A DNA stretch of 64,000 nucleotides, taken from NCBI GenBank assembly GCA_019096065.1, contig JAGUCH010000005.1, positions 1,984,001 to 2,048,000 on the forward strand, written 5' to 3'. Position 1 is the stretch's first letter. Every line of letters starts with the position of its first letter. Source of the DNA: Paracyclopina nana (taxonomy: Eukaryota > Arthropoda > Copepoda > Cyclopoida > Cyclopettidae). The position numbers and the translations under genes are program-made. Below the pieces are notes generated by a model. That model worked only from the letters and a program-made list of their open reading frames with translations. It was not told the origin of the DNA and did no database searches. Below, piece by piece: positions 1-64,000 of this stretch.

Positions 1-3000
1 CATTTATATTGGCGGCCAAGTTCAAAGAGGATTTGTTAGCTTTTCTTCTTCTTGGATGTTGACACAATTTTTGCTTTTATTGAAGATGAGACGAAGAAGA
101 AGAAGAAGCCAAACATGGCTTTTTTCATGCATAGGGTCAATTATTAGGTTTTTGACAGCTGCAGCAGAGTAGCCGCCACACCGGGTAATTGGGTCAACAA
201 ACCCCCAAATTAGAGGGGCTCCTAACAAGTGTAATAGATCGAAAAATACTGCTTTTAAAAGCAACAAAAAGTTTCTAATTGACTGCACGTCAGGGAGAAG
301 GAAAAGTTTTTATCCAGCAGAGCAAAAAGCTTGTTCTAATATCACAGCATAAAAAATTAAGAAGTAAGCCATAGTCAGCTGTTGCGCGTGCGCGGACTCA
401 AAACGAGCAGGCCCAATAGTAAACAAAGCTTTTCCCCTCTTATTTAGGAGTTGCTGTTGTCTCTTACCTAGAGCTTGGCACTGTAGAATTTTCGTTCTGC
501 CCTCGGCTACAATTGATCCCGAGGCTGAGGGCTGCGTTATGAATCGAGGGGCCTGAAGCTCACTCGCTGCCACCAAAAAGGCTCCTGCAAGCAGAAAAAA
601 ACAAAGATTGCATTATGTGTAACTTGTCATTATTTGAGTGGCATCCAGTAAACTCAAAATGCCTTGAGGGGTTACGAAATCGGATAATTTCCCAGTGAAG
701 ATGGCAGCAATAGGAGAGATGCACCCACTTTGTAATTATAGGTATTTTTTCAGTGAGTGACGTCATCAGTAGGCGGGGCTGGGGTAAAATACATGCTTAC
801 AATTTCAAATTATAATTTATTTCTAGCCTCCCCTTTTCAAGATCCTTCTTTTGATACCACGTTTGAATGACATGAGGAAAATTTGCTTGACCATTTTGTC
901 ACCACCAATTGAAATTCTTTTCAAAGGTCCAATTAGAGCTCACCTTAATTATGATGAATCAATTCTAAACTACAACTTTCAGATTTGGCTTCTCATGCAA
1001 TCTAAAAATTGGTCTGCTACTAATTTGAACCAATTTTGCCGACAGACAAATCTCGAGGGTAACAATGCTGCCGGTGAAAAGGTGGGAATGGATTTATTTT
1101 CCGAAAAAAAATCCATTTTCTCTCTTTTTATCACGAACGAATAGAGAAATAGGGAGGAGGAGACTTCAAGGTTAGAAAGGCTGGTTAACTTTGATTGTTA
1201 TGGCCTACTTACGTCACTTTGATGTCAATGTCATTCATATGGGTGCCGCGACTACCTTTTCAACACTCAAATGCATTCACAAATTGTGCATATTTCACAA
1301 CATCACTTTACGATAAGAAAGCATTCTTCAATGATTCATGTCATCAATCCCCCAAAACGCAGATTAATCCAAAAAAGAGCACCTTCAAAATTGGCCATTT
1401 TTGTGTTTTTGCTCATTTGACATTTTGTGATTTACCCCCGCCCTTTTAACAGCCTAAAATCATTTTTGCCCATTTCCTTGCTTATTTTCAGCCCTGAAAA
1501 TATCCACACACCAAGATAAACATAATCGTTTCTAGAAGAGAACACACATATAGCCTGTAGTAGTAGTATATCTAGTGATAGTGTACACCTCAGAGGAAAA
1601 TCACTTTCTTTTCCGATCTCTTGTTCATTGGAGCAAGATTATGTAAATAAAACCATCCATTTGCTCCTCGTTTAAAAAACCATCCTCCTCACGACGACGA
1701 CGAGGAGTTTGCTAACTTTCTCTTTACTATGTAGATATACTTTTTGCAGCTCTAGCTCATCTTTGAATCTTGGTGGTCTTCTCATGTTGGGCAAAATCTT
1801 GGGTATACCATACTGACAAAGATGGATGTCATCAAGATTATAACCCCACGAAGAACACCCACTTTTCACACAATGCCGTTTAGCCAGCAATTATTATCAG
1901 CAGATTCGAGTGTAATTTTCAAGCACCATGAAGCACACTATGCATGACTATTCATGCATGATGAATGGCTGATAGATAAGGTATACACTATGCTACGTGT
2001 ACAAAATGGCGGCACAAAGGGGCAACAAACCTCATTAGCCCCCACTTTTTTAAGGATCGAAGATGAGCATGCCTGGATAAGAGACTCTTTTTCTCACGAT
2101 TGAAGGAGATGGAGAAAAAGGCCACTTAAAGGCCGTCTTGATTGCATTAACGATTTTTCTCCTTCCTTTTGCAGCAAATGAAGCCCAGCAAAATAACGCT
2201 GTAATTTCATCCCTCCCAAGATCCGAATCTCCAACTCATAAATATTCAAGCCTCTTTTTCAAAGGTGGGAAATTTCACTTGATCCTGGCGTTTTCCACGA
2301 ATCAAAGGTCAACCCAAAATGAAAGGATGTCGCTAGCCTTGGTCCATTTTCAAAGAGTGATAGGAGAAGAAGACGCGCGCTTCGCCACATAAATAGGGCT
2401 CGAAAAAAGGCAGAAGGAAGTAGGAAAAAACACATTATGGATTCAAGATCACCAATGCATGCTGAACGTGATAAAGGATCGATCCACTCATGCTCTTTGA
2501 AAAGTCCTCCATTATGCCTTACTATAGTATGGGCATATTTCAGCTGCTGGCTGCTGGCATGATGATAGTAAATATGCACCAGAATTTCACTTAATTTTGG
2601 GCATGCGAAAATATCCACCCAGCGTGCATACCACGTGGGTGGCTAAAAATGACATAATTCACAGCAAGCAGAGGGTCAGCGATTTGACCCAGGAATTCAA
2701 ACGTGTGAAAGTTCACACATGTACTATTTCAACTATAGCATATTTTGACCTAGTTTGGAGCCGCCGTTTTTTAATTAAGACATTCCGTGCATTTTTTTGC
2801 ATCCTGATGCTTTCTCTGAAGTAGGTAAGTCACTGGCTGCCGACGTTTTGCATCTACTTGCATATATGCTGCTTGTTTTGACATAAATTGAATATGAAGG
2901 GCAGCAGCAGCCTTGTTTCTTTGCTTGCGAGTAGCACTACATCATTTTTGCAAATGCTACTTATTTCTACTACACATTGGTAGTGTAGTGGGGAGATACC

Positions 3001-6000
3001 CCAAAAAGTGGGGCAAGGTGAATCAAATAATACATACTCTTGTCAAGGTTAATCATGTCATCAAGCAAGCAGAAAACTGTACGATTACATTACTTACAAG
3101 ATATCGATTCTACTTGTTTAGTGCATTAGTGAAACCAATTTTTATCTCAAGCAATGGCAAATCTTCTGTTGCAGGATTGCCAACAACAACTACATGGATT
3201 TTGCATTATTGCAAACAACAATGCTTATCTTGGAAATGGCAGGTATTTTTCAGAGAGCAGAAAAACCTGTCACCACGACGCTGCAGTGTCATGTCAAAAC
3301 ATGATGCTCGTGAAATGTTGCTTCACTTATGCTATAATACATTTTGAATTTGGGATCTCGTTTTCACTTTTGGGTGCCATCGTAACAGCAGCGGGAGAAA
3401 AGTACAATCTGGCAACTCTGAAAAACCTAAAGCGCTACCCCGAAAGAGAAGCGTGGCGATATGTAAACAAATGCTGACCTAGGGCGCGAGGATGATTTTG
3501 TGCATTGCTTTCGGGATATTTATGGGGAATATCACCCACTGTGCCTTGGAGAAAATATTGCATTGTCAATTGACTTTATGCGGCAGGAACACAATTATTA
3601 TTGGTAGTGCCCCAGGGCCACGTTTCTTCTTCTCCTTCTTCCTTTGCGTGTCCCGCAAATGACAAAGTCAAACTTTAGGGAATCATGACTTTTGTGCAAA
3701 ATTTGATGAGTCATTTCACCAAAAACATTTGAATGATAATGGGAAGCTTTAAAAGCTGGCAGAGCAAAAAAAGTCACCGTAAAAGATGGGAAAAGAAGAA
3801 GAATAAGTTTTGATTGAAACATCTTTTGGCAACAACAAGTGGACAAAAAATTGGTCAATTTTCAACAAAGAATGGAACAACTCCATGCGGAAATGCCAAT
3901 TTTTCACGCATTACAACCACATTATTTGCAGACAATATATTATTGAAGCTCTGCTGCAACACATAACAACTTTAGCATGAAACAATGAGTAATTTTAAGA
4001 ACATGAGAACATAGGGACCATATGCAACCAATAATTATTATCAGCTTCTTAACAAGGCTTCTACACCAATTGTGCACAATTGGCATAGATTATTGGACAT
4101 TGACAGCCTTGACCATGTCCATGACCATCAATTTGTCCTTATGAAAACACTATCAATGTCAGGGATCTGTCCTAGAGGACTTCTTTCTGCTAATGTCACA
4201 AAATGCCTCTTCAGTTGTGTAGTAGTAGTACAAGAACTTCTCTGAACTGAAGAAGAAGAAGAGATTTGCTCCAGCAACTCTTCCTGAATCTAAAAAAAGT
4301 TGTACTCATGAAGAAGCATCACAGGGAATTACCTAGCATTGAATGAACCCTCTGGAGTGAACAATTAAATTTGCGGCATCTTTATGGGTCTCAGGATGTT
4401 TTGGGCAAGAATTGGGCAATAACGACAATTTTTTCTGCGAGCCTTGAGATGAGTAAGGCAATCTAGCAGATTTTAGCTGTTTGTGAAAATGAAGCATGCA
4501 CAAAGCTAGGCTCTTTGTGCGAGTGAGCTCAGCGCAGAAAAAAGAAAGGTGGATTTCCAACTGCAGAGGAAGAATCAGTGCTATATTGCTACCTTTTTTG
4601 CCAACCTTGGTCTTCTTTTTTACCTTTGTACTAGCATAACTCTGTGTGTGTGCAGGTCTAGAATCACATTAGGACTTTTTATGAGGCTCGTACAAGTATG
4701 ATATCCACATTCAGTGTCAAAATGTAGCAGTGGCAATTATGTGGTATCTTACATTTTGGTGAGCATGGCTGCCTTTTGTCTACGAAAGGCCAATGAAGGC
4801 CACAAAAGGGGCAAATCTATTTCCAAGACAAGAAATCATCTTGTATACTGCTTTCTTTGTAGGGAAAAAATGCTTGCCAGCTGATTTACTTCACTAATGT
4901 TTGCAGAACAACAACTACTGCTGTGCCCATCTCCTCCTTGTTTCTTGCAAGTTCCAGACAGGTCTAGAAGAGAGATGTAGGAGGATGGCTACTTTGGAAC
5001 TTTTTAGCAATATAGTGCTAGGAAAAGCTTGATTCTTATGGAGTAGTTATGCATCAAAGCAGCAAGCTCCTTCCCTTTAGTTGTGTTGAAGGTCATGTCA
5101 GGTTTTCCTAGTGGATATTAACCCCATCATTCGTCCAGGGAAGACAGATATTCACCAGCATAGAATTGAGGAAATGAGCCTGAACGAAAAAATAGCTGAA
5201 GTGGTCATGCCTATGCTTTGTGAGTATTTACTCACAATTTCCATATGGGGCCATGTATTATTGGCTAAGCCTCATTATCCATCTATCTATCTATGCATGC
5301 ATGCCCGGAAACAACCTTGACTAACAAAAGCCTACCTACTGCTATAACCTGGAACTGAGAGAGAGAAATCTCTCTCTTTTCGTGCCATACATCGATATCA
5401 CACTACAACAGTTAAATATGGCTTAAGTGGCATATACTTAATTCGTTGCATTGCATTGGAGAGAAGAAAGAAGAAGACTGCTGTGCCAATAGCTTTCACC
5501 AATAGTTGTGTGTATTGGCAGAATTTTTGCATACATCTGTCAAGCTGGCAACAATGGACTTGTTTCAGAACACAACCATCTGATCCTTGACACTATTGAA
5601 CAGCAATAGTTGAATACATGCCAAGTGGAGTGGGAAAATCTAGAAATGCTGCTATATAATGATGATCAGAAGAAAGGCCTCAATTTTCGGCCTTTCAAGG
5701 CTGTGCTTTCTAACCCTTCATGGGGAGACACAATGAGAAATTCTCAATCAAAGTGCACTTCACTCAACTGTGGCTTTTTCAAGGGTTTCCGTGGGCAAAT
5801 ATGGTACCATACACAACTGCTGTCCAAGACAGCTCACCACAAACTCTCCTTTTTTTAGAAAGCCAAAAACTTGATGACCAATTCCATTTTATTTTCAAAA
5901 GCCTCCTCCTCCTTCAAAGCCAGATTATTTTTTACCACCTTATTGCTGAATGGACTGAAAATTGCCTTCACTTCCACAAACTATTTTTTTTGGAAAAAAT

Positions 6001-6414
6001 GGGGATACCTATATAATACTATGAGAATGCACAAGTGCTTTAAGAGGATTATAAAAGAAGACCCTTTTAAAGTCTCCCTTTCTCCATCTTTTTGCATTTA
6101 AGGCTTGGATCAAGAACAAAAGGCTGCTTTTTCCCACCACCATCCGCTAGCTAAGCAGTAGAAGAGGAAGGCCTTTAAAGGCTCATGATTGACCTTCAAC
6201 ATAGTTAGGGTTCCTCATCAAATTACCATCCTAAGAAAAAGCTCCCCTTATGGGAAGATCAACGGGGGTAATTGCATTGCCATACTTCGTTTTACAACTA
6301 TTATCCCAAAAGGCCATGAGTTTTACGTGCTATTGGCCTTTAAAGGCCCAGCTCCCTCAATTTTGTGGATGATTTTGATGGTCATCTTGAGAGAGAAATG
6401 CAATTCCCACCAAT
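1..6414. other. Gene-free spacer, 1-6.4 kb
   Basis: I see no supportable gene here. Open frames are short, unrelated to families I recognise, and scattered over all frames as expected by chance in AT-rich DNA. The stretch holds a (GAA)n microsatellite near 93-109, a short (TCTA)n run running into ATGCATGC near 5280-5300, and several copies of a GGCCTTTAAAGGCC-like palindrome between 5.6 and 6.6 kb. Confidence 0.5.
93..109. repeat. (GAA)n microsatellite
   Basis: About six uninterrupted GAA units. The same trinucleotide (or its complement) recurs as short runs across the window, for example near 4250 and 49630. Confidence 0.8.
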
Positions 6415-6900
6415 TTGCATTTTTATGCCCCCCTTTCTTCCCAATTTTGGCAAGTGTCGAGTACGTGGAGGAGAAAACCAAATGCTGATTTAGTGGTGCG
6501 CATCTATCTGCTAATTGTGCCAACAGAAAATACCACTTTATTCCCCTGGTGGCTTTTGACGAATTTCGGCCCGGCTTTATCTAGTAGCAGGACAGATTTG
6601 CTAAGGCCTTTAAGGCAGATCATCAGATTTAGTAGTACAGTGGTACGACCTCTTAGTCAGCAAGTAGCTCATCTCAGAAATGTTCTTCTGTTGCTGCCGA
6701 AAATGAATTCCAAGCACGTTCTTCAAGGCTACCACTACTACTTCTCTGTAGACCTTTCCCCAATTCTCTTCCAGATGAACGTGACGGCATCATCCATTTT
6801 GCTATTTTTTTCATGGCCTCAAGTACTGACCCCATTAGATGCTAACTCTTTCCTGATTTATGGCTTTCTAACATTTGTAGCATCATGGACTTCTCACTAA
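6415..6900 (+). other. Unassigned 161-codon open frame
   Basis: This is the longest open frame in the first 32 kb that is not low-complexity. The predicted peptide is rich in Leu, Phe, Ser and Trp with hydrophobic stretches near its C-terminal half, but it has no motif I recognise, no clear splice partner and no supporting neighbour. An open frame of this length in about 30 kb of six-frame AT-rich sequence is uncommon but can arise by chance. It could be a small membrane protein, a decayed element fragment or noise; I favour noise. Confidence 0.12.
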
Positions 6901-6907
6901 CTATTTC

Positions 6908-6924
6908 CCCACTAGGTGGCGTTA
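6908..6924 (+). promoter_or_regulatory. CTCF-like site (CCACTAGGTGGCG)
   Basis: The sequence CCCACTAGGTGGCGTTAG matches the general CTCF core (CCA..AG.(G/T)GGCG) known from animals. It is one of six sites of this class in the window. No gene is visible nearby, so an insulator role is only inferred. Confidence 0.35.
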
Positions 6925-9900
6925 GAGAGATGAAAGCCATTTCCTCCCCTTGGCCATTACTCACCCTTTTTGACCAATTTCACTTGTAAATTGAAATCCC
7001 GCTCTGTCTTCAGTCGTTCATACTTGAGCGGCTTTTTAGTGGGTGCTCGTATCTTTTTTGACCCATGATCCAAATCGCGATCAAAGAAGTCAGCAAAATC
7101 CCCAGGCAGGAAATTAAATGAATCATTGTCAAACGTTGGCTGACAAGTGGAAATATCTGGCAGAAAAGTGAAAAAATAGATACAGTGCTGGCTATAAATA
7201 AAATGCGGCTCTTACAAGAGCCGGGAAATGGGCGAGGAAGAAATTCACTATTAAGGGTTGGGGCAGGAAACTAATTTCACTTTATTTTTACCAAGTGCGA
7301 ATTTGCCGCCTCGCAAATTGCACCTTCATTAATTCTGAGAACTTGAGAAATGAGAGCCTGCCCTTCAAAGACTTTATGCAGTGCAGGAAATGCATTCTAG
7401 GGATGATCATGCGCATAAAAACAAGCAAACATGCAACAATGCAGATCGGCCATAGCACTTCACTCTGAAGCAAGAAAAAAAGACACCAATTCAAGCATCA
7501 TCAAGTCATTAAATATGGGCGTTTCTGGTGATAAAATCTCAAGGTATTTAACTAATGATACAACCTCTTGACTCCTACGAAGAATTGTCTAATTCGAAGC
7601 TATTAATAAAGCAAATCTGGTAACCCGGTTTTTGCAAAAGCCCTACCTCAAAAGAGAACAGCCTATCAGAGCCCAAATGAAGCATGCTTGCGAATGTAAA
7701 CAAAAAACCTTCATGCACGAAATCAAGAAGTTTGATACAATTTGCCGGGTGAAGGCCATGTCATATGGAAATGCCAAGCAAAAAGAAATCCTTGCAAAGC
7801 CCAAAATACCGAAAACACACGCAAATTGTGAGCTCAAAAGCGATCCGCCACTACATTTCCGCTTGCAATCTCATTTGGGCCCGATCCAAGGTTAGTCGTG
7901 GTAGACTAAGCTTGGTGATTACTTGATTATTGTGAAAAGTAGGTTATGCCAAAATCAGTATGTAAATTGAGTGTCAATAAGAATCCACCCCAAAAAGCCC
8001 TAGCCAAAGTGTAAATGCGATGAGAGGAGGCCAAATTTGCTCAAATGCAAGAGAAACATGACATAATTTCGCTCTTTGCCAAGATTCCATACTGTTATTT
8101 CACACAAGGGGGAAATTATCCCCCTAGAAGCAGAGAGGCCACATAGTAGGATTCTTTATGTGAAGCTCAATTTTAAGAGTTATTTTGGGGGCTAATTAGG
8201 GCAGACCTTGACTGATTTTTGACCAGACCAATTTGCTTGGCTCCAACTGCTGTTTTTGTCTCCAGGTCTCAAGAGGAAAGAGAAGAGCCACAAATCAGCT
8301 ATTCTTTGAAGTAACAAGTGGAAAAAAGCAATTTCAGCAGCCAGGTAAAAAGAGGGAAAATTGAATTTTTCCTAGGAAAAAAAAGAGGCCAGATTTTTTG
8401 GCACCTACATAGCCTAATGGTTCTTTTTTCTCCCCAATTGCATGGTGGATCATTTTGAAAATCGAAGAAAAATCATCCTTGCAGCAATATCATTGATCAT
8501 GAAAGGCGGAATTAAAGTTATCATCATCATTTTATCATCCGGGAGTCTGGAAATCTTCAATAGAAGTAGCCTCAACAAAGGCAATACCATAAAAAGCAAC
8601 ATTATGGCAGCTGGGGTCCCAATTTTGAGCTCAGGGTGGGATCAATTTTACCATAAATCAGCTCATTTGTAATGAGATCATTCTTTAATGCAACCTAGTG
8701 AAAACGCACGCCGGGAATTTTACAGCAGCGAGAGCGCTCGAACGAGTGACGCGCCACTATCAAAGCATAGCGGCCAATTAGGGAACTAAGGGACATGCAG
8801 CAAATTCCCTATTTTTGAGCTCTCTCATTTAACGGCTGAAAATGTTGATGATGCGTGAAGACTGCATTCCACTATTAACAATTCGACGTGCCATTTTCAC
8901 GAAGCAAGCAACAACAACTTTTGTTGTGGTTTCTCTTACGAGATATAACGTAACTCATAATCTTTTATTATTGGACCTCAATGTACAAGGCCACTGGCAT
9001 AGTGTGGAAAATTGGGCCGAAAACCCGACAATTTCCAATTAACCCACTAAACTTCAAGATTGCCGAAATGCGCAGAAAGTTGCCAATCGTACATTTTCAG
9101 AGGCGGATATTTATCCTGGGGTTTACCCCACAGTGTTTTATGCCCATTGTGAAACGGTAACAAAAGAAGAAACTTTTAAAATTTTTGGTTGCTTTTACGG
9201 CCTTTGTGGCCTTGTTGAATTTCTTTTGTAAATTAAAGCAAAAAGAGGAAGAGAATTGCGGTAGCAAATTGATTCAGATTTCCAAGTGCCAAGGGCAATA
9301 AATTTGATCAATTCACAAAGGCCTCCCCAAAAATCCTCTGGGTAATCTTCACACAATTGACAACAGTGATTGAGGAATTTCTGAGCTGAATTCGTGATGG
9401 AAACGCAGCACACGCTCCCACAAAAGGGTATTTCAAGTCTGTACATTTACAGCAAGAAGCCATATTATTATCTCTTTGACTTTACTTTTAATTTTGTCCC
9501 CACAAAGCTAAAAGCCAAATACATAAAAGTCAAAGGTAATAAGGAGCAGCTGCATGGCAATGCGAAAAAGATGCGGGCTAATATTGTTTTTGCTATTGAT
9601 TTTCCACCTTGGCTAATTCAGATGCTCATCAGGTCCACATGGTAAAAAGCTACCCTTAAAACCAGTTAATCCATCAGAGGAGTAGATAAGACATTAAATG
9701 CAAAAGCTCCACCCAATCTTACAATTTATGATACCTGTTGAGAATTGGTGAAAAATAAAGAGAAGTCACGACAATGGGAGAAGATTCTTATCGACTCAAG
9801 GGAAATTTGATGAGCTCTTGCACAAGCCACTGTAATTCAGCATTATTTGAAAAGTTTCCAAAATTCAAGAGTTGATCACAGAGTGGCACCACAGATACGT

Positions 9901-12900
9901 AAAAATCGTGACTATGATGCCAATTCATTAAAACTTTCATGCTGCAGTAGCACAAGGGGAGTGAATATAAAAGCATTCTTGGCCCCAATTTGTAGTACTA
10001 TCAATAGCCTATTTTATATGCAGGTCTAACAATGGTAGCGCGACCCCAAAAGAAGTTATTAAACGCATCTTCTTCTTCTTCCCTTTAATAAACTCGGTCA
10101 ATGACAACAATAGCACTAAAGCCAGTAGTAGCACAATTATCTCTACTTTCCTATGTAATATTCTCGTTTTGCCATCTTTCTGACTTCCTTTTTGAGTTTC
10201 AGGCCTGCACAAACATCCTTTTATTGGAAGAAGCTGATATTGGTTTGAAAAAGCAAGCCTTTTGATTTCTCGCTTTATTGAGCACCACAAGAGTTGACAT
10301 CATGGTTTTTATTTCGCAGCAGCAGTCATTGTCTATTCATATGGGATTTTCGTGCATCAAGATACAGCAACAATCAGATCTCCAGCAGAGAGAGTCTCTT
10401 TTTTGCTTTATGGCCATTGTAAAAATAGAGGTTTTAAAACGAAGAAGATGGTATAAGCAGCACTATTGGCTCAAGATTTTGTTTGGCAAATCAATACTTT
10501 TTATTAGGGCTCAGCCTTCTTGAAATAAAAAGGCTGTCTTATCATATAAAAAAAAGCCAATAAAAACGAAGGGCTGCCATCATTTTTTTAGACTTGCTGT
10601 TTCTTGATGATGAAGATGCACCCCATTTCAAGTAGCCTAAGGTGAGCTTTTATGGAATTAAAAGGGCTTCTTTGAAGCTTGACAGCAACTTTGAAATTAA
10701 TGTGAGACACATCCTGTGTCAAGAGAACAACACTTGTGTGGTGTTTGTTGGTGGGAAACTTTTTGCGTGGGACCTAATTGGGCTATCTGAATCTATTTTG
10801 AATACACCAATGAAAGGTCTTGATCTTTCAAGTATTTTATTCGTTGTGTGAAATTTTTTATGTTGAAAAAGGCAAGAAGAACATCTCTTCTGTTGCGCTA
10901 TTAAAAAGAAACAGCAAGCTATTACACAAAGCTATTTTATTAGAGAGGAAAAACTTTTGAGCAATCTTTTGCATTAGGGCCATTCCTAAACAATGACAGT
11001 GCTATAACCAAACTTTAGACAATTGGAGCACATTAAGCCTTTCTTTTGGCAAATCTACCAACTTCATGTTGCAATAAGACAAGAACATTATTACTAGAAA
11101 AATGCCATTTCAAGTGTCAGCTGTTAGCCTATGAAATGGCCCATCTTCCCTTCATCAAAATGACATAGTGATTAAGTCTTGGATGGACTCCACAACAACA
11201 GATGAAGAAGAATGCAGTTTCTATCAATAATTTTTGGCAAGCCATCATCATTTTCTTTGTAGTAGATTGATATCTTACTCTATATCCTCTAATGATGGTC
11301 TGTATCCAATTAAGCTTTGTCTGCGAGAGGAATTCCAAGTTTAAAAAGTATTTTAAGAACGCGAGGGCGCCGAAATGAACAAAAGGGGCCCACACGAGAA
11401 TAATAGTGCATCTCCCAATGCTATGCTGCCAATTGCATTTTTCCCCTTAATAATACCATGGTAGACTCTAGATATTACATCAAAATCAGTGCTTACCTTC
11501 AGATAGATGGCACATGAGGAGCAGGAAGATAATTTCACATGAACTCATTTTGAAGCACCAGAAATTCTTGCGTTTCTTCCGCCGACTTTTGTCACTGCTG
11601 GTCATTTTGAAGGGCATTCAAACACTGGTTTCCAACGCATAGTATTCCTCCCTATTTCCTTCCACTGCGTCTTCTTCTCAAATCTGAAATGGATCAAATT
11701 CCGCTGAATCACAAGTTACTCGACTCAAATTACACACTTAACAACACTCAAGCGCGCGAGTTGAGTTGGTAAACAACGCTTAGCCTCGGATTTGCGTTTA
11801 GCGCCTAAAAGGCACGGAAAACGCCAATGTCAAACCCGATGGGTCCCACCCCCACGAAAAACTTAATGAAGTTGAACTTGACATCCAAATTGGACCTTTT
11901 CATCACGATTCAGCCTTAAAATCAAGTTGAGAAATGACTCAAGGAAACCACGACACAAATAAAATTGCCACCGCCGAAATGCTTGCGCTCTCATGTTCAA
12001 GATCAAAAGGTTGTGGTGGGGTATATAGTATAACCTGGTATAGAGGTACTTCTCTGCAAAGATAGATAGCCTTGCCATACTACTCAAAACCAACAAAACT
12101 TTGCTCTTCACAAGTGTTCAAGGAGGCCAGAAACTTTTAAGTACTAGTATATCTACTACTATCCGGCCATTAATTTTGAGAAAGTTATTTTGATCATTAG
12201 ACTTTGGCGGGAGAAGAGGAAAAATGGAAGAAGACCTATCCACATATTTACTAGGCCTGTCATTTTACCAATACCAGTGAAATGGAGATGGGTTCACCAC
12301 CTCGCTTCATTATTGGCTTCCATGTTTGTTCTCACAGTTTGACACTAGAGGGCCTTTGTTTTGAATTGTGGATAACAGGGACTGCTCAGCTCTTTGGAGT
12401 GAAATAGCACCCCTCATTTTAAATGTCTCAACAGGAAAAGAGCCATTATGGTTGCAGATGTGAGATAGCAGCAAAGCATAAAGTGAGCAAGGGTTTGTCA
12501 TAATAATAACAACTCGAGGCGTTTCTTGCCCGCGTCTGCTCTTGGGAAAAATCTCGGCCTTTTTCCACCCTTTAAAAAAGTCGACTGATTTTTTCCTTTA
12601 GGTCTTAACTTAGAAGTTGACTCGTTTCAGCATTCACTAATGCGTCTCTGAATTACTTTGAGACATTTAAAAGTTGAAATCCTAGAAGGCGTACAAAAAA
12701 CCTTGGCCTTTCGAAAAAAAGGCCAAGAAATGCAAAAATCTACAATGTCTGAAAATGGCTTTTGCCCAAACGTTGCAATTTATGCAGCAACCTTTTGGAT
12801 CTCATCCTTTTGACCTTTTTACACATGATGGATGAGCCATAAGTGTGTCGAAAAAAAGGTCGAAAATGCCTTTAACAAGGCCAGAGTGTCTTACCTCTTG
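6925..12900. other. Gene-free spacer, 6.9-12.9 kb
   Basis: No gene or repeat family stands out. There are small hairpins, such as CGGCTCTT-AC-AAGAGCCG near 7204-7221 and AGGGGGA/TCCCCCT near 8107-8125. A short CpG-rich patch lies near 8.70-8.78 kb and another near 11.74-11.83 kb. Open frames are short and unrecognised. Confidence 0.45.
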
Positions 12901-12929
12901 AGCTGCTGAGATTTTTTTCGGGTCTCCTC

Positions 12930-14420
12930 TCACAAAAGCTGTGCTTGGGTTGGCTTGAACATGCACACTGGGCTCCGGCAAAGTTGGAGGAGCGCTCGTT
13001 ATTCCAGCTCTTGCGCGACAATCGCAAAAACAGACAGAAAGATGGAAAAGGTCGCGAGAAAACGAACGTGCGGAAAGCGCACTTCAAGCCGCCTTTCGCT
13101 CGCCGATTGCCGGTTGGGGAAAAGCCTCGTCAAATGGCTTTCTAATGGGGGAAAACACATCGGCAACTTTAATCGCATGAATAGCTGCGAACGATCGGAA
13201 GAGCACAGAAGCAGAAACGGACAGTCTTGCTTACGCGAGGGTTTGTTGTTTTTCTCAGTATCAGCCAAGGTGGTTGTCGTAACTGCTCACCTGTGCAGGC
13301 TGCGGCGCTGCGAAGAAGCGGCGCGCCGGTCGGCGGGCAGGCCGGGCCGGGCCGGGCTGAATGGGCTGGGCCGGTGGCAGCCGCGTTTTTGAGCGTCACT
13401 ACCTGGAGCAAGTTCCAAGTTGAGCGACGAAGAACTGTGGCAGTGGTTCAGTTAACTCAACGAAAAAGTTGCCGAAGCTGATGTTGTTTGGGGCGCGCTA
13501 GAGTTGTCAATGGGACGCAGGAGAGTGCTTACTGAGCAAGCATTTTTTCATATTTTCGAAATGTGACACCGCATGATATTTAGCCTTTGCAAAAGCAATC
13601 TTTTCTAGTCATATGCGCTTGAACTAAAGGTTTTTCTTAATGAAATGTGTCAGTTTCGATCGGGCAATAACACGATTAATTTCCACTTTTCCATAGCTAT
13701 GATGGAACTAATTATTTTTTTGCTTCTATCGGCGATTGAGTGGATTCTGAATCTTATGGTTTCAAGCGGGCATTATAGAAGATTCGTTCAATTGCGAAAA
13801 GCTTGTCTTGAGCTTAGATCAATGCTACAAAGTCGGTTCAGATGGCGCTAGTTGCATTCTGAAATAACTCTGTTTGTGGGCTTTTTTCGGAATCAAACGG
13901 CCCATTGCGGAATCTGTCATCCGTACGCGCCCAAATTATGACGTCATTTTGATCTGAAGTGCCCTCTGTGTACGAGTGCAGCGCCATCTAGATATGATTT
14001 GGCATTAATCAAAGCTTGAGGCAAGCTTTTCCCAATTGCGAAGCATTACGCGCTTAATTTCGAGCGGGCTTATTAAGAGAGCACGGTAATCTCGGCAGAT
14101 ATGGGCTCCCTGCTTACTTTTGACTTAGCGCTCTAGTGTTGCCCCAACGGCATCCATGCTACACAAATCCAGGTGAACGAACGAACGCTCATTCGGTGGA
14201 AGTGTGCACACTGAGAAAAACGGCTTTTACGACTCTCCGCAGGTCTCTTCTTTTGTTCCAAATCTTGTGTCTGCCTGTCGGCTTTGGACTCATTGGAGGA
14301 CAACGCGCACCGCTTACCTTACTTACGCGCTCATTATTTAAGACGCAGCCTTTCGCGCGTTTAAGTACGCTGACATTTCTCAGGCTTTTCCTAAGCTCCT
14401 CGTCAAACAAAGGCTCGAAA
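12930..14420. promoter_or_regulatory. CpG-rich block, possible orphan promoter
   Basis: CpG dinucleotides and GC content rise sharply here against the surrounding AT-rich DNA, with a peak of GCCGGGCC repeats near 13331-13365. On the minus strand a consensus 5' splice site (CACAG|GTGAGC) ends such a GC-rich stretch at 13291, as a first exon would. Several short open frames cross the block but none is recognisable. It may be the promoter and first exon of a gene whose other exons lie outside the window or are too small to recognise, or simply an unmethylated island. Confidence 0.3.
13838..13993. promoter_or_regulatory. Convergent pair of AGATGGCGCT sites
   Basis: AGATGGCGCT occurs on the plus strand at 13840-13849 and on the minus strand at 13980-13989, about 140 bp apart and facing each other. 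The decamer matches the CTCF-type core described in insects. The pair sits inside the CpG-rich block. Confidence 0.35.
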
Positions 14421-15059
14421 AATGGCCGTAATATTTTAGATTAATTTCCAAATTTGCTTTAAAATAAAAACCATTTTTTAGGTCACGCGAAATCAGTCAT
14501 ATTTTCAGGTCCATTAGCATAAGAATAAACAGCTCATTAAGTAAGTGAAATATCTCGGCTCTTTTTCTCTCTCCCTTCATTTGTAGTCTCGCTACTGCTG
14601 CGCCATGATATTCTCACTTCTCAGCATTTGTCAGCTGCTTTCTTTCGTCGTCTCCCCATCATCCATTTTGCGTGATTCCGCCGTAAATTGGGACATTCTT
14701 TCGGCTTCTCCCCTCGCCGGCTATTTTACGACCGGCGTGAAAATGACTTTGGACGTCTAATTGATACAATTACGCGCATCTTCTTCTACGTAACTTGTTT
14801 CTCCTTATCTGATGACCGGCGTGATGACGATGATTATTTTTTTGCTCCATTCTCCACCGATCTTTCTTATTACTCAGATGTCCATCATTCTGACTCGCTG
14901 GCAGCTCGAAAAAGCTCGAGTTCAACCATCAGATTGCTTCTTCGTTTTCCGATTCCCTGGGCCGAACGAAAAACCGTTGCTTATTCAAAGTATTATTGAT
15001 GTGCTCAGCAATGATGCAGCTCGCCATTTTTTCAAAATAACAACTCAGATTCAGGCATT

Positions 15060-15545
15060 CATCAACTTGGCTCAGTTTGAGTCAGTAATGATAAGAATGA
15101 ACTTAATTTTGGCTTAGTGTAATTAAGTTTGGTGATGAACTTAGCTTAACTCAGTTGTGTTATACTGAGTCTGGCACATAATCTTTCAATTTGGGCTCAG
15201 AATTTCTCACTTTGGCCTAGCAGTGCTCAGTTTGGGCTCAGAAGTTATCAGTTTGAAACGCCATTTTTTTTAATGAGCATTGCTCAGCTTTGCTCTCAAG
15301 AGCAGTTAAACTTTAATGCTCAGCTATTATTGATTTTTCTTAGCACAGCTCAATTTCGGCTCAGTAATGCTCAGAATTTCTCAACTAAGCTCAGCCTAGC
15401 TCAATGTAGCTCAGCATAGCTCAGTTTGCTTCAGCTTTACTCGTAATGCTCAGGATTACTCAACTAAGCTCAGCCTAGCTCAATTTAGCTCAGCATAGCT
15501 CAGTTTGCCTCAGCATTACTCAGTTAGGCTCAGTAGTGCTCCAGT
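15060..15545. repeat. Degenerate CTCAG-based repeat field
   Basis: Over nearly 500 bp the pentamer CTCAG recurs dozens of times in phrases such as GCTCAGCCTAGCTCAAT and AGCTCAGTTTGGCTCAG, spaced roughly 10 bp apart. Two phrases of about 80 bp near 15375-15440 and 15450-15520 are near copies of each other, so the field has grown by local duplication. No open frame crosses it. Confidence 0.75.
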
Positions 15546-18500
15546 TCAAGTGATGTGCATGAAAAAGCACGCGAACACATTTATAATGAGCTGACTCAGC
15601 TTTTCAGCCATGAAACTGATCCTTTTTAGGCAGAAGTCACGCCGAGTTTCCATTTGCATTCCTGAAGCTGCAACGTTGTTTGTTCCCTTTTTATAGCACC
15701 AGTCTATCATAGATCCAGCCAGATTTGGAAAAAATATTTACAACACATTGACCTGGCAGCTAGCAGCCATTGAAATGGGGGAAGCTTAAATTAAGCCAGA
15801 TTAAGAGTTTTTGGGATGATAAATAGCTCTGGTCTCAGAATAGCACATAATTAGAGCAAAGAGCAACTTCACCAAGACCTCAAGCTTGAACTCTCTCTCT
15901 GATTCCCATGGCATTAGACAAATTGAAGTCAGTGGGCCATAACAAGCAAATCACGTCTTCTTTTTTTTCTTCTTTCTTTGGAATCAGCCCTGCTCTTCCA
16001 TTTTGGTGTGCTAATTAAAAATTCAAGCCAAGTCTGTGATTATGAAATACCAAAGCTTTTGTTCCTTTCTTGAACCATGATGATTCGGGTCACCTCATGC
16101 TTGGCTTTTTTTGCCAGCCAATTATAATGAAATCAATTCTTGCCAGCTTCAGTTTTCCAGCCTAGCTCGATTATATTTCGGTTGGCTAAAATTGCAACTG
16201 AAGCAGAGCAGCTGACCGTTAAGGTTGATTACTGTGCGGGCAGTATAATATTTTTTATGCAAAGCAAAGTCATAAAGTGAAGAGCTTCCTGTTCTAAAAC
16301 TTCTTTTGGAGGGGGCAGTTGAAATATTGCCTCGTTTTTCTCTTGGCTTTATCAGGTGTTGATAGCTGCAACAAGACTGAAAGCGTCTTATTATAAATTG
16401 AGCCAACATTTTCCTAGTATAACCTGTCACTAAAAAATAAGTAATATATCTCAGTGAAAATTGAATTTTGAGCATCAAGTTGCATTTTCTTTTTTGAGTG
16501 AAGAATAAAGTGAGCTAATGCAGAAGCTGATACAAGATGAAGACTTGACACTTTTCCAGTATCTTTATGCTTATCTAAAATGTGCACAACATTTCAAGCT
16601 CGTGTCTTCACCCCAATCAGTGCAAATGTAGCATCACTTCTGATTTTCCCACTAGAGCAACAAGCCCACACAAATATTTCATTTGCAAGTGTAGAAAAAC
16701 AAGCTGCTGTTGGCCTCAAAATGTGCGAAATGCATTAATATTGAATTTTGCACTGCACTGGAAAAATTTTCCCTACCAAACGTAAAAGTTTGCTTAGTTT
16801 CGGATGCAGAGACTCGCACAGCCTGCTTTTTCAATTTCGCATCTCTAATTACATTGGAAAATGGCAATTCTGCATTGAAAGAAGCCGATTTCCTTTTATA
16901 GAGCGTTCATCGGGAGAGAAAGAGGACTCGAATTCGAGCCTTTCCAATATAGAATGTGTGTGTATATACGCATTGCTCGAGAATGTCTGCACATTTCAGA
17001 AGTGCAATTGAGCCAACATTTTGTGACGTGCATTCCTAGGACTTCCATATCCAATTGGAGGTCCACAACTGGCCTGACCTTTGGATAATCGAGCAAAAAT
17101 TCGCTAATCACGAGAAGCTTTTTTCCTAAAGAAAGTTTCACGCGCGCATCTTCCCACAGTGCAATAGTAGAAATTAGCATGATTTGGCATCATTTTACTT
17201 TTAAAGATTCCTTGATGATTGCATCCACTCCAAAAGCAAAAATTGGCCCAATTTGCTACAGTGTTTAAGCTTGGAGCTCATGGCTTTTTGTGTATCAAGC
17301 TAGACACCTTAATTAGTTTAATGGGGGGCATCAAGCTCATTGCATTAAGTTCCATGCCTTCATTTTCAGGCCTCGAATTTCTCGTTTGATGGGATGATAC
17401 AATGAAGAAAAATAACGAGTGAATTCACGTGTGTGTGTGGGTGTCAGTCAAGTGACAGTTTAGTGGCCGCCCACTTTGTGCCATGCCTACCTTCGTTTGA
17501 CTTGCAAAATTTAGCTTATGATCATGGTGATGATGATCACCATCAAGATCTTCTTCGTCAAGTGTGTCAAAAGTGGGTAGCAGTTTTGTGCTAGCACGAG
17601 GCACCACCACAGACCACAAATTCTTGCTGATTTACATTTATGAGTTAGGAAAAGTCGTTGAAGTGAAACATGCGTAGCAGAAATTGGGGCCGCGCTATCA
17701 AGATCGAAAGAATTTATGTCAATGCACTGCATCACTTGCTTCATTAATGATCAAGTCAAAAGGATTGATGAGGTGAAGAAAAAAACCGACAACCTATTAA
17801 ATAAATGAGCTTGCATTAATGGCCACGAAGCACTTTGATAAGCAATATGTGTATGGCTCTATTAGCAACCTGTCAGCGAGAAATCTTTAAAATAACTTTT
17901 TGAAAAAATAGGTTACTCTATCTTTAAAAAAACATTCCGTCTGCCCATAAGAGACATCCTATCAAAAAGAGAAGGAAAAGGAGAGAAAATGGCTTGCTAT
18001 ATCTTGTAGAAGGGCCTTTTTTCAAAAACGATATCTGAGTGAAGAGAGCTGAGTCATCATCTATTCCTTGGCATTAGGCCTTGCTCCAGTTGAAGCAATT
18101 CCACCGTCCCCTAATTGAAGGAGTTGCTAATATTCCCAACATTGTAGCACACGAGTTGGGAATTACCGCAATTCTACCGGAAACTTAGCACAGAAAAAGA
18201 GTTTTTCTCAGCTTGAGCAGCAGATATGACTTGGGCCAGTAGAAGGAAATTCCGCGAATGCCAAGCAACTCAATGTTATTCATTGAAATGGGAGAATTAC
18301 TACTACTTCTACCACGCTGATGATTTGCGCAAAACAAATCATTTGTCTTGCAACTCCTCACTTAATTACTACAGCTCATAATTGAACCTCAGAAACTTCA
18401 ACAGTGAACATGCACGCGCGGGCTTTAAACAAATTGGGGAGAAATTTTTTTGAGCAAGATTCTTCACCAATTTTTGGCAGGAAAATGCTGCTGTGGTGAA

Positions 18501-20108
18501 TTTGCTGAATTACTTACACCTCAACAGTTTTACAACTTTTGAAAAAATGTGTAGAAGTGTGAATGGCATGAAAGCAATCTACAACTCAATAGGCAGAAAA
18601 TGAGTTTTGTTTACATTTTTTCTTCAATTACAGGCCTTCATCACAAGAATTAGACATGGATGATGAAGAAAAATTGGCTGTTCTCGTGCTTTAAGCCCGT
18701 TATTTTTCATTTGGCTACTCAATTTTTGCCATGGGGCAAATTTCCCATTACAGACACATTCCACTTAGAAGAAGCAGCAAAATAGCATTTAACAAAGAGC
18801 CATTAAAAAAAGCACGGAGGAAGGAAATCGCAAGAAAATACTAAATGGGATATTTTTTAATAAACTTTATGCAATTTAATTTTGACAATATTTGGCAGAA
18901 TACACAGGGTTTTTAAAAAAGAGGTAACCCATTGTGATGTCATAAACGTTTGCTTTTAAAGCACCTTTTTGCAAATGTGTGTCAAGTACAATTTGAATTA
19001 AAGATGACTTTGCACTAAAGCCAAAATGAAGCCAAATTCCTTTGCCATTTCAAATGTAAATTAACCTGCTCATTATGTGCACGAAAAAATCGTGATTTGA
19101 GCATTATAGGATTGATGGCTGCCCTTAATCTTCTTTTTCTAGGAATGTTTCCATTTTTTAGATCTACCACTGCTACTACGTATACTTCATTGTGGTAGCA
19201 TAACTCTCCAAATTCAATTTGACGGAAATTCCAAACTTTTCGACACTTGACTGTCCATGCCCACAAATCATGATGGATTGTAGATCAAAAAGCCACAAAA
19301 TGTATCAAAAGAAGAAGAATGTCGGCTAAAAAAGTTGAAAACAAAAGAATCTACGTCCTTGATCATGTGAAAAGGGGCCAAAAAATAGTTCGTCTTTGGC
19401 CAGAGTGGAAAAAGTGAAATCTAATCAATTGCTGACCATAAAAATGATATTTGCATTTCTAAAAAAAATTCTTGGCAAGAAAATGCTTCAGCCACAAAAA
19501 TATGAGTGTACCTCAGAGAGTAATTAGATGTTTTTCTCAATCTCGGCCTATAATTACACCTTGCTGCAGCAGCTGAATAGGACCCACCTTTCAAAAATCC
19601 TCATAAAACTGGCCATCAAACTGAAAAAAGCTGCCTCAACGTCTTTCGAAGAAGAGTTGAGTCAACCCTAGCAAATTCAGACAGCCCTAGCGAGTTCTCA
19701 GAATTTTTACTCAGTTTCGCGCCAAAAATATTGAGACAACAACAAAAGGCAACTGAGTAGCTCGCTTGCTTTTTTGGTGGTTATGCAGCAGTAAACACCG
19801 CGTGCATGTCCTGATTTGTGCTAATGTGTCCCACTGGATCTCTTTTTTGGGTGCCAAATCTTCGTGTTTCCCGGGCCTAAACGAGAATCCAATTGTCTCA
19901 ATGGCTTAGGAAAGCAAGGAATACTAAGTAAGCCGTAGCAGTAGAGCTGGAAACTATTATTCTGGTGCCACCATTTTTAGCATATTTTTATGGCCATTTT
20001 GTGATTTATGGCGGTGGTCGAAAATGCCACAAGCAGATGGTTTTTTATTGTTATTCCAGGGAGAAAAGCTCGATAATCTATTCCAATTGCACGTGTGTCA
20101 CTCCTGCG
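15546..20108. other. Gene-free spacer, 15.5-20.1 kb
   Basis: No gene, long repeat or RNA gene could be supported. A short (GT)n run lies near 17429-17440. Open frames are under 110 codons and unrecognised. Confidence 0.45.
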
Positions 20109-21676
20109 AGGCTGGGATGACCAAAAGGCCAATTATGGATGTTTCCTCTTACCATTAATAATGCCCAAAATGTGACATGACATTCCCTCTTATAGCTCCT
20201 TGGCCTTGGGAAAGTGACAAAATGTTGTGCACCAGCCAAAATGGGCAAAATGGCCAGGATTTTTAATTTCAATCAAGGTGAGGAAACAATCAAGGTATTG
20301 CAATTTTATTTCATTCATTTTTTGTCTAGGTATCTGAAGCAGCTGTTCACTAGCTGTTAGTGATGTGGGTGCAAAAAACATACTTCATTGGTCCTGAATC
20401 TTGATGATCAGGCTGCTTCTGACTCACATGAGGACTTTGGTGACAAATTGGGCCCTGGAGGTGTCAAGACAACCAAGTGGCCACCTACCAGACTTGTAAT
20501 TGATTGATATAACTACTTGATGTTGCTGGTATGCAAATATGCACCATGATTTCCCCATAAGATTCCTCCACATATGTTACATACAACAAATGTGATGAAT
20601 ATATCCCTATATGCTATAACTGGACTTGGTGGGGGGCCCAAAACACTTATAGGTCAGAAAATGTGATGCAGCTCCTTTTTCCTTGTGGCCTCCAATTTAT
20701 ACCAACCAGTTTTCCATGTAAGATAGCTCAACAACTTTTATCATAGTTGTACACCCATAGTGCTCCTTCATTTTTGCAACTTAATTTATGAGTCTTGTAC
20801 CAGGCAGTATAGATAAGAATGCCCAGCATGAAATTCCTATCAATTTCCAATATAATATTCATAGCTCAGCCAAATTGAACCTAAAGCTCAAGACCACAGA
20901 GTTTTGAGCTACCTTTTGACCTTTAAAAAGAATTTGAGTCATGCTTCCACTGAGAATGGGCATGTGTCATGAAAATCAGAGATGTGGTGTGAAGAATAGT
21001 ATTTTTCTCCTGGAATTGAATTATGATTCAAATGTTCTGGTATTGAGGAATTGGCAGGATGAAAAATGTTAATACCATCTCTCTTGCTGTGAATCCAATG
21101 AAGTGTGCTGTTGTCAAGTCATCTAGTTGTACTAGTGCAGGTAATTCCATGTAATGGAGTCATCTGATGCCCAATTATTTAGAATGATGACCATATGTGA
21201 TTTCTATCTGAGATTTCCTGATGCTAATCTCCCAATATTTTGAAATTCATCCCATGCTAGGCTGGACATTACTCTCTTTTTCAATCAAGCATGTAGGACC
21301 CATTATTGACCCAATTGGTTCTTCTTGTCTGTAAAATTGTGCAACCAGGACCAAAATGTCCAAATGGCAAGATGTAGAAAATTGATAAGAAAGCCAGGTC
21401 TGTTTGCCAAAGATAAAGATCTAAGTTCACTGCAGTGTATGTAGCTCACAGAATTGCACAAAACTTCTTCATTTGAATAATTTGGCCTATATCTATAAAT
21501 ACTGCACTTACACAGCCAACTCTGTTTTCTTCTCCTGCTTAAGAATGCAGGTTATTGAAGCCCATATTGTAATGTCAAAGATGAGCAATCTCTCTATGCC
21601 AGTTTGAAAATAATGGAAAGGTCTCATATGTTGCAAGTCTCAAATATGAAGCATTGTGCTGCTCCTACTCCCATTA
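20109..21676. other. 1.57-kb stretch with no CpG dinucleotide
   Basis: Read line by line, no CG dinucleotide occurs between the ones at 20107 and 21677, although GC content looks similar to the flanks and TG/CA are common. This pattern is what long-term cytosine methylation and deamination would produce. No open frame of note lies in it. It directly abuts the AT-rich element that begins at 21787. Confidence 0.8.
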
Positions 21677-21786
21677 CGAGTTACTTTGGCTTCTCCTATA
21701 GATGTAGTACTCAAAAGACAATTTAGGAGTCTCTCATTTTCACAACACTTGCCATAGCTGGATGGCAACTTTTTATCATGCAGACA

Positions 21787-23687
21787 CCCCACAAAACAAA
21801 AAATCAGTAGTAAATCAGTAGTAAACCCCGTTGCAAATTAAATACATATAAATTATAAAATTTTTGTGATAAATTACAAATATGGTGTGCATAGATGTGT
21901 ACAATGTCAAATATTTACGTCAAATATTTTTATTTCCAAAGTTATGAATTTTTAAAATTTGACATTTCGTACTTTTTTGGTTATGTTTTTTGTTCCAAAA
22001 TACTTAATCTTTTTATAACTTTTGCCATTTTATGACTAATAAAGAATCCCGGTCTTCATTATATGTGTTCATTATTTGATATTTGTCAAATTATGAATCA
22101 CATTTTATTTAGTTTTTTATCAGTAGTAAACAGATAAAATACTGATTTCAACGTCCTTTTTTTTAATCAGTATGTCAAAATATTTTTATTAATAAAATCG
22201 CATCAATAAAATCAGTATTTTTTGTATTTCAAATACTTAAAAAACTGTATACTATGTCTGTTTAAAAAATTAGTTTGTTTTTGATTAATTGTATACTATA
22301 TCAGGTTGTTATGTAGATTTCTCTGATTTACTTGGTCAGTATTTCATGTACATTCTGGCACATAAGTCCCTTCAAATTCTGGCAGTTGTTAATCAGCTCT
22401 AATTACTATTCCTACTCACTACTTATTGTCTTTCATTGACTTTTTCAAATGCATCTTTAAGGTATACTATATCAGGTTTTCATCTAGATTTATCTGATTT
22501 ACTAGGTCAGTATTTAATGTATATTGTTGTCCTGGGGTCATTGCAAAAAAATCAATGTTCTTAATCACTTCTAAATACAGTTACTACTCTGCACTAATTG
22601 CCATTAACTCATTATTGGCACTACTGTCAATATGTGTATTAAATCAGGTGTAAATGTAGATTCTACTGATTTAATTAGTCACTACTAAAATCTAACTTAG
22701 TAAAATGTTCAGAGATGGCTCTGCTTGCAATTCAATAATTTTGCTAAATTGTTCTTATCAATAACTTTTAATGGCTTTAAGATTTCAAAAATCATCATTA
22801 TAGATGTTGTTTAGAACAACATGAAAACTGAGTTAGAAAGTGTCATGCTTCTTATTTTCAAAGAAAAACTGAGATCTTCAGTTTTATTCAAATATATATC
22901 TTATGGAGCAAGATTGCTGACTTGTAGCAATTCAGTCATTTTATTTTATTACTGAAAACATAGTTCTTCTTGTCTGATAAGCTAGAATTAGTGATGGAGT
23001 GAGTCAGAAAATTTCTGGCTCATTTATTCTCCACCTATTTGCAATACCTGAGCCTGATGCACTCCAAGGCAAAAGGGACAAAAGTATAATTGAAGTGTAT
23101 ATTAAACACAATAACAACTGAATTAATTGGGATTAATAAATACATAAAAATATAAATGGTATATGGTATATTAGTGACATTAAATTCAGATAAAATACAC
23201 ATAAAAAGCATTTACAGATTGTATTTGTAATCAGTTTCAACTACATTAACTACTGTTTATGTTTGTAAGAAAACAATATTAAATGTATATTTAATCAGTA
23301 TAATTGGCAATAAATAGGTAATAAATAGACAACTCCGAAAAGAAAAATTTGAAAAAAAAGTTCAAAAACAAATAAGTATTTAATGTGGTTGAAATCGATT
23401 TAAACCAGATAAAAACCGGATTTATTCAAAAGTAAATAATAATTATACAGACAATGATAAGTAATATAAAAAAATTTAAAGTGAATTTGATATCAGCACA
23501 TCACAATAGCAACGATAGAAATAAAAACTAGTCGATACAACCATTTTTGAAAAATCAGGTTTTGCGAAAAATTTTATGAAACGGTTGCGTTACGCTTTTA
23601 TCAGTATTCTTGTTACAAGACACCTGATTTAATATACGTAGTAAATCAAGGTTAAATCAGGTTCATTTTGAGTTTTGTTTTGTGGGG
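21787..23687. mobile_element. AT-rich 1.9-kb element with short TIRs
   Basis: The left end CCCCACAAAACAAAA is repeated inverted at the right end, near 23673-23687. The interior is very AT-rich, lacks a long open frame, and carries degenerate tandem units of about 170 bp: phrases like TATACTATATCAGG followed by TCTGATTTACT recur near 22288, 22461 and 22629. ATCAGTAGTAAA phrases lie near both ends. No convincing target duplication is visible beyond a possible 2-bp CA. A non-autonomous DNA element is the best reading. Confidence 0.5.
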
Positions 23688-26198
23688 CAATTGTGAACTA
23701 ACTTGTTCACAAGTCGAATTCGTAGATGCTATTCCAGCAAGGTAAGGCTTCGCGAACAACAGGTATTCGTTATCTTTTATTGCAGCTATATTCTATAAAA
23801 GACTCCATTTACCAGAACCTAAAAGCAAGGGGGAGACTTATGAATAGCAAAACAAATCACCCACAAAACGATTTGCATTGTTGAGCACTCCTTTTGTTGC
23901 TGGGTCCAAAGTCCATAAAAAGAGGCTAAAAGTGAACTCTTGGTTTTTTACACCATTCAAGATTTTTGTGACATATAATTTGAATTCGTTTTTTTAAGGC
24001 GTTCTTTAATAGTCTGAGGAGAGACAAAAGTGCTCATCTTTCCCTCTCTCCTCTTGTGTGTCAGATTAATAGGTCAGATTAGCTCGCTATTGCCCTTACA
24101 ACTTTACGTGACATCAGGTGAAAAAATGACCTAACAAGTCCCACCAATAACTTCTGGCTGGTTAAAAGATATGCTGCTAATTGCGAGTTGGCAAAAAACC
24201 TTTCACAAGAGCTGATCTGCTGATTTCATCACTCAACTACTCGACCCTGGTGCCCTCTATTAGCCAAAAAGCCAAACTGATTAAGTGGTTTCCCATTCAA
24301 CCTTTTCGTTCTCGTTAGCAAGTACGAGAACGCAATCATATGCATATTGACATCTTGCATATTGGTAAGTGTCAAAACAGCTAGCATGTTAATTTTCTGG
24401 GGATCATTACTGCCCATAATTTGTATGCAGTATTGCTGAATATTTTTTCCACCCGAAAAAAATACATCTTGACCAATACAAACTAGTTTTAGTAGGTCAT
24501 CGAGGGTGGAAGAGGAAGAAACTTGTTGGGTTGTTGGTTCTTATCCCCTGCTGAAATTAGCGTAGTTCCAGTATAGTAAGGGGCATGTGTGTGTATTATA
24601 CAGATGGGGAAAAGCTGACAAAACACAGTGGGCTGAGCAGCTCTGAAAACCGACCAAATACATTTCAGGATACATTTCGGTTAAACTAGGGCTTAAAATT
24701 GCAGATTTGGCCCAAATATGAGTTTTTGGCGTTCTACAGAGCCCCATGTGGAAAAGGAGCACGTTCTGCTCGTAAATAGACTTCAGTGTGGCAGATTGCC
24801 TCAGCAATGTCATCATCATCATCACTAGCTCGTTATCTTACTGGCTAATGGCGTTATGACATACTTGCTTCTGAATGCATGCCATGCATTCAAGCTTAAA
24901 AATCACATACGTTGACACTTCATTAGCCAAAGTCATCTGAGAGTACCACATGATCATCTTCCTATATTGGGGAGGATGAAACCACATGAAATGTGTCAAC
25001 TTTGGCATTTGCCTCCAATTTTTGGGAGAAGGACAAAAAACTGAACACTGAGTATTTTTAAAGAGCTTTTTATGCTATGCGAAGGCAACTAATTACCTCA
25101 TCATGAGCTAATGATGCAAAGGCATGCAAATTGACTTACATATTGTTGTCAGTTTTCCTAACCATTTGGCACCGGAATCGCTAATAACCTAGCAGTAGTA
25201 TTCTGTATACAGAAAATGTATCAGGTGGTGCGCATCTTCTGCTGGTACTAAACTTGCTTTTGCTCTGGCAAAACTTTTTTTCAGGCTAGCAGCAGAAGAC
25301 CATAGAGAAAATGCCATAATTTTTGGCTTCTGCCATAGTATAAAGAAAAGTTTTTCAGTTAGCTTGGCTAAAGGGCATGCATGCCTAGCTGTTTTTCTGA
25401 AACAGACAGCAGCCTTGATTTATGCTGGCAAGATAAAGTAGCTTCAGCAGTGAAAAAGTTAAAAATGGTCAATGTACTTTAGGCTAGAGGAAATGCAAAA
25501 TGACAAATGTTTTCCTATAGGAAAATAATCATGTCCACTTGCTCCTTATAGGAAAGACTTGACACTTTTTCTTGCTGATCCAGATTAGACTTTCTGTCTC
25601 CATCCCTCAAGGCAAACAGGAATCCTTTTCACGCCCCCCTCATCCCCCCACAACCATAAGTGATGAACTAAGTGGATGCATCTTGTCAGATTGGCAGCTT
25701 AGTTGGCAAATCCCTAGCCTATTTTGCTTGCTTTGCTGTAGCAGCTTTGCTTCGTGAGGGGATCGAATTCAGGCCCCAACATCAGCTGACAACACAACCA
25801 CAAAGATGCGGCACTTGATTCCTTTTAATGCATTTTGAGGCCCAGGCTGAAAGGCTGTTCGATTCATCAATCTATATTTAATAAATGTTGCAAAGTTGAG
25901 GTAAGTATCTGTCATGATCCATCAGGAAGGATGAGGTTGCGTGACTTTGTTGTTGTTTTGCGCGTTGCGACGCGCCATAGTTGAAGGCTAAAAACCAAAA
26001 CAAAGTTCAGGGACACGTGGGAAACTTTTTTTGACAGCTGGGATATCTCTCATTTGGTGGAAAAGTACATATTCAGTTAACTTCTGATAATTCTCTTGTC
26101 GTTGAGCAAGAGTTTACCAAAAATAAAGAGAGATTTGTCGTTGACTAAAGGTCACTTGAGAGACCCCCTTCTTAAATAAAGTTTACTGCTACACTTTG
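23688..26198. other. Gene-free spacer, 23.7-26.2 kb
   Basis: Nothing gene-like is supported. A 21-bp near-perfect palindrome (TGAATGCATG-C-CATGCATTCA) lies near 24871 and a 12-bp palindrome GGCATGCATGCC near 25377. A short (ATC)n run is near 24810. Confidence 0.45.
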
Positions 26199-26602
26199 TC
26201 AGAAAAAGTTTCCCCTGCTCACAAGTTGTTGAAGGAAAAGTGGCAATGTCAAGGTGACATCTTGAGACTGGTCTGGACAACATTCAGCAGCCTCCTCCAA
26301 AAGGAGCAGAAGTTGAACTTTGATGACATAGAAGAGGCCATGGATAGTTTGGGGCTGGTATAATTGCAAATCGATCCCAACTTAGATGTGAAAACTTTTC
26401 TGTTGACGACGCACCAGAAGCTTTGGCAAATATTGTCCCCAATCACTTGACACACACAAGAAGATCCCAGCAGATTTGGAAGGTCAGATTTTCTAAAGAA
26501 TTTATTTGCAATTCCAGAGGGGAAAGAATGCTTTGGGGCTCTTAAGCCCACCACCTTAAAAAGACATGATTGTTGTCCCTTTTGGACCTCAACTCCCCTA
26601 TA
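26199..26602 (+). pseudogene. Coding-like stretch with two in-frame stops
   Basis: One plus-strand frame reads with coding-like, mixed-residue sequence for about 130 codons, interrupted only by TAA at 26361 and a TGA near 26450. Segments include LNFDDIEEAMDSLGL before the first stop and SRFGRSDFLKNLF after the second. I do not recognise the family. The opposite strand also has a 131-codon open frame over the same bases, as antisense of real coding DNA often does. It may be a decayed gene or transposon fragment, exons of an unrecognised gene, or coincidence. Confidence 0.2.
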
Positions 26603-29600
26603 AAAGCTACTCTGACCTGCTGATAAATAAGTCATTAATAGCAATTAATCTCAAGCACACCCTCTTGAGCAGCCAAGCAAATTGGCTCCTTTTATCTTTG
26701 ATGCCAAAGTCAGTACCTTAAAAAGTGAAAAGGATTGATTGATGACAAAGGAAACACGCCCTCTTTTTAATGATTCTGCTTCTCACCTTTTCCACAGGAA
26801 TTTTCTCCTCCTACCACACCAAAAAAAAGGTCAATTTCTTTTGTTCCCGAAATACAATCAAGAATAAAAAAGATTTTTTTACCCATCCCAAATACAATTA
26901 ATTCTGCCTTTTCTGATCCTTAGAAGCGTCCTCCTTTCATCCCCTTTTAGAGCCACATTGGGACAAATTGTTTATCGATGACCCCCAGTGTGCTCTAGTT
27001 TTTTTACGATTTGCCTCATATTATGGGGGAAGAGTTGAATTTTCTCATGGAAATGAATTCCAACCATGCTATGTTGTCAAAGCTTTCAATGGTGTTTTTG
27101 AAGTTATTTTGATGCTTTTTGACATCAACCCCACCATTTTGATGATTGAAAAAGTACTTGAAAGGGTGAGTGAGATTGGAGCACAATGGGGACGGAAATT
27201 ACCATGCTGGCAGGGTTCAATTTCGAATATCATCATCTGGAATTCGAGTGCAGGCGGGATTATGCTCAGAAAATCTCAGGGTGATGAATTTTCAAACCCT
27301 AAAAGCCAATATGGAGTTTGAGGAGAAAACTTTAGAGATTTATGAAACAAGAGGGATTTTTTATTTGGGCCATGAAGGGGGTGAAAAGAATAGGAAGGAA
27401 TAAATGCCTTTACTTTAAATTGAAAAAAAATCATTTGCCTTGGTTTTGTGTATGGAAATGTGCCAGGCATTATTCTGGTATGAACAAACAAACTTTGCTC
27501 CACTTCCAAGTAATTTAATTCAAATATTATTGAGATGGCACCATACTACTCAAAGTTAGCCCACAGTTTGACACTTCTACATCATAAACTAGCTGAGCCA
27601 GTTCCAGGCTTAAAATCAAATGAAAAAGACATACAAGGTTGTACAATATATTTCTAGGTCACCTTTTACATACTTTGAGTCTTTTGGAGGCCTCTAGAAT
27701 ACTTTATGGAAATCTGCTCAGATCTCAGTGGAGCCTCAGGAGCGTCCAAAATCAAGCAGAATTTGGAAAATTGTCAGGGGTAACAACTAAGACCGATGCA
27801 TCGTATTCTGAAGCAATTCTACTACCTTAGGAACATGGCCAAGTAGTGCTTCTTCAGCTTTTCTTCTGAGATGCTGAGATTAAGCCCACAAATAGCTAGA
27901 GCTACATCTAAACAATTTTGGTCAGATTCTCGAACATGTAATATATTTTGAGCAAAACCTGCAAAGTAAATAACCAAAAATCTACTTCGAAGATATGAAC
28001 CGGGAAAAACTAAAGATTTAATTAGGAAAAGGTTTGTACCCCAAAAAGATTCAAAGAATTAAAAAGCTGATTCTTTACCAGAGTTTTTTGGTTGGTTGGT
28101 GATGCTTTTTAAGCTTATCGCTTCTTTCATGGGAAAAGCTCAGAAACTAACCTAGCTTTTTCTACCTATCCAGATTATAAAGCTGTGTATATTTTTCACG
28201 AGTTTAGCTAGAAAATGCCTGCTCATCCAAGTGCGATTGACAAAAATGGCCGCCATAATCAACTAATCTTGGCATTTGTGACATGATAAATGTTCTCAGA
28301 TGAGTTGCCATCAGATTAGAGGCATTTTTTCAGTGCAGTAGCAATTTCAGTAATAATACAAGTACTCCAACAACTTCTGTAAGCTAGGTTGCAGTCTTTT
28401 TTTATGTGAATTGAGTCAATAACACATGTGACACGTTTTTTTTTCTCTCTCTTATAGCTCTCTCGTTCTAGGTTGAGTATTACAACGAACAACAGCTCAC
28501 TCGAGAGACATTTCATACTTTTATTATCATTGGTCTGTGGACCAGAACTTCTTCTTTTTCCTCAGGTGCTCGTTGATTTGGGGGGGAAGATGCCATTATA
28601 TTGCCCCATGCCAATGCATATCGCGTAAAGAATTTCAACCGTAGCAGCAATAGTACGACTACTATTTTATAGGCCAAAAAATCAAGGGAAAGCTCGAGGG
28701 GGATGCAGTTGACAAAAGGAATATAATTCGGAAAAGCACACTTAACCTAGATGCTCACAACTACTTATTATATGTACAATTCCATTTTTTACCCTGGTGA
28801 ACTCATGCCATCAAAGTGCCCAATTGCTCGTGCATAAATGGCTGCTTTTCAGACTTTTTCAGATTTCTTAATATTTGTAAAGGCAATCTTGTTATTTAAA
28901 TACTTTTTGAATCCAATATAATTTCTCCTTGTTTTTTTTTCATGTATTTTGGGGGGCTATTTTATGCTCTATAGTAATTGAATGAAGTGAGCCAGATTCT
29001 TGTTTTAAAAGTCTGGGCTATTCATGGATATCTATGAATGGAATTCCACCCCTTCTTCTGAAATTCTTCACACAATGGGTCTCCATTACTGTGTGGGGGT
29101 GACAATTTGATCAGAAAACTTTGAAATGAAATTCCATTTTCTTATATCTGCCATAACTCTTGCAAAGATTGGCCTCATTGATTTTAAGTACGACTTCCCC
29201 TACTTTATGTGCCAAAATATACCACGTATAGCATGTACACTATTCCACTTCAGCGAAATGCACTATACTTGACCACCACCGCACTGAAGGCAAACTCTAA
29301 TACATATACTATTCTTGAGACTTGGCGGGCTCACATAAATCATTCATAATATTTCAAGTATTTTGAAGCTGTGAAATGGGAAAATGGAAAAAAAGGGAAT
29401 TTCAATAGTTAATGCTGGGTGAAAAATGCCGCGAATTCAGATAAAGCCATATTTTTGTAAACATTAAATAGGAATTTTGCATTATGGTACAATCCGGTTG
29501 CTTTTTTAAAAGAGATGCTTTCATTTAAGCATCGTGTATCTGGCTTTACTTGTGAAAGGTTTCGCAAGTTGGTAATGGAGCATTGCGCAATTTTTGTCAA

Positions 29601-32600
29601 ATTAAAAAGGTTTCGAGACTTTATTGTGAAATGTTGCGATCCTTTTTTTAAGGGGTCGCAAGGGTCGTCCAGTTTAGCATAGTAATCATTAATTTTAGTG
29701 TAAAAATAACCTATCTTACTTCATTTTAATTTTTTGGAGGGGATTAATCTTTAAAGCATTTTTGAAATATATTTTTGTGTAGGTAATAAATTAATGATTT
29801 TTAAAATTTGCTACTTTGGTTAGTCTTTTTGTATGAATTTGATTTCTGAATTTTTACCCAGAAGCAATGAATAAATAGGAAATCAGCTTTTTAAAAAATA
29901 TTTATTAAAAAAATTAAAATGCACTTTTTCTTAGCTACTATGTCAATACCACCTAAAGCGTGATTGAGGGCAAACCTTTAATTCTATGCATTCTGCTCAG
30001 CGTGAGTTTCCTCGCATGCACTCAAGTTTTCTAATAATTATTCAAAGTGGTGATTTGAATAAATGATTTGGTATCATGTCAGGTTTTGCTTTTAAGCAGC
30101 ATTTTAAAAAAATCAACGGCTCAAATTAATGAATGAAGCTTCAAGTTTTTCCCGACATTTTGTAATTGGCATTTGATTGAAATTCGAGTTTCTTGCGCTG
30201 GAAGTTTTTCCGTTGGGGCGCGAACATGATTATTATTATTTCTAATTTGAAACCTACGCTTCAGATGAATTATTGACCGAGACGAATGAGATCAAAAAAG
30301 CCCCACCAGACGATCACGCGTCATCTTGGGCCAATATCCGAAATGACGTGCTGATCAACCAAAATGACTGTTCCTTTTTTCCCCAAAAACCTTTCGCATG
30401 AGACTGCAATCTGTTCAATTTTTAAAAATAGTTGAAAAAGTAACCACTAGGTATCGGCCATCATGATTGCTCATGAAATTGTTGCGTTTACTCCCCAGAA
30501 TACTAACGATTTGGTGTGATTTTTGCCAGATCTTGGGAGCGGCCTGTAATTTAGCTGCCCCTATAATAAACGCTGCAGCAAAAGGTTTTCCATCATGTTG
30601 TCCGGTCGGGTGGTGTGTGCGCAAGAATTTTCCAATGGAAACGCTGAAAGAATTGACCAGGAAAATCAAAAACTTATTGATCTGTCAGCTCGAGGAATCA
30701 GATCCAATATCTCATTTGTAATTTGATCAGCCTTGACAGACTTGAAATTCTTGAGGAAGGGAAAAAATGAAATATCGAGCCTTCCAAAAACGGGCTCGCT
30801 ATTTTGTTGCGTGAAAATTACACGGTCAACGAGCCGACCCCGACCAATTAAACATAATTGCTATTCAAGCAATTTTCGAATTTCTCCCGTGAAAAATCAT
30901 CCATCATAAGGTTATTACGTTGTTCAACATCTCAATTGCCCACGGAGGAAAAAGAATACAAAAAAATATTTCTGTTCGGGCTTAATTTGAATTTTTGCTC
31001 TGATTTGAGCCTGAGTACGCGCGCGCGTACTTTTGTTATCAGCTGTCACGCTCCCGTTTTGTTTTGCTAGCCTGTCCATTTTAGGTTAGAAAATTGCGCT
31101 GAACTTGCTATTTTCTCCCGTGAAATGATGATGATACTTGTAGCGTTTCCAAACATTACTTTTCGCGAGACGAAAATCCTTTCTTTTGGCACTTTTTTAC
31201 CTCTGCTCATATCTCTTCTCTAGGCCAAGATAATTCAATATTTTTGGCCGAAAAAATCAAACATCTATTTTGACTCCTTTGGGAAATGGGTTGAACAGTA
31301 AGAAGATATTAGCTTAGAATTTATAATTTGTTGAAAATAGATTTTTCTCCTTCGTTGCTTTAGAAATGAGCTGGTAGCCATTCTAGCTGCCCTGGGAGAA
31401 AATTGCTTCCAATTGTCCTTCTTCTTTGGAAATGGAAGTCAAAAGGAAGCTGATGGGTGAAAATCCATTATCCAAATTCTTCTGGTAAAAGTATTTATAG
31501 CTGTAAAATAATCGGTGGCGTTGAACAACTTGCGGAATGTAGAGTCAACAACAAGTCAATTGCGGAGAGTCTCTCATTATAAGATTCTCCCTACCTATTT
31601 AGTTCGGGGCTCTGATTACATGTTTGCCTGCCACCACCTATTGTTCCTCAACAACTGCACTGCTTTTCAAAACCTCACCAGCAACGTCGACAACGGCGAA
31701 GAAATGGCCAACAGGTGAATTCGACAATGAAAACATGGGATTAAATTTTCGGACCTGTCGTAGGTGTTCGTTCGATCCTCTAATGACGATCATTAACCAA
31801 TTTTGAAATCAAGCCGTTGAATTGGCAGCGCCATCTGTGTGAAGCCCAATTAAACTTAATTTTTCACTTTGGCCCCGCCAAAATCTCGGCAAGTAATTTT
31901 TTGGAAGTTTTTGGAAACTCATATTGACCCACTATTAATTTTGGGAGTTAATAAGAATGCGAAGATTAAAAATGATTTTTTTTATGCAAAAAGCTTGAAA
32001 TTGTGGATCAGCCTTCGAATAAGTTGATAGATTTTAATAAGCAGCTTAAATTCAATGAAGCTTGTAATTGAATCATTTTTTATGACCATGCTGCTTTTAA
32101 CCATGACAACTTATTATGTATACGTTGATCAGCTCAATTTCGTGCTTGATTTGAGTTTTACGACTTAACTCGCGTGCGACGATAAAACATCGTTCAAATG
32201 CATTGTTTACCCAATCATTAATTAACCTGACCCATAAAACCTAAAAAAGGCTGATTTATGGGCGAACATTTGATGAAGCTAAAATAACAGGCAAAAAATC
32301 GACCATGCTTTTTTCCATGGCATGTGATTGAACTTTTGGCGAGATTAATTCGCTGTCAGCTATCTAGCCCACTTTGTACAGTCGTTTCCCACAATTTCGC
32401 ATCACAGATCTTTGTGGTTAGTTATCCTGGCCAAGGTCACGGAAAAAAATCCATTATTTTCCGTAGATCTTAATCGAGCACTTTTGATGAGGTGGGCAAA
32501 CGTCTCATTTTCCATACAAGATATATGAGCAAAGTCTGCATTTTCCCTTTCATCGAAGGCTTGAAAATTCTCGTGCTGGCAATCAAAGAAGATTTATTAT

Positions 32601-32700
32601 GGCCATGAAGATACAACGCTATATAATAAGAATCTCCTCGCGCAGAATATTGGTAAAACAGCCAAAAATCAAATAATTCAACCTTCTCTTGTTGTGGTTA
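26603..32700. other. Gene-free spacer, 26.6-32.7 kb
   Basis: No gene is supported. A 117-codon frame at 26968-27321 (plus) has no recognisable motif. The part from 29.6 to 30.0 kb is especially AT-rich. A small CpG patch with ACGCGCGCGCGT lies near 31015-31030. Confidence 0.4.
31825..31840 (-). promoter_or_regulatory. AGATGGCGCT site (CTCF-like)
   Basis: The minus strand reads CACAGATGGCGCTGCC. It is one of five exact AGRTGGCGCT decamers in the window and lies about 1 kb upstream of the MATH-BTB gene. Confidence 0.35.
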
Positions 32701-32745
32701 ACCTGCTAATTGTAACCACCTTGACGATGCTGCTCATTTGCTGCT

Positions 32746-32782
32746 CTCAGTCTATGAAAATCCCCAGAGACTTTAACGGTCG
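32746..32782 (+). promoter_or_regulatory. Possible initiator for the MATH-BTB gene
   Basis: CTCAGTC at 32746-32752 fits the arthropod initiator consensus TCAGTY, with the A at 32749 as a possible start site. GGTCG, a DPE-like pentamer, lies about 30 bp downstream but is offset by roughly two bases from ideal spacing. No TATA box is evident. This is motif-level evidence only. Confidence 0.2.
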
Positions 32783-32816
32783 CACAGTGGCAAACTAACA
32801 AACGACAACAGCGTTT

Positions 32817-32861
32817 ATGAAATCGTTCAGTTGTGGTTTTGGACTCTTTGGGAAATGGTGA
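32817..32861 (+). other. uORF overlapping the MATH-BTB start codon
   Basis: A 14-codon frame begins with ATG at 32817 and ends in TGA at 32859-32861, so its stop falls just after the main ATG at 32855, in a different frame. If the 5' leader includes it, it could lower translation or allow termination-reinitiation. It matters only if the transcript starts upstream of 32817. Confidence 0.3.
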
Positions 32862-34357
32862 CTCCGGCAAGATGGCGCATATTTCCATTTTGGAAAGAAT
32901 CCTCGCAAACCCCGAAGCCTTTCAGCTCTCCAGCGTTCGAAATTGACAGCTACACAGTCCTGGATGGGATCGACCATGACAAGCCCAGATACCGCCTTTT
33001 TGCCAACGACCGCGAAAAGCCCTGCTATCTGAGCTTGTACATCGCCAACGATAACCCCAAGGTGGCCTTTCGGTGCAAATACAAGCTGGAGGTCAACTAT
33101 GGCGAGGAAATCCTCTGGGGAGAAATGGTGATTGGGCCCTACGACAGCAGAATCCTCACCGAATGCGTCTTCAAAAAAGCCCACTTGAGCGTGAAATTGT
33201 GGCTGTATAACACGGTCACCATCTCGTTCGATGATCCAGCCCGAGAATATTACCCTCAAATTCTGGACCCCGACGTGATTTTGAGGTCGAGATGTGGAGT
33301 CGAATTTCCTGTGCACAAATCAGTGCTTCGCTACAATTCCATTGTATTCCTGGCGATGTTCAGACATCCTGAATTCAAAGAGGGCTCGGAAGTCAACCCA
33401 ATCATTGATTTGCCCGATGCCTCGGAAAAAACCCTCGAGACGATGCTCAAAACGTTCTACAACGACTGGGACACGATTCTTCCGTAAGTTCATTTTCGAG
33501 CGAAGCGACGCCCAAACACTGATCCCAGCCTAAATTGGGGATAATCGAGCGAAAAATAACTTGTCTACTAAGGGCCTGTTCACCTGCTTATTATGGCCGT
33601 TATTTTGGCAAAATATTGGAGAGAAATACTGAGAAACTGAGAATTTTATTTTTGGTGTAGGATGGCTTTTGGTACCAATATATCGATTCCGAAGTCAAAA
33701 TCTGAAAAATGATTTTACAAATACCGGATTTTTGCAAATATCAGCATACTATCGCGCGTTATTTTGCTGATAATACTACAGGTGAACAGGGCCTAAATAT
33801 TAGTACTTTTCAACGTATATTTTGATGGGCTTTTTGATCTTGTATTTGTGCTGTGTATTCAAATACGTATTTTCGTATCTTACAGAAATCAACTCACCGT
33901 GGAGCTGCTCATCATTGCGGACAAATACATTCTGACTGAGCTGAAGCAAAAGTGCACCACTCACCTTTCTTTTCACCTGAACAGCGAAAATGTGCTTGAA
34001 TGTGCGGTCATTGCCAACCTTATGGACTTGAAAGAGCTCCAAGATGCTACTTCAACTGTGATTCTCTACAATTACAGCAGATTCAAGGATACACCAGACT
34101 GGAATATGGTGCGAAAATTCCACCCTGGAGTTGTGACGCGGGTTATGACATTTGCAATCAAGCGGGGCCACAGAGAGCCCAGATTCTCCCATATTGGGTT
34201 CTACGTGGAAAATTGCCTGATTTATCTGACTGATGCTGCCTATGCCAGCGTGACCAATACATTCGACATTTTCGGCTTTTTCGTTACTAGCCTCAACAGA
34301 ATCCTGGATATGGTTGATCCTCAGGGCTTAATGCATGAGCCAGTAGCAGCGGAATAA
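32855..34357 (+). CDS. MATH-BTB (SPOP-like) protein, two exons
   Basis: Exon 1 is 32855-33483 and exon 2 is 33886-34357, joined by a 402-bp GT-AG intron in phase 2. The product is 366 residues. A divergent MATH-like region lies at about residues 30-125. A BTB/POZ domain follows at about 138-245, containing DPDVILRS, FPVHKSVL and LLIIADKYILTELK, the same landmarks as in SPOP, and then a short BACK-like tail. Such proteins bind substrates through MATH and Cul3 through BTB, acting as ubiquitin-ligase adaptors. The MATH part is more diverged than the BTB part, so the substrate cannot be guessed from it. I chose the ATG at 32855 because it has a good context (GAAATGG) and no upstream in-frame ATG follows the TAA near 32774. 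The exons are CpG-rich, unlike the 3' exons of the neighbouring ci gene. A lineage-expanded MATH-BTB paralogue is as likely as the SPOP orthologue. Confidence 0.85.
33572..33793. mobile_element. Tourist/Harbinger-like MITE in the intron
   Basis: A 222-bp element with inverted ends GGGCCTGTTCACCTG and CAGGTGAACAGGGCC is flanked by TAA on both sides (33569-33571 and 33794-33796). The 3-bp TWA duplication and TIR-only structure fit PIF/Harbinger-type MITEs. A near-identical copy, with about seven differences by eye, lies at 57062-57284. It makes up over half of the MATH-BTB intron. Confidence 0.85.
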
Positions 34358-34389
34358 TTTTCTTTGCCAATTAATTTGAGCCTACAAAC

Positions 34390-34395
34390 TTTATT
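34390..34395 (-). terminator. Candidate distal poly(A) signal of ci
   Basis: On the minus strand AATAAA occurs here, about 940 bp past the ci stop codon. It is the only exact AATAAA I found on that strand between the two genes. If it is used, the ci 3' UTR would overlap the end of the MATH-BTB transcript. A variant signal nearer the stop is possible. Confidence 0.25.
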
Positions 34396-34429
34396 ATGTT
34401 GTACTTGTAGCTACTCAACAGAAAAAGAA

Positions 34430-34435
34430 AATAAA
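34430..34435 (+). terminator. Poly(A) signal of the MATH-BTB gene
   Basis: AATAAA lies 73 bp beyond the stop codon, a normal distance for a short 3' UTR. Confidence 0.6.
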
Positions 34436-35338
34436 TCTTGGGTTCCTCCACCCAACTAGACTATTCACAGTGTGGGATTGCTGCGCACAAAAAGCATCTA
34501 CAATTAACTCGGGCTCTCAGGCTTTTTCCCCCTATGCATTTCTGGGTGTTGATGGTGTTTTTTATGGGCCTTTTTACAGTCCAGCCAGTCCCAGTGTGTG
34601 TGTGACTACTGCGCTGAATCTTGGAAGATATCTTTTGGAATATATAGTAGCAGGCTAACTTACTCCACCCTTCAGTTACAGCATCATGAAATGCCCACTA
34701 TGAGATGATGTTACTAGCTTTGTTTTTGCCCATCAGAGACAAAACCTGATGCTGAATAACTTCATTTTCCTCCCTACAAAAAGATACAATAATAATAGCA
34801 GCAACAATGCTTCAATTCTGACATTTGGGATCCCCTGCAACGATGTAGGGGGATCTTCATTTAGCCGGAATGATTTGCATTTTGTTTGCTATAATAATTT
34901 ATGACCCAGGCCTTTTAGATCATGTTGGCTAACAGTTTTTTTTACTACCTGCTGTTGCTGTTTTCCCCGTCGTCATCCTCAGACTTTTTTAAATGATGAA
35001 ACGATGAAGCTATACGAGCCACCTGCTGTTAGCCCACGAAACTGCTGATGAGCAAGAAAAATCGACCAAATTCAGCCTTCAAAATTATAATTGTAAAGGG
35101 TGATGCAAGAAAAATCGACCTGCCCCAGCTTTCGAAATTCTTTGACAAACTAAAAATCACAACAAAAATATCACGAGGAAAATTATAATTAAGAAAATCA
35201 ATGAGGAGAAAGCAGATTACATAAATATATAATACTATTATATTCTGAGATCATGAAGACTCACATGTACTCAATATCAAAGTTGATGATGCAAAAATGA
35301 TCAGCTGAAAGACACACAGATGATTTTGGTCATGTCAG
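34436..35338. other. Convergent intergenic region / ci 3' UTR
   Basis: About 0.9 kb between two genes pointing at each other. It is AT-rich, without an open frame of interest, and probably consists mostly of the ci 3' UTR. Confidence 0.5.
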
Positions 35339-38300
35339 TCACTGAGCTGTCCAATTTTGGCACTGTTGCACGTAATCAAACGTCCTCTGATAGCTTGTGG
35401 CACTATTGTTGGCTGGTGCCACAGTGGCTGCTGCTGCTGAACTATTATCACAATTTGGGGTTGAACCAGAAACTTGTTTTTGTTGCTCACTAGGATTGCC
35501 ATTACTCATCCCATTCCATCCAGCCCAATTATTGGCCTGCCACTGATTGTTGTACTCAAAACTGCCATTGTCTGCAGCAGATCTTCCACTTGCAGCAGTT
35601 GGGGCATATCCTGGAAAGTTGCCAGGCGCAGGGTAGTTTTGCTGTTGCCAATTATTACCACCTTGGTTATAGTGGTAAAATTGCCCATTTTGCTGCTGTT
35701 GCTGCTGGTTATACTGACCAGGCATCCTATTTTGGTACATATTTTGCTGCTGCTGTTGCTAAAAAGGAAGAAAAATGTCAGAACCTGGTTTTGCTTGCAG
35801 GGTAGCAGTTTTTTCTCACCATTTGCTGCTGGTCATTTTGCTGCTGCTGAGGATGGAAGTAGGTGTCTCCAGACATTCCCCGAATTCTTTGGCCATGCAT
35901 GGGCACTCGATTTTGCTGAGCAGCCATGTTCAGCTGGTTGTAGCTTCCACTCCTTTGGTGACGTGATAATTGGCCATCCACTCCAAAAGTCCTGTCCAAA
36001 GTGCGAACTGGGTCTGAAGCCCTCCTTGCCCCGCTGTGCCCATTGTGTTGGGCCACTGGGGGCACTGGGGGCATGATTGGAGGGTTGGTGGGCGTGACTG
36101 CAGACATGGCTGAGCCCCGCCCATCCATCATTGGAGTGGGAGTGGCCACAGGTGTGGAAGTGGGAGGAGCTCCCTGCATCATTTGATGATGCTGAGTTGC
36201 TCTCCTGTGCAGCCTATTCAGGTGCTGACCAATGCCCTGATTGGAGGAGGCGTGGCCAGGGTGATCGTTGGAGGCCACACCCCCATGGTTGGAGGCCATG
36301 CTTGACCGCCTAGATGAGTCAGCTGACATGTGATCCCAGGGTGAGTTCATCATGGCTCTAGTAGACACATTAGAGCCCTGCAAAAAAGGGAAGCAAAAAG
36401 TTGAGAGAGAAGCCAGGGTCTCAGCAGCTGCTGAGCCAATTACCTGAGACATTGCTGAGACATCACTGCACCTCCTGCTGCTCATCATGGACTGCTCAGA
36501 TCTCATGCTTCCATAGCCCTCAGTGCTGTTGGTCCAATTGCTCCCTCTCCTGTTTCCCTGAGGAGCCTGAAGCTGAGTCTGACCCATAGGCATTGCTGAG
36601 CAGTGCTGCTGGTGCTGCTGACCCATCACTCCACTGACAGGGTAGTTGGTACCATGGATGCTCATCTTCTCAATACTCCTGTTGATCTCACCAAGGTGAT
36701 TAGGCATCATTTTCATCTTGTTTGAGAGCCTTTGAGCTAAAGCATTGTTGCTGCCACCTCCTGCAGGCATTCCCATGGAAGATGACTCTTCAGAGCCTAC
36801 TCCTATGGCAGCAGCCACAGCCATCTAAGGTTAAAAATAGTATACATTAGAATCATGCGGGGGATGAAAGAGTAGTTTTAGTAAAGATTCTCACATTGAT
36901 ATCTTGCTCAGGATCAGCCACCATGTCCCAATGGTTGATGGCCAAATTGGAAGTGCTCACATTGTTGTCACTCAGTGGCATATTATTATTGGCCATCACT
37001 CCTCCAGCAGCAGAGGAATTGCCACTCCCACTGCTCATATTGTGCCTCTCATCTGAGGGTGAGATTGGCCCTGGAGAACTTTCCACCTCGGATTTCACTG
37101 TGGACACACTGTGTGGTGTTTTGGGAGTGTTTGGATTGTTGTCATCCATGCTCCCTCTGCTGCCATCAAAATGGTTGCCTTTGTGCCTTTTACTTGCATA
37201 AAACTCATGGCCATGCACAGTTTTGACATGCTTCCTGAGTGAACTAGGGTCGGTGTACCTTTTTGTGCAGCCAGGGGCCTTGCAAGCGTATGGTTTCTGG
37301 AAAATTACGTGATTTTGATCAGATTTCTTATCTTGATTATACTCGAGGCTTTTTTAGGTGGGTTCAAGCACGTGTGTGGATTTTTCTTACCGGTAGTCAG
37401 GCGTCTGTTGTACGAGGGCAGCACAATAATTGATATCTTTTGATTTTTAGAGGGACTTGAGATAATTTTTTTGGACTCTCTTACCTCATTAGAGTGGGTT
37501 CTGTTTTGGTGTTTGGCTCGATCAGAGGCATTGCTGAAGGCTTTGCTGCATCCAGGAAATTCACAAGTGTAAGGCTTTTCCCCAGTGTGAGATCTTAGGT
37601 GAGTCTTGAGATTCTCCAACCTTGAGTATGCTTTGGCACAATTTTCGAACTGAAAAGTCATCAAATATCTTATTATTATCCATTTTCTACTCTCAGCCAG
37701 TATGCTTGTTGATCTTATTGAATATCTTAAAAAGGGTTATTTTTGCTGAGAAACATTAATATGGCTGATTAATACAATTTCAAATTTGAGGTCAATTCAA
37801 CAGCTCACAAATCTAAGTCAGCAGATTGTTTACATTTTCATGCCTTCTGAATGGAGGAAATATAGAGATCCAATTTCGGAGTTTAGGGTTGACCCATATT
37901 TTTTAGCCCACTTAGAGGTTATACAGTAGGCAGAACTAATTTTTATAGTGGGGCTCATAAAGCAATTCTTACCGTGCATCTGTGGGGTTTTTCGCCCGTG
38001 TGTCTCCTCATGTGGACCACCAGCATGTACTGAGCCTTGAAGGGCTTCTCCTCCCTGGAACAATCCTTCCACTGACAGACAAAGGCCTTTTTGCTGTTCC
38101 CGATATGGTCATTGTTGAGATGCTGCAATAAACGCATAAAAGTGTTGCCAGACTCCTTTAACACTCGTAATAAATGGTCAAACCTTGACAAGCTGGTCTT
38201 GAGTGTGCAGGTCACGATCACAGCCAGTCCAGTGGCAATGCGTTTCAACAAAGTCGGGCTCCTCTTTGATCATCATGCTCGTTGTGGAAGCCGAATCGAG

Positions 38301-41300
38301 CCTCTTCTCGTTGAAATCTCTGGGCTCATGCTACAATAAAGATATGAACTCTCTCAAAATCCACCCTTAAAGTCAAACCAAAGCTTAGCTCTTAAAAAAA
38401 CCATTGCCAACTTTGGCACAGTTCTCAACTTTTGAAAAAATTATTAATAGCCTGGACCAATGATAAAAATACTGCTATTTGATTGGCTAAGATAATTTGC
38501 AAAAATACTCTTTTTTCCATTATCTTACCTTAACAGAGGTCAAAGGAGTCAGTCCTTCGCGAGAGCTGCTGTCATCATCTTCCATCGTGCTTGAAACTAC
38601 ATTAGAGCAAGTTTCAAGCTGAGCCTTTGCACTAGAGTCTTTCGCCTCAGTTTTTGGCGAGTCACAAGGAGCTGCAGCAGCCGGATTCAGAAATGGAAAG
38701 TAGGGATTTGTTGAGGTCATAGCCGCAGACACCGCAGCCGCAGCCGCAGCTGAGGAGTGCAGCAGCGAGGCTTGTAGTGAATTTTGTGGGCTGAGGAAAG
38801 GAGAGGAGCTCGCACTTCGAATGAGATGAGCTTGGAGCTGCTGCAAATGAGCTGAATGAAATGGAGACAGACCACCAGGACTTAAATGTCCGTATGAGCC
38901 ACTCGAGGTCGGACTTCCGCCATTGAGCAAATGTAGAGCAGTTGGTGAGTACCGAATTAAAGTGCTCAAATCCATTTCACTATAGGGAGATGCTGAAATG
39001 GCCCTTTTGCGACTGGCTCGTCTGGAAGCTGTAAAATGGGAAATTGCCAATTTATTGCTATTTAGAAATTGACCTAAAAATTACCTTCAATAGCGTTGAG
39101 AGGGTCTAAAGCTGCTGATGCCTGCATTTCCGACAGCCTTTGAGCAGCGGCGTTGAGGTAATCCTGGTGCCTTAGGGAAGCTCCTGGACTGGTTAAGAAA
39201 TTGGGACTAAGAGCTGGATGCGAAAATATGGAGTCAGCTGATGGCTGGGTGAATCCTGTTGCTCCCACACTCGTCACAGGCAATCTGCAATTGAAGAATA
39301 ACAAACTTTGTTTAGTATATCAAATATCAACTGGTTTCAAATTGAGATCACTCTCAATAGTGAGGAATGCTATGAGATATTATAAACGTCTTCAAAGGTG
39401 AGATTGACCGATGGGCGACAGACAATTGGTAGTGGAAGAAAACTGGAAAAAAGGCTGTGTGTGTAAGGAATTGAGATTCTGATCGCAAGAGTGAACAGAC
39501 AAAAAAAACCGCTTCTCTTTTTGGTCACACAATGTCACATGGGAGTAGTATATCGATGAATTCAAGTAGTAGCTTCTATGCTACTTCTATAGCCACATAT
39601 ATGTAATCTGATCATAATTGGATTTGGTCCCACTCTCCACCGCATGACTATAAAAGCTTTGACAAATCAAATCAATCAGTCCCTTTTTTGTTGCTACTAC
39701 TGGATTTTCAACACTTTGTTCAAAAGCTTGACTTGCTGAAAGCTTGTCATGCTCGATTTTGCATTCTTGAGAACGGCCCACTCGGTCCCAATTAGCATTT
39801 GGCAACGGTAAAAAAACCGTCAAGCTGCTCGGGTTAATTTACGCCGCTTTGTTATTGTTGTTGTTTACAAAAACGTGGAGAGCGCGCGCTACCAGACGGC
39901 CCAGATTGAAAAGGAGACGAGACGCAGCAAAAAAGCCCACTTTGCTTCAAGTGGTTGATTTATGGCTGCCAGACGGGCTAATTTGGTATCAAGATCAGCT
40001 GTCAGGTTGTGGTAATTAAGCCATAAGCAACCGCAACAATAATGATAGCATTTGCGGCTGTATCTGGCCATTGCAATCTATTTCCATACTTTACTCGCAC
40101 ACGAGCTAAAGGGTAACAGAAGATAAGGTGGAAAAAGTGCACAGCCATAAAGATATCACCTGCACAGCCTAAAATGTGAAACCAAACTGTGCTGTGCAGT
40201 CGTGAAAACTGTTGCCCCACAAAAATGCGAAAATTGCTCTGTGATTCACTTTGGTTTTGGCCACCAGGCAAAATAATGATGGTGGTGGTGGTGGAGGCAG
40301 GTTCTTGAAAATTGAGGCTCGTTTGAAAATTTGCATTTTGCCTTCCAGACACACAAACAGAGTCATCAGATGCAGACTCCAACTCTTTTAAAGCATTCCA
40401 AACATCTTCCTAATGGGCCGAGTCACTTTTGTAATAGTGATAAGATTTCCAGGTCAAGTACTTGCACCAAAAAAAAAGAGCTACACCAACTGGCATAAAA
40501 TGAATTTCGGCGAATTCTCATGAACACAAAATTGCCAGGGATTTGGATAAGCGATTGAGATGGTTTGAAATTTGTCTGAAAATCTAGGGAGGTGCAAACT
40601 GGCTAGCAAGTCATTATGGCTGCAGCTCGTCGTAGTAGAAGAGTTAATTACGCTGCCAATCCTTATAGCTGCTGCTGCTGACCGCGTGCTGCTTCAAATT
40701 ATCTCTCAATTTTGCGGGTGGTTCCAATCAGAACTAAAGAGTTTTTCGGTCACTTCACTCCAGGGTATCGCTATTCCTCATAAATACCCTTGAGCTGCTC
40801 GTAATGCTGACCACCATTTCTTCTTGACTTTACACATTATTATTATTATTATTGAGGACGCCGCCATTTTCGCGCGGCCTTTTGACAGCAAAAGATATCT
40901 TGCTAGGACAAAAGATGTCAAGTTGCTCATTCAAAAAGACGTTGGAGACTCAAAAAGTGGGGTAAACCAAGAATGCTCAGCTGGGTGCTCGCGACCAAAA
41001 ACCATATCGATCAATCTCTGATTTCTTGGCACTTTTATGAGCAATCAGAGCGATCGTTAGTGATTTTACGAGAAATTAGGGGAGCGGGCTCGCGAACGCG
41101 CGCCCCCTTCACAGCAGCAACAACAACTTGCTTTTATTTTCAGCGGCGGCGGCAAAATTTGTGTAAACATACTTTGAAAAGCGAGGAGAGCCTTTTGTCC
41201 CCCCGGTCAACAACAATTGACTTGAAAATTTGTTTGCATTTTTCGCACTTCTTTCGCAGATGCCAGATTTGACGTGGCAATTGCCGAAAACTCCCAAAAC

Positions 41301-41746
41301 AATTTTTGCGCAGGAATTTGCGATGACAACAAAGACACACACTTGACTCTTTCTCAAGCTGCGGGGGGGAAGCTGGGTCGACGACGTCAGTCACATTTCA
41401 CCCAACCCAAGAAGAAACGGAGGCTCAGCAGGATTTTCCAGCCATTGCAGCAGAAAAAGAGCTTTCTTATCAGGCCCCAAAATCAAACAAATTTGTGGCA
41501 ATTTGGTGGACGATCCTGACAGCGCCGCGCTAATTAACCGCGAGCCAATCTCGGTAGAAATTCGTAACAATTGCCTTACCCCGCCGGTGACTGTTGCGCG
41601 GCCGCAGCCGCAGCCGCAGCACTGAAGGCCGGATGCGGAGGCCATCCGGGCGACCCCATGCGCGGGTCGAAGCCGGGATGAAAGCCGGGAAAGGCCGAAA
41701 AGGCCGAAGGCGGAAACTGAATGGGCAGTCCGTTTTTATCCAGCAT
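35339..41746 (-). CDS. ci: Cubitus interruptus/Gli zinc-finger transcription factor
   Basis: Ten coding exons, read on the minus strand: 41746-41580, 39284-39085, 39028-38529, 38330-38184, 38122-37973, 37649-37485, 37296-36895, 36824-36444, 36377-35820 and 35758-35339. All junctions are GT-AG, all phases agree, and the product is 1029 residues. It is the nuclear effector of Hedgehog signalling. An SRKR region (128-151) and the SUFU-binding motif SYGH (167-170) precede five C2H2 fingers (about 321-471) with the family signatures [20 protein letters not shown] and [17 protein letters not shown]-type sites follow (RRGS 669, RRCS 694, RRSS 727, RRAS 822), including a Slimb-degron-like stretch at 669-683. 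The Gln/Asn/Tyr-rich tail ends with [15 protein letters not shown] (1012-1026). It is shorter than Drosophila Ci (about 1400), and no LPDE..LQYL acidic activation motif is visible. The start is uncertain: an in-frame TAG lies 15 bases upstream, but an acceptor (AG|TAC) at 41758 could join a further 5' exon. Confidence 0.93.
36378..36443 (-). other. 66-bp ci intron, stop-free and in frame
   Basis: The intron begins GTAATTGG and ends TTTTGCAG. It is a phase-0, 22-codon stretch without a stop, so retention would insert 22 residues between the RRCS and RRSS phosphosites rather than truncate the protein. Confidence 0.7.
39285..41579 (-). other. ci intron 1 (2.3 kb)
   Basis: This is the only long intron in the reconstructed gene. 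It contains (GGT)n near 40281-40293, (ATT)n near 40836-40853 and, toward its 5' end from about 41.0 kb, CpG-rich DNA. A first intron of this sort often carries enhancers, but no specific site is evident. A minus-strand open frame at 41140-41394 contains two CxxC pairs but no recognisable domain. Confidence 0.6.
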
Positions 41747-41759
41747 CGCGTCGCCGTAC

Positions 41760-42310
41760 TGCTATCTTCTGCTAGGCGGACTTGCCGAGATCATAACAAG
41801 CACTACTGTTTAATTTAAGTTACTATTTCGTGGCTGAGCCATTGGGTCTCAGTTGCCAAACTGAGTAGTAGTGTCTACCTTCGCACTCAATTTTCACCGG
41901 TGTGAGTGCGGTGGCCGCGGCCGCAGCGCGACGTTCGGCGCGATGCTTCGACCCGACGCGCGCACTACTGAGAGCTGAGACTGGAAGCAGCGCGCCGAGG
42001 AAACTCAGCTAAGACCGACATTAGAATTGGACCACGGCTCAATTAGCCACTTCAACGCCAATGCATCAAAAAACCCAATTTGGCTTTCTCTCGCGAACAA
42101 TGCGCTCATTTTCTCCATTTTTCACGCCATCATCATCGGCGCGGCGGGAAGACCCCGCTCACCCGGCGTAAATTACGAAGAGAACATGGCGAGGGGAGAG
42201 TGAATTTCCCAACCCTCGAAGAAAGCTTCTTCTTCTCCTCTTTATGATTGCCACAGATGTGATATATTTTCCTGGGGGTCTCGCTTCGCGAGATTCTTGA
42301 GCACACCCAC
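41760..42310 (-). promoter_or_regulatory. CpG-rich probable promoter/5' region of ci
   Basis: CpG density is high immediately upstream of the first coding exon, with blocks such as GGTGGCCGCGGCCGCAGCGCG near 41910-41930. On the minus strand a donor-like GCGAAG|GTAGAC near 41880 could end a 5' exon spliced to the acceptor at 41758. Initiator-like TCAGT motifs occur in the same block on that strand. The exact start site cannot be fixed from sequence. Confidence 0.4.
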
Positions 42311-45300
42311 ATTTTTGTCTCTTCTCGGGTGTAACATAACTCTCCGCTTCCGTTTGTCAGCTCCTCGCATTCTTACGAAAACGAGCACTCAATTGCATGG
42401 ATCGACGTTTGCGAATATAACCACCGTGGGTCTAATTGCGCGTGGTGGAGTGATTTCATGGATGGAAGAGGTGAAAAAGTGAAATCCAGATTATCATATT
42501 TGAGTCACGCCATGTTCTTGAGCTGGTCATTTAGCCGCGCTCGCTCAGCTTGAGAAAGATATAAGACACGGCTGGTTAGCTTTGTCTCGCGGCTCCCAAA
42601 ACCACCATTTGCACGCAACTTCAATGAGTGGTTTGCCCATTGGCTGCTTCGCCACCTCCAGGCTCTCAAAAATGAGATGAAGACATCCACAGCGGCAAAG
42701 TTGGCTTGGCTTCGCGCATTGATTCTTCCAACGTGAAATTCAGGCTGATTCACGAAAACGAAGCCATATGCATTTTTTTGGCTAAAACTTAATGAAAATT
42801 ATTATTGATTGATTACTATATGACGATGCAGCGATGGAGAGATGAACGCACGCAAGCGCATTGTTACATCCATTGGATAACATCTTCATCATCAACTTGG
42901 CGTTGTTGAATGTTGAGCAATTTTCTCTCACATGCTCTTACCATGCTCAACGAACAACGGAGCGTGATAATATCAGGTTTGCCTAGCTACTATATAAACT
43001 TAGAGAGTGGCCAACGCCAAAATCAAGCATTGAGGTATCAGCTGCCAATTTCAATAGTGGTTCCTTTTGAATGCGATTAAAGAAATCTGAGGCAATTGCG
43101 TACCTTGATTTAGAGTCAAAAATGATTTTTTTCGAAGGAAAAACCTGAATTCTAAGCTAAAGAATATAGTATTTAATTTTTCCGAAACAAAAGTACTAAT
43201 TTGAATAATTATTCAAACAATTAAAATAGGGTTTTGGCTTTTCCCGCTCCCCATGCCGCTTCCTAGGTTTTGTAGACATAAAAGATATCTTTCCGACTTG
43301 CTTAAAAGGTTACGTGAAAGGAACCAGCGCAAACTTGCGGATTTCGTTGTCCGCTCTCTAAGTTTATTTAGTAGCTAGGTTTGCCATTTTTTGCCCCTTC
43401 ATGTCAGATTGGCGAGCGCAGCAAGGAAATACTAGGGTATATATGCTCTTTTGCAGAGCGAAAGATGATGCAAATTCAACGCAGCTGCATTTGATATCCA
43501 TCCCAAAATTCATTGAGTAATTTTTTAATTGATCCAAAATCTTGAAAATGCAAATGCAAGCTAAGCCGAGGATTTGGTGGTTGCAAAAAACGACCTCATT
43601 TTATTTTGGATGAATTTAATCAAGCTGGATAAACGGGCTCAAGATGATGCACACAACTTGATTCTTGAAAGAGAAAGGTTATAGCCCACGTGTCAGGCCA
43701 TCAGTTGTCTGAATTTTACTATGTAGATGCAATGAAAGAACAGCATGGCATGCTTTGCCATAAAGCTGTGTGTGCATCGGATTGTTATGTCACTTCAAAA
43801 CTGATGATCAACCATCAAGTTAGGCATTCGAGCAATTCTGCCATGGCAACTTTTAAAGGGTTCCCTGCTTAAATAGTCGTGGGTTCTTTGAAGATATGGT
43901 GGCCATTTCGTGACGATATTACAAGTATAAAAGATCCAGGAGAGAATTGCCAGCTTGTGGTCGAAACCTTCTTTTCTCAGGGTCGAGCAGACGAACTCCT
44001 TCTCGGGGTGGACATTCCAATTCAATTTTGAATTCCTTCAACAGTTGGAATTTCAAGCCTAAAGAAGGCCAGCAGGCGCAGATAGCTTTCAAATTAATAA
44101 CTGTCACAAGCAGGGCAAAATGCCTGTGCGCGCAGAAAAAAGCAACAGGAACAAAATATGGGCACTCATCTAAAAGTATTTGCACATGTTTATTTTCAGA
44201 TATGTCAGCTGTTTGTTTTTGTTTACAACAACAACAACACACGTGGCGCGCTCAGCTGTTTGTTCGTGTTTTATCAAATTCTTTCTGGGCTGAGAAAGGG
44301 TTGCACTGGAGTAAGTAATTATCTTATAGGTAGAGAGAGAGAGGGCATGCTCCATGGTAGGAAAACCGCCATATAATTTTATAACAATTGTTTGTTCTCA
44401 CGAGGAGCCCCAGCATCATCCGTGCGAGCATGGTACATGTCGTCGTCATGAAAGTGAGCCATAAAAATGAAGAAGATATTATGCAAACTACCATCATCCT
44501 GGGTAATTTTTCGACTCATTGAATAATGGCTGCAGCCGCAAACAAGTGGATTAGCCAGTGCCCTTGAAAATCCCTCAAAAGAAATATTAAAGAGGATAGA
44601 TGATCATCATATTTTTCCCATGAATGATGACAAGATATACCCGCCATTTTTGACCAGTAAGTGTATACTTAGCAGTCCACCAAAATGAAGTGCAAATGAC
44701 CCCAATGCTATTTCCCATGACACGACTGTCACCAGCTACTTACACATCTGTTGAGAATCTGCTATGTCTACTTTTTATGTTGGCCAATTTCACCCCACAA
44801 TTTACGACACCCTTTCCAATTTTTTAGTGGGCTTGTGTGTGTTTTGCAACAACAATGCACACATTCTTGACAGGTCTGTTATTAAAAATACCAGCCGTAG
44901 TGCTGGCCTTATAACTATGCTAGGCTAGGGGAGGTGTGTTCGAAGATGTTAGTTTGGCCAACGATTGCTGAAAGAATGTAGCAGTATCTTTTGCTCAGCT
45001 CTCAAGAGATTGAGATGCTTCGTAGCTTAACCTTCACAATTGAACAAGGTGTAAGATTGCATAAAATGCGAGCAGCCCAGGGGACAAATTGAGCTCAGCT
45101 GACATCGCTTAAAGTGCTAAAAATACTCTGCAAAGGGAAATGAGAGGGAAAAAATCAGCTGCGCCCTTGCATCGGTGCCTGACCCGTGCGCGCGCGAAGC
45201 CAAAACAAAAACAAAACTCGGCAAGCTTCAATTCTTGGCCGTCACTTTACAAGGTAATATCGAGAGCCAGCAAGATCACCCCTAATAATTTTCAGCCTTG

Positions 45301-47653
45301 CTGACAGCCAGCTTTAAATGTAGATAGATAGCATAAAAAGATGCTTATCTCAAGCAGCCAATTTTATCACTTGAGGGGCAGCAGCATCAGCAACCTTTTG
45401 AAAACCAATGTCCTTCGATTTTTTTGGCACCCTAAGAAGAGTGTGACAACATTATTGTAGGATAATAAGCTGCAAATTGAAACAGCAGCAGCAACTGCTT
45501 TTTTACGACGATAAGTCGACTCCGTCGTCGGTCCATTTTACATCAGCTCTCTTTTGTGGCGCGTAAAGTGCATCCCTCTTTATGCTGTTGCTCTTCTCAA
45601 GATTTTATGGCTTCACTCAAATCTTAAGCCTTATAACTAGGCTGGACCTTGAGGTCGACAGACAAGGCTCAGCTCATGTAAAGATATGATGAAAAAATCC
45701 AGATTTCCGCGAAAATGCAGGAGCTTCAGCTTTTAGCAGTGGCAATTCCTTGGCTAGGCTTTTTTTCAGGGTAAATTCTTATAAGGTTACATGACCTGAG
45801 CTTTAATGAGTTTATGTATACGAGTGTAGTGGAGGAGTCAAACCACCACCTACCCTAAAACTGGAGCTGTTCTCCTCGTTAGCAATGGTTGACCAGTTTC
45901 AATAGGGCACCACGACGACAAGCTTAGCATCTTTTTTTCCGCCCAAAAACGGAGGACCAATTTTATGGCAGCTTTCAAAAGCTTTTAAAAGCAGATCATC
46001 AAAGTAGATCTGCACAAGAAACTGAAGCAGCATCTAGAAATGTCACTTGAAGGCAAACAAACAAATCAGTCTTTTTTCTACCTTTACAACTGAGCATTTT
46101 GTTCTTTTTGCAGCTCAATGAATGAGAGGAGCTTGGAGCAAAAAGGAAAATGGCCGAATTTTTGCTGGCTGCATATGTTCAAATATATATGTAGCAGGAG
46201 CGTTAATTGGTAGCTGAAAACAGATATTGACGAAAGGAATTGTCAAAACGCTCTAGTAATATTTATTATCTTTGGCTCGAATTTCAAGAATGACATTAAC
46301 CAGGGTGATTTGCAGGAAAAGACAACTCCACAGCTATTCTGAGGTGAAAAACGAGTCTGGAAAGAAATGATTTGCTACTCTTCTTCCTCTGTTTTTTCGG
46401 GGTGATCAAAAAATGTCAAGCTTCAATGTTATTGTCGAATCTGTCACGTCACTTTTCCACGGTCATCGCTCAACTTCAAACAAGAAGGCATTATAGACTA
46501 TATACAACAACCAACCAGGTAGTTTAAAAGTGCCCACAAAAAACAAGACCTTCTTTTTATCTTTACTGAAGTAGCGTCTCTGCACAGTGGGACTGGAGAG
46601 CTTCCAAAGTACACAGTCAATCAAGGCTGCAGGCGCCCCTTTTGCCCCCTGTGAACTGAGATTGTCTGTGGGTGTCTCCTCGGCTCAGCTCAGGTCCAAA
46701 GAGTGAACTATAACTGAGAAAAAAGAGAGATACTACAAAGTATGGCACCCAAAGGCTTTGCGTTCCTGCGCAGTTGGAATTGAAAGATTGGCTCCCACTT
46801 TTCTCCTCTTCAGATCCTCGATTGAAGTTTTTAACCTCCCCCCAAAAAATTATTTCAAGTGATATCTTTTTTAATAAAATATGATACTTTATTCATGATA
46901 ATGTTTATGATTGACTCAAATGGCTCCTTTTATGCTGGTAGCCACTCTCAAGCACTAAACTTGGGATTATCCTCTAATAGTCTGAAGCCAGCCAGTAAGC
47001 CATGAATCCTTTTTATAGCGCAGTCTGCTGTCCCACTTTGAAAGGTTTTGAGGACGACCAAATGGGTCAATTGCCTACCAAACCATCGACCATTTTGTCA
47101 TCATCACACAGAAGAAATCTTGAGCAGAGGAACACCAAAAAAGAGAATAAAAGGGAAAATGGTGCGAGCCAGGATCCAGCCAGAAGTCTCCAAGCGTGAC
47201 TTGACATCAGCAGGGGGCAAAAACCCAAAAAAAAATACTTGGAAAGAGAATCTTCTCATGTTCGGCTACCTACTAAAGTAAGCAAAACCATGCCCATTTT
47301 GGTGCCCATATCAAAATGCAGTGAAAAAGTTGTTTAGAAACTTGAGCTGGCTGCATTTTTCAAAATTCTGAAATTACCTTTTCACCTTTCTGAAGGAGGT
47401 TTTCAGACGCTTCAGAGAGAGAGGTATGAAGTCATCAAGCGCTCTGTTAATAATAGCTGAGCAGCCGTTGAAAAGGGGGCGTGGCAACTGGGTTTGTTGT
47501 TGCATGTTGCATTCTTTTTACGGCTTTTCACAACCTCCATCGGTCTCCCGGTGGACAGGCAGACCTCCGAAAATCGGTTCAATATTTCTCCATCCTATTT
47601 TGCACTTTTAATTACATCGCTCAGTTCAGCGCTACTTAAAAGTTAGGAATCAG
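42311..47653. other. Gene-free region upstream of ci
   Basis: No coding exon is supported on either strand. Open frames are short and unrecognised. The region could hold ci regulatory DNA or a missed short 5' exon. Confidence 0.4.
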
Positions 47654-48684
47654 TCGACCCGGCCCGGCTTATTTACGAAAGGAATTGAGCAGCGCCACCT
47701 ACAATTTCGTGAGAGATTTTCGGTCTTGTTTCAAGTCTTCGAGCGTCCGTTTTGTATGAAATGACAGCTACAGTCATCCAGGTTTTGCACTTACAAAAAG
47801 GTGCTCGTTTTCTCAGGGCGTGTCGAGAAAAAATAGGTACGCACTGCATAGATAGAGAGTGCTTCAAACTAGCCAAGAAAAATGGAAGATTGACTGGTGC
47901 TTTGGCCGGGAAACAGGTTGAAAATTACAGAATGGGCTCATTAACATTGCCCTGGCCATATTTTCCGACAACTAAGGACCTTACTTGACTTTAATTGAAA
48001 AAAGAGACAAAGAGCGCACCGTTTTCTGGCCGGACAAACATTCGGCCTCAAGCAAATATCCTAGGACTTTAGGAAACTTCAACGAGCCTTCTTGGTGAAT
48101 TTAGCCAGGATTTTTGAGCGTGTCTTCCAGGTTTTCCCTTTGATAAATGGAGCATCATCAAAGTTTGGAAAGCAATAAAATTCAAGTTATTGGCAAGAGG
48201 TCTAGTTTATGGCACTACACTCATCTAGATCGAACGTTGACCCTTTTCAATAGCATATCGTATAATAAAGTTGGCCACCAAAATGCACATATTCTATGGG
48301 GCGTCAATTGAAGGCTGGGGACTGCTTCTTGGCACAGCTAAAAGATCCGATATGCTGGAATTTATTGTCGCCTGTCGGCAATATTTAAACCGTTTACCAT
48401 TGCCTATCATTTGAGCCGATTTGTAGAACATAGAAGTAGAACAACTTCTTAATGATTGAGTCTCGTTGAATACAATGCAACCATTACAGCTAGATGACTC
48501 GCTGTCGCAAAAAATGCACTTTTTTGCCAATGAGCTCAAAACCAGTTGCGGAAATTAATCGCAAATTGAGAACTATATGGCAGCCAGTGATTTGTATCAT
48601 GCCGATATCAATGCCCCGCATTATTCGGAGTGAAATTTGTAGGTGGCGCTGTTAGATGTGCGTAAACAAGCCGTGCCGGGTCAA
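47654..48684. mobile_element. 1.03-kb segment bounded by inverted repeats
   Basis: The left end reads TCGACCCGGCCCGGCTTATT and the right end is its near inverse (complement TTGACCCGGCACGGCTTGTT). The similarity continues inward through TTTACG and, with small gaps, to AGCGCCACCTACAA, giving imperfect arms of about 55 bp. Each arm carries one AGGTGGCGCT decamer. Internal open frames are short; one on the minus strand near 48.3-48.5 kb has a CxxC-rich patch, unassigned. No target duplication is clear. A degraded non-autonomous DNA transposon is likely. Confidence 0.45.
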
Positions 48685-51600
48685 TAGTTTTGGTGCGTTG
48701 CAGTAGGTCTACTTTAAAATAAGAGCTGCTCAAGTGTCTTGAACGGAAGAAGCTTCTTGTATTCACCCCTTGGACAGCTACATCGTATGCTATACTGCTG
48801 CTTATGGTGCGAAAACAACAACAACAAATTCCTAGATTCAATTGCTAAGCAAATAAAAACTGTTAGCTTAATATTTGTCCATTTGGGTTTCACACACATG
48901 GAATTTGAGCTGCTGGCCGGAATGGAACTGTCACTTTGTGCCTCAATGAATCTATTGAAACGTCAATGGATTTAGCAGTTGACTTTTATTTGTTCAAAGA
49001 TTGCTGCCGCGCGCCGCAAAAACCGAGCTTTACGGCGTATTTTTGGGTCACCCTTTATTTAGATCTTGCGCTTCATTTGGTCTGAACAAGGAGAAGCCTG
49101 CTGAGCTACTCCCCAAAGAGAGAAACAATTTGTTCGAATCCATGGGAATAATCACTACAAAGCTCTTGCAGCTAAAAATATTGGCAGTTCCCCAATTTCC
49201 AGGTGGGCTACAAGGTGTAAAAACGATATTTCCCAGGGCCAGAGAAATTGAGAGGAGAGTAACTTAGTTCCGGAAAACTGCTGAATTTGTCACCTAGAAT
49301 ATTGGTGAAAACTAAAAATAAGACTACACAATTGTGCAGAGCAAACTCTTATTTCATATAGCTAGATATGGCACACAAGTGTGAAACAATTTTAGCCAAG
49401 CAAAAAATTGCTGCTGGCAAATGACTATCATTAGAAAAATCTGTAGCCTGAGCCAGGAAGTCAAAAAAAATCCAACCTGATTCTGGCTGCACAAAAAATT
49501 GAGGAGAATGGACAGCAGTGATCATAATTATGCTCAGTTTATCCAACAGCAGCTGTTAAGTAATCATATGGCTCTCACACAGGAAAAGCTTAGTTGAACT
49601 TTAATCTTATTATTATTTGTATGGACTGAAGAAGAAGAAGATGCAGTGTAGAGTAAGCTTTCTGATTTCCTGCGGATGTTGTTTGTCCTCGCCATGATTT
49701 TTGGGGTGTCTCGGATATTAGCACACAATGTATTTGACCTCCTGACATCATCAACATGGTCTGACAAGTCATCCAAAAGTCCGCAGCAGTTTCATTTCGG
49801 ATTTTTGTGGGGAGTTGTTGACAGCCAGAGGAAATCCACGTGACAACTGCAAAAAGACATGAAAACTTGCTAAATAGCAAATTATGTTGGCTCAACACAT
49901 TTGAGTTTTACAATGGAAAACATAAGACATCAATTTTGTGCACATTCCTAATGATTTAATAATCAGCATGTGTTTTTGTGAAATCATAGCAATTTGAGAA
50001 ATCTGTCATGAATCACACTGAAATCTCTTCTTTGACTTTTTCAGTGATTTTGATGCTTGGGATGCTGTAACCCAAAATTATCTCAGGAACTTGGATGATG
50101 AGGTTGTCACGACATCATGCCAGAAAAACACACCTCTGTTTTCTTAACAATTCTAACACTTCAATTTACATTTTATTATGCTGTTGCAGCCGAGGCAATG
50201 GTGAAAGTGTTGCTTGCCCTACCTCAGTAGCTGCAACAGCAGCAAAGTTTTGGTCATAGATCAAATGTCTAATGAAGTCGTTTTCTTCTAGCCAGACTTG
50301 ACATCCAGCTAGGAATTACCATAAACTTCCACAATTCATGGCTGCCTCACGTCACTAGGTGGAATTTTGATGGGTGAACCAACAAAATCTTCTCCTATTT
50401 TTTTGCCCCGAGCTACGCTTTACCACTCTCTTCTGCTCAAATTGAGACTTCCAAGAGATGATGATGATGATGATGGCAACATCGTCAGCACCAGCATCAC
50501 CAGCAGCAGAAGTAGTAGTGAAAATTTTGACTCCAACTAAATGCCACTTGGAAATTTAAATGGTCTTTTGAGGCGCAGCCAACATCTTCATCTTGGTGAT
50601 TTTGACCGAGTCATTGGGGGATGTGAGTCAACATTTCTGAAAGAGCATATAATGCTTATAAGATGTGTCAATTCGTGATCAAAGGAAATAATGAGCTGGA
50701 CTATTTGAGAGACGTGGAGGAATTCCAGCTGAATTGCTCAACAGTCAGCTGACGTCCTAGCTAATTAGCAAGAGCGCGGGCCAACACGGCTAAAAAAAAA
50801 ACAACTTCCGTCAAAACAAGCTCCGATGGGGGAAAATGCCTGAAAGTGAAAAGATCCTTATTCAATTAGAGCCTGTCCACTCGAAAGAAACGTTCTCACA
50901 GCTCAGCTAAGCTTGAGCTCTTGAGTAATTCTATAAAAAGAAATTGAGTTATTTTTATGGGGTCAAGCCCCCCTTGTTTTCCTGCGAGAAAATCGTGATT
51001 TCCATCTGCTCGAGACTGAGGAGAAGAAAAAAAGATAATGAAGAGGTGCTGCTCCCCATTATTACTGTAAGCCCAGTTTAAGTGTGACAATGCCTGAAAT
51101 GATGGTTTCGAATGAATTTTTCAATCCCAAGAAGTCATGGGCAATAAACACGCCGCGGGAGAGCTCACGAGTTCGGCGAGTGACTTTTTCAATTGTTCAC
51201 CGTTAAATGATGAGACAATTGCCACACACAGCAAGAAATAATAAGGATTTCTTCTTTTGTCGTGGAGACAGATATCTCTTTTCGGACATTTGCAAGTCAC
51301 CAAAGTGACTCTCTTTAGCCAAATGGCTCTTTTTGTGCTGTGTTGGGCTCAATGCAAACGTAAAATATGAATTCAGATTTCACTTTTGTTGGCTGCTGAA
51401 GGCTGAAAGCTTGTGCAAATATGGGCCCCTCCATCTGCTGGGCGTCGCTTCGCTCTATTATTATAAAGAAAGTGTCCACTTGAAATTACAGGTGATAATT
51501 CACACTGGAGGTGTGTATTTATTGACACCTTGACCAGCAAAACTGCCAAATTGAATAGAATTGGGAGCATAATACACAGCTGGCTATGGCTGAATAACCA

Positions 51601-52797
51601 GCCAACCAAAAGTCATTAAGCTAAATGATTTTCTTGAAAAGAGGAGAGAAAAAACCGACAAAATTTTTTAAAGGAAGCTGAATTGAGACATTTATCACTG
51701 GTCAGTCATTTGTCCCAGCCTTGAAGCTTTCTCAAAAGGTCTTTTTTCGCATAAATTTTTCCGTGGCTGGAAGTAAGATTTATCATTTGTCGGTATATGC
51801 TCTGGTACGTGGTGGTGGGAAGAGATTTGCGGCTGTCAAGTTGGGGTTGTTATAAACGGGCAGGACAACTCGGAATTTCCAAACAAATTTCAAAACCACC
51901 ATCATGGTCAATTTCAACAAGATCGATGATTGTCTTTGACAAAAGACACTAGAGACCACTCCTAATCATTGTGGAATTTTAGTCAAATTTTGGTTAGGTT
52001 CTAGTTTTTTTTAGTGGGCAAAGTCAAAAAGTTAAAAAAAAACCAGAGGCACTGCCTCATCAGAAATAAAAATAAAAAAGCTACAAAAAGGCAGAGGAAA
52101 TCCAAAAATAGCAAAGCGAGCTTTGAAAGTGATCCTAATGAAAAACCTAGGAAGAAAGGAAAAGTTTTAATCTCTTAAAAGACCATGAAAACGAAAAAAG
52201 ACCTGTGAATATATTCACTTATCCCGGATTTGGCAGTGTTGTGTCATGGCAGCATTCCATCCTCATTATCTGTAACTGCCACTTTGGATTGAAACATCTC
52301 AGAGAAGGAATTCCTGGACTGCAGCTCGCAGCCTTGTTTGGTTTTGCTTGCGGAGAGAGAAGAAAAATCATGGGATTTTTTCCCTGCGCAACCAAGCTGG
52401 AAAATGAAGGTTTGACCGACAGTAAATCACGGCAGGAACTTTTGGTAGTAAATTCTGCCTCCTTTTTTGCCGTCCAACCCATTCTTCAGGCGACTTCAGT
52501 CCAAGCAAAGAAGAAATCCTCAAGTTTTCACGCTGCGTTTGCCCGCCGACTTTGACGGCTGAAGAGTTTGTTGTTATTTATGAAATTGTCACAGAGTTAC
52601 GCCCATGTCAATTCTGCGCGAGTGCAAAGCGCATTTCGGCATTTTTTGAGGCAATTTGACTTTATCGCGACAAGCTCAACCCTCTAGTGAAAACTAGTTA
52701 TGCTTCTTCATTATTTTTATCTGATCTCCTTGGCAAAAAGGCCGCAATTCCTTACAGCTTGGAATTTTTTGATTTTTTTTGTTGTTTTTGTGCATAC
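48685..52797. other. Gene-free spacer, 48.7-52.8 kb
   Basis: No gene is supported. A (GAT)n microsatellite lies at about 50456-50476. Open frames, including one of 116 codons at 52205-52555 (plus), show no recognisable motif. Confidence 0.4.
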
Positions 52798-52800
52798 TAA

Positions 52801-52960
52801 AGGGCGTTCTCATATTGGACTTTAGCTTACCAAAACCTGATTTTGGTTAACCAAAAACCTGTTTTCGGTAGGTAGCCACTACATAGCGCTTGACTAAAAC
52901 CAGTTTTTGGTTAACCAAAATCAGGTTTTGGTAAGCTAAAGTCCAATATGAGAACGCCCT
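52801..52960. mobile_element. 160-bp hairpin MITE
   Basis: The two arms, 52801-52859 and 52902-52960, are perfectly complementary by eye, leaving a loop of about 40 bp. Ends are AGGGCGTTCTCA / TGAGAACGCCCT, and TAA flanks both sides (52798-52800 and 52961-52963). Size, fold-back structure and 3-bp duplication fit a Harbinger-type MITE. Its ends differ from those of the 222-bp family. If transcribed it would form a long hairpin RNA. Confidence 0.85.
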
Positions 52961-53473
52961 TAAGTATTTTCCAAAATTGGCGGCCGGGCGTCACAAAATT
53001 CCGCTAAAAAGCGTGAACAACAAAGGGTGAAATTAGAGTATGGAACATTACCTCTCAATTTTTTGTGTGTCGGCTCTTTTCTAACGTACTTTTTACATTC
53101 ACCAAAAATTAATTCCAATGAAGTTTGGCTGTGAATGCTGACTGGAAAAAAAGCATGATAAATGTCATGATTAAAGGGCTGCTGTTATTTTGATGACCTC
53201 AAACTGAGACATACCACAACAAAGTCTCAGCTTTTGCTCTATGTGATTGTCTGAAAAGAGTTATCTTCATTCCAGTGGCCACGACGTGTAGTAGTACACT
53301 ATAGAGTTGTCGTATCACAGCATCATCATCATTGTTATGTGTCAGGTCCTCAGAAATGGGGTAGGTTGGGTCCAAACATCAACTGCATTCCTAACCCATG
53401 AGTTTATTGTTGGACAGCGTGAAACCTTTTTTCTTCATGTTGTTTGGCACCACCACGACCATGCACATAGAGT

Positions 53474-53518
53474 GGCCGCGACTGCATAGGCAGGGATCAA
53501 ATGCAAGCAAAACTTAGA
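53474..53518 (+). repeat. Left 45-bp terminal inverted repeat
   Basis: Identical base for base to the reverse complement of 63836-63880. A weaker similarity continues a little inward, with GAACCCATGTTTGG on the left against TTCACCCATGTTCG on the right. Confidence 0.9.
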
Positions 53519-53559
53519 TTTATCTTCACAAAAAATATAGATTACGCCGTGTGAACCCA

Positions 53560-54285
53560 TGTTTGGTGTGTTCGGTGTGTTCGCCGTGTTCGGTGTGTTC
53601 AGTGTGTTCGGCTGTTCGCCGTGTTCGGTGTGTTCGGTGTGTTCAGTGTGTTCGCCGTGTTCGGTGTGTTCGCCGTGTTCGCTCGTGTTCGCTGTGTTCG
53701 CTCGTGTTCGCCCGTGTTCGTTGTGTTCGCTGTGTTCGCTCGTGTTCGCCCGTGTTCGGTGTGTTCGCCCGTGTTCGGTGTGTTCGCCGTGTTCGGTGTG
53801 TTCGGCCGTGTTCGCTGTGTTCGGCCGTGTTCGCTGTGTTTGCCCGTGTTCGCCCGTGTTCGGTGTGTTGGCTGTGTTCGGTGTGTTCGCTCGGGTTTGG
53901 TGTGTTCGCCCGTGTTCGGTGTGTTCGCCCGTGTTCGGTGTGTTCGCCCGTGTTCGGTGTGTTCGCTGTGTTCGTTCGCCCGTGTTCGGTGTGTTCGCCC
54001 GTGTTCGGTGTGTTCGGCCGTGTTCGGTGTGTTCGCCCGTGATCGCCCGTGTTCGGTGTGTTCGTCCGTGTTCGCTGTGTTCACCCGTGTTCGCTGTGTT
54101 CGGCCGTGTTCGGTGAGTTCGATGAGTTCGGCCGTGTTTGGTGTGTTCACTGTGTTCGGTGTGTTCGCCCGTGTTCGGTGTGTTCGCCCGTGTTCGGTGT
54201 GTTCACCCGTGTTCGGTGTGTTCGCCCGTGTTCGCTGTGTTCGCCGTGTTCGCTGTGTTCGCTGCGTTCGCCCGTATTCGCTGCT
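53560..54285 (+). repeat. GTGTTCG minisatellite, left arm
   Basis: About 75 units of GTGTTCG plus two or three variable bases (GT, CC, CT, CCC), so unit length is 9-10 bp. A 19-bp pairing GTGTTCGGT-GTGTTCGCCC is frequent. All frames stay open for long distances because the unit contains no stop; the resulting Val/Phe/Cys/Arg-rich peptides are artefacts. Confidence 0.95.
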
Positions 54286-54290
54286 AGTTT

Positions 54291-55860
54291 CAGTTCTAAT
54301 TTTGCACTAGGAGACCAGTCTTGTCAAAACTAGATGAAAAAAGGCCAAAGTTTGGTCTTTGTCAAAAATGCAATTTTGCTCTAGCAATTATTCACGTTAC
54401 GCGTGTTTCGCTCCAAGCTCAAAAAGTTGCAAAAAATATGCCAGTTTCAGATCTTATTTTGCACTAGGAGACCAGTCATGTCAAAACTAGATGAAAAAAG
54501 GCCAAAGTTTGGTCTTTGTCAAAAATGCAATTTTGCTCTAGCAATTATTCACGTTACGCGTGTTTCGCTCCAAGCTCAAAAAGTTGCAAAAAATATGCTA
54601 TTTTCAGATCTTATTTTGCACTAGGAGACCAGTCATGTCAAAACTAGATGAAAAAAGGCCAAAGTTTGGTCTTTGTCAAAAATGCAATTTTGCTCTAGCA
54701 ATTATTCACGTTACGCGAGTTTCGCTCCAAGCTCAAAAAGTTGCAAAAAATATGCCAGTTTCAGATCTTATTTTGCACTAGGAGACCAGTCATGTCAAAA
54801 CTAGATGAAAAAAGGCCAAAGTTTGGTCTTTGTCAAAAAATGCAATTTTGCTCTAGCAATTATTCACGTTACGCGTGTTTCGCTCCAAGCTCAAAAAAGT
54901 TGCAAAAATATGCTATTTTCAGATCTTATTTTGCACTAGGAGACCAGTCATGTCAAAACTAGATGAAAAAAGGCCAAAGTTTGGTCTTTGTCAAAAATGC
55001 AATTTTGCTCTAGCAATTATTCACGTTACGCGTGTTTCGCTCCAAGCTCAAAAAGTTGCAAAAATATGCTATTTTCAGATCTTATTTTGCACTAGGAGAC
55101 CAGTCATGTCAAAACTAGATGAAAAAAAGGCCAAAGTTTGGTCTTTGTCAAAAATGCAATTTTGCTCTTGCAATTATTCACGTTACGCGAGTTTCGCTCC
55201 AAGCTCAAAAAGTTGCAAAAATATGCTATTTTCAGATCTTATTTTGCACTAGGAGACCAGTCATGTCAAAACTAGATGAAAAAAGGCCAAAGTTTGGTCT
55301 TTGTCAAAAATGCAATTTTGCTCTAGCAATTATTCACGTTACGCGTGTTTCGCTCCAAGCTCAAAAAGTTGCAAAAAATATGCCAGTTTCAGATCTTATT
55401 TTGCACTAGGAGACCAGTCATGTCAAAACTAGATGAAAAAAGGCCAAAGTTTGGTCTTTGTCAAAAATGCAATTTTGCTCTAGCAATTATTCACGTTACG
55501 CGTGTTTCGCTCCAAGCTCAAAAAGTTGCAAAAATATGCCAGTTTCAGATCTTATTTTGCACTAGGAGACCAGTCTTGTCAAAACTAGATGAAAAAAGGC
55601 CAAAGTTTGGTCTTTGTCAAAAATGCAATTTTGCTCTAGCAATTATTCACGTTACGCGTGTTTCGCTCCAAGCTCAAAAAGTTGCAAAAAAATATGCCAG
55701 TTTCAGATCTTATTTTGCACTAGGAGACCAGTCATGTCAAAACTAGATGAAAAAAGGCCAAAGTTTGGCCTTTGTTAAAAAATGCAATTTTGCTCTAACA
55801 ATTATTCACGTTACGCGATTTTCGCTCCCAGGTTAAAAAATGTCCAAAAAATATGCTAGT
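54291..55860 (+). repeat. 157-bp tandem array, 10 copies
   Basis: The anchor GCACTAGGAGACCAGTC starts at 54304, 54461, 54618, 54775, 54933, 55089, 55246, 55403, 55559 and 55717, a spacing of 156-158 bp. Copies are nearly identical; differences are mostly A-run lengths, CATG/CTTG and CGTG/CGAG switches. The last unit degenerates after about 55770. The repeated short open frames are not genes. Confidence 0.95.
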
Positions 55861-55864
55861 TTCG

Positions 55865-56040
55865 GTGGGTGCCGGTATTAAGATCGAATTTAGGGGGGAT
55901 TTTAAAGCCGAATTGATAAGGGATTTTAAAGTCGAATCACCTGGATTTTAAGATCGAATTGAAATTGATACTGGGTAATAAGATCGAACGGGAAAACAAA
56001 AAATGAACCTCCACCTGGATTTTAAAGTCGAAACATCTTG
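55865..56040 (+). repeat. Cluster of GATTTTAAAGTCGAA-type motifs
   Basis: Six variants of (GA)TTTTAA(A/G)(G/A)(T/C)CGAA occur at irregular spacing of roughly 20-60 bp, between the 157-bp array and the first MITE. They look like remnants of an older short tandem repeat. Confidence 0.55.
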
Positions 56041-56046
56041 ATTTTA

Positions 56047-57058
56047 GGCATGGTTCACCTGCTCATAATATCTGATATTTTGACAAAATATCGGAGCGAA
56101 ATACTAGGTGGATCCCACAACATTAGGCAGCTGAGCTTAAGCAAAGGCAAAGTAACTTTGATTGCGAATTTCTCAGCAACCTCTCAACTGATTCGAACCA
56201 AAATTGGTAGGATTCATCAGAGTTGCCTCATAATTGTTCATGCCTAATTCAGTCAAAATCCGAGGTCACATTCAAAAGATTGGTTTTAAGCAAAGCAAAG
56301 CTGGGTTAAGCAAAGGGAAATTGGGTACCACTTAGCAGCCTCGGATTTGCACTAAATTTGACAGCAACAATTATAAGGCAACTCTGATGAATCCTACCAA
56401 TTTTGGTTCGAATCAGATGAGAAGTTGCTGAGAAATATGCAATCAAAAGGTGGATCCCACAACATTAGGCAGCTAAGCTTAAGCAAAGGCAAAGTAACTT
56501 TGATTGCGAATTTCTCAGCAACCTCTCAACTGATTCGAACCAAAATTGGTAGGATTCATCAGAGTTGCCTTATAATTGTTCATGCCTAATTCAGTCAAAA
56601 TCCGAGGTCACATTCAAAAGATTGGTTTTAAGCAAAGCAAAGCTGGGTTAAGCAAAAGGAAATTGGATACCACTTAGCAGCCTCGGATTTGCACTAAATT
56701 TGACAGCAACAATTATAAGGCAACTCTGATGAATCCTACCAATTTTGGTTCGAATTAGATGAGAAGTTGCTGAGAAATATGCAATCAAAGTTACCTTGCT
56801 TTGCTTAAGCTTAGCTGCCTAATGTTGTGGGATCCACCTAAAGTTACCTTGCTTTGCTTAAGCTTAGCTGCCTAATGTTGTGGGATCCACCTACTGAGAA
56901 ACTGAGAATTTAGATACTGTTGTAGGATGGTTTTTGGTACCAAAAGACCGAATCCGAAGAAAAAATCTAAAAAATGATTTTGGAAGTACCTGATATTAGC
57001 AAATATCAGCATAATATCGCTCGATATTTTGATCATAATATCGCAGGTGGACCAGGCC
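56047..57058. mobile_element. Diverged Harbinger-like MITE, split by an insertion
   Basis: The ends GGCATGGTTCACCTGC and GCAGGTGGACCAGGCC are flanked by TTA (56044-56046 and 57059-57061). The parts outside the insert (56047-56105 and 56893-57058) align with the intact 222-bp MITE but are clearly more diverged, so this is an older or different subfamily copy. It shares its right TTA with the next MITE. Confidence 0.8.
56106..56892. mobile_element. 787-bp self-complementary insertion in the MITE
   Basis: It starts AGGTGGATCCCACAACATTA and ends with the inverse, flanked by ACT on both sides (56103-56105, 56893-56895); removing the insert and one ACT restores the MITE sequence. Inside are two tandem copies of a unit of about 342 bp (from 56106 and 56448). 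Each contains long internal inverted repeats (GAATTTCTCAGCAAC versus GTTGCTGAGAAAT, among others). The right terminal repeat is itself duplicated. Confidence 0.8.
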
Positions 57059-57061
57059 TTA

Positions 57062-57284
57062 GGGCCTATTCACCTGCTTATTATGGCCGTTATTTTGGCA
57101 AAATATTGGAGAGAAATACTGAGAAACTGAGAATTTTATTTTTGGGTTAGGATGGCTTTTGGTACCAATATATCGATTCCGAAGTCAAAATCTGAAAAAT
57201 GATTTTACAAATACCGGATTTTTTGCAAATATCAGCATAATATCGCGCGTTATTTTGCTGATAATATTGCAGGTGAACAGGGCC
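57062..57284. mobile_element. Intact Harbinger-like MITE
   Basis: The 223-bp copy has ends GGGCCTATTCACCTGC and GCAGGTGAACAGGGCC, with TTA on both sides (57059-57061, 57285-57287). It is very close to the copy in the MATH-BTB intron, so the family moved fairly recently. Confidence 0.88.
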
Positions 57285-57289
57285 TTAGT

Positions 57290-57600
57290 GTCGAATAACA
57301 AATTATTACGCTAAGTTTTAAGAAAGTCGTCTAAATCAAGAATTTCATGATTTATAAGAAGTAAAGTTAAAGTACCGCGCGATCCGCAAGTTTTCACTCT
57401 TCCGAATTCAAAATAAATCAATAAGTTTCGGCATTTGCGAATTCAAAAAGTGTAGTAAGTTTGAGTTTGCCTCACATTTTGAGTCAAGTTGACTCAAACT
57501 TTTGATTCATTTTGAATTCGCTAGAGAGAAAACCTGCGCATCGCGCGGTACTTCTACTTTACTGCTAATAAAACACGAAATTCTTGACCAAGTCTTTCAG
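57290..57600 (-). repeat. Inverted, diverged satellite monomers at the array edge
   Basis: 57426-57500 is the reverse complement of part of the 169-bp satellite monomer (GTTTCGGCATTTGCGAATTC and GAGTCAAGTTGACTC are recognisable). The first direct-orientation monomer, itself diverged, follows at about 57600. The array therefore begins at an inverted junction. Confidence 0.75.
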
Positions 57601-60600
57601 TCAAAATGTCAATTGCAGTTGATAGTTTGGGTCAACTTGACTCAAAATATGAGGCAAAGTCAAACTTACTTCACTTCAGTTGCAGCTGATAGTTTGAGTC
57701 AACTTGACTCAAAATGTGAGGCAAACTCAAACTTACTACACTTTTTGAATTCGCAAATGCCGAAACTTGCGCATCGCGTTATGCTACTAGGTGACTGCTA
57801 TGAAAACGCAAAATTCTTGACCAAGTCAAATTTCAGTCAAAATGTCAGTTGCAGCTGAAAGTTTGAGTCAACTTGACTCAAAATTAATGTGAGGCAAAGT
57901 CAAACTTATGACACTTTTTGAATTCGCAAATGCCGAAACTTGCGCATCGCGTTATGCTACTAGGTGACTGCTATGAAAACTCGAAATTCTTGACTGAGTC
58001 AAATTTCAGTCAAAATGTCAGTTGCAGCTGATAGTTTGAGTCAACTTGACTCAAAATTAATGTGAGGCAAAGTCAAACTTATGACACTTTTTGAATTCGC
58101 AAATGCCGAAACTTGCGCATCGCGTTATGCTACTAGGTGACTGCTATGAAAACGCGAAATTCTTGACTTAGTCAAATTTCAGTCAAAATGTCAGTTGCAG
58201 CTGAAAGTTTGAGTCAACTTGACTCAAAATGTGAGGCAAACTCAAACTTACTACACTTTTTGAATTCGCAAATGCCGAAACTTGCGCATCGCGTTATGCT
58301 ACTAGGTGACTGCTATGAAAACGCGAAATTCTTGACTTAGTCAAATTTCAGTCAAAATGTCAGTTGCAGCTGAAAGTTTGAGTCAACTTGACTCAAAATT
58401 AATGTGAGGCAAAGTCAAACTTATGACACTTTTTGAATTCGCAAATGCCGAAACTTGCGCATCGCGTTATACTACTAATCTCGTGATGACTGCTATGAAA
58501 ACTCGAAATTCTTGACTGAGTCAAATTTCAGTCAAAATGTCAGTTGCAGCTGATAGTTTGAGTCAACTTGACTCAAAATGTGAGGCAAACTCAAACTTAC
58601 TACACTTTTTGAATTCGCAAATGCCGAAACTTGCGCATCGCGTTATGCTACTAGGTGACTGCTATGAAAACGTGAAATTCTTGACCAAGTCAAATTTCAG
58701 TCAAAATGTCAGTTGCAGCTGAAAGTTTGAGTCAACTTGACTCAAAATTAATGTGAGGCAAAGTCAAACTTATGACACTTTTTGAATTCGCAAATGCCGA
58801 AACTTGCGCATCGCGTTATGCTACTAGGTGACTGCTATGAAAACTCGAAATTCTTGACTGAGTCAAATTTCAGTCAAAATGTCAGTTGCAGCTGATAGTT
58901 TGAGTCAACTTGACTCAAAATGTGAGGCAAACTCAAACTTACTACACTTTTTGAATTCGCAAATGCCGAAACTTGCGCATCGCGTTATGCTACTAGGTGA
59001 CTGCTATGAAAACGCGAAATTCTTGACCAAGTCAAATTTCAGTCAAAATGTCAGTTGCAGCTGATAGTTTGAGTCAACTTGACTCAAAATGTGAGGCAAA
59101 CTCAAACTTACTACACTTTTTGAATTCGCAAATGCCGAAACTTGCGCATCGCGTTATGCTACTAGGTGACTGCTATGAAAACTCGAAATTCTTGACTGAG
59201 TCAAATTTCAGTCAAAATGTCAGTTGCAGCTGATAGTTTGAGTCAACTTGACTCAAAATGTGAGGCAAACTCAAACTTACTACACTTTTTGAATTCGCAA
59301 ATGCCGAAACTTGCGCATCGCGTTATGCTACTAGGTGACTGCTATGAAAACGCGAAATTCTTGACTTAGTCAAATTTCAGTCAAAATGTCAGTTGCAGCT
59401 GAAAGTTTGAGTCAACTTGACTCAAAATTAATGTGAGGCAAAGTCAAACTTATGACACTTTTTGAATTCGCAAATGCCGAAACTTGCGCATCGCGTTATA
59501 CTACTAATCTCGTGATGACTGCTATGAAAACTCGAAATTCTTGACTGAGTCAAATTTCAGTCAAAATGTCAGTTGCAGCTGATAGTTTGAGTCAACTTGA
59601 CTCAAAATGTGAGGCAAACTCAAACTTACTACACTTTTTGAATTCGCAAATGCCGAAACTTGCGCATCGCGTTATGCTACTAGGTGACTGCTATGAAAAC
59701 GTGAAATTCTTGACTTAGTCAAATTTCAGTCAAAATGTCAGTTGCAGCTGAAAGTTTGAGTCAACTTGACTCAAAATTAATGTGAGGCAAAGTCAAACTT
59801 ATGACACTTTTTGAATTCGCAAATGCCGAAACTTGCGCATCGCGTTATGCTACTAGGTGACTGCTATGAAAACTCGAAATTCTTGACTGAGTCAAATTTC
59901 AGTCAAAATGTCAGTTGCAGCTGATAGTTTGAGTCAACTTGACTCAAAATGTGAGGCAAACTCAAACTTACTACACTTTTTGAATTCGCAAATGCCGAAA
60001 CTTGCGCATCGCGTTATGCTACTAGGTGACTGCTATGAAAACTCGAAATTCTTGACTGAGTCAAATTTCAGTCAAAATGTCAGTTGCAGCTGATAGTTTG
60101 AGTCAACTTGACTCAAAATGTGAGGCAAACTCAAACTTACTATTCTTTTTGAATTCGCAAATGCCGAAACTTGCGCATCGCGTTATGCTACTAGGTGACT
60201 GCTATGAAAACGCGAAATTCTTGACTTAGTCAAATTTCAGTCAAAATGTCAGTTGCAGCTGAAAGTTTGAGTCAACTTGACTCAAAATGTGAGGCAAACT
60301 CAAACTTACTACACTTTTTGAATTCGCAAATGCCGAAACTTGCGCATCGCGTTATGCTACTAGGTGACTGCTATGAAAACGCGAAATTCTTGACTTAGTC
60401 AAATTTCAGTCAAAATGTCAGTTGCAGCTGAAAGTTTGAGTCAACTTGACTCAAAATTAATGTGAGGCAAAGTCAAACTTATGACACTTTTTGAATTCGC
60501 AAATGCCGAAACTTGCGCATCGCGTTATACTACTAATCTCGTGATGACTGCTATGAAAACTCGAAATTCTTGACTGAGTCAAATTTCAGTCAAAATGTCA

Positions 60601-62879
60601 GTTGCAGCTGATAGTTTGAGTCAACTTGACTCAAAATGTGAGGCAAACTCAAACTTACTACACTTTTTGAATTCGCAAATGCCGAAACTTGCGCATCGCG
60701 TTATGCTACTAGGTGACTGCTATGAAAACTCGAAATTCTTGACTGAGTCAAATTTCAGTCAAAATGTCAGTTGCAGCTGATAGTTTGAGTCAACTTGACT
60801 CAAAATGTGAGGCAAACTCAAACTTACTACACTTTTTGAATTCGCAAATGCCGAAACTTGCGCATCGCGTTATGCTACTAGGTGACTGCTATGAAAACGC
60901 GAAATTCTTGACTTAGTCAAATTTCAGTCAAAATGTCAGTTGCAGCTGAAAGTTTGAGTCAACTTGACTCAAAATTAATGTGAGGCAAAGTCAAACTTAT
61001 GACACTTTTTGAATTCGCAAATGCCGAAACTTGCGCATCGCGTTATACTACTAATCTCGTGATGACTGCTATGAAAACTCGAAATTCTTGACTGAGTCAA
61101 ATTTCAGTCAAAATGTCAGTTGCAGCTGATAGTTTGAGTCAACTTGACTCAAAATGTGAGGCAAACTCAAACTTACTACACTTTTTGAATTCGCAAATGC
61201 CGAAACTTGCGCATCGCGTTATGCTACTAGGTGACTGCTATGAAAACTCGAAATTCTTGACTGAGTCAAATTTCAGTCAAAATGTCAGTTGCAGCTGATA
61301 GTTTGAGTCAACTTGACTCAAAATGTGAGGCAAACTCAAACTTACTACACTTTTTGAATTCGCAAATGCCGAAACTTGCGCATCGCGTTATGCTACTAGG
61401 TGACTGCTATGAAAACGCGAAATTCTTGACTTAGTCAAATTTCAGTCAAAATGTCAGTTGCAGCTGAAAGTTTGAGTCAACTTGACTCAAAATTAATGTG
61501 AGGCAAAGTCAAACTTATGACACTTTTTGAATTCGCAAATGCCGAAACTTGCGCATCGCGTTATACTACTAATCTCGTGATGACTGCTATGAAAACTCGA
61601 AATTCTTGACTGAGTCAAATTTCAGTCAAAATGTCAGTTGCAGCTGATAGTTTGAGTCAACTTGACTCAAAATGTGAGGCAAACTCAAACTTACTACACT
61701 TTTTGAATTCGCAAATGCCGAAACTTGCGCATCGCGTTATGCTACTAGGTGACTGCTATGAAAACTCGAAATTCTTGACTGAGTCAAATTTCAGTCAAAA
61801 TGTCAGTTGCAGCTGATAGTTTGAGTCAACTTGACTCAAAATGTGAGGCAAACTCAAACTTACTACACTTTTTGAATTCGCAAATGCCGAAACTTGCGCA
61901 TCGCGTTATGCTACTAGGTGACTGCTATGAAAACGCGAAATTCTTGACTTAGTCAAATTTCAGTCAAAATGTCAGTTGCAGCTGAAAGTTTGAGTCAACT
62001 TGACTCAAAATTAATGTGAGGCAAAGTCAAACTTATGACACTTTTTGAATTCGCAAATGCCGAAACTTGCGCATCGCGTTATACTACTAATCTCGTGATG
62101 ACTGCTATGAAAACTCGAAATTCTTGACTGAGTCAAATTTCAGTCAAAATGTCAGTTGCAGCTGATAGTTTGAGTCAACTTGACTCAAAATGTGAGGCAA
62201 ACTCAAACTTACTACACTTTTTGAATTCGCAAATGCCGAAACTTGCGCATCGCGTTATGCTACTAGGTGACTGCTATGAAAACGCGAAATTCTTGACTTA
62301 GTCAAATTTCAGTCAAAATGTCAGTTGCAGCTGAAAGTTTGAGTCAACTTGACTCAAAATTAATGTGAGGCAAAGTCAAACTTATGACACTTTTTGAATT
62401 CGCAAATGCCGAAACTTGCGCATCGCGTTATACTACTAATCTCGTGATGACTGCTATGAAAACTCGAAATTCTTGACTGAGTCAAATTTCAGTCAAAATG
62501 TCAGTTGCAGCTGATAGTTTGAGTCAACTTGACTCAAAATGTGAGGCAAACTCAAACTTACTACACTTTTTGAATTCGCAAATGCCGAAACTTGCGCATC
62601 GCGTTATGCTACTAGGTGACTGCTATGAAAACGTGAAATTCTTGACTTAGTCAAATTTCAGTCAAAATGTCAGTTGCAGCTGAAAGTTTGAGTCAACTTG
62701 ACTCAAAATTAATGTGAGGCAAAGTCAAACTTATGACACTTTTTGAATTCGCAAATGCCGAAACTTGCGCATCGCGTTATGCTACTAGGTGACTGCTATG
62801 AAAACGCGAAATTCTTGACTGAGTCAAATTTCAGTCAAAATGTCAGTTGCAGCTGATAGTTTGAGTCAACTTGACTCAA
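57600..62879 (+). repeat. 169-180-bp satellite with 518-bp higher-order repeat
   Basis: About 31 head-to-tail monomers anchored by ATGTCAGTTGCAGCTGA. Basic monomers are 169 bp. Variants carry an extra TTAA and a longer CTACTAATCTCGTGATGAC segment, reaching about 180 bp. In the right half three monomers (169+169+180) repeat as a 518-bp unit, with starts at 60595, 61113, 61631 and 62149. Every monomer has the dyad TTGAGTCAACTTGACTCAA. The recurrent 61-codon frames are repeat artefacts because 169 is not a multiple of three. Confidence 0.95.
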
Positions 62880-63829
62880 CAGCGAACGCGGCCGAACAGA
62901 GCGAACACGGCCGAACACAGCGAACACGGCCGAACACAGCGAACACGGCCGAACACAGCGAACACGGGCGAACACAGCAAACACCGGCGAACACAGCGAA
63001 CACGGCCGAACACAGCGAACACATTCGAACACAGCGAACACATTCGAACACAGCGAACACGGCCGAACACAGCGAACACGGCCGAACACAGCGAACACGG
63101 CCGAACACAGCGATCACGGCCGAACACAGCGAACACGCACCGAACACGGCCGAACACAGCGAACACGGCCGAACACAGCGAACACGGCCGAACACAGCGA
63201 ACACGGCCGAACACAGCGAACACGGCCGAACACAGCGAACACGGCCAAACACAGCGAACATGGCCAAACACAGCGAACACTTCCCAACACAGCGAACACG
63301 GCCGAACACAGCGAACACGTCCGACCACAGCGAACACGGCCGAACACAGCGAACACGGCCGAACACAGCGAACACGACCGAACACGGCCGAACACAGCGA
63401 ACACGGCCGAACACAGGGAAAACGGGCGAACAAAGCGAACACGGCCCAACACAGCGAACCCTGCCGAACACAGCGAACACGGCCGAACACAGCGAACACA
63501 TTCGAACACAGCGAACACATTCGAACACAGCGAACACGGCCGAACACGGCCGAACACAGCGAACACAGCCTAACACAGCCAACACTGCCGAACACAGCGA
63601 ACACGGCCGAACACAGCGAACACGGCCGAACACAGCGAACACGACCGAACACGGCCGAACACAGCGAACACGGCCGAACACAGCGAACACGGCCGAACAC
63701 AGCGAACACGGCCAAACACAGCGAACATGGCCAAACACAGCGAACACGGCCGAACACAGCGAACACGGCCGAACACAGCGAACACGGCCGAACACAGCGA
63801 ACATGGGTGAACTCGGGCATACACAGCGA
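62880..63829 (-). repeat. GTGTTCG minisatellite, right arm (inverted)
   Basis: On the plus strand the unit is GAACACAGC-GAACACGGCC, a regular 19-bp pair; on the minus strand it reads GTGTTCGGCCGTGTTCGCT. It is thus an inverted counterpart of the left array with a different favoured spacer, showing independent expansion. Long open frames on both strands are artefacts of a stop-free repeat. Confidence 0.95.
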
Positions 63830-63835
63830 AAAAAT

Positions 63836-63880
63836 TCTAAGTTTTGCTTGCATTTGATCCCTGCCTATGCAGTCGCGGCC
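63836..63880 (-). repeat. Right 45-bp terminal inverted repeat
   Basis: Exact inverse of 53474-53518, followed directly by the CATAGAGT duplication. The 112 bp after the duplication hold nothing I can identify. Confidence 0.9.
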
Positions 63881-64000
63881 CATAGAGTAGTACACTATGA
63901 AATGGAGCTGTGTTGTTGTGACAAAAGCCTCCTAAAAACCAGATTTGCCGCCCCTTCGCCCTGGCTGCCTGCCCGGGTAGTAAACATGTTTGTCACCTAT

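Follow-up and report, generated by a model that had tools for sequence, protein, structure and literature searches.

The window, by which we mean the whole 64,000-bp stretch of Paracyclopina nana DNA that was analysed, holds one inserted unit of 10,407 bp at positions 53474-63880, which is very probably a non-autonomous foldback-type DNA transposon, moved by cut-and-paste with a transposase supplied in trans, with tandem arrays that change in place and with satellite DNA that it has captured and carried. The unit is precisely inserted and belongs to a multicopy family, in which one junction of a 169-bp satellite array is found at five loci and array lengths vary.

The preliminary description had reported 45-bp inverted ends, an exact 8-bp duplication and oppositely oriented arms, and all three are confirmed to the base. 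The terminal inverted repeats are perfect (53474-53518 on the + strand, starting with GGCCGCGACTGCATA, and 63836-63880 on the − strand), and the comparison of ends and flanks places the target-site duplication CATAGAGT at 53466-53473 and 63881-63888, lengths of 9 to 15 bp all failing. The left arm is a 9/19-bp minisatellite of GTGTTCG units (53567-54283, + strand, from TRF), while the right arm, a 19-bp minisatellite on the − strand (62879-63803), has the reverse-complement CGAACAC units. Between them, array A comprises 10.1 copies of a 157-bp unit (54282-55863, + strand, from TRF arrays and junction comparison) and is followed by a 342-bp block present twice in tandem, which contains inverted repeats and is probably a small nested element (56106-56789), by part of a MITE-like repeat (57062-57156), and by a piece of array B in inverted orientation, with which the B block starts (57423-57500, − strand, element coordinates 3950-4027). 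Array B itself is a 169-bp higher-order satellite of about 30 units (57676-62879, + strand), which meets the right arm at about 62879; 10 distinct units occur among the 29 measured (169-176 bp), and a three-unit block is repeated.

TRF arrays cover 9,383 of the 10,407 bp (90%), in agreement with the earlier view of an interior made almost entirely of tandem repeat. The MITE-like repeat has relatives at 33572-33666 of the window, at locus L057 and in the family copy E10. Outside array A there is a single long non-repetitive frame, of 121 aa, for which Pfam gave no match at an E-value of 0.1. Long inverted arms that are themselves built of tandem repeats in varying number place the unit in the foldback structural class.

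The preliminary description had allowed that no other copy might end at the same base pairs. Other copies do: 48 ends of this type are present in the 92-Mb assembly, 14 of them without a partner among the listed ends, and a reversed-pattern control returned none. We examined 16 two-ended copies, 2.8-23.4 kb in size. The 8-bp duplications that had been proposed as a check are exact in 11 of these, two more have exact 9-bp duplications, and three (E02, E13 and E14) have none; among mismatched flank pairs the control gave 0 of 240. Fixed ends are thus combined with exact duplications of 8 or 9 bp in 13 of the 16 copies. The arm repeats are oriented as in the window unit in all 16, those of E03 lying beyond a nested insertion, and this shared layout is beyond chance. 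Because 23 of the 32 ends of the two-ended copies match the 45-bp consensus exactly, the family seems to have spread recently.

Uninterrupted relatives of the target were also found. In each case the relative has a single copy of the duplication. The target of E09 is matched within a satellite of B type (98% identity over 120 bp) and that of E12 within a tandem unit next to it (92% identity over 92 bp). The nested related foldback N2 has a MITE as its target, whose empty form lies within the window (97% over 95 bp), and the relative in E10 of the MITE-like repeat at 57062-57156 hosts a nested related foldback with the duplication GTTATTTT. Among the fetched sequences, no empty-site relative was found for 13 of the 16 copies. 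The original proposal of one inserted, mobile, foldback-like unit with satellite inside is upheld by the common end bases, the exact duplications, the empty sites at paralogous positions and the internal junctions, which are conserved between copies.

The 169-bp array B occurs in five copies (E01, E02, E05, E08 and E12), which form subfamily I. A 25-bp junction between B and the right arm is identical in all five and has no match elsewhere in the genome, with up to two mismatches allowed; the junction between arm and array A is likewise the same, E12 differing by one base. In a tree of 86 B units, 33 from subfamily I copies split from the other 53 (local support 0.93), and nine boundary units of the subfamily group among other B repeats. 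The number of + strand B units per copy is 31 in E01, 13 in E12, 6 in E08 and 5 in both E05 and E02. The longest B array is present in one copy only. Six other copies hold a second, distinct B-like lineage, and B repeats are common elsewhere in the genome, with inverted B pairs at at least eight other loci. Two of these loci were read (L057 and L058) and contain a second, different tandem-repeat element, so that we rejected the idea that all B repeats are members of the window-unit family.

With one B/right-arm junction present at exactly five loci, four of which have their own target-site duplications, the 169-bp satellite is a module shared within one subfamily and not a one-off cargo. The simplest account is a single capture, apparently from another tandem-repeat element, with later spread by transposition. 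The earlier suggestion that a satellite in the loop would offer a route of spreading is supported in that the array is present at five loci. In the mechanism that we infer, a transposase acting in trans would recognise the ends through their common core GGCCNNGACTGCATA, and cut-and-paste would move the whole unit, leaving a duplication of 8 bp, or sometimes 9 bp. The tandem arms and inner arrays would grow and shrink in place by slippage, unequal exchange and conversion. Foreign satellite would get in by nested insertion or by recombination with other tandem-repeat elements, and an array enclosed between the ends would be carried to new sites, where it could expand again.

Each subfamily I copy might instead have received its 169-bp array separately, if B arrays elsewhere had donated it by recombination or gene conversion, as the abundance of B repeats elsewhere, the different B-like lineage in six copies and the nine boundary units could suggest. 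We consider this improbable, given that the 25-bp junction is identical at exactly five loci and that the 33 units are split from other B repeats in the tree. Spread of the copies within larger duplicated blocks, with no transposition, is more improbable again. Some sharing of flanks exists: E13 and E14 have a common flank (99% over 1381 bp), for which reason they are most likely one insertion later duplicated, although their array lengths differ; L021 and L022 share 99.9% over 1.5 kb, and L004, L011 and L017 about 97% over 1.5 kb. Outside these three groups, however, the compared left flanks have only repeat pieces in common, the exact duplications of the 13 copies each differ in sequence, which contradicts this alternative for those copies, and three insertions have uninterrupted target relatives. 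The least probable of the alternatives is an assembly artefact, in which collapsed or misjoined tandem repeats would simulate a unit that is not real. All results come from one assembly, where lengths of long tandem arrays may be misassembled, the unit is almost all tandem repeat, and E07 contains a palindrome with 10-kb arms, such as assembly errors can produce. Against this, ends, order and junctions are repeated at numerous distinct loci, whose duplications are independent of one another.

As the preliminary description had stated for the window unit, the copies contain no transposase match, and none of the transposase genes of the genome could be connected with ends of the window-unit type. 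The full-length relative with a transposase that it had proposed to look for was not recognised at the loci read, namely six single-ended loci and two pairs with related ends, whose frames were judged by eye. Among 13 of the 16 copies (all but E02, E03 and E07), non-repetitive frames of at least 100 aa were listed; five frames of 106-124 aa, from E01, E05, E06 and E11, had no Pfam match. E16, L065 and L066 have loop frames in common, which stayed below the Pfam cut-off (best 17.2 bits vs 27) and are read as non-coding. E03 was rejected as an autonomous copy, with direct repeats at both loop ends like those of an LTR element. L025, an end almost without minisatellite, had been a promising lead and appears to be a truncated relic; it adjoins frames that by eye resemble host and retroelement frames. 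The hAT dimerisation domain and the KDZ transposase (Zisupton/KDZ) each gave no genome match, but both searches were silent in all 14 control genomes.

The superfamily can be narrowed only tentatively. It is possible, though doubtful, that the unit belongs to the Mutator superfamily, as a Phantom/Tm1-like foldback, and that one of the genome's MULE transposases mobilises it. Tm1, a MULE foldback of root-knot nematodes, is described as having 8-10 bp duplications, mostly of 9 bp (PMC3169594), and a six-frame search of this genome gave five MULE domain matches with open frames. None of these lies between paired ends, however, the duplications are mostly of 8 bp (11 of 13, with two of the roughly 9 bp typical of Mutator), though still within the Tm1 range, and motif C of Tm1 (14 bp) has no match in the window with up to two mismatches. 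A MULE-encoding autonomous copy may have diverged or be missing. Membership of Merlin is less likely still: the family has the terminal GG and 8/9-bp duplications described for that group, in which some elements also contain internal tandem repeats (PMC8101967), as here, but the Merlin domain DDE_Tnp_IS1595 has no match in the genome (the control was positive in one of 14 genomes).

The preferred reading, a non-autonomous foldback, adds a further variant to known foldbacks with tandem-repeat arms and links to satellites (Tm1, Tetris and Galileo). Galileo of Drosophila, in the P superfamily, is described as having long, internally repetitive inverted ends, as in our unit, and a P-type transposase. 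Its target-site duplication is 7 bp. The present genome has 11 P-type domain matches, but none lies between paired ends of the window-unit type, and the one locus read (L067) is without such ends. Tetris of Drosophila virilis is presented as a non-autonomous foldback with tandem repeats in long inverted arms, a variable middle, 8-9 bp duplications in three complete copies and arrays growing into satellite DNA (PMC4079207). Our unit resembles it in all these features of structure, in copy-to-copy variation of repeat number and in having satellite arrays within the element. In contrast, the Tetris repeats described are of about 220 bp and lie in the arms, whereas here 9/19-bp minisatellite arms enclose 157- and 169-bp loop satellites, one satellite module is found at five loci with one junction, and related families hold other repeats. 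Tm1 of Meloidogyne (Mutator/foldback) is reported to have composite ends, in which short tandem repeats vary in number, asymmetric 7-bp termini, duplications without clear consensus and mostly non-coding copies, a MULE transposase being noted inside one element type, whose coding copy is 2.6 kb (PMC3169594). The composite ends, their short tandem repeats in varying number, the duplications without clear consensus and the scarcity of coding sequence are shared, whereas the asymmetric termini, motif C, an internal MULE transposase and the 2.6-kb size of the coding copy set Tm1 apart. Capture and dispersal of tandem repeats have also been proposed for tandem-repeat MITEs such as miDNA4 of Xenopus and for Helitron/Helentron elements that have a central array (PMC12628747); unlike these MITEs and rolling-circle elements, ours is a kilobase-sized foldback with different satellites in arms and loop. 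The layout is less singular than the preliminary description had supposed, Tetris and Tm1 being close in kind.

The same is true within this genome, where related elements have the common end GGCCNNGACTGCATA and different repeats inside. On a reading that we hold at somewhat under even confidence, a foldback clan with this one end-recognition system would provide interchangeable satellite vehicles, and a single transposition system would account for most of the dispersal of satellites in this genome. Its arms would be built of GTGTTCG, AACAATCTG or TGTACAGCG units and its loops of satellites of 157, 169, 310, 40 and perhaps 90 bp, and its members would insert into one another and into satellite arrays, taking up and redistributing repeats. 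How satellite DNA gets to new places is a long-standing question, and the presence of a satellite array inside an element at five places points to a route for its spread. Because five loci have the higher-order array enclosed by fixed transposon ends, all with one shared junction and four with their own duplications, capture, carriage and local expansion become separable and datable.

The element under study in the window, copy E01, lies at positions 53474-63880, bounded by the perfect 45-bp inverted ends claimed in the preliminary description and by the exact duplication claimed there, CATAGAGT on both flanks. Inward from the left, the end is followed by a short linker, a minisatellite arm of 9/19-bp repeats and array A, with ten units of 157 bp. 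Next come a mixed region, in which a 342-bp doublet and a MITE-like repeat lie, and the array B block, which opens with an inverted piece and continues with about 30 units of 169 bp. A right minisatellite arm, oriented against the left one, and the right end complete the element. The interior is indeed mostly tandem repeat, with 9,383 of 10,407 bp in TRF arrays. Array B of E01 is a higher-order satellite, given that its 29 measured units comprise 10 distinct sequences and that a three-unit block recurs several times.

The assembly comprises 92 Mb in 10 contigs, with the window on contig C5. The 30-bp end pattern (up to 3 mismatches) occurs at 46 places in the genome and a 21-bp core of the end at 48, with no match for the reversed control in either case. 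Other copies ending alike do occur: 16 two-ended copies were read (E01 to E16), of 2,828 to 23,442 bp. C2:7031833-7032818 probably harbours a 17th copy, roughly 1 kb long and decayed on its right side, and 14 further ends are unpaired within the list of 48. Duplications are found at other copies as well, exact over 8 bp in 11 of the 16 and over 9 bp in two, being absent in E02, E13 and E14; mispaired left and right flanks never agreed over 7-10 bp (0 of 240 trials). Since 23 of the 32 ends of these copies match the 45-bp consensus exactly, a recent spread of the family is suggested.

Empty sites, represented by the flanks joined minus one duplication, were sought as uninterrupted relatives in the window and the fetched loci. 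E09 (duplication TGCTGCTA) is inserted in B-type satellite, the neighbouring units of which are uninterrupted (98% over 120 bp), and the tandem unit adjoining E12 (GTGGGCCTT) keeps an intact site (92% over 92 bp). For E06 there is a single weak relative (81% over 113 bp), and for the other 13 of the 16 copies none was found in the sequence searched. N2, a related foldback nested in E10, is flanked on both sides by GTTATTTT and has a MITE as its target, intact forms of which occur at window positions 33572-33666 and 57062-57156.

All 16 copies have arm repeats of both orientations, and 15 have array A, which ranges from about 2 to about 42 units (maximum in E04, 21.2 double units); E03, which is without it, consists largely of a nested insertion that has direct repeats. 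Tandem content varies from 15% to 90%, and the three lowest values belong to E03, E02 and E07, copies with sizeable insertions or other extensive inner sequence. E13 and E14 seem to be a single insertion duplicated along with its flank, yet they differ by 719 bp, with right arms and arrays A of unequal length; therefore, the arrays change length in place. Nested in the first-family copy E07 (C3:936993-960434, loci L038-L040) is a palindrome, at 1888-11954 and 12412-22457 of the element string, with 10-kb arms 99.5% identical, a spacer of about 458 bp, several tandem arrays and no frame above 148 aa among those listed. This may be either a second foldback of giant size or an artefact of assembly.

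In line with the described lack of a transposase, six-frame genome searches for MULE, Merlin, hAT, P and KDZ domains gave no match between paired ends in the lists for the 30-bp pattern and the motif GGCCNNGACTGCATA. Genome-wide, MULE gave 5 matches, P-type 11 and Merlin none (control ringing in 1 of 14); hAT and KDZ also gave none, with silent controls. Among the superfamilies considered, Merlin is the best fit, by the mostly 8-bp duplication and the GG terminus; despite this structural fit, its transposase was not found in the genome under a control that did ring. In 13 of the 16 copies no non-repetitive frame of at least 100 aa exceeds 154 aa, and five of these filtered frames have no Pfam match above the cut-off; for E02, E03 and E07 the frames were inspected visually. 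Elsewhere, at C2:6668156 (L052), a MULE open frame lies between inverted repeats (31 bp, 94%) that contain GCGAATCA several times over, which recalls ends of the Tm1 type. At C2:7037626-7040686 (L021), an unpaired left end is followed about 0.5 kb inward by a 332-aa open frame that reaches the locus edge and, judged by eye, resembles a purine 5'-nucleotidase; this may be a gene within a truncated copy or next to one.

The terminal motif is not restricted to the first family. Genome-wide, GGCCNNGACTGCATA has 69 exact occurrences, against none for the reversed control and about 3 expected under even base use; 28 of the 69 lie outside the first family's 48 ends. Six of these 28 were read, namely both N2 ends and the ends of two N3 pairs, N3 being a third family. 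N2 (7,457 bp) starts with GGCCAGGACTGCATA; its arms consist of (AACAATCTG)n repeats, and it contains a 310-bp array. N3 has (TGTACAGCG)n arms; one N3 copy (L065) has a duplication, GTAAATGG, and a 40-bp array, and the other (L066) is inserted in B-like repeats with no clean duplication. The pair of motif places at C7:5062251-5070208 encloses array A units. Two of the 48 ends run into further arrays: that at L063 is a 90-bp array spanning at least 4.7 kb, and that at L023 consists of 32-bp units and starts about 0.3 kb from the end. Beyond the 15-bp motif, likeness to the first family is clear for N3 and L063 (scores 20 and 17; shuffle maxima 6 and 2) and weak for N2 (score 4; shuffle maximum 2). 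Three first-family ends, at C1:5970633 (L011), C4:3436439 (L004) and C2:11420995 (L017), have 1.5-kb flanks about 97% identical, which include a tandem stretch partly like the N2-like minisatellite, and an N2-type end 5-16 kb inward; perhaps a composite element has spread here as one unit.

Among published elements, the nearest idea is Tetris (PMC4079207), in which the 220-bp arm repeats of a non-autonomous foldback expanded into a satellite; its duplications are of 8-9 bp. Tm1 is near by design (PMC3169594): its ends contain short tandem repeats, and one of its element types has a MULE transposase. Satellite-carrying MITEs and Helitrons are described in a review (PMC12628747). Judged by titles and abstract openings, the matches listed, from a collection that covers a minority of subscription papers, include no foldback that combines minisatellite arms with a loop of separate higher-order satellite, which speaks weakly for novelty.

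Loci lacking first-family ends contain B units too, as at least 8 inverted pairs with halves about 2-6.5 kb apart. The two that were read (L057 and L058), at different places, have common ends, inverted arms of 169-bp B units and a 242/243-bp tandem array as loop, 86-87% alike between them, with a sub-terminal inverted TGTAGCACTGATARGAC and a T on either side; a duplication was found at neither. They represent a second, different satellite-built mobile element, perhaps Helentron-like in its layout, two copies being no proof of the latter. Their B units reach a best identity of 97.6% with those of subfamily I (E01, E02, E05, E08 and E12), and any transfer presumably ran from these elements into the foldback. 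At C2:229653-240962, B repeats recur at a regular spacing of 3,717 bp, which suggests a tandem array of larger units.

In the five copies of subfamily I, array B joins the right arm at the identical base, and the 25-bp junction (up to 2 mismatches) occurs at exactly these five places in the genome, with none for the reversed control. Four have duplications of their own (CATAGAGT in E01, GAATTTTT in E05, CCGCGCGT in E08 and GTGGGCCTT in E12), E02 being the only one without. Units in the '+' orientation number 31 in E01, 5 in E02, 5 in E05, 6 in E08 and 13 in E12. In the unrooted tree built from 86 distinct units of B, subfamily I contributes 33 array units that are set apart from all others (local support 0.93), and its remaining 9, from the block start, group among other B repeats. 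E04, E06, E09, E11, E13 and E14 have another kind of B-like piece, oppositely oriented; its best match is 94% with the satellite surrounding E09, against 83% with that of subfamily I. Most simply, B would have been captured at least twice, with one of these captures later carried to five loci.
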